Assembly (NCBI GenBank): GCA_023105745.1
Contig: JALGQZ010000012.1
Span: forward strand, 46,800,535-46,864,534
Length of the DNA: 64,000 nucleotides
Direction of reading: 5' to 3'
Source of the DNA: Austropuccinia psidii
Taxonomy: Eukaryota > Basidiomycota > Pucciniomycetes > Pucciniales > Sphaerophragmiaceae
In this document: positions 1 to 64,000 of the stretch, piece after piece
How the letters are laid out: the number at the start of each line of letters is the position of its first letter
Position numbering within the stretch: position 1 is the stretch's first letter
Notes under the pieces: model-generated
Database searches by the model: none
What the model was told of the DNA's origin: nothing
Seen by the model: only the letters and a program-made list of their open reading frames with translations
Translations under genes and position numbers: made by a program

Positions 1-3000
1 TACTATTTTCTTTTCCTCTCCTTCTTCCAAGGGGGGAATTTCAAGTGGGGGTTTATTTCTTAGTGGGAATAACTCCTTGTCACTTGAGCTGTAAGGTTTT
101 ATTAGACTTACAGGGAAAGTTGGGTGTTTATTCATTAGTTCAACTGTGAGTTCCAATTGCACAGCATTGGGTCCATGAACTGCTTTTATCATAAATGGTC
201 CTGCAAAGGAATCTTTTAATTTCTTTGGGCCTTTTATGTTATTCAAATTAAGGATTGATACTAGGACCAAGTCTCCTATTTTGAAATCAGGTGGCTTATG
301 ACTTTTATCCCATCTTTCTTTTGCATATTTGAAAGAATCTTGTATACATCTGTTTGCATGGTGTCTTGCCTTATCAAGCATTATCTTAAAAATGCTTGCT
401 GTTGGGTGTATATCCACTAAGTCCTTTTTGAGGGTATCATAAGGAAGTCTTGGATTCCAACCTTCCTAGCATTGCTGGTGTTTTGCCAGTAGAAGAATGG
501 ATTGATGTCTTATATGCCAGCTCAAGAGCTGGTATTAGTGTACACAAATCATGGGTAAAACCATCAGAGTCTTTGAATTCTAGCCCATAAGCACAGAATC
601 TTCTGATCATGTCCTCTAAGGTCTGTATCATTCTTTCTGCTAAACCATCAGTTTGGGGATGGTAAGCTGTTGAGAATGATAACTTTGTCCCAAACAAGTT
701 ATGGAGATTTGTCCATAATGCTTAAGTGAACTTTGGGTCTCTGTCACTTATAATATTTTGGAATAAGCCTGCATGGCTAATAACTTTATTCCATATCATT
801 ATGGCTGTGTCCATAGCTGTGTCATCCTTATGACATGCTAGTAACATGGGAGTTTTGCTATACCTGTCAACCAATACTAGGCATGCATTATAGCTTCTGT
901 CTCCTCCCGGAGGTAATTCTGTTACCCAATCCATATGAACTATTTCCCAAGGGGATTTTGGTTCCTGGATTTGGATCATCATTCCAAATTTCTTTCCTGT
1001 GGCTCTGTTGGCTTTTTGACATTTGTAACAGGTTTGGAAGTATTCTATAACATCTTTCTTCCAATTTGGCCACCAAGAGCAGGTTTTTACCCTCTCTAGT
1101 GTCCTGTCTTCTGAAAGGTGTCCAGCTGCAACACTATCATGACACTCATGTAAAATAGTGTTTATGAGGGTTCTATCTGTTAAGGCCATAACACATGTGT
1201 GTTTTGTTCTATGGTAAAGAATTCCATCAAGGAGGTGGAATCTTCCTTCATCATATGCCTTTTTCCATGTTTCATCTAGTTTTGATGAAAGTGATGGGTC
1301 TTTGCAGTCTTTCATTAGAAGTTGGCTTAAGATATGACAATTTTTGTCTATCTTATAGCTTTCTTTAGCTTGGTTAAAGAGTTCTGTGACAATGTCTGTA
1401 ACACATATTCCTTCTATATGGTGTTCTTCTTGTGGTACCCATGCTGGATTGTCAGGGGTATTTGCTAGAGCCCATCTGCTAAGACCATCTACATTTATAT
1501 GAATATTTCCATATTTATGAACAATAGTCATATTTCCTCTATATTCTTGGATAGCAATTTGCCATCTCAGCATATGTCTATTTGGAGTTTTCATATTTAA
1601 TAGAGATTTTACAGCATTACAGTCTGTAATCACATCAAATACTGTTCCATCCAAGTAGTAATGTAATATTTCTAAAGCCCACACTAAGCAGAGGCATTCC
1701 ATTTGGCTTGCTCCATATCTTGCTTCTGTTGGCTTTATCTGTCTTGAAATAAAAAAGATTGGTCCTTCCACTGGTTTATCAGTGATAATTTGTGTCTGGT
1801 GTAGTGCAGCACCCAGTCCTTCTCCACAAGCATCAATGTACAGTTTGAAGGGTAGTTTCCAATATGGCATTAGAAGAAATGGGGCATTTGTTAAGGAATT
1901 TTTCCATTCTTCATATGCCTTGACTCTTTCTTCTGTCATTTCATAGACTGTTTGTTGGTCACATAGTTTATACAAGGATTTAGCAATTTTTGCAAAGTCT
2001 TTTATATGCTGTCTATAGTAACCAGCAAATCCTAGAAATGATTGCATTTCTTTTTTGGTTTCAGGCATTGGCTTAAGTAGTACTGCTGCTACTTTATTGT
2101 TGTCTATGCCTAGACCAAGTCCAGATACCACATGTCCTAGTGCTTTTAACTCACTGTATGCAAAATGACACTTTTTCAAGGAAATTTTCATATTCACTTG
2201 GACTATTTTCTGTAGTACCCTTTCTAGTGTTGTAAGGTGATTTTCCCGAGTTTCTGCACAAACTACGATATCATCAATATAGATGATTAACCATCCTTCT
2301 GATAATTCTTCAGGAAATATGGTATTCATCATTCTTTGATAATGGGAAGGTGCATTTTTTATGCCAAATGGCATTCTTAAGTATTCAAAAATTCCACAGT
2401 GGACTATTATCCTCAGTAGTTTTTTGGCATTGTCTGTTAAGACATTTTGATGAAAACCCTTTAAGGCATCCATGGCTGTGATGAACTTAGCTTGTGACAA
2501 TTGGGTCAATGTCTCATGGATCCTGGGTATTGGATACCTGTCTGGAATGGTAGAGGTGTTCAGGGCTCTGAAGTCTCCTACCATCCTTGATTTTTCATTA
2601 TGCCAAGTTATAATGACAGGTGTAGTGAATTCTACCTGCTCATTATGTCCTACCTTTCTTAATACTCCAAGGTCCATTAATTCTTTAATGTGTACCTCTT
2701 GGGCTTCTCTATCCCTTGGACTAGCTGGGTAAGCAGGTCTTCTTAGTAAAGGTGGGTAAGGTTTTTCCACATTAATAATTATATCCACTTCATGTCCAAT
2801 TATGGCACCTAGTGGCTCTTTGTCAGTTGCAAAGGTATTTTTGTACTTAAATAAGAGGTCAATCAATTTTTCTTCCATTTTTTCTGTTAATTCTTGATTG
2901 AATTCTGCCTCTTCAAGCTGTTCAGATATAAAAAGTTTCTTTTCTGGAATTTTTTCTTCATTCTTAATAACTGTGATTTGTTTTTTGTTATTTAAGAAGC

Positions 3001-3345
3001 CAAACGTTTGTCTTTTGTTGTCTCCTATGGTAAAATATCTATCCTTTTGGTTAGAGATATCTATACCATAAATTGATAAGTAGTCATTCCCAAGTATGAA
3101 GTGATTACTAGTACAGTTGTTCATTACTACAAACTCTACTTTAATTCTGACACATTGTGAGGGATGAGGAAAAATTAGTGTTAAATCAATTATTCCAAGG
3201 GGCTTCATGCTCTCACTTGCACTACTAAATTTGACACCTTGTATTGGCATAAGTTTTTCTTGCCAGTCTGGGACAATTTTTTTTAAATAACCTTTACCAA
3301 CACAGGTGCAATATGCTCCTGCATCTAAGTTAATCTTCCTTCTTG
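1..3345 (-). pseudogene. pol: pol of element A: protease, RT, RNase H, integrase
   Basis: Pol copies the RNA into DNA and integrates it. The protease motif reads [12 protein letters not shown] near 3330, where family copies have DTG; a one-base shift separates it from gag. The open frame 3250-722 (842 codons) holds RT with YIDD at 2282-2271 (about residue 323), RNase H ([13 protein letters not shown] about residue 471, then [11 protein letters not shown]), the integrase HHCC zinc domain ([11 protein letters not shown] ... CYKCQ) and catalytic Asp regions [11 protein letters not shown] and [13 protein letters not shown] stop at 720-722 interrupts integrase; it resumes at 719-437 through the catalytic Glu region [13 protein letters not shown] one-base loss near 467 shifts frame, and bases 1-436 continue the integrase C-terminal region (FKIGDLVLVSI-type). 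Confidence 0.9.
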
Positions 3346-5633
3346 GTTATCAACCATAACAATACTTATACTTGATTTTCCAGCTGTATATCCCATTCCT
3401 CTTGCAGGTTTGGTCCTATATATTTTGGAATCTTGTATATTTTTTAGGTTTGTGTCAGATGTCCCAACCTGTGGTAAGTTTGAGTTAACATCCAGTCCTT
3501 CATAAATTATATCAATATTATTAATTTGTGCATTAATTATATTGATTTCATCACTTTCAGAACTTTCTGATTCTTCTGTCTCTTTTTCAGAGTCAGATTC
3601 CTCTTCTTTGTCATTGTGGTTTTCTGTTTCCACAATTTCATTAATCTTTGCCTTTTTAAGGCAATTATTGGCTAAGTGTCCAATACCTCCACATTTATGG
3701 CATTTTCTTTGCTCATTATTGTTGGATGTATTGGGCTTGAAGGATTCTTTTGATTTATCTTTTTTGATAAATGGTTTCTTTGGGCTTTTAATGTCCAATT
3801 TCTTTCAAGTCCTGCCAATTTTTGTTCTTGTCACTATGTCTTCTAGTGCATTAATGTATTCTTCTGTGGAGCATGGTTCTATACACCTGCTTCTTAGGGT
3901 ATGTTCTAGCTCTCCTCCACATTTCTTGAGTATTTTCATATGCACCATTTTTTGTGACATTTCTGGGTACAATGCATTAAGTCTTTCAACTTGTTTCAAG
4001 AACCAAGTTACAGGTTTGTCTCTGTCTGGGTCAAAGAAAGAATTTTCAAATGCATTTTCTATTTTGTACCTCTAGGCATCATTAGCCCACTTGGTGATTA
4101 TTTCTTGTTTCCACCAAGACCAGGTATTTTTCCCATTTGTTTGCCTTATGCCATAATACCATCTTTTTGTAAATTTCTCAAACAATGAATGTAATCTTGC
4201 AGTGCTTAATTCATCTGGTATGGCATAATCTTCTTGTAGCATGTGAATTGTCTTGATAAATGACATGTGGTCATATGCACCTTCTCCTGTGAATGTTGGC
4301 CATTCTTTCAATTGAGGTGCTTCCTTCATTAAGACTTGGTTATTTTCTTGGTAACTCAAGTGTGTTATGAATGGATTTGTTAATTCCTCTTTTGGTTTAA
4401 CAGGGCTTCTTATGTGAGAAAATGGTGTTGATAACTTTGGCATATTTCAATTAGCCTCATTAATTTTATCCATTTTTTCAGTAATAAGCCTTATTTCACT
4501 TTGAATGTCATCTTTCAGATACATTCTGCTTCATCACTCTTTAATACATGGTCCAAAAGTAATTTTTGGTGTGATGAAGTCTTTTCTTCAAATTTTTCTA
4601 CAGAAATACTTAATTTGTTTAATTTTTCTGTAAGATTGTCAATACTCACATCATAATTGATCGTCAAAGTTTCTTTTTTGATATCACTTATGTATTTGTA
4701 CAACTCTTGTTGTCCTTGTATTAATTTTTGAGTATTGTCAATTAATACTTTTGGTTTATTATTTTCAATCATAAATTCTATGTTATCAATTTCTTTCTTA
4801 TTTTGTGTAACAAGTTTTGTTAAAGATGATAAGCTATTATTTATTTCTTGTAAAGATAATAAACTATTTTTAATTTCTTTAAGAGGTAAAATACTATTTT
4901 TAATCTCTGTTAAAGTATTTACAACATCAGGAGACAAGGTTATTTCTTTGGGAAATGGGGTTGTCTCATTCTTTGTTCCTCTTTGTCTTTTAATTCCATC
5001 AAAGTTCTGGCCATGTTGAAGACATTGTCCATGGCATCTTTTTGGATTTTGGGAATCCTGTAGCTTGGGGAATATGGTTTTCTCCAATTCTTTTTCTTGT
5101 TCTTCTTCCTTTCTTGGGGAAGTGGGTTGACTTGGGGCTTGCTGGTAGAAGCTACTGGGGCTTCTTCCTTGGTTGCCTCCTTCTTTTTGGCATGATACAC
5201 CTTGATCTTTTTGATTTGAGGTTTGGATGATAGTGGATTCCATCCATTGGAGTATCTCACTATTTCCTCCTCTTTGAGGAACTTCTTTAGGATGTGCCAG
5301 GAGTTCATCACTCCTTGGTGTATTTCGGGCAACATTTCCCAATCCTTGTCCTTGTACACCGTGTAGTACTATTTGTATTGGCTCATGTAAATGTCTATTT
5401 GGGCCCTCTGAATGTGATTTGTACCTATTTGAGTTACTCATACTTAGTTCCAATTCAGGTTCAGATATCATGGGCACTTCTGGGACTTGCCTTTGGGATA
5501 AGGCACTTCCTTGTGTGGATTCTGTTCCACTGGGGATATTGCCCTTCCTTTTCCCTTTTGAGGAATCAATTCTACCTCTGAGTCCAGCTCCATCTGATTG
5601 GATGGAGTATTCTGAGCCTCTTCTGGTAGTCAT
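3325..5633 (-). pseudogene. gag: gag of element A (nucleocapsid with CCHC knuckle)
   Basis: Gag would form the cytoplasmic virus-like particle. It starts with ATG at 5633 (MTTRRGSEYSIQSDG), followed by a Ser/Gln/Lys-rich region and a long coiled-coil-like stretch rich in Asn, Ile and Leu (KEIKNSLLSLQEINNSLSS). A globular capsid-like part begins near 4443 (LKEWPTFTGEGAYDHMSF, then LNALYPEMSQKMVHMKIL). One intact zinc knuckle, CHKCGGIGHLANNC (CX2CX4HX4C), sits near 3699-3658, followed by an acidic tail. Frameshifts near 4520 and 4450 and in-frame stops at 4072-4074 (TAG) and 3802-3804 (TGA in place of Trp) break it. An overlapping second frame at 5359-4940 encodes a KDKDWEMLPEIHQGVMNSW-type sequence, which is better conserved in element C than the first frame in the shared part. 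Confidence 0.85.
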
Positions 5634-5707
5634 ATTATAAAAAAAAAGGAATAAGAGGATTTTAGAACAGAAATCCTCTTATGGCAATTTATAAATGAGG
5701 TACTCAC

Positions 5708-5857
5708 CTTCAGAGTCCTGAATAGTGGGTCCTGGAAAGTCCAATATCTTGGCTTTCTTTTTCTTAGTGATTATTGGTGTTGAAGAACTTTGACAAGTTT
5801 CATCCACCAATCTTTCAACAGTGGCTTGGTTGTCCTCTGTTGGGTTGTCTTCAAACA
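5708..5857 (-). other. Exon-like coding segment upstream of gag (element A)
   Basis: A 150-nt open segment is bounded by TTTTTAG on its 5' side and by GAAG/GTGAGT on its 3' side, which look like a splice acceptor and donor. It encodes about 50 residues containing EDNQATVERLVDETC and a lysine run. The same segment with the same borders occurs in element D at 21581-21731. It ends 74 nt before the ATG of gag. A spliced subgenomic RNA is possible. It could also be an N-terminal Gag leader that is simply out of frame here. The splice reading is inference. Confidence 0.4.
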
Positions 5858-6182
5858 CTAAAAAAGACAAATAAATATAAGTCTTTTATATAAAAGTGTT
5901 ATTTTTTGGTAAGATATGGCAATTTTCCACGTAAAAATTGCTTTTATATCTTTTTTTTGTTAAAAAAAATGAAAATAATTGAAGAAATGAAATTAAAATG
6001 AATTAAATAACTTTTTTATTGGTTTTTAATATTTTTAATATTTTTTATGTTTTTATTTTTAAAGAATAAAATAAAAATGAATATGATTCTTTTATAAAAT
6101 TAATTTATAATATAAAATTATTTTTGATTTATAAAATATCTTTTTCAATTACTAGAGTCACTTAAAAAAAATTTTTGCAAGT

Positions 6183-6201
6183 CTAAGGATGTGAAAAACC
6201 A
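6183..6201 (-). promoter_or_regulatory. Candidate primer-binding site, element A
   Basis: Two bases after the LTR end the minus strand reads TGGTTTTTCACATCCTTAG. A TGG start at this distance is the usual place for a site pairing with a tRNA CCA end. The rest does not look like a typical T-arm complement, so the priming tRNA is unknown. Element D has the same sequence at 21287-21305. Confidence 0.4.
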
Positions 6202-6203
6202 CA

Positions 6204-8357
6204 TGTAAGACAGTAAAATTGCTTTCCAAATGCCTCAATAGCATTTAAAATCAATAAATATAAAATTAGTATATAATTTTATTATTATAAATATAATTTA
6301 TTATTGGATAAGCCCAATTAGAATTTTTTTAAAAGTCTTTTAGAGTAAATATCAAGGCCAGGCCCCCAAATTTAAGGTTTGACTATGAAACAATAAGTAA
6401 AAATTACTAATATTTTACTTATTGTACTATGAATGTCCTTATAAATGAAATAAATAAGATAAGAATAATTATAATAATAAAGAATTATTATAATTATGGC
6501 GTAAGAATAATTATATTATTAATGAAATATGATAATATAAATTATATTATAAAATAGAATATAATAAAATAAATATATTAATGTAAAATAATTAATATAT
6601 TCAAAGGCACTTTATTATTGTTAAAAACAAATAACAAAGGCGTAAAAAATTGTTTTTTACTAATAAAAAACAATTAATAACAATAATATTACTAATATTA
6701 AAGTTATAAATTAATATAAATACTATTTATATTAATTAAAGAATTATTAAAAGAATAATAGAGAGAAAAACTATTATAATAAGATAAAATAACCTACTTT
6801 TAATACTTGATATAATAATTTTGAGATATTTTACGCCAAATAATGTAAATAAAACTCATCTAAATTGTATTTACATTCAAAAATAGGGAAAATTACAAAT
6901 ATTCTTGATCTTTACGTGGAAATGAGATTTTAGAGAGATTTTTAACAAAAACAATTAAATAAATGGTTTAATCACGTCAAAATTGATGATTATGATGAGA
7001 TGATCTTTGTTCTTTGATAATATAAAAGTTTTATATATAAAGAATAAAGAAATTACCTTTTTATTGTATTGATTTAATGTTTTTGATGCATCTGAGGGGA
7101 AAACAGAGTGAAAAGTGCTCTATTTATAGTAAATACCTCCCTCTTAGAGTCCAACAGGCTTCTAATTGACGTTTACTGATCATATCCACTGGAATTGATC
7201 AATATTTTAAGGTTTGGTGAAGATTACATCATGATCAAACCATATTACATCATTATTACGCCATTATTTAGAGTTATCACTATAAGTCTAAGTTTGATGA
7301 CGTCAAAGGCTTGGAAGAACCCCAAAATTCGTGGATTTTATTATTTTTAATCATAAACTAATAGTATTCACTAATTTTATCACTCATATGACTGTTAAAC
7401 TTAATTTAAGGTTACTGTGAGTGATCATAAATGATCAAATGAAGCTCAAACTTTGATCCTTAATAACTTTGAAGATTTACACGCTACAGAAATTAAAAAA
7501 GTGAATTCCAATAGCTTGGCATAACCGCATTATGCTGCCAAGAGCATTTCATTACATCATCAAAACTCTATTTTTGCTGATTTTTCTTGTAACTCATCTT
7601 TTCTGTTGAAATTTAATATTTTAAACTTCAAACTATGATTTCAAGGGGTTATACCTTGAATATTATAATAAAAAATACATCATTATTCACTAATGAGCTA
7701 GTAGAGACCAACTTTCTACTTTTTTCTAAGCTTGGACCACTTTCACAACAAAGTGGTCAACAGCTCTGTTGATTTTAATCAATAATTCTGTACAGGTTTT
7801 AACCTTGTTTATAACTTGTGAGATAAACTTCCTTTCTGTATTCCTACAGTAATTACGTGATGACTTTATTTTTGGTTCATCACTCTATCATGCATAATTC
7901 AAGAGATATTAGCTAAAATCCTTGAATATATGCATTGACCAAAAAAGTGCATATATTCAGGTTAATTCCTTAAGTATTGATTTTAAAGCTTAGCTTCATA
8001 ATTTTTTTATATGTGGATTTTTATGGAGAATCCACTGGTATAATTTATCTCACATTTTGTTTCATTGGTTTTGAAATAAATAAGGATTTGTGTATTTTAT
8101 AAGGTATTCTTACTTATAACTTATTAAATATTGACTTTACAGATATGCCATAAAAATGGTATATGTGTATTCTACCATGGGGAATCCAATGGTAAAATTT
8201 ATTTCACATTTTTACTCATTGGTTTTTAAGTTAAACCAAGTTTTATGTCAATTTATGGTATTTTTGTATTTTTAAAAGTACTTATTTTTAATGTATAATT
8301 GTATTAAATATTTCTTGTGACCTTTTTGGGTATGTGGTCATATCTCAAAGGTTCACA
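6204..8357 (-). repeat. 5' LTR of element A (2154 bp)
   Basis: Read on the minus strand it starts TGTGAACCTTTGAGATATG at 8357 and ends GTCTTACA at 6204. It aligns at both ends with the LTR at 18560-21284, which starts TGTGAGCCTTAGAGG and ends CTTACA, and it shares interior blocks such as the ACCATTGGATTCC motif. The only partner LTR would lie left of the window, so the ends rest on comparison with the other copy, the TG...CA termini and the polypurine tract that precedes the second copy. Confidence 0.8.
7121..7128 (-). promoter_or_regulatory. TATA box in LTR of element A
   Basis: Minus strand reads ACTATAAATAGAGC. It lies about 1.2 kb into the LTR, where a U3 promoter would be. The aligned LTR at 18560-21284 has TAGAAATAG at the same place. 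Confidence 0.5.
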
Positions 8358-10870
8358 AATTGTTTAATTTTTTAATAATCATTTTTTTTGGATAAGGGCC
8401 CCCCTGTCCATTTAGAAATCTTGAGTTGGTTTTCAAATTTTGAAGAGGATATGCTCTCATTCCCCCAAAAATTCCACTATAAGGGATAGTGTAAGAAATA
8501 ATTTTACCCACCCCTTATTTTTTATAGTGATTTTGAAAATAATAAACAATAATACAGTAAATTTACATAATTCCTTTTTTTAAACTGGACTGAATAGTAT
8601 TTTTTTCTTGTTTGATTTTAAGTATAAAAAAACCTAAAAATTAATATAACTGAGTAAAGATCACAGTTCAAAAGAAATACTCCTGAATCACAATCAAGAT
8701 CATGGAAATTTTTGGTTAAAGGTGTTAATTGTACCAATCAGTAAAAATTGGTGCTCTTGAGAGTACTTATAAGTAATATGACATAAATTAATGATCATAA
8801 TTTGGGTCCTTTATTCATATAATGACTCTTATTATGCCACAACTCTTCCTTTTTGGAATAATCATTGTGACTCAGACTTTATTTCAAGTCCATCCCCTTT
8901 ATGGTTTGGATTTTCTGTTACCCATAAATGCATTTGAGTTGTTAAGATAATTTGAACAGTGAAAAAGAAAATCTGTACAATTTTTAAAAAAACCCTTTTT
9001 TGCTTTTGGGGGGGATTTTTAAATTTTATTTGGAATTAATAGCACATTGGGGTGTTATTAATATGTAAATTCCCCAAATTATGTCATCAATTTATGAGTT
9101 TTTAATATAAATAGCTCCTTCATAGTTCAATTAATTCCTTCATTGCACAAATACTTCTTCTTTTAAAACAAGTTCAAAAAAACTTTCTTGTAATTTAAGA
9201 AATATTTCAAATAAATTGATTATTTTTAAAAAAATTACTTGATGTAGAGTTTTTTTGATTATTTTTATTTTCGAGTTGTAAAGTGAAGCAAATTTAATGG
9301 ATATTGTTGTAATAGTAGAAAAGTATAATAAATATAATAAATAAACCAAATATTCTTGAGCTCATAAATGGGATATGACCCTTATTCTTAGGAAGAAACA
9401 ATGGAATTTGAAATAAGAAAAATTGAAAAATATGTTAAAAAGGTTTAAGTCAGTAGATCTTGCTAATTCTTGTTTATAATGAAATAAAATTAGAAAAAAT
9501 AAGAAATAGAACCTTAGGTAGTTTATAGTCTTTCCTAGGACCTATCCTGTTTTTATAGTCCTTGTTAAATATTTTTGAATACTTTAAATAGGAATTTTAT
9601 GGTCTTGCCAAGGACCATTGGTTAATTGTGTTGTAATTTGAGTCCTAGTTGAGAATTTTAGTGGGCAGTTTATGGTCTTGCCAAGGACCTTAGGTGGCTT
9701 TCTTTATAGTCTTTGTTCATACTTTGAGTGATTTATTGTTTATATTTGAAGGGGCAGTTTATGGTCTTGCCAATGACCATTGGCTGCTTTTCTGTGATAT
9801 TTATTGATGATTTGAGTGGGAAGTTTATGGTCTTGCCAAGAACCTTATCTTGTGTCCAGGCACTTCTGTTCAATACTTTTAGTTTCCATGACGTTTTATT
9901 TATTTTCAAAGCCAAGTTGTAAATTGAATTCAACAGTTTATAGTCTTATTAAGGACTTTTTTCACTTCAAAAGCATTTTAAGCCTATAAAATAAGAGAAA
10001 TATTTTCTTGCTTAACACCTGTAGCATTCAAAATCAAATATATAAGTTTCATATATTATAAAACATAAGAAACAAGCATAAAAATAGAAACGGCAGCTTA
10101 AAGCCTTGCTTAAGGCTAGTTTTTTTAACTTATAGCCCTGTAGAATTTCAAAATAAAACTCAATTAGCAAATTAAAGAAGCAAAATTATAATCAATAAAA
10201 GATCTAAGCAGTTTAATCCATGCTGAGGGCATTTGTTCTTTATAGCCCTGTAGCCTATCAAGCATGAAATATGTCAGTTTAATTTAATATTCAAATATAA
10301 AGTAAGCATGAAAAATAGAATAAAATAAGCAGTTCATAGGCATACTGAGGGCTCTTTTTATTTATTATTTCCCTTGATTATTTCATTAAGCTAAAAATAA
10401 TACTGAAATTTCAGTAAAATAAAGAATCAGTAATTAAAAAATAACATAAACAATGAAACTGAGGAGTTTAATGCCTTGCTCAGGGCATTTTTTCATATTA
10501 TTTGTAGCCCTGTAGCAAATCAAAAATGTAATATGTAAGCTTCATTTTATATTATGGAGAAAATGAAAAAAAATCCCAGCATTTTAATGTCTTGCTGAGG
10601 ACATATTACTGTTTTGTATGCCCTGTAGCATAAAAATACACAAATTATTAGTAGCTAAACAGAAATAAAATCTAATAAGTCCAAATTATCATTTAGAAAG
10701 AGAAAACACAAGCGGTTGAAAGTCTCTCTGAGGGCTCTTGCCTTTGAAAGTCCTCATTAACTAAAAAAACCTGTAAACAAAAGTCAATACATTTATCCAT
10801 AAAAAACAAAATAATGAGAATACAAAACATGAGCAGTTTAAAGCCTTGCCCAGGGCTTTAGCACCCCTTT
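8358..10870 (-). mobile_element. Element B: internal noncoding remnant of a family-2 retrotransposon
   Basis: Read on the minus strand this aligns with element E from about 37330 to 41930. Shared landmarks are the CCCTTATCC-side block next to the internal polypurine tract (8395-8413), the ATAAAAAATAAGG block (8468-8525), the segment around 9060-9360 (matching 40900-41240), and the hairpin array. No coding block of family 2 is left. Its 3' side is cut by the LTR of element A at 8357. The right border is not clear. Confidence 0.75.
9518..10862 (-). repeat. Hairpin array, 13 units (element B)
   Basis: Minus-strand units have the form stem, CTCAGCAA-like loop, complementary stem, TAAACTGC-like tail. 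Clear units on the plus strand are at 9599-9618 (ATGGTC/GACCAT), 9753-9783 (same stem), 10480-10499 (AATGCC/GGCATT), 10581-10603 (ATGTC/GACAT) and 10840-10859 (AAAGCC/GGCTTT). Degenerate units lie near 9518, 9664, 9817, 9930, 10091, 10207, 10328 and 10711. Between them lies a second motif, TATAGCCCTGTAG, which is the reverse complement of the CTACAGGGCTATA motif in element E. Confidence 0.8.
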
Positions 10871-13079
10871 AGGTTCTTCAGGTTTGGTTACTTCTTTAGG
10901 ATAATGGTTATTATGAGGCCTTATTGATCCTTTAATTATCTTGAGGCTGTTTTTTTTGTAATTATTTTTTAATTTTTAGCCTCTCAATGCTTAAAAGTTG
11001 ATTGTTTGTGGTGTTTTTAGTTCAAATCATTTTGTCTATTGTTTTTATTGGATCAGGTGGATTGGTGATGGTTGGTTTTAATATCATGGGTGTTATTAAT
11101 TCAATTTCTGCTTTTAGGTAGCTAGTCTTATGAACTGAAAGATATTTTAATACCCTCTGGGGTGCTTTCAGGAACTTGAAATGGGCTGTTTTTGTCTTTG
11201 TGGGTGTTATTACACCTCAATTGGACCTTTAAATCACTTTGGGTGAGGTTTTCTTGAGTCTAGGTGGGTGTTATACATTTATTAATATGTCCAAAACTGA
11301 ATCAGGCTGAGATTTTTGGAGTTATCTATTCCTCTGTCTCCTTAGGTCCAAAGTAGCTCCGGTTCCACTCCTTTGAACTTATTTCAGTTCTTAATAGTAC
11401 TTAAGAGCACTTCAGGCCATTTGTTTCTTGCTTCTATGTCCCTTTGTAACCCTTTTTGATGATCACAGAAGCTTTGACTGGGCTATTCTTTGGTCAATGG
11501 GTGCTTTAAACCCCCCTTTTTTATCTTTTAAGTAGATTGGGTGAGTTGGTTTGGTTGGTAGTTTTTGATTTCATTTTAGCAAGTCAGGGTTGTCTTCCAG
11601 ATATCAGGAGGTAGTTAGGGCCTTTGGAAACAGTCAAAATACCCTTAGGTGAGGTTTCAATCACCTTTTGAGTGTTCCCAAGGCTCCAATGTGATTTTAA
11701 CTAGGTGATGTGGTTGTAATCAGCTCTTTCCTTAAAGAACCCAATTGTTTTTTTTGCTTCTCTAAGTCCCTGATGCAGCTTCTTAAGTGAATCATTGTTT
11801 TTCAGAGTTAGTTCTGCTTGCAGCTATTCATCCGGTAGTTGTATTTGGGGTGTTACAGGTGTTATTTCACCTTTAAAGTACTTAGAAGGTAGTCGGGTTG
11901 GGTGCTTTGGTAGTTGGAAGGTGTCTGATTGATTGGTGATGGCAGGTACAGAATACCATCCCAAGTTAAATCCATTACCAGGATAAAAGCTGTCTTTTCT
12001 GGTACTAGTATTAGTAGGAAAAGGCCTGTATCTAAAGTTCATTCTTTTAGGGAGTTAGTGAGTGAGATCCTTTGTAATTTTTGGGTCTGTTTGGCTTCAA
12101 ATAACATGCTGTGCTGCTTCTATCTTCCATGGCTTGGCATTGTAGTCCCAATGCAAGATCACATAACTAGTTCTTGTTGAAGCCCCACCCTCCTGTAAAC
12201 CTTTTGAGAGAAGCTAAATAAATAGCCTTGTCATGTCTTTAGCAGGGGCTGTAGAAATGATGTTGCAGGAGTTATTCAAGCTGAAAATGGGGATTTGGTG
12301 GGCTTCTGTATTCTCAATTCTTCTTATACTACCGTTATTACATTGAACCGCACACTGCTGGATTAATTAATATCATGCACGTTCTTCTAAGCTGGAGAAG
12401 ATGCATTACTGTTGTGAGTATAAGTGCAATACATCTGTCATTGATTTAACCATTTTCTTAAGTTGTTTCTTCTTGCCTATTTTGACAAGCCAATGGAATT
12501 CCACCTTCAGTTCTCTGTTTATTTGTTCATTAGTGTACCACTGCACCACTTCCATCTTGTACTGAACCAATGTTCTCCGGTTGTTATTTTGAGTTGATGC
12601 AAGATTACACCAAGGTTGGATTAAAACAGTGTTGCATTGTTTTTATTTCCTTGTGGCTTTAATGCACCAAGCTAATTTAAGGAATGAGTTTCATTGTTTA
12701 ATCCCCAATGGCAGTGCAGCTGTAGAGAAATACAGATAATGCTGTCCTCTGAAAGCTTTTTTTTGCTATAAAGTGGCTCCATTTCTAAGTACAAGGCCAC
12801 GCTACTTAGCAAAGTATTTCCTGTTCCTGATATACAGTCCGCTATTGATAAAAATGTATTTGTGTATGAGTATTTAGTTTTGTTGATTTTCAGATGCAAG
12901 TAATTAGTAACTCCTCCAAAGCCTTTATTGGAGGGGTTAGAATGTTTTAGGCCCTTTTATTTTTCATCCAAGTGATCATTGTTTCCTCCATGTCTCTCTT
13001 TTTTTCCTTACAAGGTGAGTGGGTGTTAGTGTGGGTGTGTTAGCAAGTTCCAAAAACAGACCCAATAGCCAGAAGCAGA
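10871..13079. other. Unassigned region between elements B and C
   Basis: No recognised gene. 11150-11900 is rich in GGTGTTATTACACC-like and GGGTGCTTT-like short palindromic runs. 12180-13020 ends in a pyrimidine-rich stretch and CAAGGTGAGTGG just before the gag remnant of element C. It may be the continuation of element B or another unknown element. Confidence 0.4.
11700..12042 (-). pseudogene. Hypothetical coding remnant with coiled-coil-like tail
   Basis: A minus-strand frame from ATG at 12042 gives 72 codons (MNFRYRPFPTNTSTRKDSFY...), then a stop at about 11824-11826. In the same frame it continues about 35 codons with a charged helical stretch, LQAELTLKNNDSLKKLHQGL. I do not recognise it. 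It has the same orientation as element B. It may be a decayed gene or chance reading. Confidence 0.25.
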
Positions 13080-13088
13080 AATTCAAAC

Positions 13089-14835
13089 ATGAAAAAGAAG
13101 CCACAAGATTCAAACAAGGGCAAAGGCAAGGCACCAGTCATAAAACCTCACAGCCAGGGCTACAGGATCTCAAAGATTCAGCAGGATGCCATGGAAAATG
13201 TATTTCAGATGGCCAGAGCAATGATGGATTTACAGAAAAAGGAGGAAGCCAGATTAAAATATAAGGAATGATTTCTTATATCTTTGATTCTATCCCAAAG
13301 TTTTATGAAGCTATAAATGACATAAAAACTCATGTTTCTGATATAAATTCATCCATTTGTAACAATCTTGAAACAAAAAAACAACGTCTGAGCCAAATAA
13401 ATTAAACACTTATGTGTTTTGAGAAAGTTTTAAGAGCAATTAAAACGTCTAATAATGAAAATTCTCTGGGCAATAAGATAAATGAACAATTGGCCATTAA
13501 TAAACAATTGACAGACAAATATTCTAAATTCAATATTGGTGAAATAATTGAAACAATAATAAAACAAGTCGTAAGTACTATCAAAGAAGAGAATAAAAGG
13601 GTTTTCAAGAATATTTCAAAATCATTTACTGAAGTAAAGACATACACAATTGCCTTGAAAAAGTGTTTTGACACCTCACAAGAGGAGATATCAAAATTAA
13701 CAATGAAGTTGAATCAGATCACCTCTGATAATACTAGACCAACAGAGCTATGGCAAGAATTAACACAAACGGAAGATAATTGTAAAAATAATTTAATAAA
13801 TTCAATACAAATTTTACAACATTAATTCAGAAATTCCCCAAGGCGTAACAATAGTAAAATGAATGATATTGAGCAATTACTTCACACCTTACCAAGAATT
13901 TCTGCACCTTTGAATCAGAATGAGGGCACAACAATTCCAAATCCACAAGTATTGGAGGTTGAAAACTCACAATTAAAAAATGAACTTTCCACTTCTTTTC
14001 ATAACTTGGAACCATCAATGGGCCAAGAACTCCTGAAAGAAGTACCAAAACTTAAAGAATGGCCTCACTTCAGTGGTGAAGGAGAATATGACCATATGGA
14101 ATTCATCAGAGGTATTAACATGATTAAAGAAAATTTTGAATTACCAGACAGATTGTTAACAGCAAGATTTAACACCTTGTTTACCAGATCAGCTCACAGA
14201 TGGTATATCAAATTAACACAAGCACATGGACACCAAAGTTGGACTTGGTGGAAAAACCAAATTATCAACAAATGGGCCAATGATTCTTGGAGGTTTGAAG
14301 TGGAAACAGCCTTTGAATCTGCCAAATTTAATGCTGATAAAGACAAAGCTTTACCATGGTTTTTCCAAAAAAAGACAGATTAACAGCATTGTATCCTGAC
14401 ATGTCAGAATTTATGATCCACAGAAAGATTCTGAGACAATGTGGAGGTGACTTAAAGCATGCTTTCAAAAGAAGTACTACTGAAAAATATTCAGCAGAAG
14501 ATATTATTAATATATTAGAAGAAGTAACCACCAGAACCAGGATTGATTCTAGTAGAGTGAATCTCAAAACAAGGTTTCATACACCTTGGAAAGATTCTGT
14601 GCACAGAAATACCAAAGAAAATTCTAATAATGTTAAGTATAAATCTTCAGATATAATTAGAAAGTGCCATATTTTCCAAAGCACCACCCACTTAGCCAAT
14701 ACATGTCCAAAGCGGGGGAAAATAAATGAAATTGACATTGAAAAAGAACCTGATGTTGAAAAGAGGAGAATAGAATTGAAGAAAATTCAGATGATAAGTC
14801 ATGAATATTTTCTGAATCTTCAAAAGATATAGAAG
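13089..14835 (+). pseudogene. gag: gag of element C
   Basis: Broken Gag. 13089-13271 encodes YRISKIQQDAMENVFQMAR, matching YRIPKIQKDAMDNVFNMAR in element A; 13412-13825 is a coiled-coil-like stretch. 13859-14383 is the capsid-like part (LKEWPHFSGEGEYDHMEF, WTWWKNQIINKWANDSW). A frameshift near 14370 moves to 14356-14832, which holds LTALYPDMSEFMIHRKIL and a damaged zinc knuckle, CHIFQSTTHLANTC: the second cysteine of CX2C has become Phe. RNA packaging by this copy would be impaired. Stops and shifts split the rest. Confidence 0.8.
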
Positions 14836-14858
14836 ATATCAATGCCACTTTTGACATC

Positions 14859-17800
14859 ATGGAATCTTATTCCCACTTACAACAATTAAGCAATGGTCAA
14901 CTTGATTTGTCAAAAATTCAAGATGCACAACTTATGAAAATCAAACCAAAGAGGGGAAAAGGTTATACAGCTGGTAACTCCTGTATAACAGAAGTGGTAA
15001 TTGACAACAAGCCCACTGAATACTTACTTGACCCAGGAGCCTTCTGCTCTTGTGTTGGCAAATCACTTCTTAAGACTTGTGTACCAAATTTTGAAGATCA
15101 ATTGTTACCAATCATTGGCATAAAATTCAATAGTGCAAGTAATCCAATGAAAGCATTGGGAATATTTGAGACCAATGTCATATTTACACATATTAATGGA
15201 AATTTAAGAATAACTGTTGAATTTTTTTGTTATGGTAAATTGCTCTAGCACCCATTTTATATTGGGAAATGACTATTTGATCATGTATGGAATAGACTTA
15301 CATAATAACAAAGACAGATACTTTACTATTGGAGACAATAAGCCTCAAAAATATTCCTTTTTACCATTTAAAAGACTAATTAAAGTAAGCAAAGTAGCAC
15401 CAATCAGCTTATATCTGGGAAGATTCAAATCTGAACAGTTAAATGCAGCTGAAATAAGCCTTTATCTGACTGATAGTCAGGAAAATGAACTTTCTGCCCT
15501 TTTATATGACCGCAAAGAAGCATTTGCATCAGACAAAGAACCTTTGGGGGCAATTATTGGTCATGAATTTGACATCATCCTTGATATTGAGAGACCGTAT
15601 CCACCACTCTTACAAAGACCTGCATATGCAGCAAGTCCCAAATCAAGAGCAGCTCTAGAAATTCATATTAAATGAAATCTAGACCTTGGTGTAATAAGAA
15701 AGGTTGACCATAATGAGGAAGTAGAAATAACTACACCGGTCATAGTAGCATGGCATAATGGAAAATCTAGAATGGTTGGGGACTTTAGAGCTCTGAACAC
15801 TTACACTGTTCCAGACAGGTACCCAATACCAAAAATACAAATTGCCCTTACCCAGATATCTCAAGCAGTGTATATAACCCTTATGAATTTCCTTAAAGGA
15901 TTTCATCAAAATGTGATGACACCAAGGGCAAGAAACTACCTAAGAATCATTTTTTGTTGTGGAGTATATGCATATTTGAGAATGCCTTTTGGTATCAAGA
16001 ATGCACCTTCAAACTTCTAAAGAATGATGAATTAAATCTTCCCTGAAGAGCTTTCAGAAGGATGGTTAATCATTTACATTGTAGACATTATTGTCTGTTC
16101 CAAAAATTGGGAAGAACATATGTACAGATTATCCAGAGTTTTGACAAAAATCAAATCTGTGAACATGAAAATTTCTCCAAAGAAATGCCATTTTGGGTTT
16201 AAGTTACTTAAAGCACTGGGACATGTAGTATTTGGTTTATCCCTTGGAATTGAAAAAAACAAGGCTGCAGCAGTATTGCTGAAACCAATGCCTCAGAAAA
16301 AGAAAGAAATTCAGTCACTTTTGGTCTTTGCAGGATATTACAGGCAACATATTAAAGATTTTTCATCCATAGCATGACCTCTTTATAGATTATGTGACAA
16401 AGACACAGTATTTGAAATGACTGTTGACAGAGTCAAAGCCATTGAATCTTTGAGACAAGCCCTGACCACTCCTCCACTGTTACTGATTCCAGACTTTAAG
16501 CTTCCTTTTAAGCTTTATATCGATGCATCAGGAGATGGGCTTGGTGCTGCATTTCATCAAGTACAGATTATCAATGATAAACCTGTGCAAGGACCCATAT
16601 GCTTCATATCTGGGCAAATTAAATCAACTGAATCCAGATATGGAGCCAGTCAAATGGAGTGCTTATTCTTGTCTGGGCCTTGGAAAAGCTAAACTACTTT
16701 CTGGAAGGATGTGTTTTTGAAGTAATGACAGATTGCACTGCTGTTAAGTAACTTTTAAAAATGAGGACTCCTAACAGGCATATGCTCATATGGCAAATAG
16801 CCATACAAGAGTATAGGGGCAATATGATCATTGTTCATAAAGATGGGAATATTCATAAAAATGCAGATGGACTGAGCAGATGGACATTACCAAATAATAT
16901 TGATAATCCTGCTTATGTTCCAGAGGAAGCTTCCCCACAAATCCCCCTAGAGGGAATCAGTGTTACACACCTGAAAACCACTTTATTTGAGGTGGTAAGA
17001 AACAGTTCTACTCAGGACAAAAATTGTAGCATTTTATGCAAATTACTTACCAAAGACTGTAAAGACAATTCTTTGATACATGCCTTGGATGATATATGGA
17101 GAAAATCATATGATGAAAGAAGATTCCACTTACTGGATGGTATAATTTACCACAGAACTAAGCATACATGTGTGATGACAGTTGCACACAGGTCCTTAAT
17201 CAATCTTGTACTTAAAGAATGCCATGACAGCCCTTTCTCAGGACATCTGTCTGAGGACAGAAAAAGAGAAAAAGTAAAAACCTGCATATGGTGGCCAATG
17301 TGGCAGGAAGATGTTACAGAGTATTGCAAAACCTGTGACAGATGTCAAAAGCCAAATTAATCCACCAGCAAAAGACTTGGAAATATGATCAAGAATCAAG
17401 AACCTAGCAGACCTTAGTAAATTGTCCATATGGATTGGGTAACTGGCCTTGCCACCAGGGGGTGACAGAAGTTATAATTCTTGCCTAGTGATTGTTGACA
17501 GACTTAGTAAGACTCCAATCTTTCTACCATTTCACAAGGATGATACAGCCATGGATATAGCTCTTCTGATATGGAATAGAGTAGTATCATGGACTGGCAT
17601 ATTCACAAAGATCATTAGTGACAGTGATCCCAAATTCACCTCAGCACTATGGACAAATCTTCACCAACTATTTGGGACAATATTATCCTTCTCTAAAGCC
17701 TACCACCCACAAACTGATGGTTTGGCTGAAAGGATGATCCATACCTTAGAAGATATGGTAAGAAGAATTTGTGCATATGGCCTTGAATTTGAAGATTGTG

Positions 17801-18536
17801 ATGGATTTACCCATTATTGGTGTACTATTTTACCAGCACTAGGATTGGCATACAAGACATCTATTCATGCCAGTACCAATCAAACTCCTGCTATTCTAGA
17901 GAAAGGATGGAATCCCAAATTACCTAAATATTCCTTGAGGAAAGAATTGGTTGAAATACATCCTACAGCTTCTAGCTTTAAGGGAATCCTAGACAAAGCT
18001 AGAAAGCATGCAGTGAGGTTTATGAAAGACCCTTTTTGCATATTCTAAGGACAAATGGGACAAATTGCATGCTACTCCAGATTTCAAAGTGGGATATTTT
18101 GTACTTGTATCCACCACTGACTTCAATAGCATCAAAGGATGTAAAAAGATCAAAGATTCTTTTGCAGGACCTTTTGTCATTAAGGCCCTCCATGGAGAAA
18201 ATGCTGTTGAAGTGGAACTATCTGAAGAACTTAGCAATAAGCATCCTACATTTCCAGTAAGCTTGATAAAGCCATATAAATCTAGTGATGCTGAAATATT
18301 TTCTTTGAGGAATAAAGTTCCCCAAGTTATACCTCCTATTGAATCATCTGGAATTGAGAATATTACCAAAGTTCTCAAAAAAAAGAAAGTTGAGAACCAA
18401 TAAAGTAAGGGAATACCTTGTTGGGTACAGTGACCCAACTTGTGAAGATAAATGGTTAGCAGAAAAAGACATACCTGAAGCTACTAAACTTCTCAGAAGT
18501 CTCAGACACACTGGAAATAATGATATTACAAAGTAA
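14859..18536 (+). pseudogene. pol: pol of element C: protease to chromodomain-like tail
   Basis: Protease appears as YLLDPGAFCSCVGK near 15025, with Pro in place of Thr/Ser in the DTG triad. After a shift near 15240 one frame runs to about 16690 with stops at 15673-15675, 16018-16020, 16033-16035 and 16375-16377. In it, RT has YIVD near 16076 in place of YIDD, so a catalytic aspartate is lost. RNase H ([15 protein letters not shown]) follows; a frameshift near 16670 and a stop at 16749-16751 lead to the HHCC integrase region (17200-17357). The integrase core ISDSDPKFTSALW ... [12 protein letters not shown] is at 17600-17740. The tail at 18065-18536 ends with REYLVGYSDPTCEDKWL, a weak chromodomain-like segment. 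Confidence 0.85.
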
Positions 18537-18545
18537 TATTCTTTT

Positions 18546-18559
18546 TTAGGGGGAAGGAA
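18546..18559 (+). promoter_or_regulatory. Polypurine tract of element C
   Basis: TTAGGGGGAAGGAA directly precedes the TGTGAGCC start of the LTR, as expected for the plus-strand primer of a gypsy element. Confidence 0.75.
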
Positions 18560-21284
18560 TGTGAGCCTTAGAGGTATTTTCATATACCCAAAATACCACA
18601 AATAACAAAATAAGATATGAATATCAATATAAATAAAATAAGTTTATCTACATTATCAAAATAAAAAATTGAAATATAAATACAAATTTATATATCAAAG
18701 TAAAAAATTAATTATAATTTAAAATAAAAAATTACATTAAATTTTTGAAATTGTGAAAATGCATTTTTACTTGAAAAAATTCAGTAAAAATGAATTTTTA
18801 ATAAAATCAATGAAATTAAAATATTTTTGGTAAAACATTACATAAAATATATTATAAATTTTTATCCAAAAAATAAACTTAAGAAAAATACTTCACCATT
18901 GGATTCCTCATAAAAAAATATGGTGGGGTCACCTTGGGGTAAAATTTCTGTAACTCAACTCTAAATAAGCTTAAATTAAGTTTTTAGTATTTTTCTTTAC
19001 AAAAGTTGAAAATACTCAAAACCTTAATTTAATTTGCCCCACATGTGGTGTTAACCATCAATTTTTGTGTTGAAATTGAGGTGTTGTGTGTAGCTTAGAA
19101 GTTATGAGGAATTGAAGTATTTTCAATTGAAATGTCAAAATGTGCGCATGTATTACATAAGTGAACTGTAATTTACATATGAGGTCTTGATTATTACAGT
19201 TTTTACTGTAAAAACTCAATTTAATTGTATGTGTAAATTACAAGTGTATTACATGATGAGGAATTCAAGAAAAAATAAATAGGAAAGATTAATTCTGGGG
19301 GGGAAGGAACTCTAGCTCCAAGGGGGAGCCAGACCCCCAAGACCCTTGCTGACAGGCATGGGATTTCAAAATCCATGCAAAATTTTATCACTTTTGGCCT
19401 GGAATTGAGTCACAGGGTCTGTGACTCAATTGATGATGCGGTTTTGATACCAAGCAGGGCAGTTTTAACTATTGCCAAGAGGGTAAAACTACCCTTAAAT
19501 TAAAAACATCTTAGTAAAAACAGTTTGAGCTGGTTTCTATGACTCTTACACACATTCCAACGTGTTTTGAAGGCTCTAGATCAGGTATTACTATAGTAAT
19601 GGCTAATTTAAGGGTCTAAAATGGCTAAAACCAGCCCTTTTTTGGTCTAAACCAGGGTTCAATGATGCCATAATTGGCTTTTCTGTTGTCAGAGTGTTTT
19701 CCACGACTGAAAAGAGTAAATTATAATTCTGGAGTAAGAAAATCAATGGCTATAAAAGAATGTCTTCTTTACCCCACTTTTCTCTTCATGTTAGAATCTT
19801 TTCCTTTTATAATTAGTTTAAACACTGTTAAGCCAATAAATAAAAGATTCCAACCACCCTTTTTAAATCATTTTAAGCCTTTTAACCACGTGCAAAAATT
19901 ATTATAATCATTTTTTGTAACTCTTATAACCATTTTACCCCTTGAGACACCCCAAAACTGAATTAAAGCATCTTTCATCACTGTTAACTTTGTCACTTTG
20001 TTTCCAAATTCACTCTGGTCAATTTTGGATGTGTTTTCTCTTTCAATATCTTTTTAAAGACTTTGTTCTTTAATTAATTTTTTGCGGTTCTTTGCTCAAT
20101 TAATTCCAATTGAAATTGCTCTTGAAGAAATTTCTTTTGTAGCCTTAAATATCCCTTGTAGAGTATTTTTGGATAAATTTTTATTGTTGGTAAAACAATG
20201 AATCTTAATAATATTATTTTTTTATACTTATAAAGTTAAAAAACACCAAAATTTGTGTTTTTTCTCTTAAAAATACTATTTCATACTATTTTTAATCATT
20301 TCTTACCTTATACAAATTTTGAGGACAGGAAAAGTACTTCATTTTTAATCAAAGTTTCATATCCACACCTTACAGGATTCTAGAAGGGGATAATTTACTA
20401 GAAATAGAGCTTGGTTTACTCTATGTCCCCCCACTATATGCATCAAAACAATAAAACAATCAAATCAAAGGTAAAATCTTTATTGTTTAAAGATAAATAT
20501 TTTATATTATCAAAGACAAAAGGTAATCTTCATTATTATCATTAATCTTTACATGATTACTTCAACTGTTCATTTTTTCTTACAATTCTCTTAAAAATCT
20601 TATTTCCATATAAAATCAAGAATATTTGTAAATACAACTTAAATAACTTGTATTTACATTATTTGGAATAAATGCTTTTAAAATTATCATATTAAGTGTT
20701 CAAAGTAGGTTATTTTCTCTTATTATAATAATTTCTCTCTATTATTACTATTAATAATTCTTTAATCAATATAAATAGTATTTATATTAATATATAACTT
20801 TAATATTAGTAATATTACTGTTATTAATTGTTTTTCATCAATAAAATCAATTTTTTACGCCTTTATTATTTGTTTGTAACAATAATAGAGTGCTTTGAAA
20901 TGCATTAATATATTTATTTATTACATTATTCTTTTATAATATAAATTATATTATTATATTTATTTAATAATATAATTATTTTTATGCCATAATCATGATA
21001 AATCTTGTATTATTATAATTATTTGTATCTCATTTATTTCATTTATAAGGACATTCAGAGTACAATAAGTATAATATTAGTAAGTTTTACTTATTGGTTT
21101 CATAGTCAAATGTTAAGTTTGGGATCCTTGCCATGATAGTTATTTAAAAAGACCTTTGAAAAGATTCTAATTGAGTTTATGCAATAATAAATTATAATTA
21201 TAGTCATGAAGTTATACAATAATTTTATATTTATTTATTTTAAAAGCGATTGAGCCATTTGGAAAGCAATTGTACTGTCTTACA
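18560..21284 (+). repeat. LTR shared by elements C (3') and D (5'), 2725 bp
   Basis: It starts TGTGAGCCTTAGAGG right after a polypurine tract and ends GTCTTACA two bases before a TGG primer-like site. Its ends and inner blocks align with the LTR of element A on the opposite strand. One LTR between the pol end of C and the gag start of D suggests recombination between two related elements, or a tandem copy that lost one LTR. Confidence 0.75.
20399..20407 (+). promoter_or_regulatory. Altered TATA box in LTR
   Basis: TAGAAATAG stands where the LTR of element A has TATAAATAG, in the shared context TTTACTA(T/G)AAATAGAGC. Confidence 0.4.
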
Positions 21285-21286
21285 TG

Positions 21287-21305
21287 TGGTTTTTCACATC
21301 CTTAG
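21287..21305 (+). promoter_or_regulatory. Candidate primer-binding site, element D
   Basis: TGGTTTTTCACATCCTTAG begins two bases after the LTR end and is identical to the site in element A. Confidence 0.4.
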
Positions 21306-21808
21306 ACTTGCAAGAACTTTCTTTGGGTGACTCTAGTCATTAAAAAAGATATTTATAAATTTCAAATAATTTTATATGCTAAATTAATTTCATAAAACAA
21401 TAATCCTCATTTTCTTTTATTCATTAAAAATAAAATATTAAAAACCAATAAAAAAGTTATTTTGATTCATTTTTTTCATTTATTCAGAGATATAAAAGCA
21501 ATTTTAACATGGAAAATTGCCATATCTGACCAAAAATAACACTTTTTATAAAAAAGACTTATATTTATTTGTCTTGTTAGTGTTTTCAGACAACCCAGAA
21601 GAGGACAACCAGACCACTGTTGAAAGATTGGTGGAAGAAACTTGCCCAAGTTCCCCAACACCAATTGTCATTAAGAAAAAAGAAAGCTAATAAATTAGAC
21701 TTTCCAGGACACACCATTCAGAACTCTGAAGGTGAGTAACTCCTTTTTAAATTTTCCGTAAAAAGAAATTCTTGTCCTGCAATCTTTTTATTTCTTATTT
21801 TTTAAATT

Positions 21809-23837
21809 ATGACTACTAGAAGAGGTTCCCAATACTCCATCCAATCAGATGGAGATGGACTCAGAATTACAATTTATCCCTCAAAAGGGAAAAGAAAGGG
21901 CAAAATACCCAGTGGAACAGAATCTACACAAGGAAGTTCCATATCCCAAAGGAAATTCCCAGAAATGCCCATAATATCTGGACCAGAGTTAGAACTAAGT
22001 ATGAGTAACTCAAAAAGATTTAAATAACATTCAGAGGACTCAAATAGACATTTACATTAGCCAGTAAAACAGTACTACATGGTGTACAAGGACAAGGATT
22101 GGGAAATGTTGCCACAAACCCACAAAGGAGTGAGGAACTCCTGGAACATCCTCAAAACATTCCTCAAAGAGGAGGAAATAGTGATGAGATACTCCAATGG
22201 ATGGAATCTACTATCATCCCAACCTCAAATCAAAAATATAAAGGAATACCATGCCAAAAAGAGGGAGGCAACCAAGGAAAAATCCCCAGTAGCTTCTACC
22301 AGCAAGCCCCAAGAAAGGAAGAAAAACAAGAAAAATAACTGGAGAAAACCATATTCCACAGGTTAAAGGATACCAAAATCCAAAAAGATGCCATGGAAAA
22401 TGTCTTTAACATAGCCAGAACCTTGATGGAAGTCAAGGACAAGGAGGAACAAAGAATGAGACAACCTCATTTCCCAAAGAAATAACCTTGTCTACAAATT
22501 TTGTAAATACTCTAACCGAAATCAAAAATAATATATTATCTTTACAAGAAATAAATAATAATTTATGATCTTCAGCAAAAAGTGCTGTACAAAATAAGAA
22601 AGAAATTGATAACATTAAATTTATTGTTAAAAATAATAAACCAAATGCTTTAATTGACAATACTCATAAATTAATACAAGGAAAACAGGAATTGTATAAA
22701 TACATAACAGATATCAAAGATAAAACTTTGACAATCGATTATGACATGAGTATTGATAATCTTACAGAAAAATTAAACAAATTAAGTATTTATGTAGAAA
22801 AATTTGAAGAAAAGACTTCATCACACCAAAAATTACTTCTAGACCATGTGGAAAAAATTGATGAAGCAAGAATTAATCTGAAAGATGACATTCAAAGTGA
22901 AATAAGCCTTATTACTAAAAAAATGGAGAAAATAAATGAGGCTAACTTAAATATGCCAAAGTTATCAACCCCATTTTCTCACATAAGAAGTCCTGTCAAT
23001 CCAAAAGAGGAAATAAAAAATCCATTCATAACAGACTTGAGTCATCAAGACAATGACCACGTCACCTCAGTTAAAAGAATGGCCAACATTCACAGGAGAA
23101 GGTGAATATGACCATATGTAATTTATCAAAACAATTGACATTTTACAAGAAGATTATGCCATACCAGATGAATTAGTTACTTCCAGATTACACTCATTAG
23201 TTCAAAAATCTGCAAAAAGATGGTATCATGGCATAAGACAAACAAATGGCAAAAATACCTAGCCTTGGTGGAAAAATGAGATAATAACCAAGTTGGAAAA
23301 TGATGCCTGCAAGTACAAAATAGAGAATGCATTTGAAAAATCCTTCTTTGACCCAGAAAAGGCTAAACCTTCAACTTGGTTCTTAAAACAATTTGAAATA
23401 TTAAATGCACTGTACCCAGAAATGTCACAAAAAATAGTACACATGAAAATACTTAAGAAATGTGGAGGAGAATTGGAAAATGCCCTGAGAGGAAGGTGTA
23501 TAGAACCATGCTCCACAGAATAGTATATCAATGCACTAGAAGAAATAGTGAAAAGAACAAAAATTGGCAGAACTTGGAAGAAATTGGACATTAGAAGTTC
23601 AAACAAGCCATTTATCAAGAAAGATAAACCAAGAGAACCTTTCAAGCCCAATACATCCAACAGTAATGAGAAAATAAAGTGCCACAAATGTGGAGGTGTT
23701 GGACACTTAGCCAATAATTGCCTTAAGAAAGCAAAAAATCAATGAAATTGTGGAAACAGAATACCACAATGAAAAAGAAGAAGATTCTGACCCTGAGGAA
23801 TCAGAAACTTATGAAAGTGATGAAATTAATATTTAAG
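21809..23837 (+). pseudogene. gag: gag of element D
   Basis: ATG at 21809 gives MTTRRGSQYSIQSDG, matching element A. The overlapping KDKDWEMLPQTHKGVRNSW frame is present at 22079-22366. The coiled-coil part (22692-22990), capsid-like part (LNALYPEMSQKIVHMKIL near 23400) and an intact CHKCGGVGHLANNC knuckle near 23680 follow. Breaks include a stop at 22024-22026, a segment lost near 23060 (QVLMKEAPQLKEW is shortened), and stops near 23119, 23261 and 23521. It ends before the protease. Confidence 0.8.
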
Positions 23838-25372
23838 ATTATAATTTTATAAAATAAAATGTATTATTGGCGATTACAACAATAATCTGAATTCTATGAT
23901 TTTGATTCTCCAATTCAAGATTAATAAAGAATGAAATAAGTTCAGAATTACTTTAATAGTAATACTTTATATGTAATGAAACTTTACCTATTTAAGTGTC
24001 TAATATAATTGGATTGATAATGAATGATGGACAAAAACAGTGATGAATAGACTCTTTTTATTTCTTCTTAGTAGTTCTCATGATTCATAAAGGATATAGA
24101 GGGCATTCTCATGTCAAAGCTGAAAAACCATGCTTAAAAATAAGGTAACTTATTTTTAGTTCCAATTCAAAGTTACCAGTGTTAATCTTAACTCCAAGTA
24201 ACTTTGATCCTCATTTGGGTTAATTATTCTAATTTTTAATATAAGATAAGTTTATTTATATTAATCTTCATCACATGAAAAACTTAAAAATAGAGTTTCA
24301 AGCAAAAATCTCTTAAGCTTGATTTTCAATTAATTTTTGAAGAAATCTTAATTTTATATAATTATAATTAAAAGAGTAAATTTCCAGGCTAATTACTAAT
24401 AAAACCTCTTTATAAAAGATACTTGAAATTTGAAGTAGAAGCATATAACATTAAGCTGTAAGCTGTGTTTGAGATTTAGGAAAATTCATTAAGAACTGGG
24501 TTTTTAATGAGTTTTGGAAGTTATTACTATTTTCCATGTAAAATAGCAATACACACCAAACCTTAACCTTTGATAAGGTTTTAATGCTTGTAACCTTTAA
24601 TTTTGAAGCTTATATATATATTTTTAGGCTTGATTAAGCTTTGAGAGCTCTTAAAACCTTGATTTCAAGCTCACATATTGGGATTTACCCTTTGGCAGGT
24701 TGAAATTCCTGTCCAAATTGGGATAAAACCACTTTAAGCTCTAAGTTTGGATCAAAGTCTAATCTTAAAGTTTAAATAAGGTTAAAAATACTCCAATACA
24801 GGTGGACAACCTTAATTGCATACTTGCAGATCCAGATATTTGGGAACCCCAGCTCTTTTTGGTCTTCTTCCTTTGTCCCACCTTTTTGCATGGATTTTTC
24901 CCTTTTATTTATTTCAAGCCATACTATGGCCTTAAACTCTTTTAAAATGAGCCCATGCAGGATTTACATCCTGTATGTGAAATCCTTAGCCAATTCAGTA
25001 GATATACACAACACCTTAATTTTAACTGAAATTTTGGTATGTTTGCATAAACCTTATGCAACTTTAAATTTAAGCTTATTTAAGCTTAAATTGAACAATT
25101 TTTATAAAATGTAAAAAAAGTTTCAATTTTACTGTGAGATTTTTCAATCTTCTAATAACATAAGAAATAATCAGTTTTGGGTATAACACCCTATGGGTGT
25201 ACCCTAGGTTATTTTTGGTGTAGAATCCAAAAATGGCATAATAATTGTAACTTTGTTTATCCAAACGTAAGTCATACTTATTTTTTGTTATTTTTTATTT
25301 TGAATTCAATTGAAAAGTCTGTTCAAGACTGAATCAACTTTATATAAAGCTATTTGTTGCCTTATGAGTATG
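23838..25372. other. AT-rich region without recognised gene
   Basis: I see no supported coding frame. 24600-24800 is rich in AAGCTT-like steps. 25186-25200 holds a 6-bp hairpin, ACACCC-TAT-GGGTGT. It separates the broken end of element D from the dispersed two-exon gene copy. Confidence 0.4.
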
Positions 25373-25395
25373 TCATATATACCCCACAGGCTCAC

Positions 25396-26085
25396 AAATG
25401 GAGTTAGGTACCACCTCAACTTCTTCACCATCGGATTCATCACTACCTTCAGCATCAGGATTGGTGGGTGAATTGGAAATTCTTCTCAATCTTTTCACCA
25501 CACCTTGGCTGTTGATTCTGGAGATGGGGACCTCTGAGCTGTAATTAATTGGCCTACCACCAACAGGAATAGGTCCTCCAACATTGGTCCACCTGGCCAC
25601 ATCCCTCTGCCTGAAACCAGTCGCCAATACAATAAATCAGCATCATAATAAATCAAGAAAACCATTATACTTAACATTATAATACCCTGAATTAGCATCA
25701 GGAGTAGGAGCCTCAGAAACTGGGAAATCTCTCCCAAAGGGGCCATCCTTTTCACTCCATAAATACTGCTTGATGTTGGAAATAAGGGCACCTGGACACT
25801 GGAAAGGCTTCTTCCCAACAAAACAGTGATGCCACTTAAAATACTGGGAGCTATAAGGGTGGAATAACTGTTTCCTCTTCTTGAATAAGTCAGTACAGTC
25901 AGGATCAAGAACTTCCACTTCTTTGTACCCATCATAGATTTGAGAAGGATCAAAGTGACCTGAAGCAGCCGTTGACCAAGGGAAACCCAGCTGACTGAAG
26001 ATTCCAGAACCACACAGAACAGACAGTGGTGGAATAGAAGGAGAAGATTCAGTGAGTCCAGTCAGCTCAAAACCCCTTTTTGGAG
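25396..26085 (-). pseudogene. Dispersed two-exon protein gene copy (function unknown)
   Basis: On the minus strand, exon 1 runs from about 26085 to 25686 without a recognised ATG (FELTGLTESSPSIPPLSVL ... GHFDPSQIYDGYKEVEVLDP ... YFKWHHCFVGKKPFQCPGAL ... LWSEKDGPFG). A 75-nt intron, 25685-25611, has GTATTA and TTTCAG ends and a CTGAT branch-like site. Exon 2 (QRDVARWTNVGGPIPVGGRP ... DAEGSDESDGEEVEV) joins in frame and ends at a possible second donor, CATTT/GTGAGC, at 25396, or at a TGA at 25373. The copy at 52056-52912 has the same intron position. Cys/His residues (WHHCF ... FQCPG) hint at a zinc-binding piece. I recall this family as highly repeated in Austropuccinia psidii; its role is unknown. 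Confidence 0.65.
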
Positions 26086-26908
26086 TTATGGAAGCAAAAG
26101 AGTCAAGGGCGTCAGATATGCATATTGAGGTTCTGGGGCATGGTCAATTATGGACCCCCTCAAGGTTCTCAATATGAGTCCTCCAATCAGAAAGGGTGGA
26201 CCTTCCTTCCAATTCTGGGAAGGCCCCCCTTTTTTATGGTCCCAGAATGGCCTTAGCAATCCAGGCCATATGGCCGATTTGGCCCCCTGGTAACCCCCCA
26301 AAAATGGGGCCTGGGGCCGGAATGTCCCCAAGAAACTCCACCTAACCCCACGTACTGCGGACTGTGATCTACCAACCACAGCGCGTCATGGGCCATAAAG
26401 GTCATCATTGACCAAAATGGCCACAAATTACCAAATTTTCAACTTTCAAGAAAAAATGCCATTACATGGAAAGAACCCAAATGAATCATAATTCCCCAAA
26501 ATGACCTCAAAAAGTCATTTGGGACCCAGAACTTCAAGATTTATGGGGAAAAGACCCCCTTCTCAATATGCATATGGGAGGAAATGGTGCAGGAAAAGGC
26601 CTCAACAGTTTATGGCCAATTTTCGGTGGTGGATGGGCATTCATATAGCCACCCTTCACCATTTTTCAAGCTGGAGGTGATGGTGGCCTCCATGGCCACA
26701 AACCCTCCTTGATTCAAAGCAGAAAATAACTTCAGGTGGTAAATAATTCAAGGAAGAAGATCACTTAATTTAATAGAAAGAAGTCTTTTTAATGAAGGAA
26801 GAAAGAACAGAGATACTGAGGGGAATGATTTCCAGGATAATGAGAAAGAGCAAAAAAGATTAAAAAATTATATATTTTTGGAAATTTGGAGCAAATTGGG
26901 AAAGACAC
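26086..26908. other. GC-richer repeat-like stretch, then left flank of element E
   Basis: 26150-26400 is markedly richer in G and C than anything else in the window, with runs such as GGCCATATGGCCGATTTGG. Frames on the minus strand (26379-26086) are open but look compositional and not gene-like. 26400-26904 holds nothing recognised. 26905-26908 (ACAC) is the left target-site copy of element E. Confidence 0.4.
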
Positions 26909-28897
26909 TGTGGTATTCCATACCATTTTTTTTCACCAGGCTCAAGCTCATAGTACCCCATAACAGCAGTAAATCTAGCCTACAGGCAGACTTACACTCA
27001 AATTTTACACCAAAAGGTCAATTGTACAGCAAGAAGCTGGATTTAACTCATAAAACCATGGCACAGGCACCAAAGGGCAGTGTATGTGTTTAAATAAATT
27101 ATTCAATTTCATTATGCATATGTAAAAATCAAGTTACATATAGTAAACTAGTTACAACAAACAAGGTACCACCCTTTAAATTACACACCCCACCCAGCTT
27201 TACACCCCATTATAGCCACAGGACTCATGCAGCAATAAAGGACACCTGCATGAATTACACAGCAACCTAGCACTCAGCATAGAGAAGTCACAAGATGCAA
27301 AGCTAAAACCCATGGAATTCCTGCAAGTCATTTACAACACCGCCACAGGAGTACCTTATCTTATATCCACAGTAGCCCCACTTGAAACCTTAAAACAGAA
27401 TCATAATTTTTTACACAACTAATCACCTCATGCAAACCAAAGCTAGTTAAAACAGGCTGCATGCAGTACACAATTTTAATTAAATCTCAACCACATGACT
27501 ATGCACAGCATGTGTCAAACTCAAAAATCACATCATCTCATACATAACAGTAAGATTCACCAGTGCAATAAATTGTCACCTGACTTCATTTTAAAGTTCA
27601 AAACAAAGAAAAACAACCATGACACCTGCATAAATTACACAGCCCCTTCTATCAAGCCTAAAATATGACATATGCAGAGAAAATAAAAGGTCATCATGTG
27701 ATACTGCACCCACCAACAGCATATCATGTGGCAGAAAAGAGGCTGTGCACAAGAAAAATCCTCAGCCAAAATGAAATCACCTCATGCGTGCAAGTGAAAC
27801 CCAAGAATATCACATCATAATTAGTTCACCAAAAAAATAAACCATCATGTGACAAATGAAGGCTGTGCAGAAAGAAAATTATCACCAAACCTTAAATCAC
27901 CTGACCCATGCAAGAAAGGTCCTCACCAAAAACAGAGTCACATGATGAAATCAAGAGGAATTAAAGTGGAAAAAGACAGCTCCCATGGAGGGCCCTCTAG
28001 GCTCCCAAAAGGTAGAAATAGAAGGCCTCTCTCCCCCAAATTTCATAATTCCCCCCCATGAAAATTATATCCCCTGCACATTGCAAGCACAGGAATAATT
28101 CATCCCTAACCCGGGAGGTAGTCCAGTATATTATAGTAAAAATTACTTGCCCAGTAGCTAAAGCTCAGTGGAAGTATAGTGTTGAAGATTACCCAGTAGC
28201 TAAGCTCAGTGGAATCTTATTATTATTAAAATAAAAATAAAAATTATCCAGTACCCAATATTAGGGTTACTATATTAAAATACTTTATCCAGTAAAATTA
28301 ACGCCATTATCAAGACTTAAAAAAAACTTACCCCTTTAAAAATCCAATATCAAAGAACCTTACCTCTTAAATTTAACAAATACAATTATATTTTATTATT
28401 AACCACTCTTAAAAAATCATAACAAACCTTTAAAAAAATTATTTTACTCTATTATAACTATACCTTAACAAAATTACCTTTATCAACACCCATCAAATTT
28501 TTTCTCAAAAGACTTAAATAACTCATCTTACCAAAGTTTTCTCACCAAGAAGAAACCACTCACCTCAATTTAACCAAAAAAAATAAAATTAAACAGAAAA
28601 GTATTTCATTAAAATCTCAAATTACCAAAATTACTGACAGTATTTTTCATATTATTTATTGAATAGGTCTGATCTGAGACTGCTGAATTTTGTCTTCTGC
28701 ATTTGTAAAGCCACTTACTAATTTTATTTTGGTTTGTGAGCTCCAAGGAAGATTTTGTTCAGTATTTTAGGAGGGGCAGGCAATACACCCTTCCCACCCT
28801 TGGTTACAGGAGTTATTAGCAATTCAAAACTAGTTACCTGTGATTTCCTCCTCCGGGTACTGCCTCATTTTAATCCCACACAAGAGGAGTTCCCACA
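26909..28897 (+). repeat. 5' LTR of element E (1989 bp)
   Basis: It begins TGTGGTATTCCATACC and ends GAGGAGTTCCCACA. It matches 46187-48176 throughout. The U3 part is rich in CACATG/CATGTG-type steps (for example TCACATGATG). The TATA box found in the 3' LTR is altered here. Confidence 0.93.
28013..28021 (+). promoter_or_regulatory. Altered TATA box, 5' LTR of element E
   Basis: TAGAAATAG here aligns with TATAAATAG in the 3' LTR (47289-47297). If the 3' LTR keeps the ancestral form, the promoter that would drive full-length RNA is damaged. Confidence 0.5.
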
Positions 28898-28899
28898 TC

Positions 28900-28917
28900 T
28901 GGTGTCTCAACAGTGGC
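28900..28917 (+). promoter_or_regulatory. Candidate primer-binding site, element E
   Basis: TGGTGTCTCAACAGTGGC starts two bases after the LTR, the same spacing as in family 1. The priming RNA is not identified. Confidence 0.5.
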
Positions 28918-29184
28918 CCAGTCAACCTCAAACTTCAATAACATATAAATAAAATTCCAATAAATCAAAAAAAACTACATCAAAAAAAATATTACTACTA
29001 TAACAAAACCTGGAGTCAAATAATCAAAATCAGCCAAAACCATCATCTCAAGAATCTTAATCATCAACTCACGCTGACCATTACTATTATCCACCAAAGC
29101 AAGAAACAGAACTAGGGGAGGAATCAAATAAATATTCCAATTTCCCAATTGAAACACCAAGAACCAATAAAAGGGACTTGAAGG

Positions 29185-31430
29185 TTGTGGAGAAATTCTT
29201 CCTTGAGCTCCTTGAAAGAAATAAACTCAATAAATCAATCTCAAAAGAGGAAATTAACCAATCAAAAATGGATAAACCTTCATCATCAAAATTACCTGGC
29301 AGTATTGAAGAAATCCAGGAAGAAAACTTTAATGAAGAAACTGTTGAAGGACAGGAAGAAATGTCTTCAGCAGAAGATGCTAGAAATGAAAGCAGAATTA
29401 CTAGCACTAATCAGAAAGGAAGGCAAAAATGAATCATCAAGTTATACTCCACAAAATAGTCCACTTGAAGAACAAACCACCCTTCCAAGATCATTCAGGC
29501 AGCATGGATCACCTTCACCTTATCCTAGACCCGTGGCCACATCAACACCTTATACAGAATAAAGACAAAGTACCTTACCAAGAAGAGTCAACATTTCTTC
29601 CCAAATGCCAACTCCATTACATCAAGAAATTCCAAGAAACACTACTCCAATAGTGAAAATCAGAGCCAAGGACTATAGCTTGTGGTTTGATGGAAAGGAT
29701 GTTGAAAGATTCATCAAGAAAGTTGAAAATATTGCAGAAATTGAAGGAGCAAGTGGAAGAGACATTGCAAGAAAAATAGCATTTTGGACAAAAGATGAAG
29801 AAATCACTTACCATATTGAAGGAATGCCAGGATATGAAACAGCTGATTGGGATAAATTGAAAGTGGATATGAAAAGAAGATGGGGAACAGTCTCACCTGA
29901 AAGAAGATACAGATTATCCTCAATCACTGATTTATTTACAAAACCTCAACAAGAAGGTGGAATAAGAAACATGACTCAATACAGAAAATTTATTGGGGAA
30001 TATGAAGCAATCATCACTTACCTCAAAAGATACCAATATATCCAAGGTGATATCAATCATAACCAGGAAATATTGGCCAGCCTTTCCACTAGTGTTCAAG
30101 AATCAATTTACAAAGAAATGATTAAAGACAGAGCTATGGTTCAAGCATTGGATGGAGGTTACATCATTCCAAGATTGGATATTTTGAAATTATACATTGA
30201 AAAAGACTTTGAGGCCAAGGTACTTATTCAACAAAAAGAATTTTCTGAACCAAAACCTCCAGAAAAGAAAATAAGATTTGAGGATGAAAGCTGGGATGAA
30301 GTTTTAAAACAAGTAAAAGAACCTACCCAAAAGATCAAAACTCCTCCACAACCAGAACCTCAACCAAGAAATGAGGGAAAAAAATCAGTTAAAGAAGTTT
30401 TAAATCAACTCAAAACCCTTTCAGAAGCAATGAATCCACCAAGAAGGAACTGGAACAACAATCAAGAGCAAATATTCCCTCAAAATAACCAGCCATATAG
30501 GCCAAGGAATCCTTTACCACCATTTTCATCCAGTTACCAACCATACATACCAGCTCAAATGGCTCCAAGACCACCATTGAAGTGTGCTTACTGCAAGGAA
30601 GAAGGTCATACAGCAACTAGATGCGCTCACCTTGCTGGATATCTGGACAGAAGAATTGTCAGAACCCAAGGAGCATCTTACCTCTTCCCCAATTATCAGA
30701 GAGTACCTATGGAAGAAAATGAAAGTGCCAAAAACATAGTCAGGGCTTTTGCAAAAGAACAATCAGAGCTCAACAAGAAATTTATGGAAAAACGTACTGT
30801 CAAACCAAAACAAGAAGAAGAGGTTAAGCCCACTGAAAAGAAATCAGAGGATAAATCAACCTCAATTGCACATGTTGAAGATTGGTCAAATTGGAAACCA
30901 CCTACCATTTCCTCAGCCAATTACCCTTTTGAATCACACATTGGACTAAGGTAGACCAAGCAAAGAATGGAAAGACAATCCCAAAATCAAGAGCCAAAGA
31001 AGAAAACAGCTATTCCAGGAACTCACATTGAAGAAGAAAAAGAGGAAGAAAGAGTAATAATTCCCACCAAATTCCAAAATTCAAATATTCCAAAACCAGA
31101 CCAACCTGAGGAGGAAATTGAAAATATTGCCAATAAGAATGAAGATGATGAAATTCCCAAATAAGAAAACAAGTTCAGAAAACCTCCAAAGAAACCAGTT
31201 GAAACCAAATTGGAAATTGAAAAAATAATCAATAAAATTATGCAACAAAAGATCAACCTCACCATTTAAGAAATTTTGAGGATGTCACCCAATTTTGTCT
31301 ATAAATTACAAGAATTATCAGAAAAAGACAAGGAAAAAATTAAATCACTCAACTCAATGGATCTTCAAGAAAGACTATTAACATTTGGATTCAAAGAAAT
31401 ACTAAGCCCAAGATTCATTATTCCTGTCCT
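29185..31430 (+). pseudogene. gag: gag of element E
   Basis: One reading frame spans this whole region, interrupted by stops at 29560-29562, 30952-30954, 31162-31164 and 31267-31269. The N-terminal part is helical and charged (KTLMKKLLKDRKKCLQQKM). The capsid-like domain lies in the open stretch 29605-30954 (449 codons): YSLWFDGKDVERFIKKVENI, WTKDEEITYHIEGMPGYE, then KRRWGTVSPERRY. A proline-rich linker leads to one intact zinc knuckle, CAYCKEEGHTATRC (CX2CX4HX4C, 30583-30624, about residue 327). The acidic and lysine-rich part after it leads to protease. A one-base shift near 31425 breaks the join. It forms the RNA-packaging particle. Confidence 0.88.
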
Positions 31431-32411
31431 TTGGGATTTATGGAAATCTTTATTGGAAAGGAAGAATATCCTATCAGAGCATTAGTGGACCATGGGGCAG
31501 AACTCAACATTATACCAGAAGAAATAGCAATAAAAGCCTCACTCACAACAAGAAATCTTAACATGAACCTCAGAGGTATTGGAGGGCATACCACTTCATT
31601 GGTTGCACTATCAGAATTTACTCCAATCATTTTGGCTTCAGGAGAAGAAACTCAAATACACTTTTTCATTTCAAAAGGATCTGTCCATACAGTACTTGGA
31701 AGACCCTTCTTGGCAGACAATAATATCAGACTAGAACTCTCCCATAAACAAGGAGAAATACTGAGCTATCAAGAACCTGATGGAAGAAGATTATGCATGC
31801 CAAGATGCAAACCTCAAGCTCTTGGATGGCAAAATGGACCACCTAGAGGAATGTATTTATGCAATATGGCAAAACTGGTCAGAAATAACCAAGGAAAGAA
31901 GGATGAAAATGCAAAAAGAGACAATACCATAATAAATTTAACCCAGAAGACCCAAGAGTTATCCATATCTCCAAAAAGTGATGAATTTGGTCAAGATTTT
32001 CAAAATACCCAATGGCCAAACAACCTCAAAAGACAACTTGAAGACTCAACCTTTGAAGATGAATTACCCAATATAAGCTACAAGCCAATTAACAATAATA
32101 AAGAAACATTCCACATTTTGGTGGATGGAAATGAGAAAATACATGGAAACCCTTTCAAACCTGAACCCAAAAAGACGAAAGTCAGATTTTGTGAACATCA
32201 TGAGCTCTCAGATGAAGAAATTATAAATGAAATTGAAAAAGACCTCAAAATTATGGAAGAAAGAGACAAAAATTTAAAAGACACATACCATATCAACTTC
32301 TTGGACAGACCATTGAACAACCAAGAAGAACCTTATGAATGGCAACTGGAAAACCCTGAATTCATCCAGAAACCTCCCAATGAAGATTATGAAACAGAAT
32401 CCATCCTATAA
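31431..32411 (+). pseudogene. Retropepsin-like protease and acidic linker, element E
   Basis: An aspartic protease of retroviral type, expected to cut the Gag-Pol precursor. The catalytic triad is Asp-His-Gly in ALVDHGAELNIIP (Asp at 31488-31490), in place of the usual D-T/S-G, followed by the glycine-rich flap region NLRGIGGHTTSLV and the VLGRPFLADNNIRLE helix. The family normally dimerises. After about residue 150 comes a long charged linker (EIINEIEKDLKIMEERDKN). The upstream gag frame is shifted by one base near 31425, and a TAA at 32409-32411 separates it from accessory domain 1 in the same frame. Confidence 0.85.
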
Positions 32412-32881
32412 AATGAATACAATTACATTTACCTACCATACATCACCTTTGAAGACATTTATGGGGATGAAACTCAAGAATCCCCTGTGAAGATAAATAC
32501 CTATGTCATCTTCCAGGAGCAAACTTGAGCAAAATCCAATTCTTAGAGCTATTAACTGAAGAGGGAATTAAAGGAAACCTCTCAAATCAACTCTTGGATA
32601 AAACATTTGAAATGGAAATATTACCAAGAAGAGGACTTTACTTCAATCAAATTTGGGCCCAATGGTACTTTGGATTGAATGGATCAACATACCAGACTGG
32701 AAGGCTGAAATGGGTTGGAGATGGGTATATATTCATTGATGAAGAACTATGGTGGTCAGAATTTCCATCAGATCCAGAAATTGAAGAAAGAAATGGCTTT
32801 GTGGAAGCCCTCAAAGACCTTATTTTGGCCAGGTTACTCAACAGACACTCACCTTTCCCACTTAGGGGAGTTCAACTTTAA
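32412..32881 (+). pseudogene. Accessory domain 1 of element E, function unknown
   Basis: Starts in the protease frame (YNYIYLPYITFEDIYGDET). A one-base shift near 32508 moves it to another frame, PGANLSKIQFLELLTEEGIK, which ends with a TAA at 32879-32881. It aligns with accessory protein 2 (33552-34277): LPYITFEDI with LPYIDFEDI, PGANLSKIQFLELLT with PGYNLTKYEFLDLLT, then GNL...N...F.M. and an aromatic-rich stretch with Trp residues (QWYFGLN, ELWWSEFP). I know no named domain like it. Its place next to protease suggests it was part of the polyprotein. Confidence 0.6.
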
Positions 32882-32974
32882 ATAAAATCAACAAAATCAA
32901 GATTTCTTCTTCAAAAATGTATCAGTATCATCCATTAAATGTATCATTAGTTGCTTTTTTATTATTTCATTTTT

Positions 32975-33416
32975 CTCTCAGGGGCAGTGACTTCCTGCCT
33001 TACCAAAGAAGAAATTCATCAACAAATTATTTCTTAAAAAAATAAAATAATAAATATAAAATATAAAAAAAACAAAAAAAACTTACAAAAATATATCAAT
33101 CACCTCCAACATGGCCAATCAACCAATTTTTGGATCCTATGGCAAAGAATTAATAAAAGAAGACCAAATTATTAATAAATATCCAATTATGAAAGCTGAA
33201 GATAAAAATATCAATAAAGAAACCCTTTGGCACTTCAAAGAGACTCCAGCAATATCAGAAAAACCCAAAAAAAGAAATCATAAGGCAGTGACCTCCTGCC
33301 TTATCAAAGAGGAAAATAGTTTCTTGTCAACCAAAAATAACCAATTACACTAACCCAAAGAAACAACAAATCATCCAAATCACTAGGCAGTGACCTCCTG
33401 CCTTATCAAAGAGGAA
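32975..33416 (+). repeat. Three-copy AGGCAG...CTGCCT hairpin repeat
   Basis: GGCAGTGAC(C/T)TCCTGCCTTA(T/C)CAAAGA(G/A)GAA occurs near 32982, 33284 and 33387. Each carries a stem AGGCAG/CTGCCT (5-6 bp) with a 7-base loop. They lie between accessory domain 1 and accessory protein 2, spaced about 300 and 100 bases. Confidence 0.7.
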
Positions 33417-33551
33417 TATCCAAATTTCTTACCCAAAATTACCATCCAAATCCCATTAAACTTACCCTCAAGCTATTTTGATAAATAAATCTGATAAAAT
33501 TCTCAAATATTATTACCTTTTAATACTTTCAAACCCACAAAATCCTACAAA

Positions 33552-34277
33552 ATGCAGTCATGGCCATTACTTCAAGAAAATCCCTGGTCATTGGAGACAG
33601 GTATCAGCTGGGTAGAAGAGAAAGAAGTCTGGGCCAATCACAGTAATCAACAAGAAATAGATGAAAATCCTGACTGGTTCTTTAAAATAAAACCAGAACC
33701 CTGTCCTGATATTTTCACCATAATACTTCCATATATTGATTTTGAGGACATCTTTGAAAAGGAAATACCACTATCAGAACTTGTCATTTCACATCCATGG
33801 AGAGAATTACCTGGATACAACCTCACAAAGTATGAATTCTTGGATTTACTGACCTTTGATGGAGTTGAAGGCAACCTTGGAAACAATTACTGGAATGAAA
33901 TATTCAACATGGATGAACACCTCAGGAAATCACTATTTTGGAGGACCTGGGAATGCCAAGACTGGTTCAACCTGCAGGATTTTGAAATTGGAAACGGAAA
34001 AATAAGCAAGATCTCAGGAGGATATAATATAAAGAATACCACATGGGATTGTCACTGGGAGGAAACACTTATACCATCAATATTCATCCTCAAAGGTGGT
34101 ATAACTAAATTAAATACAGAAGAATGGAAATCCTTCTGTCAAGAATACCTTTTCAAAGCTCTTAAAAAAGAACAAAGGAGGGGAGGGAATTTTGTCACGA
34201 ATGAATTATTAAATAAAATACTTTGTCAAAGGGATCAATCAAAAGAAATCTCACCTGCTAAGTACCCAGTTCTTTGA
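33552..34277 (+). CDS. Accessory protein 2 of element E, function unknown (241 aa)
   Basis: An intact frame with ATG at 33552 and TGA at 34275-34277. No named family is recognised. The N-terminal 60 residues are acidic and Trp-rich (ENPWSLETGISWVEEKEVW). Residues about 60-130 match accessory domain 1 (LPYIDFEDIF, LPGYNLTKYEFLDLLTFDGV, EGNLGNNYWNEIFNM). The second half has Gly/Trp-rich strands (ISGGYNIKNTTWDCHWEE) and a basic C-terminal helix (FCQEYLFKALKKEQRRGG). No transmembrane segment or zinc motif is seen. It is the only undamaged sense frame of element E outside short pieces, which is striking given breaks in gag and pol. It could be a retroelement accessory factor. Confidence 0.65.
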   Translation: MQSWPLLQENPWSLETGISWVEEKEVWANHSNQQEIDENPDWFFKIKPEPCPDIFTIILPYIDFEDIFEKEIPLSELVISHPWRELPGYNLTKYEFLDLLTFDGVEGNLGNNYWNEIFNMDEHLRKSLFWRTWECQDWFNLQDFEIGNGKISKISGGYNIKNTTWDCHWEETLIPSIFILKGGITKLNTEEWKSFCQEYLFKALKKEQRRGGNFVTNELLNKILCQRDQSKEISPAKYPVL

Positions 34278-34511
34278 TTTTAATCCATCCTATTTCCATT
34301 TTAGTTATCATTATTTATCCCTTTTATTTATTAATTGACTTTTACTTTAATCTTCATTACTATCATTATTTAATTCTTCCTTTCATGATCATCTTAAAAA
34401 AAATAAAAAAATAAAAAAATAATAAATATTAGTTCTAAAAATATAAAAATATATAAAACAAGAAATAAGAACACAATTAGTTTCAGTTCAATTTATATCA
34501 GTGGATGATAA

Positions 34512-34549
<38 letters not shown>

Positions 34550-35276
34550 TACATTATATTATTTCCTTCAGATTCTATTCTTATTCCCTTATCCATTTTA
34601 TTTTATTTCTTATTTTTTAATCAAAAAAAAAGGGGGGAAGTGATAGAGCCAGTATTTTAAAGCTCCAATCACTAATTTATCTTCAACTAGATATAAAAAA
34701 TTAATAGATAGGCTTATGGTTTCTTATTGATTTAGCTATCTATTTTATGGAAGTTAAATGAAATTAATTTGAATTTTTTAAGCTCTTTTGTATAACCTAG
34801 CTAAACTCATATGCAACTTAAACTTCACTTGGGATTATTATTTATATATAAAAAAAACAACAAAAAAAAAAGAGATTCTTAGCTTACTGACCTCTTTTAT
34901 CTCTATTTGATTGGTTTATTATTTTTTATTTACTTTATTTTAATTCCTATTTTATTTTATTCTTATTTTATTTTATTTTACTTTTTTTATTTTTATTTTT
35001 ATTTTTATTTTTTATTTTTTTTATTTTTTGATTATTTCCACTGACCTCATTTCATTTTGAATTCGATCCTCACTGAAATTAAGTTTTTATTTGTTTACTT
35101 TATTTTTTATAAATAAAAAAAAATGAATAAATAATAGAGATGAAGTAAGTGAAGACATAGCCTCTTCATTTCAAGTACAGGAGGCCTAACAGGGTGCTAT
35201 AACAAGCTAAGTAACAAATTTTAACCAATAGTAACCTAAATAAATAAATAAAAAACAGCTCAAAATACAAACTTAC
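34278..35276 (+). other. AT-rich stretch with poly(A) run and G-tract block
   Basis: It holds a pure A run of 34 bases (34514-34547), then a polypurine block, A9-G6-AAG (34623-34640), followed by TGATAGAGCCAGTATTTTAA. A similar G6-AAG block followed by GAAAGCCAAGATATT lies on the minus strand of element H (about 61290-61325), also just after the protease/accessory frame. 34900-35040 is low-complexity T/A. Confidence 0.6.
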
Positions 35277-36720
35277 CTTATGGCCTGCTTCACTTAGAAG
35301 GGTAAATAACACAACCCAAAGCATTACAAGGACAAAGGTAGTAGGCACCCTTGGAATTTTTCAAACACTTCTTTTCAGAACCAAGCAAGGATGATAGTTG
35401 AGGATCCAAAAGTCTGGGATCCACTTCTCCATTCAAGAAGGAATAAAAAGCCAAAGCTGCTGCAGGTGTAGGCTTGCAATGGTTGGGAGAGCTATCTGGT
35501 GTACTCAAGAGATCTCCAAGAGCTGGTGGTGATGGGGGAATGTCAGATAAGGGCCATTGGCAGTAAGCCATTCCCAAACCAACTTCCTCAACCTGTTGGT
35601 TGGAGGAATGCAAAGAACAAGGTCTTCTAGCTCCTTGGTGGTAAATGGACGGAAAGCATTGAAAAGTCAGCAGCAAAGCTAACATCATAGGAGCTCATCG
35701 GTATTCTAAATAAAATATATATATATAAATCAATAAACAAAACAACCTCTAGCAAGGAAGACAAAACATACTAAGGTTATAATTAAGAAGGACACAAAGC
35801 TCTATTGGATTGATTGGCGGGATGAATGAAAAAACAACAATGGTTTTTGATCCTTTTATCGAGATAATCAACTTCAGCACCTCAACTCAATCCTCATCAT
35901 GGAATCAATCTAGCACTCTAAAAAAGGAAAAATAAATCATGAATCAACCATCAGTCCATCAACCGTTGGGTGTCAGAAGAGAAGGATTAGGAACAAAATT
36001 CCTTTGTTCACTGAATTCATAAACAAACGTGCACTCTGATAATGAACTTAACTAGAACATAATAAAGGAAATGCTTTTGGAGGAGACTTTACTTACGTGA
36101 CCTGGGCTGGACGTTGAACAAGAAATGATATTGGTACAACTTGCAGATAAACCGCCTATTTACTTTATTACATCTTCCCACTCTATACCCAATTCCCAAA
36201 GAGGAAGGCAATGGAAAAATGAATTGAAAAGATACAATACATACCTGAGTTTTTTTTAAGATCACATAACAAAAACCCAATGGAAACATCAACACCAGCC
36301 CCTGAAGCTTCAAATACGCTTGGACTACTGCAGCCTCTCGGAGAGTGCTGGAGAACACATTCACCACAAAAGAAGTCACCCAATGCCCTGGTAGCTGTCA
36401 AAGAGGTGTGATAATACATGTCATCAACACCAATTTCACCACCCGGAAAGGGTATTAGAGAACCCCATACCCAAACCAACTCAGTTCTCAACCAAGTAAG
36501 GATGTTTAAATTCTCCTTGATCAAACATCATCCCACCCAAAGTGGTTGTGTGGTTTGCAAAAGGTTCAATAGACTGCAGCTACCCAACACTGTTCTAGAC
36601 AGGATATGGGGTATCAAAACCCATCCAAATGACTCTGCAACCCAGAGGGCCTTGAAAGATGATGTCAAAGCCACCATTGGAGCCAGAGCCAAAACCAACC
36701 TTTGATACCAGCACTGGGAG
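35277..36720 (-). pseudogene. Antisense gene-like remnant inside element E
   Basis: Minus-strand open pieces with splice-like signals run opposite to element E. 36715-36530 reads SNGGFDIIFQGPLGCRVIWM ..., then FANHTTTLGGMMFDQGEFKH, with TAG and TGA interruptions. 36524-36250 continues in other frames to an AACTCAG/GTATGT donor-like site near 36246. 35688-35290 is an open ATG frame of 132 codons, Cys-rich toward its end (GAYYLCPCNALGCVIYPSK), with a TGA before a perfect AAG/GTAAGT donor at about 35277. I do not recognise the protein. The mixed frames imply decay, or several introns I cannot place. An intron-bearing gene captured in antisense would keep its introns through retrotransposition; that is inference. 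Confidence 0.4.
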
Positions 36721-36904
36721 AGTGGTAAAGCCGGCGAGCAGGCTTGGGTAAAAACACAAGAAGCACACGATTCTTCAAAACCTCCGACTTCGGCCTAAGC
36801 TTTCCTATAGTCACTCAACATCAATAGAACCATACTTTGGTGACGGTGTCCCTAGGAACTGAGTCTTACATTTGTCAATTCAGTCACCTGAATAAAACTA
36901 TAAA

Positions 36905-36982
36905 GTCCCTAGGTGCTAGATTTAGCACCTCAAACCAGAATGAAACCAGCTCAAATGTTATCAAACACTCAGGAGAGTGTTT
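36905..36982. repeat. Two perfect 8-bp hairpins
   Basis: AGGTGCTA-GATT-TAGCACCT (36911-36930 region) and AAACACTC-AGGA-GAGTGTTT (36963-36982) are perfect stems. They lie upstream of the antisense remnant and before the main hairpin array. Confidence 0.7.
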
Positions 36983-37337
36983 AAGAGAACTATACTGCCA
37001 CATCATGCCGAAAAAACCCTCAGTGATGTCAGAAGAGAATCTAACAGTGAAATGACCTGAAACAAACCTAGAAACTGTTGTTAGCTTAGAGTAAAAGTTG
37101 TTTCAATAACTATTCTGACAAAACCTGTTGACCCAAGGCTATTTCAAGTGTACAAAAGACCTATTAACTGCAGGACAAACCAATCGAAGTGGTTTAAATC
37201 ACCATAAAGTGTCTCTTAAAGAAAATTAGGGATGGAAGCAGAACACTCACAGCACACTAGAGGATTCCAAGGACCTCTAGATTATCCTGAAAAATTGAAT
37301 GTTCTAAAGAATAATAAAAAATAATATTGAAAACAAT

Positions 37338-40300
37338 AATGCCCTCAGCAGGGCATTAAACTGCTTCAATTTCTTTGTTTATGTTATTTTTTTTATTATT
37401 TACTGATTCTTTGTTTTACTGGAATTTAGATATTTTTTTTTTCAGTTTAATGAAATAATGAAAGGAATAAAAAAAATATAATAAAAAAATAAAACAATAC
37501 AAAAAAAAGCCCTCAGCATGTCTTTAAACTGCTTGGTTTGCTTATTTTAAATTAAATTATTTTTTATTAATTTTTTATGCTACAGGGCTACAAATAACAG
37601 AAAATTTCCTCAGCAAGACATTAAACCGCTGAAATTTTCTTTCATTTTATCCTTAATATTACATGAAGCTGACATATTTTATTTTGATGTGCTCCAGGGC
37701 TATAAATAACAATAAAAGCCCTGGACAAGGCCTTAAACTGTTCAATTTTATCTTTTATTATTTATTTTCATTTTATTGACTTCTTTTATTTGATTTTCTT
37801 ATGTTACTCAAAATTTGTTATTATTTTCTTTTCAAAAGATATAAAAAATAAAAACAATACAAAAAAAATGTCCTCAGCAAGACATTAAACTATTGAAACT
37901 TTTTCATTTAATTTGATTTTATTTTTTAAATCCTACTTAATTATTTTATTTCCTACAGGTGTTCAATAGACAAAAAAAACCCTGGAAAGAAATGATATAT
38001 AAATATATAAAGATGGCTGGAAAAGGATAAAAGCCCTCATCAAGGCTTTGAACTGATGATTTTCTTAATTTTAACATTATTTTATCTTTTTATGACTGTT
38101 TCAATTTAAAACTTCTGATTATTGATTTCTACAGGAAATTCAAAAGGAAAACAATTAAAAAAAGGGCTATAAATCAAAAATAACATATAATGAAAGCCCT
38201 AATAGGACTTATAAAGGATATAAGCCCTCAGCATGGCTTTAAACTGCTTCTTTTATTCTTTGTTTGAATTATATTATCATTTATGAGCTTATTTAAATTA
38301 CTGACAAAATATTGATTTGAAGTTACCAGGGTTTGAAAAAAAATAAAAATAAAATAAAGCCCTCAGCATGGCTTAAAACTGCTTGGTTCAATTTTATTTT
38401 AATAATAGTGCCTCTATAAATGCTAATATTATGTTTTTAATTTCATACAGGTATATTTCAATGAAAAGCAAAAGAAACAAGTGCAGAAAAACAGTAATCA
38501 ACATTAGGACCAATTTCAGGATTTTATAAGCTCAAGAGAATACTTTTAAGAAACAACAAAAGTCCTCAACAAGACTTTAAACTGTTGAATCTATTTTCCT
38601 GTTTTGTGTCAATATTGCTTCTTATTAATTAGTTTTTTTCATAAAACAAAATGATGATAATGATTACAATATATATATATATATATAATATAAGAATATA
38701 AATAACATGCTTATTCATTTTTAATGATACTCAATATTTTATTTAAATTTACTGATGCTTTTTTTTACAAAGGCCTTAAAAAGAATAACAAATAACAGAA
38801 AATGTCCTCAGCAAGAAATCAAACTGCTAGAATTTTTTCATTTTCTCATTAATATTAAATGAAGCTGACTTATTTCTGTTTTTATGTGCTACAGGGCTAT
38901 AAAGGACAATGCAAAGCCCTCAGCATGGCTTTAAACTGCTGGTTTTGCTTGTTTATTTTTAATTTAGTTTATTAATTATTTTATGATACAGAAAAAATAA
39001 CAAAAGTGTCCTCAGCAAGACAATAAACTGCTAAATTTTACATTTTGACAATTAAACCATACTAAAATACTTTATTTTGAATCCTACAGGACTTCAATAT
39101 ATCAAAAGCCCTGGGCAAGGCTTTAAACTGCTCAATTTTATATTGTTTTATCATTTTAATGACTTGATTGTTTTACTGACAATTTTATTCTATTTTTCAC
39201 AGTTTTTTATCAACAAATATATATATAATAACAAGAGAAATATCAATGTATATAACAGAATGGGGGATCAAAAAGGAAAAAGACCTCAGGATACAAGAAA
39301 TAACAAATAATTCCTCAGCAAGACATTAAACTTCTGGTTTCTTATTTTATTTCAAATTAACAAAAAAAAATAATTATTGTTTACTTTTTACAGGGCTCTA
39401 AAAAATAAATGCCCTGAGCAAGGCTTTAAACTGCTATTTTATCTTTTATGCTTTCTTATTTTGAATGATAACTATACTAACATATTTGATTTGGCTTTTA
39501 TAGTTATTCAAAATTTAAAAAAAAAAACTTTCAGGATCTTATAAGTTTAAGAAAATTATTTTAAAATGAAAATAGTCCTAAATAAGATTATAAACTGTTT
39601 AATTTAATTATACAACTTGGCTTTGAAGATAAATCAAATCCCCTGAAAACCAAAAATTATCAAAAAAAAGTGTTTGGACAAAAGATATGGTCCTTGGAAA
39701 GACCATAAACTTCCCCTTCAAGGATCAAAGACTTCCTCAGGATATCATCAAGAATATCAACAAAAAGAAATAACCAATGGTCCTTGGCAAGACCATAAAC
39801 TACCCACCACTAAGATTCCTCAACAAGACTTTAAAATGTTGACTTTATCTTCCTGTTTTGTGTTAATGCTATTTCTTACTAATTGGTTTTTTTATATTTA
39901 AAAAAATGATGATAATGATTACAATATATATATATACATAAGAAGATAAATAATATGCTTATTTATTTTTAATTTTATTCAATATTTTATTTAAATTTAC
40001 TGATTATTTTTTTTACAAAGGCCTTAAAAAGAATAATAATAATAAAAAAGAGCCCTCAGTATGGCTATAAACTGATTATTTTTCTATTATTTTTCATTTT
40101 TACTTTATACCGGTTATTGAAGAAGACTGAAATATTTAATTTTGATAGGCTACAGGGCTATAAATAACAGAAATGTCCTCAGAAAGACATTAAACTGCTG
40201 GATTTTTTTTTATTTTCCCCTTGATATTACATGAAGCTGACATATTTGTTTTTAGGTGCTACAGGGCTATAAAGGACAATGCAAAATACTAAGAAAGGCT

Positions 40301-40763
40301 TTAAACTTCCATTTTTATTTTTTATTTTTTTTATGCTTTTTCTTATATTTTATAATATATTATACTGATATATTTTATTTTGAATGCTACAGGTGTTCAT
40401 AATGAAAATATTTCTCTGATTTTATAACATTAAAAGTGCTTTTAAGGTGAAAAGGAGTCCTTAACAAGACTATAAGCTGTTGACTTGAATTATAAAACTT
40501 GGCTTTGAAGATAAATCAAATCCCATGAAAACCAAAAAATTATCAAACAAAAGTGTTTGGACAAAAGATATGGTCCTTGGCAAGACCATAAACTGCCCCT
40601 TCAAATATCAACATGAAATCAAGCCAATATCAACAAAAAACAACAAAAAGAAAATCTGTGGTCCTTGGAAAGACCATAAACTTCCCACCATTAGAATTAT
40701 CAACAAGGACTCAAAGCTAAAACACAATCAACCAATAGTCCTAGGCAAGACTATAAACTACCT
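37338..40763 (+). repeat. Main covarying hairpin array, about 27 units (element E)
   Basis: Each unit is stem, loop CTCAGCAA/CTTGGCAA/CTCAGCAT, complementary stem, then TAAACTGCT. Clear units: 37338-37357 (AATGCCC/GGGCATT), 37868-37887 (AATGTC/GACATT region), 38030-38049 (AAAGCC/GGCTTT), 38222-38239, 38357-38374, 38559-38578 (AAAGTC/GACTTT), 38913-38932, 39105-39124, 39686-39707 (TATGGTC/GACCATA), 39777-39796 (ATGGTC/GACCAT), 40172-40191 (AATGTC/GACATT), 40569-40590, 40735-40754 (ATAGTC/GACTAT). Weaker units lie near 37506, 37602, 37714, 38192, 38801, 39006, 39308, 39407, 39574, 39812, 40050, 40283, 40455 and 40667. Spacing is irregular (about 35-240 bases). Many units are preceded by CTGAY, a T-rich run and CTACAGGGCTATAAA. 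Confidence 0.85.
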
Positions 40764-41756
40764 GAGGTTTTATTTTACTTTATTTTTCTACTTTCTAATT
40801 TTATGTCATTATAAAAAAGAATTGGAAAGATGTACTGACTTAAGCTTTTGAACATATTTCTTATTTTATTTTATTTTTTATCCTAAAATTCAACTATTTA
40901 TTTTCCCCAAGAATTAGGGTCATATCCCATTCATGAGCTCAAGAATATTCTATTATACTTTTCCTACTATTACAACAAGAGCCATTAAGTTGGCTTGATT
41001 TTTCAACTCAATAATAACAAAAAAATAAATAAAAAAAGAACTCTACATCAAGTAATTTTTTAAAAAATGATCAATTTATTTGAAATATTTCTTCAATTAC
41101 AAGAGAGTTATTGGAACTTCTTTGAAAAGAAGAAGTATTTGTGCCATGAAGGCATTAATTGGACTCTGAAGGAGTTATTTATATTAAAAACTCATATATT
41201 GATGACATAGATTGGGGAACTTACATATTAATAACACCTCAATGTGCTGTTTATTCCAAATGGAATTGAAAAAGCCCCCCAAAAAGCAAACAATGGTTTT
41301 TTTAAATTGTACAAATTTTCAATTTCACTGTTTATATTTTTAACAACTCAAATGCATTTATGGGTAACAGAAAATCTGAACCATAAAGGGGATGGACTTG
41401 AAATAAAGTCTGAGTCACAATAATGATTCCAAAAGAAAGAGTTGTGGCATCATAAGGGTCATTAGATTGATGAAGGACGCAAACTATGATCATTCAATTA
41501 TGTAATATTAATCATAAATACTCTCAAGAGCACCAATTTTTACTGATTTGCACAGCTTACCACCTTTAACCAAACAGTTCCATGATCTTAATTGTGATTC
41601 AGGTTTATTTCGTTTAAATTGTGATTTTCACTCAGATATCTCACTTTATGGTTATTTTATACTTAAATTAAAAAAAAGAAAGCAACTTATTATTGAATCA
41701 TCATTAAAATAGAATTATGTATATTTACTGTATCATTACTTATCCTCATCAAAATC
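40764..41756 (+). other. Noncoding segment conserved with element B
   Basis: No gene seen. 40900-41240 matches the minus strand of 9060-9360 (for example TTGATGACATA and ATTAATAACACC), and 41270-41750 matches 8460-9000 in the same sense. Confidence 0.6.
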
Positions 41757-41886
41757 ACTATAAAAAATAAGGCGTGGGTAAACTTATTTCTTACACTATC
41801 CCTTATAGTAGAAGGTTTGGGGGAATGAGAACATATCCTCTTCAAAATTTGAAAACCAACTCAAGATTTTTAAATGGAGAGGGGGG
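41757..41886 (+). promoter_or_regulatory. Conserved block with internal (central) polypurine tract
   Basis: The block ATAAAAAATAAGGCGTGG ... ACTATCCCTTATAGT forms a long-range inverted repeat, and TAAATGGAGAGGGGGG lies at 41871-41886. TAAATGGAGAGGGGG is identical to the 3' polypurine tract at 46171-46185. Counterparts on the minus strand: 8395-8530 in B (AAATGGACAGGGGGG) and 57290-57406 in H (AAATGGAGAGGGAAATTG). A second plus-strand priming site is a reasonable inference, by analogy with central tracts in lentiviruses and Ty1. Confidence 0.6.
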
Positions 41887-42376
41887 CCCTTATCCAAACA
41901 AAAGAATATTATTAAAAAAAACAAAATAATAATAATAACTAATCAATCAATATTAAAGTCAACTTCAAATCAGTTTTATTATTTTTCATTTATCATTCTA
42001 TTTTTTATGACAGGAATAATCTAGGAATACAAAAAAAGGACATAAATTATATTGGAGAAATAGCAAGGGAATTGGGAAACAACTTATTATAGGAAAATTA
42101 TTCAGAATACTGAAAATGAAGAAGATTATTTATGAAGAAAAGCAGGAGTTCCTTATGGATTGACCTTTGGGCAACACCAGACCTTGGGGATTTCTTTGAA
42201 TTTGGATTGAAACTCCATTGGAATTCAAGAATCACTGGCCAGGATTTATGGACTGAAGGATGACTCACTGGATTCATTATTGACTCAGGACTCACTCAAT
42301 ATGATGGACCAACAAGATTATGAAAACACTCGACTCAAATTTCCCTTGGGATTTTAAAGAAGCTTGAAGACTCAAG

Positions 42377-42860
42377 AGGTCCTCAGCATGACACTACACT
42401 GCTTCCCCTGTACACTTGGGCAGGGAAAATTATAAAAAAACAGCCAAGAAGCTGGAGGGGATCGTCCTAGTCAGGAGAAGTGCTGAAGGACCATTTTTGT
42501 CCTTAGCATGACAATAAACTGCTCCCTTTGTGTAACAGGAACAAGGGGTTTTACAGGTGTTTATCATTATCAAATTGGCCAAAATGAACAAAGTGAAGTC
42601 TCAAGACCTGAATTAAGACAAGATAATTCCTATTCAAGAAATAAAACAACCAGAAGAATCTTGCATCAAGTGAAAATCATGAAGATTGAAGAATAAAACA
42701 AGAGTCAAGTGGAGTCCAAAAGCAAGCCCAAAGGAGCTCAAGAATCAAGATAAGCCCTTGGATTAGGCCAGGAGGTCCTTGCATGACTTAAACTGCAGGA
42801 CTTGTATACCTAATATATAGGGGTTACACACCTAGTTGTAGGTCCTGTATGACCTTAAAC
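42377..42860 (+). repeat. Four further hairpin units just upstream of pol
   Basis: Units near 42377 (GTC-CTCAGCAT-GAC), 42497-42514 (TTGTC-CTTAGCAT-GACAA, then TAAACTGC), 42773 (degenerate) and 42840-42855 (AGGTC-CTGTAT-GACCT, then TAAACTAC). The stems TTGTC/GACAA and AGGTC/GACCT add two more compensatory pairs. The last ends about 120 bases before the pol ATG. Confidence 0.75.
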
Positions 42861-42979
42861 TACATTTTTTATGGAAGAAAGAAGAAAGAAGAATTGTGAA
42901 GACCTCAAGATTTCAGGACACTAGCAAATTCCTGAAAATAATTAAAAGAAAGAAGAAGAAACAAAATAACTAATTGAAG

Positions 42980-45900
42980 ATGGATCACCAAATTTTAGCA
43001 GCCAAATACAAATCAGTCCTGAAGAAGGTGAGACCAGTCAATGAGCCAATGACTCAAGACCTTAACCCACCTTTGGAAAGACCACCTTTGTCAAGAGATC
43101 CTTATGAAACACCCTTATCACCAAACCCACCTATATTTCAAGAAACCTTCAAGGTCACCCATGAAAGACTCCAAGCAGTCAATTTTGGCCCACCAGGATG
43201 GTTATCAAATGAAGAAATCAATTTACTCAAAAATGTCATTACCTTAAGGGAAAAAGTAATAGCTTTCTGTGAAGAAGAAAGAGGATTACTCAAACACTCA
43301 TATGGAAAACCTTACAAGATACCAGTAATACCTCATGAACCTTGGCCGAAGAAACCAATTCCCATTACCAAATCAATTTTACCTCAGTTTACTGAATTAA
43401 TCAGAGAAAGAATCAGGACTGGACTCTATGAGCAATCCACCTCAAGCTACACAAGCCCAATCGTTTGTGTGGCCAAATCAAATGGGAAACTCAGAATTGT
43501 CCATGACCTTCAAGAACTCAACAAAGTCACCATCAAGGATGCTGGCTTACCACCTCATATTGAAGAATTTGTAGAGGCATTTGCAGGAAGAGCATGCTAT
43601 GGACTAGGAGACATCATGGGAGGACATGATGAAAGAGAATTAGATGTCACTACAAGACCCCTCACTACTTTTGAAACACCCCTTGGAAGGATGCAACTCA
43701 CAAGACTACCCCAAGGAGCCACCAACTCAGTAGCAGTATACCAAGCCCAAATGACCTGGATAATTCAAGAAGAAATACCAGAAAGTGTAGGAATTTTCAT
43801 TGATGATGGAGGAATAAAAGGACCAAGATCCCTTTACAACCAAGAAACACTACCAGAAAACCCCTCAATCAGAATATTTATATGAGAATATGTCATAACC
43901 TTAGAAAGAGTTTTATTCAGGATTGAAGAAGCAGGAATTACTATCTCAGGATCAAAGTTTGCATGCTGTGTTCCAGCTTTGGAAATAGTAGGGCATGTTG
44001 TATCATTTAAAGGAAGAACAATTTCAAAACAAAAGATTAACAAAATTCAGAATTGTCCAACACCTCTTAACCAGAAGGAAATAAGGAGATTTCTTGGACT
44101 TTGTGCCTATGTAAGGATGTTCATTGAAAACTTCTCACAAGTTGCATCACCACTCAAAAGGCTCACCAGAGAAGATGTTGACTGGTACTGGGATCAAAAA
44201 TTTGAAGAAGCTTTCCATAAGCTCAGAAGAATAGTTGGAGAAGAAATAACCCTCAAGAAATTGGATTATGACAAAGGAGCAGGAAAAATTAAGCTAGCAG
44301 TAGATTCAAGCTACATTGCTGCAGGAGCAGTACTCACTCAAGAAGATAAAGAAGGAAAAGACAGACCAGTATTATATGAATCAATAACTTTTTCAAAATT
44401 AGAATCAAGATACTCACAACGCAAATTGGAACTCTGTGGAGTTGCAAGAATTCTCAAGAAGCTTCAGACAATACTTTGGGGACAACATTTTGAGCTACAA
44501 GTTGATGCCAAAGCCTTGATTGAAATGATCAACACCCCTTGCTTACCCAATGCCCCCATGACAAGATGGGTGGCTTTCATTCAACTATTTTCCTTTGATT
44601 TGGTACACAAACCAGGGAAGACTTTCACTATGCCAGATGGGCTATCCAGAAGACCAAAAAACTCAGAATAAGAAGATGAATATGCACCAGAATTTGATGA
44701 AGAAGAAGATTGGATCAAGCCACACCCTGGATTTGGGGCAAAAAATGTAAATTCACTCCATTTTTCAGGAGTACAAGTACCAACCAAACAAGAAGGATTT
44801 TGGAAGATAATGCAAGAGTACTTAAGTACAATGAAAAAACCACAATCAAGCAAAGATGAAGAGTTTAGAAGGATTAAAAGAAGGTCACCCAACTTTTTCT
44901 TGGAAGATGGCCAGCTTAAAAGAAATAACCCAAACCCTCAACTGGTGATATCAAGTCAAGAAGCTCAAAGCTACATTTTAAAATCACTTCATGAAGACAT
45001 GGGCCACAGGGGGGAAAATGAAACTTATCAAAGAATTAAAGCAAGACTTTGGTGGGAAGGAATGAAGAAATCAGTCAAGAAATGGGTTAAATCTTGCCTG
45101 GCCTGCCAAAAGAGAAGTCAGAACTTACAAAGGGAACAAGGAAAATCTACAGCAACATCAACAATCTTTGAGAGGGTCAGTATGGATGCAGTCCATATCA
45201 AATCTGGAAGATGGAAGTATATGGTTGTGGCCAGAGATGATTTTTCAGGATGGCCAGAAACAGTTGGACTAGTCAAATTAACAGCAAAAGCAGTTGCAGA
45301 ATGGTTCACCTCAGAATGGATATTCAGGTATGGCTCACAAAAAGAAGTAACTGTGGATGGGAGGCCAGAGTTTGGAAAAGAATTGCAAGATGCAGTAAAG
45401 AAAGCAGGATCAAGGATCAGAGTCACCACACCCTATTACCCAGAGTCTCAAGGAATGGTGGAAAGGGGCCATAAACAGCTCAAAAATGCACTAGTCAAGA
45501 TGTGTGGAGAAAATGGAGGGAAATGGAAAAAATATTTACCACTAGTTACATTGGCTGACAGAATTTCCACTAAAAAAACAACTGGTTTCTCACCATTTAA
45601 ACTCCAATTTGGACAAATACCAGTATTACCAATTGACATTGAAACAAAAACATTTTTAGCAGTAGAATGGCACAAAATATCCACAACTGAGGAATTAATG
45701 GAAGCCAGAGCTAAACAATTAGAAGGGAAAGAAGAAATGAGAAGGAAAGCAGCAAAAAAACTCAAAAAATCAAGGGAGGACTCAATGAAATATTGGGATA
45801 GAAGAATGGCACACCAACCAAGAACACCACTCAATTCAGGAGATTTGGTCCTGGTTTACAACAAAGCAATAGAAACTACTTGGGGACTACTTTTCAAAAA

Positions 45901-46087
45901 CAAATGGAATGGACCCTACAGAGTAATCAGACAAATAAACAATGGACCATATGAACTTGAGGAACTTGATGCAACAGAATTAGCAAGAAGATTTGCAGCA
46001 TCTCCAGTCAAGAGGTTCTACCCAAGAGGAAAGTTGATAAACACAAAAGAAGACACAGAAGAAGAACAAAGTGAAGAAGATGAATAA
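42980..46087 (+). pseudogene. pol: pol of element E: RT, RNase H, integrase
   Basis: A single frame of about 1035 codons from ATG at 42980, cut only by TGA at 43883-43885 (replacing a likely Trp before EYVITLERV) and TAA at 44669-44671. RT: SSYTSPIVCVAKSNGKLRIV, TRLPQGATNS, then FIDD at 43796-43807 (about residue 273) where most relatives have YXDD. RNase H: LAVDSSYIAAGAVLTQ, YSQRKLELCGV, and a closing GKTFTMPDGLSRRP. Integrase: HHCC zinc domain (LHEDMGHRG ... CLACQKR), then catalytic Asp in SMDAVHIK, Asp in TVDGRPEFG and Glu in GMVERGH. The C-terminal part (DLVLVYNKAI, NKWNGPYRVI) resembles the GPY/F module. No protease is upstream within 8 kb, so this block would need its own translation start or a spliced RNA. 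Confidence 0.92.
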
Positions 46088-46170
46088 ATAAATGAGGAAG
46101 AGGTATTTGAGGAGACCACAGAATCAGATGAAGAATAGAGAGCTCTCACCTGGAATGCTGGCGACAGAAT

Positions 46171-46186
46171 TAAATGGAGAGGGGGA
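46171..46186 (+). promoter_or_regulatory. 3' polypurine tract of element E
   Basis: TAAATGGAGAGGGGGA directly precedes the TGTGATATTCC start of the 3' LTR. Confidence 0.9.
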
Positions 46187-48176
46187 TGTGATATTCCATA
46201 CCATTTTTTTTCACCAGGCTCAAGCTCATAGTACCCCATAACAGCAGTAAATCTAGCCTACAGGCAGACTTACACTCAAATTTTACACCAAAAGGTTAAT
46301 TGTACAGCAAGAAGCTGGATTTAACTCAGAAAACCATGGCACAGGCACCAAAGGGTAGTGTATGTGTTTAAATAAATTATTCAATTTCATTATTCATATG
46401 TAAAACTCAAGTTACATATAGTAAACTAGTTACAACAAACAAGGTACCACCCTTTAAATTACACACCCCACCCAGCTTTACACCCCATTATAGCCACAGG
46501 ACTCATGCAGCAATAAAGGACACCTGCATGAATTACACAGAAACCTAGCACTCAACATAGAGAAGTCACAAGATGCAAAGCTAAAACCCATGGAATTCCT
46601 GCAAGTCATTTACAACACAGCCACAGGAGTACCTTATCTTATATCCACAGTATCCCCACTTAAAACCTTAAAACAGAATCATAATTGCTTACACAACTAA
46701 TCACCTCATGCAAACCAAAGCTAGTTAAAACAGGCTGCATGCAGTACACAATTTTAATTAAATCTCAACCACATGACTATGCACAGCATGTGTCAAACTC
46801 AAAAATCACATCATCTCATACATAACAGTAAAATTCACCAGTGCAATAAATAATCACCTGACTTTATTTTAAAGTTCAAAACAAAGAAAAACAACCATGA
46901 CACCTGCATAAATTACACAGCCCCTTCTATCAAGCCTAAAATATGACATATGCAGAGAAAATAAAAGGTCATCATGTGATACTGCACCCACTAACAGCAT
47001 ATCATGTGACAGAAAAGAGGCTGTGCACAAGAAAAATCCTCAGCCAAAATGAAATCACCTCATGCATGCAAGTAAAACCCAAGAATATCACATCATAATT
47101 AGTTCACCAAAAAAAAACCATCATGTGACGAATGAAGGCTGTGCAGAAAGAAAATTATCACCAAACCTTAAATCACCTGACCCATGCAAGAAACGTCCTC
47201 ATCAAAAACAGAGTCACATGATGAAATCAAGAGGAATTAAAGTGGAAAAAGACAGCTCCCATGGAGGGCCCTCTAGGCTCCCAAAAGGTATAAATAGAGG
47301 GGCTCTCTCCCCCAAATTTCATAATTCCCCCCCATGAAAATTATATCCCCTGCACATTGCAAGCACAGGAATAATTCATCCCTCACCTGGGAGGTAGTCC
47401 AGTATATTATAGTAAAAATTACTTGCCCAGTAGCTAAAGCTCAGTGGAAGTATAGTGTTGAAGATTACCCAGTAGCTAAGCTCAGTGGAATCTTATTATT
47501 ATGAAAATAAAAATAAAAATTATCCAGTACCCAATATTAGGGTTACTACTCTATTAAAATACTTTATCCAGTAAAATTAACACCATTATCAAGACTTAAA
47601 AAAAACTTACCCCTTTAAAAATCCAATATCAAAGAACCTTACCTCTTAAATTTAACAAATAAAATTATATTTTATTATTAACCACTCTTAAAAAATAATA
47701 ACAAACCTTTAAAAAAAATTATTTTACTCTATTATAATTATACCTTAACAAAATTACCTTTGTCAACACCCATCAAATTTTTCTCAAAAGAATTGAATAA
47801 CTCATCTTACCAAAGTTTTCTCACCAAGAAGAAACCACTCACCTCAATTTAACCAAAAAAAATAAAATTAAACAGAAAAGTATTTCATTAAAATCTCAAA
47901 TTACCAAAATTACTGACAGTATTTTTCATATTATTTATTGAATAGGTCTGATCTGAGACTTCTGAATTTTGTCTTCTGCAGTTGTAAAGCCACTTACTAA
48001 TTTTATTTTGGTTTTTGAGCTCCAAGGAAGATTTTGTTCAGTATTTTAGGAGGGGCAGGCAATACACCCTTGCCACCCTTGGTTACAGGAGTTATTAGCA
48101 ATTCAAAACCAGTTACCTGTGATTTTCCCCTTCAGGTACTGCCTCATTTTAATCCCACACAAGAGGAGTTCCCACA
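46187..48176 (+). repeat. 3' LTR of element E (1990 bp)
   Basis: TGTGATATTCC ... GTTCCCACA; matches the 5' LTR. ACAC at 48177-48180 completes the target duplication. It has a TATAAATAG box at 47289-47297. Confidence 0.93.
47289..47297 (+). promoter_or_regulatory. TATA box in 3' LTR of element E
   Basis: TATAAATAG, about 1.1 kb into the LTR, followed by GC-richer GGGGCTCTCTCCCCC. Confidence 0.55.
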
Positions 48177-48180
48177 ACAC

Positions 48181-48992
48181 TCAATAGTGGACAGTTATTA
48201 TGGTGTTCAGGATCCCACCAGTTTCAAGAGAGAGATACTGTCACAGCCACCATCAGGGGTAAGGGTATTCAACCTTAAACCCACTTAAGCACATGAAACC
48301 AGAAAATCCATTATTTAAATCAGGAATCAGTTTGAGAAAAGTTGCTTGCTGAAACATGATTACAGCTGAGTTCTTCAATAAAGCCTGTCAATACTTTTAC
48401 AGTATGGATATTCCCAAATACAGTTTGGATTCACACGAATGAAACTGTATTCCCACCCAACTTCACCACACCTCTTGTACAGACCCTGTACGGCCATACA
48501 GGGGCTGTATCATTTAAATTAATTCAAATCAAGATTCCTTCCAATAAATTTCACTTTTTGGATCATGGCTGGTGGATTCTCACATATACCAGCCCCTCTT
48601 TCTCCCTCTTGGTACTTTTTCCCCAGCTAATTAATATAGTTGATTTATTATTCAGTAAATATTCTTACTCTTATTTTTGGGTATCATATTTATTTGTATT
48701 AAGTTAGTATATGCATTTCTTCTTTTACTGTACAGTATGAGCTGTGGTGGCCATATCCTTATTAATCCTTCTCTTTCTTTCTGAAAGTTTGAAACATTAG
48801 ACTTGGACTTGTCTGTGGCTGGCGCTTTTATGTCTTAATCTTATTCTTTGTTGCTGCTTTTTTTATATTTCTTTATTTAGCAATTTTATCTTATTACACT
48901 TGTAAGTGTATTTCATCTTACCATATCCTGAGCCCTCCATAAGTGAGTCCCAGTTTACTGAGTGTCAGGCCCTCTTCACTTGGAAGAGCCCC
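48181..48992. other. Right flank of element E, no gene recognised
   Basis: No supported frame. Around 48475-48512 there are palindrome-like copies of TACAG.CCCTGTA and CATACAGGGGCTGTAT. Confidence 0.4.
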
Positions 48993-50535
48993 TGTGGCAT
49001 TGTGTCTGGTGTAGTGCAGCACCTAGTCCTTCTCCAAAAGCATCAATTTAAAGCTTCAAAGGTAGTTTCCAAGCTGGCATTAGAAGAAATGGGGCATTGT
49101 GGGGGAATTTTCCAATTCCTCATATGCTTTGGCCCTTTCCTCAGTCATTTCATAGACTTTTTGTTGGTTACAGAGCTTATACAAGGATTTGGAAATTCTT
49201 GAAAAGTCTTTTATATGCTGTCTGTAATAACCATAAAGTCATAGAAATGATTGCATTTCTTTTTTGGTTTGGGAAATTTGTTTTGATAGTACTTCTGCTA
49301 CTTTATTTGTGTATATTCCAAAACTTAGTCCAGATACAACATGTCCCAGTGCTTTTGGTTCACTATATACAAAATGAAATTTTTTCAAGGGAATTTTCAT
49401 ATTTACTTGCACTATCTTTTGTAAGAATCATTCTAGTCTTCTCAAGTGTTTTTCCCAGGTTTCTGAGCAAACTATTATATAATCAATGTAAATAATTAAC
49501 CATCCTTCTGACAATTCTTCAGGAAATATGGTATTCATCATCCTTTGAAAGTGGAAAGGTTCCTTTTTCATACCAAATGGCATTATTAAATATTCATATA
49601 TTCCAAAGTGGACTATTATCCTCAGTTTTTCCTTGGAATTGTCTGTCAAGAAATTTTGGTTAAAACCCTTCAGAGAATCCATGGCTGTAATGAACTTAGC
49701 CTGTGACAATTGTGTGAATGTCTCATAGATTCTGGGTATTGGATATCTGTCAGGGATAGTATAGGTACTTAAAGCTTGAAATTCCCCTACCATTCTTTAT
49801 TTTCCATTGTTCCAAGTTATAACAACAGGTGTAGTGACTTCTAACTGTTCATTATGCCCTACTTTACTTTACACCCCAAGGTCCATTAATTCCTGAATGT
49901 GTACCTTTAAGGCTTTTGTAGCTCTTGGCCTAGCTGGGTAGGCTGGTCTTCTTAACATTGGTGGATAAGGTTTTCCCACATTAATAATGATTTTGACCTC
50001 ATTTCCAATTATAGAACCTAGTGGCTCTTTGGCAGTTGCAAAGGCACTTTTGTATTTAAATAAGAGATCAATCAATCTTTCTTCCATTTTCTCTGTTAAC
50101 TCTTGACTTGATTCTGCCTTTATAAGTTGTTCACTTATGAATGAATGTCCTTTTGGGATTGTCTCTTGATTTTTATAACAGTAATTTGTTTTTTATTGTT
50201 TAAAAAACCAAATTTCTGTCTTTTATGGTCTCCTATGGTAAAATATCTGTCTTTCTCATCAGAGTTATCTGTACCATAAATTGACAAGTAATAATTTCCT
50301 AGTATGAAATGGTTACTAGTACAGCTTCCCATTATTACAAACTCTACTTTCACTTTTATAGATTGGGAAGGGTGAGGAAAAATTAGTGTCAAGTCAATTA
50401 TTCCAAGGGGCTTCATGCTTTCACTTGCACTACTAGATTTAACACCCTGTATTGATATAACCTTTTCTTCCCAATCTGGTATATTTTTTTTAAATAACTC
50501 TTACCAACACAGGTGCAGTATGCTCCTGTGTCCAA
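48993..50535 (-). pseudogene. pol: protease-RT fragment of element F
   Basis: The protease keeps an intact [12 protein letters not shown] near 50525, unlike elements A and C. The post-protease linker is at 50416-50135, the RT N-terminal part at 50087-49869 (AYPARPRATKALKVHIQELM), and the RT core at 49793-49428. The catalytic motif is YIDY (IIYIDYIIVCSE) instead of YIDD, so the second Asp is lost. RNase H is only partly present and ends near 48993 at the position of DACGEGLG in element A. Confidence 0.8.
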
Positions 50536-50559
50536 GCTTACTTTTGCATCTTTTTTTTC

Positions 50560-52050
50560 AGCCATGAAAATGCTTATACTTTACTTTCCAGCTATATATC
50601 CCATTCCTTTTTAAGGTATGGCTCTATGCAGTTTGGCATTTTGTATGTTTGTGAGGCTTGTATTGGATATTCCAACTTGGGGTAAGTTTGAATTTACATC
50701 TAGTACTTCATATATTAAATGAATATTATTAATGTGTGCCTTAATTGTATTGACTTCCTCACTTTCAGAAGCTTCTGACTCTTCAGCCTCTTTTTCAGAA
50801 TCAGATTTATCTTGTTTATAATCATTGTCTTCTGTTTCCACAATTTCACTAATTTTTCCCTTTTTAGGCAATTATTGTATAACTGTCCAATACCACCAAA
50901 TTTATGGAATTTTCTTTGCTCATTAGTGTTGGTTGTACTTGGTTTGAAAGGTTCTCTTGGTTTATCTTTTTTAGTAAATGGTTCATTTGGACTTTTCATA
51001 TCCAATTTTTTCCATGTTCTGCCAATTGTTGTTCTTTTCACTATGTTTCTAGTGCATTGATGTATGACTCTGTGGAACATGGCTCTATGCACCTGCTTCT
51101 CAGGGCATGGTCCAGCTCTCCTCCAAATTTTTTGACTATCTTCATATGCACCATTTTCTGTTACATTTCTGGATACAGTACATTTAATCTTTCAGCTTGT
51201 TTTAAGAACCAACTCAAACACTTATCCTCATCTGGGTCAAAGAAGAAATTTTAAAATGAATTTTCTATTTTGTAACTCCTGGCATCATTTTCCAACTTGG
51301 TTATTATCTACCTTTTCCACCAAGGCTAGGTATATCTGCCATTTGTTTGTCTTATGCAATGATACCATCTTTTTGCATATTTTTCAAATAATGAATGTAG
51401 CCTTGCAGTGACTAATTCATCTGGTATGGAAAAATCCTCTTGTAAAATATAAATTGTTTCAATAAATGACATTTGTCCATATTCACCTTCACCTATAAAT
51501 GTTGGCCATTCTTTTAATTGAGGTGCTTCCTTCATTAAGACTTGGTTATTGTCTTGATGGCTCAAGTCTGTTATGAACGGATTTTTTATACCCTCTTTTT
51601 GCTCAACAGGACTTCTTATTGGAGAACATGGGGTTGATAACTTGGGCATATTTAAGTTAGCCTCATTTATTTTATCCATTTTCTCACTGATAAGTCTTCC
51701 TTTACTTTTAATGTCATATTTAATATTCATTATTGCTTGATCATTATTTCCTACATTGCCTAGAGGTAATTTTCAATGTGATGAAGTCTTTTCTTCAAAT
51801 GTTTCAACAGAAATACTTAATGTGTTCAATTTTTCTGTCATATTGTCAATACTCACTTCAAAATTGATTTTCAAAGTCATTTATTTGATATCTCCTATGT
51901 ATTTAGAAAATTCCTGTTGTCCTTGCATCAGTTTCTGAGTATTTTCAATTAAGAGTTTTGGTTTATTTATTTTCAACCATAAATTTAATGTTTTTCATTT
52001 CTTTTTCATTTTGTACAAGAATTTGTGTTAAAGATAATAAGCTACTGTTT
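50560..52050 (-). pseudogene. gag: gag of element F
   Basis: The capsid-like part lies in 51730-51326 (LKEWPTFIGEGEYGQMSFIE). Further pieces follow at 51255-51060 and 51090-50715. The zinc knuckle is destroyed: KFHKFGGIGQLYNNC keeps only the last Cys, with both CX2C cysteines turned to Phe and His to Gln. The acidic tail is at 50871-50611. Many frameshifts and stops are present, for example near 51735 and 51250. Confidence 0.75.
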
Positions 52051-52055
52051 ATAGC

Positions 52056-52912
52056 TTTCCTGACAATCCCAGGAGATTATGGAGCAGCATCAAGAAGGGT
52101 GGAAGATTTGGATTGGAAGCTCCTGTTGATAAACCCCCCACGTCTGGTCACTCCAATTGTGAGCTGATTGGTCATAAAACTGATGTGTTACTGACTTCTA
52201 TGGTTTCTTTTCTTCTTCTTCAGTGACTGGCTCCAGGATGAGAGGTGTCCAACAATGGAATAATACCAGCAGTTCCTGGGCCAACATTGGAGGATCCATT
52301 CACCCCCAAGGAAATCCCATTGGAGTGGCCCCAGAGGTTCCCATTTTGGTCACCAGAAAAGATGGGAAACTTGGAAAATCAAAGAGAAATTTGGTGGTTC
52401 AAGATGAAATTGATACTGATGCTGAAGGTAGTGATGAGCTTTATGGAGAAGAGCTTGAAATGACTACCCCAATCCAGAAAAGAAGAATCCAATCCCCTTC
52501 ACAATACCCAGTCCAAGCCAATACCACCAATCATGAAGTGATCAGGTCCCCCCAACCACCTCAACTTTCAATTAGATCCCCAACCAGGCCATCCACACTT
52601 GCCTCTACCTCTACCAGTATCCAACCACCTGTGGCCAGAACTTCCAGAGAACCAATGTCTACAGAACCTGAATCAATCTTTGAAACCTGTCACCGCTGGA
52701 ATATAACTGGAAACTTCACTGATCAGAAAAAGGTGAACAAGAAGGTGGTCACATCCTTATTTGCTGAAGTTGATGCTTTGACTGAGGTGTTTGTTGATAA
52801 GGCTATGAATAGTGCTATTCCAGGGGAGCCCACTATTGCTTTGGCCAAGGAGGCAGTTGCTTATGAAGATGCAATGATTGTTAAGCTTAGAGAAGCCTTG
52901 AAGAGATTTTGA
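52056..52912 (+). CDS. Dispersed two-exon protein gene copy (5' truncated), function unknown
   Basis: Exon 1 remnant runs to 52158 (RLWSSIKKGGRFGLEAPVDK, then PPTSGHSN), with donor GTGAGC at 52159 and acceptor CTTCTTCAG at 52215-52223. Exon 2 from 52224 joins in frame and runs to TGA at 52910-52912. It matches the 25396-26085 copy: LWS...FG...PV...PT before the intron; W(A/T)N(I/V)GG, EVPI, DAEGSDE..GEE after it. A Ser/Pro-rich linker follows, then a helical C-terminal domain (TSLFAEVDALTEVFVDKAMN, AKEAVAYEDAMIVKLREAL). Exon 2 is open over its full length (229 codons). The 5' part was lost at the junction with element F. A TGA in the exon-intron reading frame is not seen. Confidence 0.65.
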
Positions 52913-53192
52913 TGAGGATTATCTGTAGCTGGTCTTTACCATTACTAGTGTTTTGCTCTTTGATTATTGAATGAATTGACTCCCCAAACATGATATGGGA
53001 TTGATGACTACTGCTTTTGAAACAAGAAATAAAAATAAATCATACAAGTAAAAGAAAATGAAATGAATTAAAAATAAAGAAAGAATTGAGAGAAAAAGAG
53101 AGTAAAGAAAACTTCTGAGGATTGATCTTCTTGTGATGAGCTGCATGATTTTGGCCATAATTCTCCTGAAAAGATAAAAACAAACATTTGAT
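52913..53192. other. Noncoding spacer
   Basis: AT-rich, no gene recognised, between the dispersed gene copy and the chromovirus 3' region. Confidence 0.4.
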
Positions 53193-53624
53193 GCTCACAG
53201 AGTGGCCAAGGTGTTGCTTTACAAGAAGTAGAACCCTCAGAGATGCATACCAGGAAATGGAACTTACTTTCATAACTTCCACTCCCCACTAAGCATCATG
53301 ACAGAATAGAAAACTTTGCCATAAATTAATTTGAGTTAAAGAAAGTCTTGAATAATATTGAATGGCTTAACTTGAAATAATAATTGTGAAAGAAAGAAAA
53401 AGAATAAAAAGGAAAGAGGGAATTTGGCCATATCTTGATGAAAGGTCCAAATTTGGGGGTATTGATGTTGCAAGGCCTTCTAAACCTGTCCAAAGAAATT
53501 GACAAGTGCTCACAAAGTGGCCAAGGTGATGCTTACAACATATTTGGGTAGAATACCCCCTCAAAGGTGCATGCCAGTAGAGGAACTTACTCTCATAAAC
53601 TCCAATCCCCATCAAGCACCATAA
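53193..53624 (-). repeat. Direct repeat pair downstream of the chromovirus integrase
   Basis: 53193-53301 and 53507-53624 are diverged direct repeats (TGCTCACA(G/A)AGTGGCCAAGG ... GGAACTTACT(T/C)TCATAA ... CCCCA(C/T)(T/C)AAGCA(T/C)CAT). On the minus strand each contains GGGGA(G/T)TGGA(A/G)(G/T)TTATGA. They may be duplicated 3' untranslated or LTR-edge sequence of element G. Confidence 0.6.
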
Positions 53625-53625
53625 T

Positions 53626-54642
53626 TCAAACTCTTGAGGCATTTGGGCCAGGCTTGTCTGGATACAAAGTGTGAGCAGCCTTGAAAAGGTCTTGGGAGTT
53701 CTTAGGGTTGGAAGCTGGCTTCCAAGTTGCTCTTTCTGGGTCTTCATTGAATCCTTTCCACTCCACTAGATACCATAATGTACCTCTCTTGAGTTTTGAG
53801 TCCAGAACCTGAGCCACTTCCCATTCTTCTTGCTCTTCCACTATTACTGGTGGTGGTGGCAATTGATTTCAATTTGGGATAGCTGATTGATTCACTGGTT
53901 CTAACAAAGACACATGGAAGACAGGGTGAAGTTACTTCCATTTTTGAGGCAACTTGAGGTGATATGCATGGCTGCCAATCTTCTTGAGAACTTCAAAGGG
54001 TCCCAACCATCTTTCTGAAAGTTTCTTAGTGGGTCTTGCTGTCTTGATGTTCTTGGAAGCTAGCCATACTTTGTCCCCAGGTTGGAAATCAGGTGTAATT
54101 GCTCTATTTCTATCTGCATACTTCTTAAAACACTTTATTTCTGACTCTAATTCTTCTTTTAGAACTTGCTGTACTGATTAGATTTTTGTTGATAACTTTC
54201 CAGCAGGTGTATCTTGAGAAATGTGAATTGAGTCAAAGCTGGCATTTCTTCCATAAATGGTGAAAAATGGTGACTGTTTTGTTGATGAATGTTCTGCATT
54301 ATTATAGGCAAATTCAGCCAGAGGGAGCCAGGTGTGCCAGTCATCTTGATGGTAACTGACATACATCCAAAGATACTGTTCTAGAATGGGATTTACCCTC
54401 TCTGCCTATCCATCTGTTTCAGGGTGAAAGGCAGTTGAAAGATCTCTTGATATCATGAGCTGCTGACACAATTGAGTCCAAAATAATGAAACAAATAATG
54501 AACCTCTATCACTAACAATACTAATTGGAAGACCATTTTTGGAAAATACATTACTAATAAAGAGTTGAGCTAAGTCCAAAGTAGTGACTGTTGAATAAGT
54601 TGGAATAAATATTGCCATTTTTGAGAATCTGTCTACAACTAC
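53626..54642 (-). pseudogene. Element G: chromovirus integrase and chromodomain remnant
   Basis: One minus-strand frame contains VVVDRFSKMAIFIPTYS, IVSDRGSLFVSLFW (catalytic Asp), AFHPETDG (stop) [10 protein letters not shown] (catalytic Glu), [20 protein letters not shown] and the GPF module (KLSERWLGPFEVLKKIGSHA). It ends with a chromodomain (EEWEVAQVLDSKLKRGTLWY, LVEWKGFNEDPERATWKPAS). In-frame stops lie near 54403, 54176, 53930 and 53868. The chromodomain, which targets integration to chromatin, is itself uninterrupted. The N-terminal side is cut at 54642 by the LTR of element H. The rest should lie to the right of the window. Confidence 0.9.
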
Positions 54643-56838
54643 TGTGGGAACTCCTCTGTGTGTGGGATAAAATGAGGCAGTACCTGGAAGGGGAAATTAC
54701 AAGAAAACAGTTTTGAATTGCTGTTTGAGACTTGTAACCCTTGCTCTGCTTGTGTGCTAGAATAATCTAGACTGCCCTTCCTAATATGCTAAGTTATCTT
54801 TAATGAGTTCACCAAATCAACTTTATTATTGATAGTGGCTTGATCAGAAAATATTTTACTCAACAATCTCTAATCAGACTTTGCTCTACTTAAAACAATG
54901 GTTAGTTAAAACCTTAATAAATAAATACTTTTTAAAACTTCCAGAAAATCTGGTTGGATTACACCAAAATAATTTTACAAAAGATAATAAATTAAATAAA
55001 TAAAAAAAAGAATAAGACACTTCTTACTATTAAACAATCCAAAAAAAACCCTTATATATATATATTTTGTGTTTTTTAAGTGAAATAGTACAGACAGTTA
55101 CAATATAAGAGAGAAATAAATAGCACGTGATATCACTTATAACAGAATATGATTCTTAAGGGAAAAACAACTTGAAATATATTCAGGTAAAATAAGTTAA
55201 ATTGACTGGGTGTTGAGCTATATATATAACCTAAAAAAAATCAACTACTATAGTATAATATGTGATATGTTTGTGAGATTATAAAAAAAATAATAAATTT
55301 ATAGCTTATTATTTAAACAAACTCTTTGGTCTCATACAATGGTAAGCTGTTGGTTTTGAACTATATAATGGTAGAATAGGAGTAGTATGAATTTAATGTA
55401 AAATTATTAATTTGGTGATAGTTCAGGACTGAAAGAAATATATTTCCAGTACAATGTGAAAATTGTTACTTATAACTTCTGAATGGATAGGTGATTAATG
55501 TGAATAGGAATGTGAAAATGTTGTTGTTTATGTTGAATAATTTAGTTGAGGTTGTTTATGAGTTTTATTTTAGTTTTCTATGTATCTTGATGAAATTGAA
55601 TTAATTTAAGGGGTCCTACTTTAGCTTAAAAGTAGTAAAATTACTTTGAAAAATTCAGGTTTTATTTTAAAATCTGAGAAAACTACTTTAAAGTGATGGT
55701 TTTATTTTAAAACTCTCTAAAAATTACTTTTAAGGTTTAATCACTAAACTCCAGAGATTCCTTACTCTTGAGCTTCAAGTGTTAAGATCCTAATTATTAT
55801 GATTACTAGTCTGCCTGCTAGTGAGGGATGAATTAAAATCTTTTCACACTATTGGTTCTCTTGATCTATGTTAAAAACAAACCTCAATTACTAAGCTTAA
55901 TTTATCAAACAATTTTCTAATTTAACCTCTTAGATAAGGTATTTGGAAAAAATAAGTAGAAGTTACAATTTCCAGATGGGAAAAGGTCTGGAGAGGAAAA
56001 AAGTTTGACTATTTATATTCTTTAGGGGGAATACGGTTAGGGTTTAGGGTTTTCACAAACTGTTTCATGCATATGCATATGAATACTAGCTCTTCTTCAA
56101 TTTCCCCTAGATTACTAAGCATTGTATAAACCCATAGCTAATTTAATACCACCAAGATAAGGTTTTATACCTTCACTCCACTCATCACTCTTGTCACCCT
56201 CTACACTATACAACCTTAATTAAATTTTTTCTTCCTAATAATAATCAGCACTACTAATCAACTCAATAATTTACACCATTAAATTTTAAAGCAATTCCCT
56301 TCCACTATCATCATCTCAATGGAATACCTAAAATAATCCACACTACTACTATTCTATATTGAAAAAGAGAATGACATCAAAATAAAATAAATATAAGTTC
56401 ACTAACTCAGAATAATAATATTTCTTTTAAATTTAAATAGAGCTCATCTCAATACTCTTCTTAACAAAAGCAACTTAATAAGGCTTCCTCAAAATATTTT
56501 GAATTAAAAACAACCACAACTGCACAATTTCCACCAATAAGGGAAATTAATTCCCATGTAATACTACAATAATACAGCTCTCATAATTTATATCATTATT
56601 TCTTTTTTTGTTGAAAAATTTACACAAAATGAGAATCCAAAAATTAAATAAGGGATTTTTCTTTTCTTGAATTCAAATATTCAGTAAATCAGTAGAATAC
56701 TGACTTGACTTGTTTTGTTTTGGTTTTTTTTATAGAATATGAGTTTTTAAGGTTACACAATCAGGTTCTTTGGATTATGATGTTGATTTCTTTTTTTTAT
56801 ATTGGTCCATTAAGCTAAACTGGTATAGGTATACCACA
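54643..56838 (-). repeat. 3' LTR of element H (2196 bp)
   Basis: Read on the minus strand it starts TGTGGTATACCTATACC after a polypurine tract and ends GTACTGCCTCATTTTATCCC ... GAGGAGTTCCCACA. Both ends match the LTRs of element E, while the middle is strongly diverged. It abuts VVVDRFSKM of the chromovirus integrase. Confidence 0.82.
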
Positions 56839-56854
56839 TCCCCCTCTCCATTTA
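56839..56854 (-). promoter_or_regulatory. 3' polypurine tract of element H
   Basis: TAAATGGAGAGGGGGA, identical to element E, preceded by GGAATGCTGGGGACCGCAT-like sequence where element E has GGAATGCTGGCGACAGAAT. Confidence 0.85.
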
Positions 56855-57045
56855 ATGCGGTCCCCAGCATTTCCAGTGATGCTTAAGGGACAAATCCCTT
56901 TCTTTGCTACTTTTCTTCCTTCATCCACACCTTCCTCCTTCCAAAATGACAACACAAAAAAAATCCTGTAATATTTAATTGAACTCCCATGAAACATTTT
57001 ATTTTTGCTCTTTATATTGATTTTGAATCTCCATTTTGTCTTCAT

Positions 57046-58365
57046 TAAGGTATCAATCTTGAATTTTTATTTTTATTTATTAATGTTTTTTATGTATATT
57101 TTTTTTCCTGAGTGATGAGGGATACATTACCTCTCCATTCAATAAAAAAAATACTTTTACATAATGATTTTTTTTTTACTTTTTATTCAAAAAATATGTG
57201 TATAAAAGAATACCTGTATGAAATTTAATAATGAAATTTTCTCAACTAACTACACAAACAAAGACCCAAGATTAAAATTAATTGAAGGGCCAATTTCCCC
57301 CAAAAACTTAAAATCATAAGGAGTGGTGAAAAGAAATAAGTGCCACCCCTTATTTTTTATAATAATATCATTATTACTCCTTGAGGGACAATTTCCCTCT
57401 CCATTTGATTTTTTTTAACTACTCATTATTCTTCACTGATAAAATAATCTCCCAAGACTCTCCATAAGAGAAAGAACATATTGGTACAGTTTAAGGCCTT
57501 ATTGAGGACCTTGAATTTAGTCCTGAGACTATTATTAAGATGAAATATATTGATGAGGCAGTTTAAAGTCATACTCAGGACCTTGGCTTTAGTCCTCAGA
57601 CTGAAATTAGTATAAATTATGTATATTTAGGCAGTTTAAGGTCATACTCAGGACCTTTATGTACTAGTTTTTTTTAATTTATATCTCAATCTATATACTA
57701 GTAAATCTCAGTATATCCTTTGGACATATTCCTATTATGTGAGTATGTCTTAGCCAATCAACTCAAAATTTAACATAAGATCACAGCCAACATAATATAC
57801 AGGACCATAAAAATTAAATAAATCAAAAGATAAAATACTACAAATAATAAAATACCAATAGAGATAACAAAAATAATTATAAAATATATGTGAAATAAAG
57901 ATATATCTAAAAGAAACGGGATTAATGCATCCCTTATTTATATATTTTTATCATGTTTTTTTTTTATTTTTTTGTTAAGTATACTCATTGATACTAAATT
58001 TATTACTTGTAAATATTCATCTTATATAAATATTCCTCAGCAAATTAATCTTAGATTTTGGATTAAGATCAAAAACATAAAAAGAAATTAATAATAATAA
58101 TAATAAACAAAAATAACAAGGAAATAATTATAATAAAAAAAAAGTGAATTAATTAGCGAATTCCTCCATAGTACAAGTATCCTCTGTTTTTAAAATCAAC
58201 TTTTCTCTATTTGATAATATTATTATTTTACTTAAAGTTTCAATTGTTTTTTTTAAGTTTTTTTATATAAATTATTATTATTATTTTCTAATATGAACAT
58301 ATATCTTTTTTTACTCTTATCTTATTAATTTTTTATTATTTCATCTATAATATAAGTAAGGACTG
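57046..58365 (-). other. Internal noncoding region of element H with polypurine-like copies
   Basis: No gene recognised. AATGGAGAGGTAATGTATCC (57115-57137) and AAATGGAGAGGGAAATTG (57387-57406) resemble the 3' tract. 57290-57365 matches the conserved block of element E (ATAAAAAATAAGGGGTGG). RT and integrase expected here are absent. Confidence 0.55.
57486..57657 (-). repeat. Three hairpin units (element H)
   Basis: Same unit type as in elements B and E. 57638-57657 has a perfect stem AAGGTC/GACCTT next to GCAGTTTAAGG. Units near 57486 and 57559 have one mismatch each. Confidence 0.7.
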
Positions 58366-59490
58366 ATAATTACTGCACTAGTAGCACAGTAGGTCTCTTT
58401 TTTTTTGTCATTTCATTTATATATAAACTTTCTTTTAATTTATATCTATATGTTATGTTCTTTTATATATATATATATATATTAATTATTATTTATTTTA
58501 TATTTTTTTTATAATTTTATAATTATATATATATATATATATTTAAGTTATATGGGTACTGTAAAACAAAGAAAAGCTGCTCAGCATTGCTGCGCTACTG
58601 CAGCAGCTGTCTCTTTTCATCATTGCGTGCAGATTTTATTATCATTATATTTGTATTTTTTTTTTTTTTTTTTAAATAACTTTACAAATGTATATTGATA
58701 TCATTGACGAAAAGAGAGTGGCTCAGCATTGCTGCGCTACTGCAGCAGTTGTCTCTTTTCAGTATCACATGCTGATTTTATTATTATTTTTTTTATTTTT
58801 ATTTGATTGGTAAGTTTTTTATTTTATTATTATTATTTATTTATTTATTTTTAAAAAAAAAGAAAATTATTTGACTATTATATAAAAAAAACTAACTAAT
58901 ATATATTTGTTTTAGTTACATAAATTTAAAAATTTATATCTATTAGTTTATCTTGATACCATCAACAAAAAACGAGTGACTCAGCATTTGCTGCGCTACT
59001 GCAGCAGTCATCTCTTTTCAGCATCCCGTACAGGTCAGTTCGCTCAAATATATTGATTTATTTTATTTTATTTTTGTTTTTCTTTTTTTTTTAAAAAAAA
59101 CCTATTCAAAGACTTAATAATAAAAAAAACTAATCAGAATGTTTCTTTTTTTTTACATATTTGACCATCATTTCATTTCAAGGCAAAACTAAGATAAAAG
59201 GGATTGTCGTGGCAAATAACTGCGTCGCTGTAGAATTTCTTTGCATTCTAAGGTCACACGGTTTTTTTTATATACTATTTTTTCATTATTTTGGTAAGTT
59301 CGTTTTGTGCTATATTCTTTTTTTTTTACTGCTATTATTTAAATACTTGACATATATAAAACTAATTTATAATGATCTTTTTTTTATTATTTTTTTTTAA
59401 TAATTCCATTGTAACAGAATAGATAAAAAAAATAAAAAAAAGAATTTAATTGATAATTGCTTTGCTACTGTAGCATTTCTGCACTTCTGT
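58366..59490 (+). repeat. Second repeat array: CTCAGCATTGCTGCGCTACTGCAGCAG-type hairpins
   Basis: Strong units at 58577-58619, 58720-58762 and 58979-59022, each with hairpin GCTGC-GCTACT-GCAGC (58589-58604, 58731-58746, 58990-59005) followed by CTCTTTTCA. Degenerate units near 58366, 59219 and 59460 keep GCT(A/G)CTG(C/T)AG. Upstream of each lies a GATA..AT...AAAA-type segment. Unlike the first array, arms are G/C-rich in an otherwise very A/T-rich setting. Confidence 0.75.
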
Positions 59491-60226
59491 ACTTGTATTT
59501 TCTGTTTCTTCCATTAATTTTTAGTTTTATATTATATATACTTTCATTTATTTATATTTTTTTTTACAATTGGTGACATTTTAGATAAAAGGAGTTGAAA
59601 AATTGGTGGCTGATAATCCATGGGTACACAGACGTCACAAATTCTCAATCCCCTTTTCTGCCATCTGTGGCTTGCTTTTACAGGTAATGTACAGTTTTTT
59701 TTATTATTTATTCATTTAATTTTTTATCGTAGTTCTCTGCTATCTCCTTCTCAATGCCGATCAGCAATCTTCAACGCCACTGATGTATGCTAGTGAGTGC
59801 TTTTCTCTCATTTTATTTTATTTTTACTTTTTTTTTTGAATTCTAATTAATATTTTATATTTTCTTCATTTATCTAGATGATGTAATTTCAACCCGGCAT
59901 CAGTAACCTCAGCACCACCTAAATGTTTAATTCCTACTCCCAACAGCACCACCAACTTTTGAATTTTGGGGTGAGTTATTTTTTTTTCTTAATTTCCATC
60001 GCTTGATGACCCCTGTTTTTTTTAGTTGAATTTGTTTAATTAACTCAAGTTTTTTTTTACATGTTGCGATAAGAAATTCAAATTACAATTAATTTCTTGA
60101 ATCGTATGCCGGAGCTAAAAAAATATGGGGTGAGCTATTTTTTTTATTGCTTGTATTATGCTAACCCTTTTTTCTTTTAATTAGCTATAATTGTCTGATA
60201 TTGATGCAAGTTAAGGTAGGTAGGGC
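59491..60226 (+). other. Leader region with splice-donor-like repeats
   Basis: Short GC-richer islands alternate with T-runs. GGGGTGAGTTATTTTTTT near 59967 and GGGGTGAGCTATTTTTTT near 60127 look like repeated 5' splice sites. No coding frame recognised. Confidence 0.35.
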
Positions 60227-60235
60227 TATAAATAG
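60227..60235 (+). promoter_or_regulatory. TATA box for antisense frame in element H
   Basis: GGCTATAAATAGTTG lies 124 bases upstream of the ATG at 60359 and on the strand opposite to element H. Confidence 0.45.
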
Positions 60236-60358
60236 TTGATTGTTCTTTCAACTGTCCCATTACCATCTCTTCTTCTGTTGTCATTCTATCCCAGAACTTT
60301 TGTAGTTTGCTTTTTTTTTAAAAAAATTATTATTTTATTATTATTGAACAAAACTACC

Positions 60359-60835
60359 ATGCCTTTTACATCAGAGATCCAACCAATTGCTGATGGTGAC
60401 CAAGAGGTCACTATCTCCCTTGACTTGATTAATTATAGTTTTACAATTCCATCTCGTGGTCTACCTACCTTTAACCTATACACTCGCTCCAAACATGAAG
60501 ATCCGACTCCAATTAATCCTTTAGTTGGCCACGTTGGACTAGAACCAAGTTTTCCTCCAGCTCTTTCAACCAATACCCAACCTACTACACCAGAGTCGGA
60601 GGGTAACAACCCTTTTTTTGACGATCTTACTACTCCTCCCTTGATTCAATCACTCAGAGCCAATTTCAGCTACTACTTCTGCCTTTTTGATGGCGAAATG
60701 AACGACTTACATGCTCACATGGAAACCTTCTATGTGAATCGCACACCGAATTCTTTTTTGTTTCAACAAGAGCACCAGATAATCAAAAACTTGGTGCAAT
60801 CATGCTTACATTGGTACAGACATATGATTAAGTAA
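60359..60835 (+). CDS. Antisense protein in element H, function unknown (first exon or 158 aa)
   Basis: ATG at 60359 in ACTACCATGCC gives MPFTSEIQPIADGDQEVTIS ... and runs to TAA at 60833-60835. Upstream codons are open but T-rich, so the ATG is the better start. GTAAGTCTATG at 60832 overlaps the stop, so the frame may continue into another exon after an acceptor such as AAAACAAAG near 60897. Features: a Pro/Thr-rich middle (TNTQPTTPESEGNNPF) and a helical, aromatic and His-rich C-terminal part (YYFCLFDGEMNDLHAHMETF, HQIIKNLVQSCLHWYRHMIK). No named family recognised. Codon use is less A-biased than in the retroelement frames, which suggests captured host DNA; this is inference. Confidence 0.5.
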   Translation: MPFTSEIQPIADGDQEVTISLDLINYSFTIPSRGLPTFNLYTRSKHEDPTPINPLVGHVGLEPSFPPALSTNTQPTTPESEGNNPFFDDLTTPPLIQSLRANFSYYFCLFDGEMNDLHAHMETFYVNRTPNSFLFQQEHQIIKNLVQSCLHWYRHMIK

Positions 60836-61943
60836 GTCTATGTTTTCTTTATATATATTTTTTATCTATTATTAATTTTCTTTTTTTAAAACAAAGTGCT
60901 GCTGTAAGATTGGCCAAGCAGCAAGAAACTCCTCTGCTATATTTTTGCTAAACATTAAAGGACATCCTTTTTCTTTTTTTTTATTAAACTTGATTCAAAG
61001 AACTATTGCTAATCATCCCTTCTTTTATATAATTTTTTATTTTTTTTTTTAGGGGTCTAGTCCTAGCGAACCAAAAAGCACTTGCTGCTCTTTTTTTTTT
61101 TTTTTACTTTTTTAAAAAAGAAAATTCTTTGTAAATCCAATAAAATAAAATAAAAAAAGGTTCTTAGTTTAATTATGCCAGCTAGTAAAACGATTTTATC
61201 TCTTTTTTTATTTTTATTTTTTTTTATCAGGCTATGTTATTGAAATGAAATGAGGTTTAAATAATAATAATCATTATTATTTATTTATTTTTTTAATATC
61301 TTGGCTTTCAGCCTTCCCCCCCATTAATGATATTGAAGCAAGAAAAAAGTAACATTAAAAAATAAATATTAAAGTTAAAGAATTTTAAGGTAAACCAAAT
61401 AAGAAAAGAAATCAAAACAAAAATCAAATGAAAAATAAAAGAATAAGTAAAAAATAAAAAACAATGAACAAGAAATCAAGAGAAAAAAACTTCTCCCAAA
61501 AAAAAGGAAATAATAATAAATACTTCATACCAAAGGATTATTTTTCTTTGGATATATGATAGCTTTACTCTTTTAAATTAAACCTTCCCCTTTTTTTTTA
61601 AATACTTATACATTTTTCTATTTATTTTCCCTTTATATATATATACTTCACAGAAAATTAAACAGGAATGATACATATATTATGTATACATTTATACATG
61701 GCTTAAAAAAATAAATAAATAAAATAATCAAATAATCCAATAAAATAAAATAAAAATAAAAATAAAATACAAATAAAATAAATATGCAACAGAACTCATT
61801 TCATACTATAATATAATAGAAAAAAAAAGGGGGAAATAATAATAATAATTAAAATAAAACAACATAGAATAAATAATTCAAATAAATTGAATAATATGAG
61901 GTAGAAGAAGCATTAAAAAAACAAGAAATAAATAATCAGTTGA
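60836..61943. other. AT-rich low-complexity stretch with G-tract block
   Basis: No gene seen. Minus strand at about 61325-61290 reads AATGGGGGGAAGGCTGAAAG, matching the block at 34628-34650 of element E. The rest is A/T simple sequence. Confidence 0.5.
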
Positions 61944-64000
61944 TCAATTTATAAGATAAAATTTCCAACATGATTTTCTTTCTCCAAATTTGTATTTGGA
62001 TCCTCTACTTGATTTATTTCTTCTTTCAAATCTAAAAGACATTTTACTTTCCATTTTACTGTTGAAAAACCTATTTAACTCCTTTTCTAGGTTAAATTGG
62101 AGCTTTTTGAAGAAATATGGTCTTTCTATCTTATTACTAAAATCTAAGTTTAAACTAACACTGACCTTATTCACAGATATAAAATTATCTTTTTGACCAT
62201 TTTTAGTAAATTGCTTGACCCTTCTATTTCTAGTAATTTTCTTTTCTTCAAGAATTGGTATTGGATGATTTAAAGTATCATTTTGAGAATGGGATTGAAT
62301 ATTTGGGATTTCTTCAGGATAAGTGTATTTTTTATTAAAGTAATCAGGATTATTTAACTCCATATTTTGGGCTAAAATTTTTGCTTCTGAGTTTTGAGCT
62401 TCAAAATTAAAAAAACCATTGAATAATTCTAGTACTTCTTTTTCCTCTTCTGTGAGCTGATTCTGATTATCTCCACCATGCTCTTCAGGTAAATTCTCTA
62501 TATTGGTCCAGGATTCTCCCATATTTTCAGCTAAGTCCTTAATTAAATTATCTTTGCTTTCATCTTTTATTAATAATTCTTCATAATTTGTTTCCATTAG
62601 CTTGGAGCTGTTTACATTGAACTGATAATCTTCATCCTTATTTTCCTCTTCAAATAGTTTATTAAATTTCTGAACCAAAGAAAAATAATCACAAAATTCT
62701 TTACCTAAGATTAAATGATTTTCATTTCCCTCAATCATGAATAACATGTAGATTGTTTCATCTGTAGGTAGTACTATTTGAACTCTGTTCATATACCTTT
62801 TAGTGAGTTTATTTTCTAACTTTCCTTTTGATTTTCTTTTATTAGGGCTTACTCCAATGTGTAAAGCCATTTTCATTGGTATAATATTTATGTCTAAGCT
62901 TGGATTCATTATTGCCATAACAGGATATTCCTCCCAACCTACTCTGACATATACTGGTGAAAAACTAGGAGAAATAGGATTCAAGCTATCATAAAATTCA
63001 TTTTCTTGTTCAGAAGACTCACCTTTCTCACTTCCAATGGATTTTTCTTCCATTTTAATATAGCTTATGTTCAATTTTGGTTTGGGTTCAGGTGATATGA
63101 TTTGTTTTCCTTCATAAGCTTTATGTTCCTTTAGTTCATTTGATTGATAAAGAGTTGGTTTCAATGTGGTTGAAACAGGTTGAACTTCATTCAAATTCAA
63201 AGGTATAGAATTATCTTCTAATATAGTTGGTGTAGCACCTTTACATTGGAAATCAAAGCTAATAACCTCATTTTTATTCCTTTTCATTTTCTCAACTGCC
63301 TTTGCTAACATTCTCTTAGCTTTATGGTGGTCTTTATCCTTTTTTACCACTGTAGGTTCTAGTTCTTTTTGTTCTTGGTTGACTTTGATCGGTTTTGAAA
63401 ACTTCAATTTTTTGAAAAATGCTTTTAGTTTACTAGGTGGGTTTGACTTAATTGATGCATTCTGACCTTGACTTGAAATATTACTCTGATTCTGATTATC
63501 CAATTCTTCTTGGATATAGAACTTAACATTTTTTCTGCCATTTGAAGTGACAACATTTGATATCTCTCTTGGTTTGATTTTAGAATTATCCTCATCTGCA
63601 TCTTTCCAGTCTGAAGCTTTCACCATGTTACATAATTCCATCCCTTTTGGTGGGATGGAATGCCATCCTTTTGCTTCAGGTGAGCAAATTGGAATACAAA
63701 GTCTTTTACCATCTTATTCTCTATAACTCAATATTTCTCCTTGATCTTGAGAATGCTCAAGTCTAATTCCATTATCAGCTAAATATGGCCTACCAATTAC
63801 AGTATGAACTGCACCTCTGGCAACAAAAAAGTGAATCTTCCTCTCCTCACCAGATGGTAGAACTAACAGACTATTTTCAGCAAGTCCAACAACTGCTGTA
63901 CTATGGCCTCCAATACCTTTTAGACGCATATTCAAGGCTCTCATGGTTAATTTTGCTTTAATAGACTCAATCTCTGGGATAATATTCAGCTCAGCACCAG
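61944..64000 (-). pseudogene. Protease and accessory polyprotein of element H with a second protease-like domain
   Basis: One minus-strand frame from the window end to 61944 with a single stop, TAA at about 63711-63713. The first part (64000-63714) is a retropepsin: GAELNIIP at the window edge, MRLKGIGGHSTAVV and HTVIGRPYLADNGIRLE, as in element E. After the stop it continues DGKRLCIPICSPEAKGWHSI, again as in E. About 60-200 codons later comes a second retropepsin-like unit: YVRVGWEEYPVMAIMNPSLDINIIP, then NHLILGKEFCDYFSL. Here the catalytic D-T/S-G is replaced by N-P-S, so it cannot be active. The remaining 565-codon open part is charged and Asn-rich and ends with a basic tail (RFERRNKSSRGSKYKFGERK). 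I find no match to accessory protein 2 of element E. Confidence 0.75.

Follow-up and report, generated by a model that had tools for sequence, protein, structure and literature searches.

What is the repeated unit that stands between the protease and pol genes of a giant retrotransposon in the rust fungus Austropuccinia psidii, and what might it do there? The window analysed here is the whole stretch of 64 kb. Its central feature, element E, is bounded by LTRs that are direct repeats of 97.3% identity; inspection by eye shows TG..CA at the termini, ACAC on either side of the element and, ahead of the 3' LTR, a purine tract. The LTRs, the protease and the order RT, RNase H, integrase are those of a Ty3/Gypsy-type element, with an RT match that in element E itself falls below Pfam's cut-off. 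Pol frames of intact length are present in other copies. The gag-like ORF has no Pfam match; its position and a CCHC-like stretch suggest that it is gag. The pol AUG lies ~10.6 kb past the protease, and within this gap lies an array of small structured units.

Table 1. Features of the 64-kb window (positions in the window; strand as read).
Feature	Position	Strand	Basis
Element E, LTR retrotransposon, 21.3 kb	26909..48176	+	LTRs 26909-28897 and 46187-48176
Gag-like ORF, 463 aa	29563..30954	+	open frame
Protease ORF, 355 aa	31344..32411	+	RVP PF00077, E=2.1e-6
Main array, 25 predicted pseudoknot units (octaloop type, irregular spacing)	37336..40766	+	covariance model R1, E<=1e-3; loop-tail pairing
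Two further units closer to pol (42374-42407, 42494-42527)	42374..42527	+	model R1
Leader pseudoknot 1	42773..42799	+	conserved between pol clades A and B; missed by R1
Short hairpin between leader knots	42804..42818	+	conserved between clades A and B; stem by eye
Leader pseudoknot 2, hexaloop	42837..42868	+	R1, E=0.065
Pol (RT, RNase H, integrase)	42980..46087	+	three same-frame ORFs split by stops in element E
Second array, 13 matches, in related reversed element remnant	9513..10861	-	direct repeats and R1
Third array, three tandem units (72-73 nt each) from another family	57481..57659	-	R1

The array and its orientation

Element E holds about 29 sense units, close to the roughly 31 hairpins counted in an initial annotation. 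Model R1 yields 29 plus-strand units from 37336 to 42868 at E<=1, and 28 at the stricter E<=0.065. The 29th match (42622, E=0.62) is probably false, and leader pseudoknot 1, conserved in the other copies aligned, is an extra unit. In the region matching the two units closer to pol, units are also present in most of 16 other copies scanned. The remaining 16 R1 matches form two minus-strand arrays (13 and 3), and a scan of the whole window found no units outside these three arrays at E<=1. The family of the third array has a protease-like ORF at 61944-63713 on the minus strand. A loose motif, with fixed letters only at CCT, at one A/T, at one G and at AAAC, matched element E and 16 other copies 298 times in sense, 3 times in antisense and 4 times reversed. 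Across four families, units stood at 353 sense places against 7 antisense or reversed. Genome-wide, one unit variant occurs at 4082 places (<=3 mismatches) and a variant of the second family at 3997 (<=2 mismatches), with 0 places for either reversed pattern. These motif counts and reversed controls exclude a chance origin of the array.

A loop paired to its tail

Each unit reads stem 1, C, four to six loop bases, A/U, stem 1', AAAC and the complement of the loop. It is, with near certainty, a compact H-type pseudoknot whose loop pairs with the downstream tail, and comparative alignment shows the array as a series of such small tandem knots, predicted for the sense RNA of a giant rust LTR retrotransposon lineage. 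Among 171 distinct units and 435 column pairs, the top signals were one stem-1 pair and one loop-tail pair (E=0.005 and 0.015 against a tree-based null, an R-scape-like procedure built for this analysis). When families were joined, one loop-tail pair took GC, AT, TA and CG; it ranked first and exceeded the maximum of 300/300 null alignments. The joined alignment admitted only rows with the first four stem-1 pairs, which inflates the stem-1 values; no such requirement was placed on stem 2. Loop-tail duplex energy was -2.67 with a unit's own partner and -1.10±0.12 with swapped partners (0/200). In stem 1, AC mismatches numbered 12 against 61.7 expected and GU pairs 50 against 100.6, so that AC is the more strongly depleted; in stem 2 this asymmetry is slight. 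Judged by ideal A-form P-P distances alone, the connectors (1 nt over 4-6 bp and 4 nt over 4-6 bp) can span the grooves.

These data recast the first description of the units. Its stem arms do change together, the covariation it relied on outlasts a correction for phylogeny, and arm complementarity is kept in other families. The RNA fold that it proposed is conserved, as a pseudoknot instead of a plain hairpin, with the loop-tail helix as the better evidence. The supposedly fixed loop and fixed tail pair mutually and covary, and a hairpin with a constant loop is rejected on that account. A DNA-level palindrome is disfavoured by the loop-tail pairing and the GU/AC asymmetry; template switching that perfects palindromes, suggested as a non-selective cause, leaves loop-tail covariation across three clades unexplained. 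The resemblance of the units to viral exonuclease-resistant RNA is an addition to the first description. Some single-sequence folds prefer other pairings (the E unit and clade A leader 1), because pseudoknots are not representable in them. Of the distinct units, 68/171 differed by at least three letters; 66 of these 68 were assigned to A1, from which window:42622 and L009:6932 were omitted as weak. Family 3 comprised the window copy, L153, L155 and L156, with L154 and L157 (no units) left out; its loop-tail helix is weak, with a fourth pair in 1/9.

Units are found upstream of pol in 27/27 pol-anchored copies belonging to three pol clades. The clades amplify different repeats around the same knot: an irregular octaloop, a strict 50-nt heptaloop and a hexaloop. 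Irregular spacing, described as a property of the units, is confined to element E's family; a sister family is a strict 50-nt tandem array. Clade A copies carry 7-26 units, and clades B and C have spacers unlike those of clade A. As read from these alignments, different repeat units were shown to have been amplified separately around one predicted knot. The knot pair before pol forms a conserved island between clades, with a compensatory stem-1 change in leader pseudoknot 2. Two units precede the pol AUG in nine copies, the last one 136-248 nt upstream (10 loci tried, one not measurable); conserved predicted knots are in this way shown directly before the pol AUG. The leader alignment excludes L009, L010, L011, L013 and L149, where the pol-start pattern failed; L158-L161 were added later. 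No relatives of the integrase were confirmed in GTDB and IMG/VR contigs. IMG/VR pattern scans gave 109 and 13 stretches, with one match in each of those listed, close to what is roughly expected by chance in a collection of this kind.

Possible functions of the units

In vitro, Xrn1 and scanning ribosomes stall at the coremin motif (xrRNA-C), which belongs to beny- and cucumoviruses and also has forms in the hypo- and chrysoviruses of fungi (PMC10520033). By analogy, the units may be coremin-like roadblocks to exonuclease, ribosomes or both, protecting or making pol RNA, a reading to which we give slightly less than an even chance. A 5'-3' exonuclease (Xrn1 or Rat1) would enter the ~20-kb transcript and come to a halt directly 5' of a unit; a series of many leaky units would give a near-complete block. 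Surviving 3' fragments would carry pol and the 3' LTR, so that a separate pol RNA is protected or made in spite of the distance from the protease. Scanning ribosomes would perhaps be stopped by the same folds. The pol RNA of this scheme is uncapped, and the scheme gives no account of its translation. A bolder version, which we consider rather doubtful, is that the pol messenger is made without splicing or frameshifting, by a host exonuclease that trims the transcript back to a wall of up to ~26 serial xrRNAs. On this version xrRNAs would be new to mobile elements of cellular genomes and present in thousands of copies, and the loop-tail helix may reveal a principle of the coremin class.

Translation control alone is an unlikely alternative: leader knots would either halt ribosomes during scanning or contribute to a site of cap-independent entry, setting the pol level from its own AUG. 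The location of the knots shortly before the pol ATG in 9/10 loci agrees with this, as does the block to scanning by coremin (PMC10520033); such a role does not, however, call for 7-26 arrayed units that lie kilobases upstream, and no IRES match was found in Rfam. Only marginally less probable is a packaging role with unit RNA bound by Gag, which would suit units that are many, sense only, noncoding and variable in number. The 2-4 tandem pseudoknots of FMDV are needed for infectious virus (PMC9203018). Packaging leaves unexplained, however, the coremin-like core letters and the conserved pair before pol.

A nuclear role is more improbable still. The gap would be taken up by one giant intron or by a run of premature poly(A) sites, with knots that direct splicing or bring the torpedo exonuclease Rat1/Xrn2 to a stop. 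YACAGG does occur within 60 nt upstream of 52/298 clade A units (3 in shuffles), preceded in 25 of those 52 by a branch-site-like CTRAC; against this, no matching 5' splice sites were seen by eye, and clade B and C spacers differ. Functionless growth in the manner of a satellite, through template switching or unequal exchange, would account for the fast turnover of unit number in clade A (7-26) and is very improbable in view of the loop-tail covariation, the excess depletion of AC over GU in stem 1, the recurrence of one knot within different spacers, the strand bias and the conserved leader knots.

As a structured RNA element the units are new and well supported, and their thousands of natural variants within a single genome offer material for finding out how a minimal RNA can stop Xrn1 or ribosomes. 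A retrotransposon xrRNA or pseudoknot array was not found among the matches listed from open-licence PMC literature. The findings suggest that RNA-decay blockade, known from RNA viruses, may serve retrotransposons too, and they make testable the way in which an LTR element expresses a pol gene set behind a 10-kb gap.

Comparison with coremin and other known RNAs

Units and coremin have in common a GUC/GAC stem and a loop starting with C and ending in A-A/U; a spacer UUAAACU is a probable further likeness. Typed units from clades A and B reach 17/20 against coremin, and the leader hexaloop reaches 18/22 against a hexaloop coremin. In a coremin-only scan, all 20 window sites scoring at least 15 fall inside units; 20 Markov windows together give 27 sites of that score. 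Shuffled coremin queries reached 17 in 4/200 cases and at least 16 in 34/200; the real query has 7 sites at or above 16, and no shuffled query more than 3. The first stem of ~4 bp is GUC/GAC in units, with GCC/GGC replacing it in 45/107 aligned clade A rows. For the coremin spacer UUAAACUAC, U follows AAAC in 351/353 places, AAAC itself being part of the search motif; U precedes AAAC in most units, and UAC is seen in units of clade B and in some of clade A. Coremin loops of 4-8 nt are known, repeats of the motif are mentioned in a figure legend, and in the BNYVV context G is required as the second loop base (PMC10520033). Units, in contrast, have U, A or C there: G occurs in 0/185, so that the coremin loop YGAD or YGNNAD is absent. 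The A and D positions are kept, first-base C was selected for, and in keeping with coremin's 'D' the last loop base is A or U in 183/185; it is C in 1. The unit loop-tail helix is 4-6 bp, whereas viral coremin loops form no such long helix. Coremin needs a second hairpin; units appear mostly to be without one. Compared with shuffles, the 24-mers past the tail show no folding advantage in clades A and C and a modest one in clade B, with family 3 at 0.20 against 0.08 (10 sequences). A clade B hairpin GGGU-AGCA-ACCU is possible by eye, though details are different in the MFE fold of the complete unit. Long arrays and residence in an LTR retrotransposon are features of the units.

None of 4227 Rfam models matched the window at gathering score, and five sub-threshold matches to the array at E<=10 (E 3.9-8.8) were not credible. 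Ogre-type plant LTR elements are very long, with an intron in the gap between protease and RT; element E shares the great length and the gap, and we know of no pseudoknot array in Ogre-type elements. Flavivirus and tombus-/solemovirus xrRNAs, which stop Xrn1, are likewise pseudoknotted and often serial, in larger folds to which the units have no Rfam sequence match. Some of these xrRNAs precede coding subgenomic RNAs (PMC6299227). The FMDV pseudoknots resemble the units in being small, tandem, variable in number and placed in noncoding RNA, and differ in their low copy number, in having another core and in being tied to assembly.

Element E and its genome

The genome searched comprises 1.015 Gb in 84 contigs. 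In a published A. psidii assembly (PMC8063080), transposable elements exceed 90% of the sequence and are mostly Gypsy. Element E, an LTR retrotransposon of this genome, shows TG..CA termini, ACAC flanks and a purine tract by eye. A gag-like ORF is followed by the protease, a 259-aa open frame, a long AT-rich gap that holds the array, and pol, whose frame contains two stops. Among named proteins, the integrase ORF is matched best by an Austropuccinia psidii MF-1 protein (90% identity over 86%); Puccinia relatives are 48–51% identical. By hand count, frames of 1054–1055 aa hold about 60 of the 90 best integrase matches, and a few of these have a stop flagged within the matched part. A Pfam search with the 259-aa frame gave no match; it may encode a third element protein or have arisen by chance. 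Two close integrase relatives, P0051 and P0062, carry the labels Xanthomonas sp. A2111 and Streptomyces fumigatiscleroticus; bacterial assemblies contaminated with rust DNA may be their source. No integrase relatives were confirmed in a scan of GTDB contigs.

Features of the window
Feature	Position	Strand	Remarks
Two long overlapping open frames	25495-26143	minus	Higher-GC stretch just upstream of element E
Element E	26909-48176	+	2-kb LTRs, 97.3% identical
259-aa open frame	33498-34277	+	Between protease and array
Spacers with intron-end-like stretch	37570-38900		Clade A example
Starts of conserved 26-column windows	42770-42802		Leader, clades A and B
First leader knot	42773-42799		Before pol
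Plain hairpin favoured over knot	42776-42799		Single-strand folding
Second leader knot	42837-42868		Before pol
Protease-like ORF	61944-63713	minus	Query that found family 3

A pseudoknot unit and its covariation

Each unit is an H-type pseudoknot: stem 1 encloses a loop, and the tail that follows AAAC is complementary to that loop. The search motif has CCT, one A/T, one G and AAAC as its only fixed letters. Across E and 16 further pol-anchored copies of its pol clade (clade A), it matches 298 times in sense, 3 times in antisense and 4 times reversed. Distinct units carry the loop/tail pairs TCAGCA/TGCTGA, TCAACA/TGTTGA, TCATCA/TGATGA, TTGGCA/TGCC and TTGGAA/TTCC. Among 171 distinct units, one stem-1 pair and one loop–tail pair give the top two of all 435 column-pair signals. 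Stem 2 is mostly 4 bp, with a fifth pair out in 79 of the 171. In 66 divergent units 83% of cells are paired, versus 22–42% with slid partners, and double-change cells number 99 versus 41 in shuffles (99 attained by 0/500). Nine of 12 pairs change on both sides, a count also attained by 64 of 500 shuffles. Our own R-scape-like test, which re-places the substitutions of each column on a FastTree tree, supports stem-1 pair 4–15 (E=0.005) and loop–tail pair 10–26 (E=0.015); the remaining structural pairs are individually not significant, and non-structural pair 16–24 (E=5.4) ranks amid them. The loop–tail duplex averages -2.67 kcal/mol with own partners versus -1.10±0.12 with swapped ones, and none of 200 swaps reaches it.

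Similar units occur in other families. Loci were read among the best-scoring candidates of the genome search: 16 besides E in clade A (at least 90 matches), six in clade B (at least 222), four in clade C (at least 146) and five in family 3 (at least 80). Clade B, with an integrase 60% identical to that of E, has units upstream of pol in 6/6 loci; most are 50-nt tandem repeats in which the heptaloop is CUUGUAU and the tail UACAG. Clade C (70% identity, query P0048) has hexaloop units in 4/4, such as C-UCCA-U with tail UGGA. Family 3 has 72–73-nt units in the window and in three loci, and none within 5 kb in the other two; its loop–tail helix is weak, with a fourth pair in 1/9. All eight loci fetched by unit pattern share 30–98% of their 3 kb with loci already read. 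In the joined set (150 rows) one loop–tail pair occurs as GC, AT, TA and CG; it comes out first, above the maximum of each of 300 null alignments, and the next loop–tail pair has E=0.45. To judge from these sequences, different repeat units have multiplied around the same fold, a pattern difficult to account for unless many copies of the fold are selected for.

Stem 1 has 50 GU and 12 AC pairs versus 101 and 62 in shuffles; stem 2 is slightly asymmetric (60 and 40 versus 101 and 78). The four families together have 353 sense places versus seven in controls, four of which are antisense in clade B. This asymmetry and the sense-only placement point to RNA. Among the open-licence papers listed, judged by title and abstract start, none describes a retrotransposon exonuclease-resistant RNA (xrRNA) or pseudoknot array. 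'Hairpin' and 'pseudoknot' do not occur in PMC12210899, on rust transposons, nor 'hairpin' in PMC8063080.

Pol leader, flanks and possible role

The leader before pol was aligned from 13 clade A and five clade B rows. Conservation between the clades is high only at the first knot and a short hairpin after it (0.73–0.92; second knot 0.65–0.68; mean 0.38). Between the clades, AGGTC/GACCT is replaced by AAGTC/GACTT in stem 1 of the second knot. From the start of the last GTCC to the pol ATG is 136–141 nt in five loci of clades A and B and 227–248 nt in four of clade C; a tenth locus, L147, gave no match to the ATG pattern. Single-strand folding of the clade A leader favours a plain hairpin over the knot, so this leader, and those of clade B, may alternate between two folds.

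Around clade A units, A makes up 61% of the preceding 12 nt and U 51% of the following 20 nt. Spacers (also in locus L019) repeat an intron-end-like stretch: a branch-site-like TACTAAC or CTGAC, a pyrimidine run and CTACAGG. For 52 of the 298 units a YACAGG lies in the 60 nt upstream, versus 3 in shuffled stretches; no matching 5' splice sites were seen by eye in clade A arrays.

On the simplest reading, units in series would be roadblocks between protease and pol. Xrn1 would be stopped at the units, leaving 3' fragments that contain pol, and scanning ribosomes may be stopped as well. Every step beyond the fold we infer by analogy. Coremin (xrRNA-C), a small motif of beny- and cucumoviruses, stops Xrn1 and scanning ribosomes in vitro (PMC10520033), and viral xrRNAs can give rise to subgenomic RNAs that code for protein (PMC6299227). 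Roadblocks would leave translation of an uncapped pol RNA without explanation. The units may instead serve in translation control, in packaging or in the nucleus.

Likeness to coremin

Coremin is printed as GUCCGAAGACGUUAAACUAC in PMC10520033. Among five typed example units, two of clade A, one of clade B and the second leader unit each agree at 17/20 positions with 2–4 loop bases inserted, and the clade C unit at 15. The second leader unit also matches a hexaloop coremin form at 18/22, ungapped. When the window was scanned with coremin only, 20/20 sites scoring at least 15 lay inside units, some being two registers of one unit; 20 Markov windows gave 27 such sites in total. Of 200 shuffled queries, four reach 17 and 34 at least 16; sites of at least 16 number at most three for any shuffled query versus seven with coremin. 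Two features speak against membership. The loop G reported in PMC10520033 as essential in the BNYVV context is missing in 185/185 rust units. The second hairpin of coremin is without enrichment in clades A and C, modestly enriched in B and, on few sequences, enriched in family 3. Units and coremin have in common the stem GUC/GAC, the C at loop start, and A and A/U at loop end; AAAC followed by U is seen in both, though the AAAC of the units is fixed by the search motif. The units differ in the helix that locks loop to tail; by sequence, they are coremin-like, not coremin.
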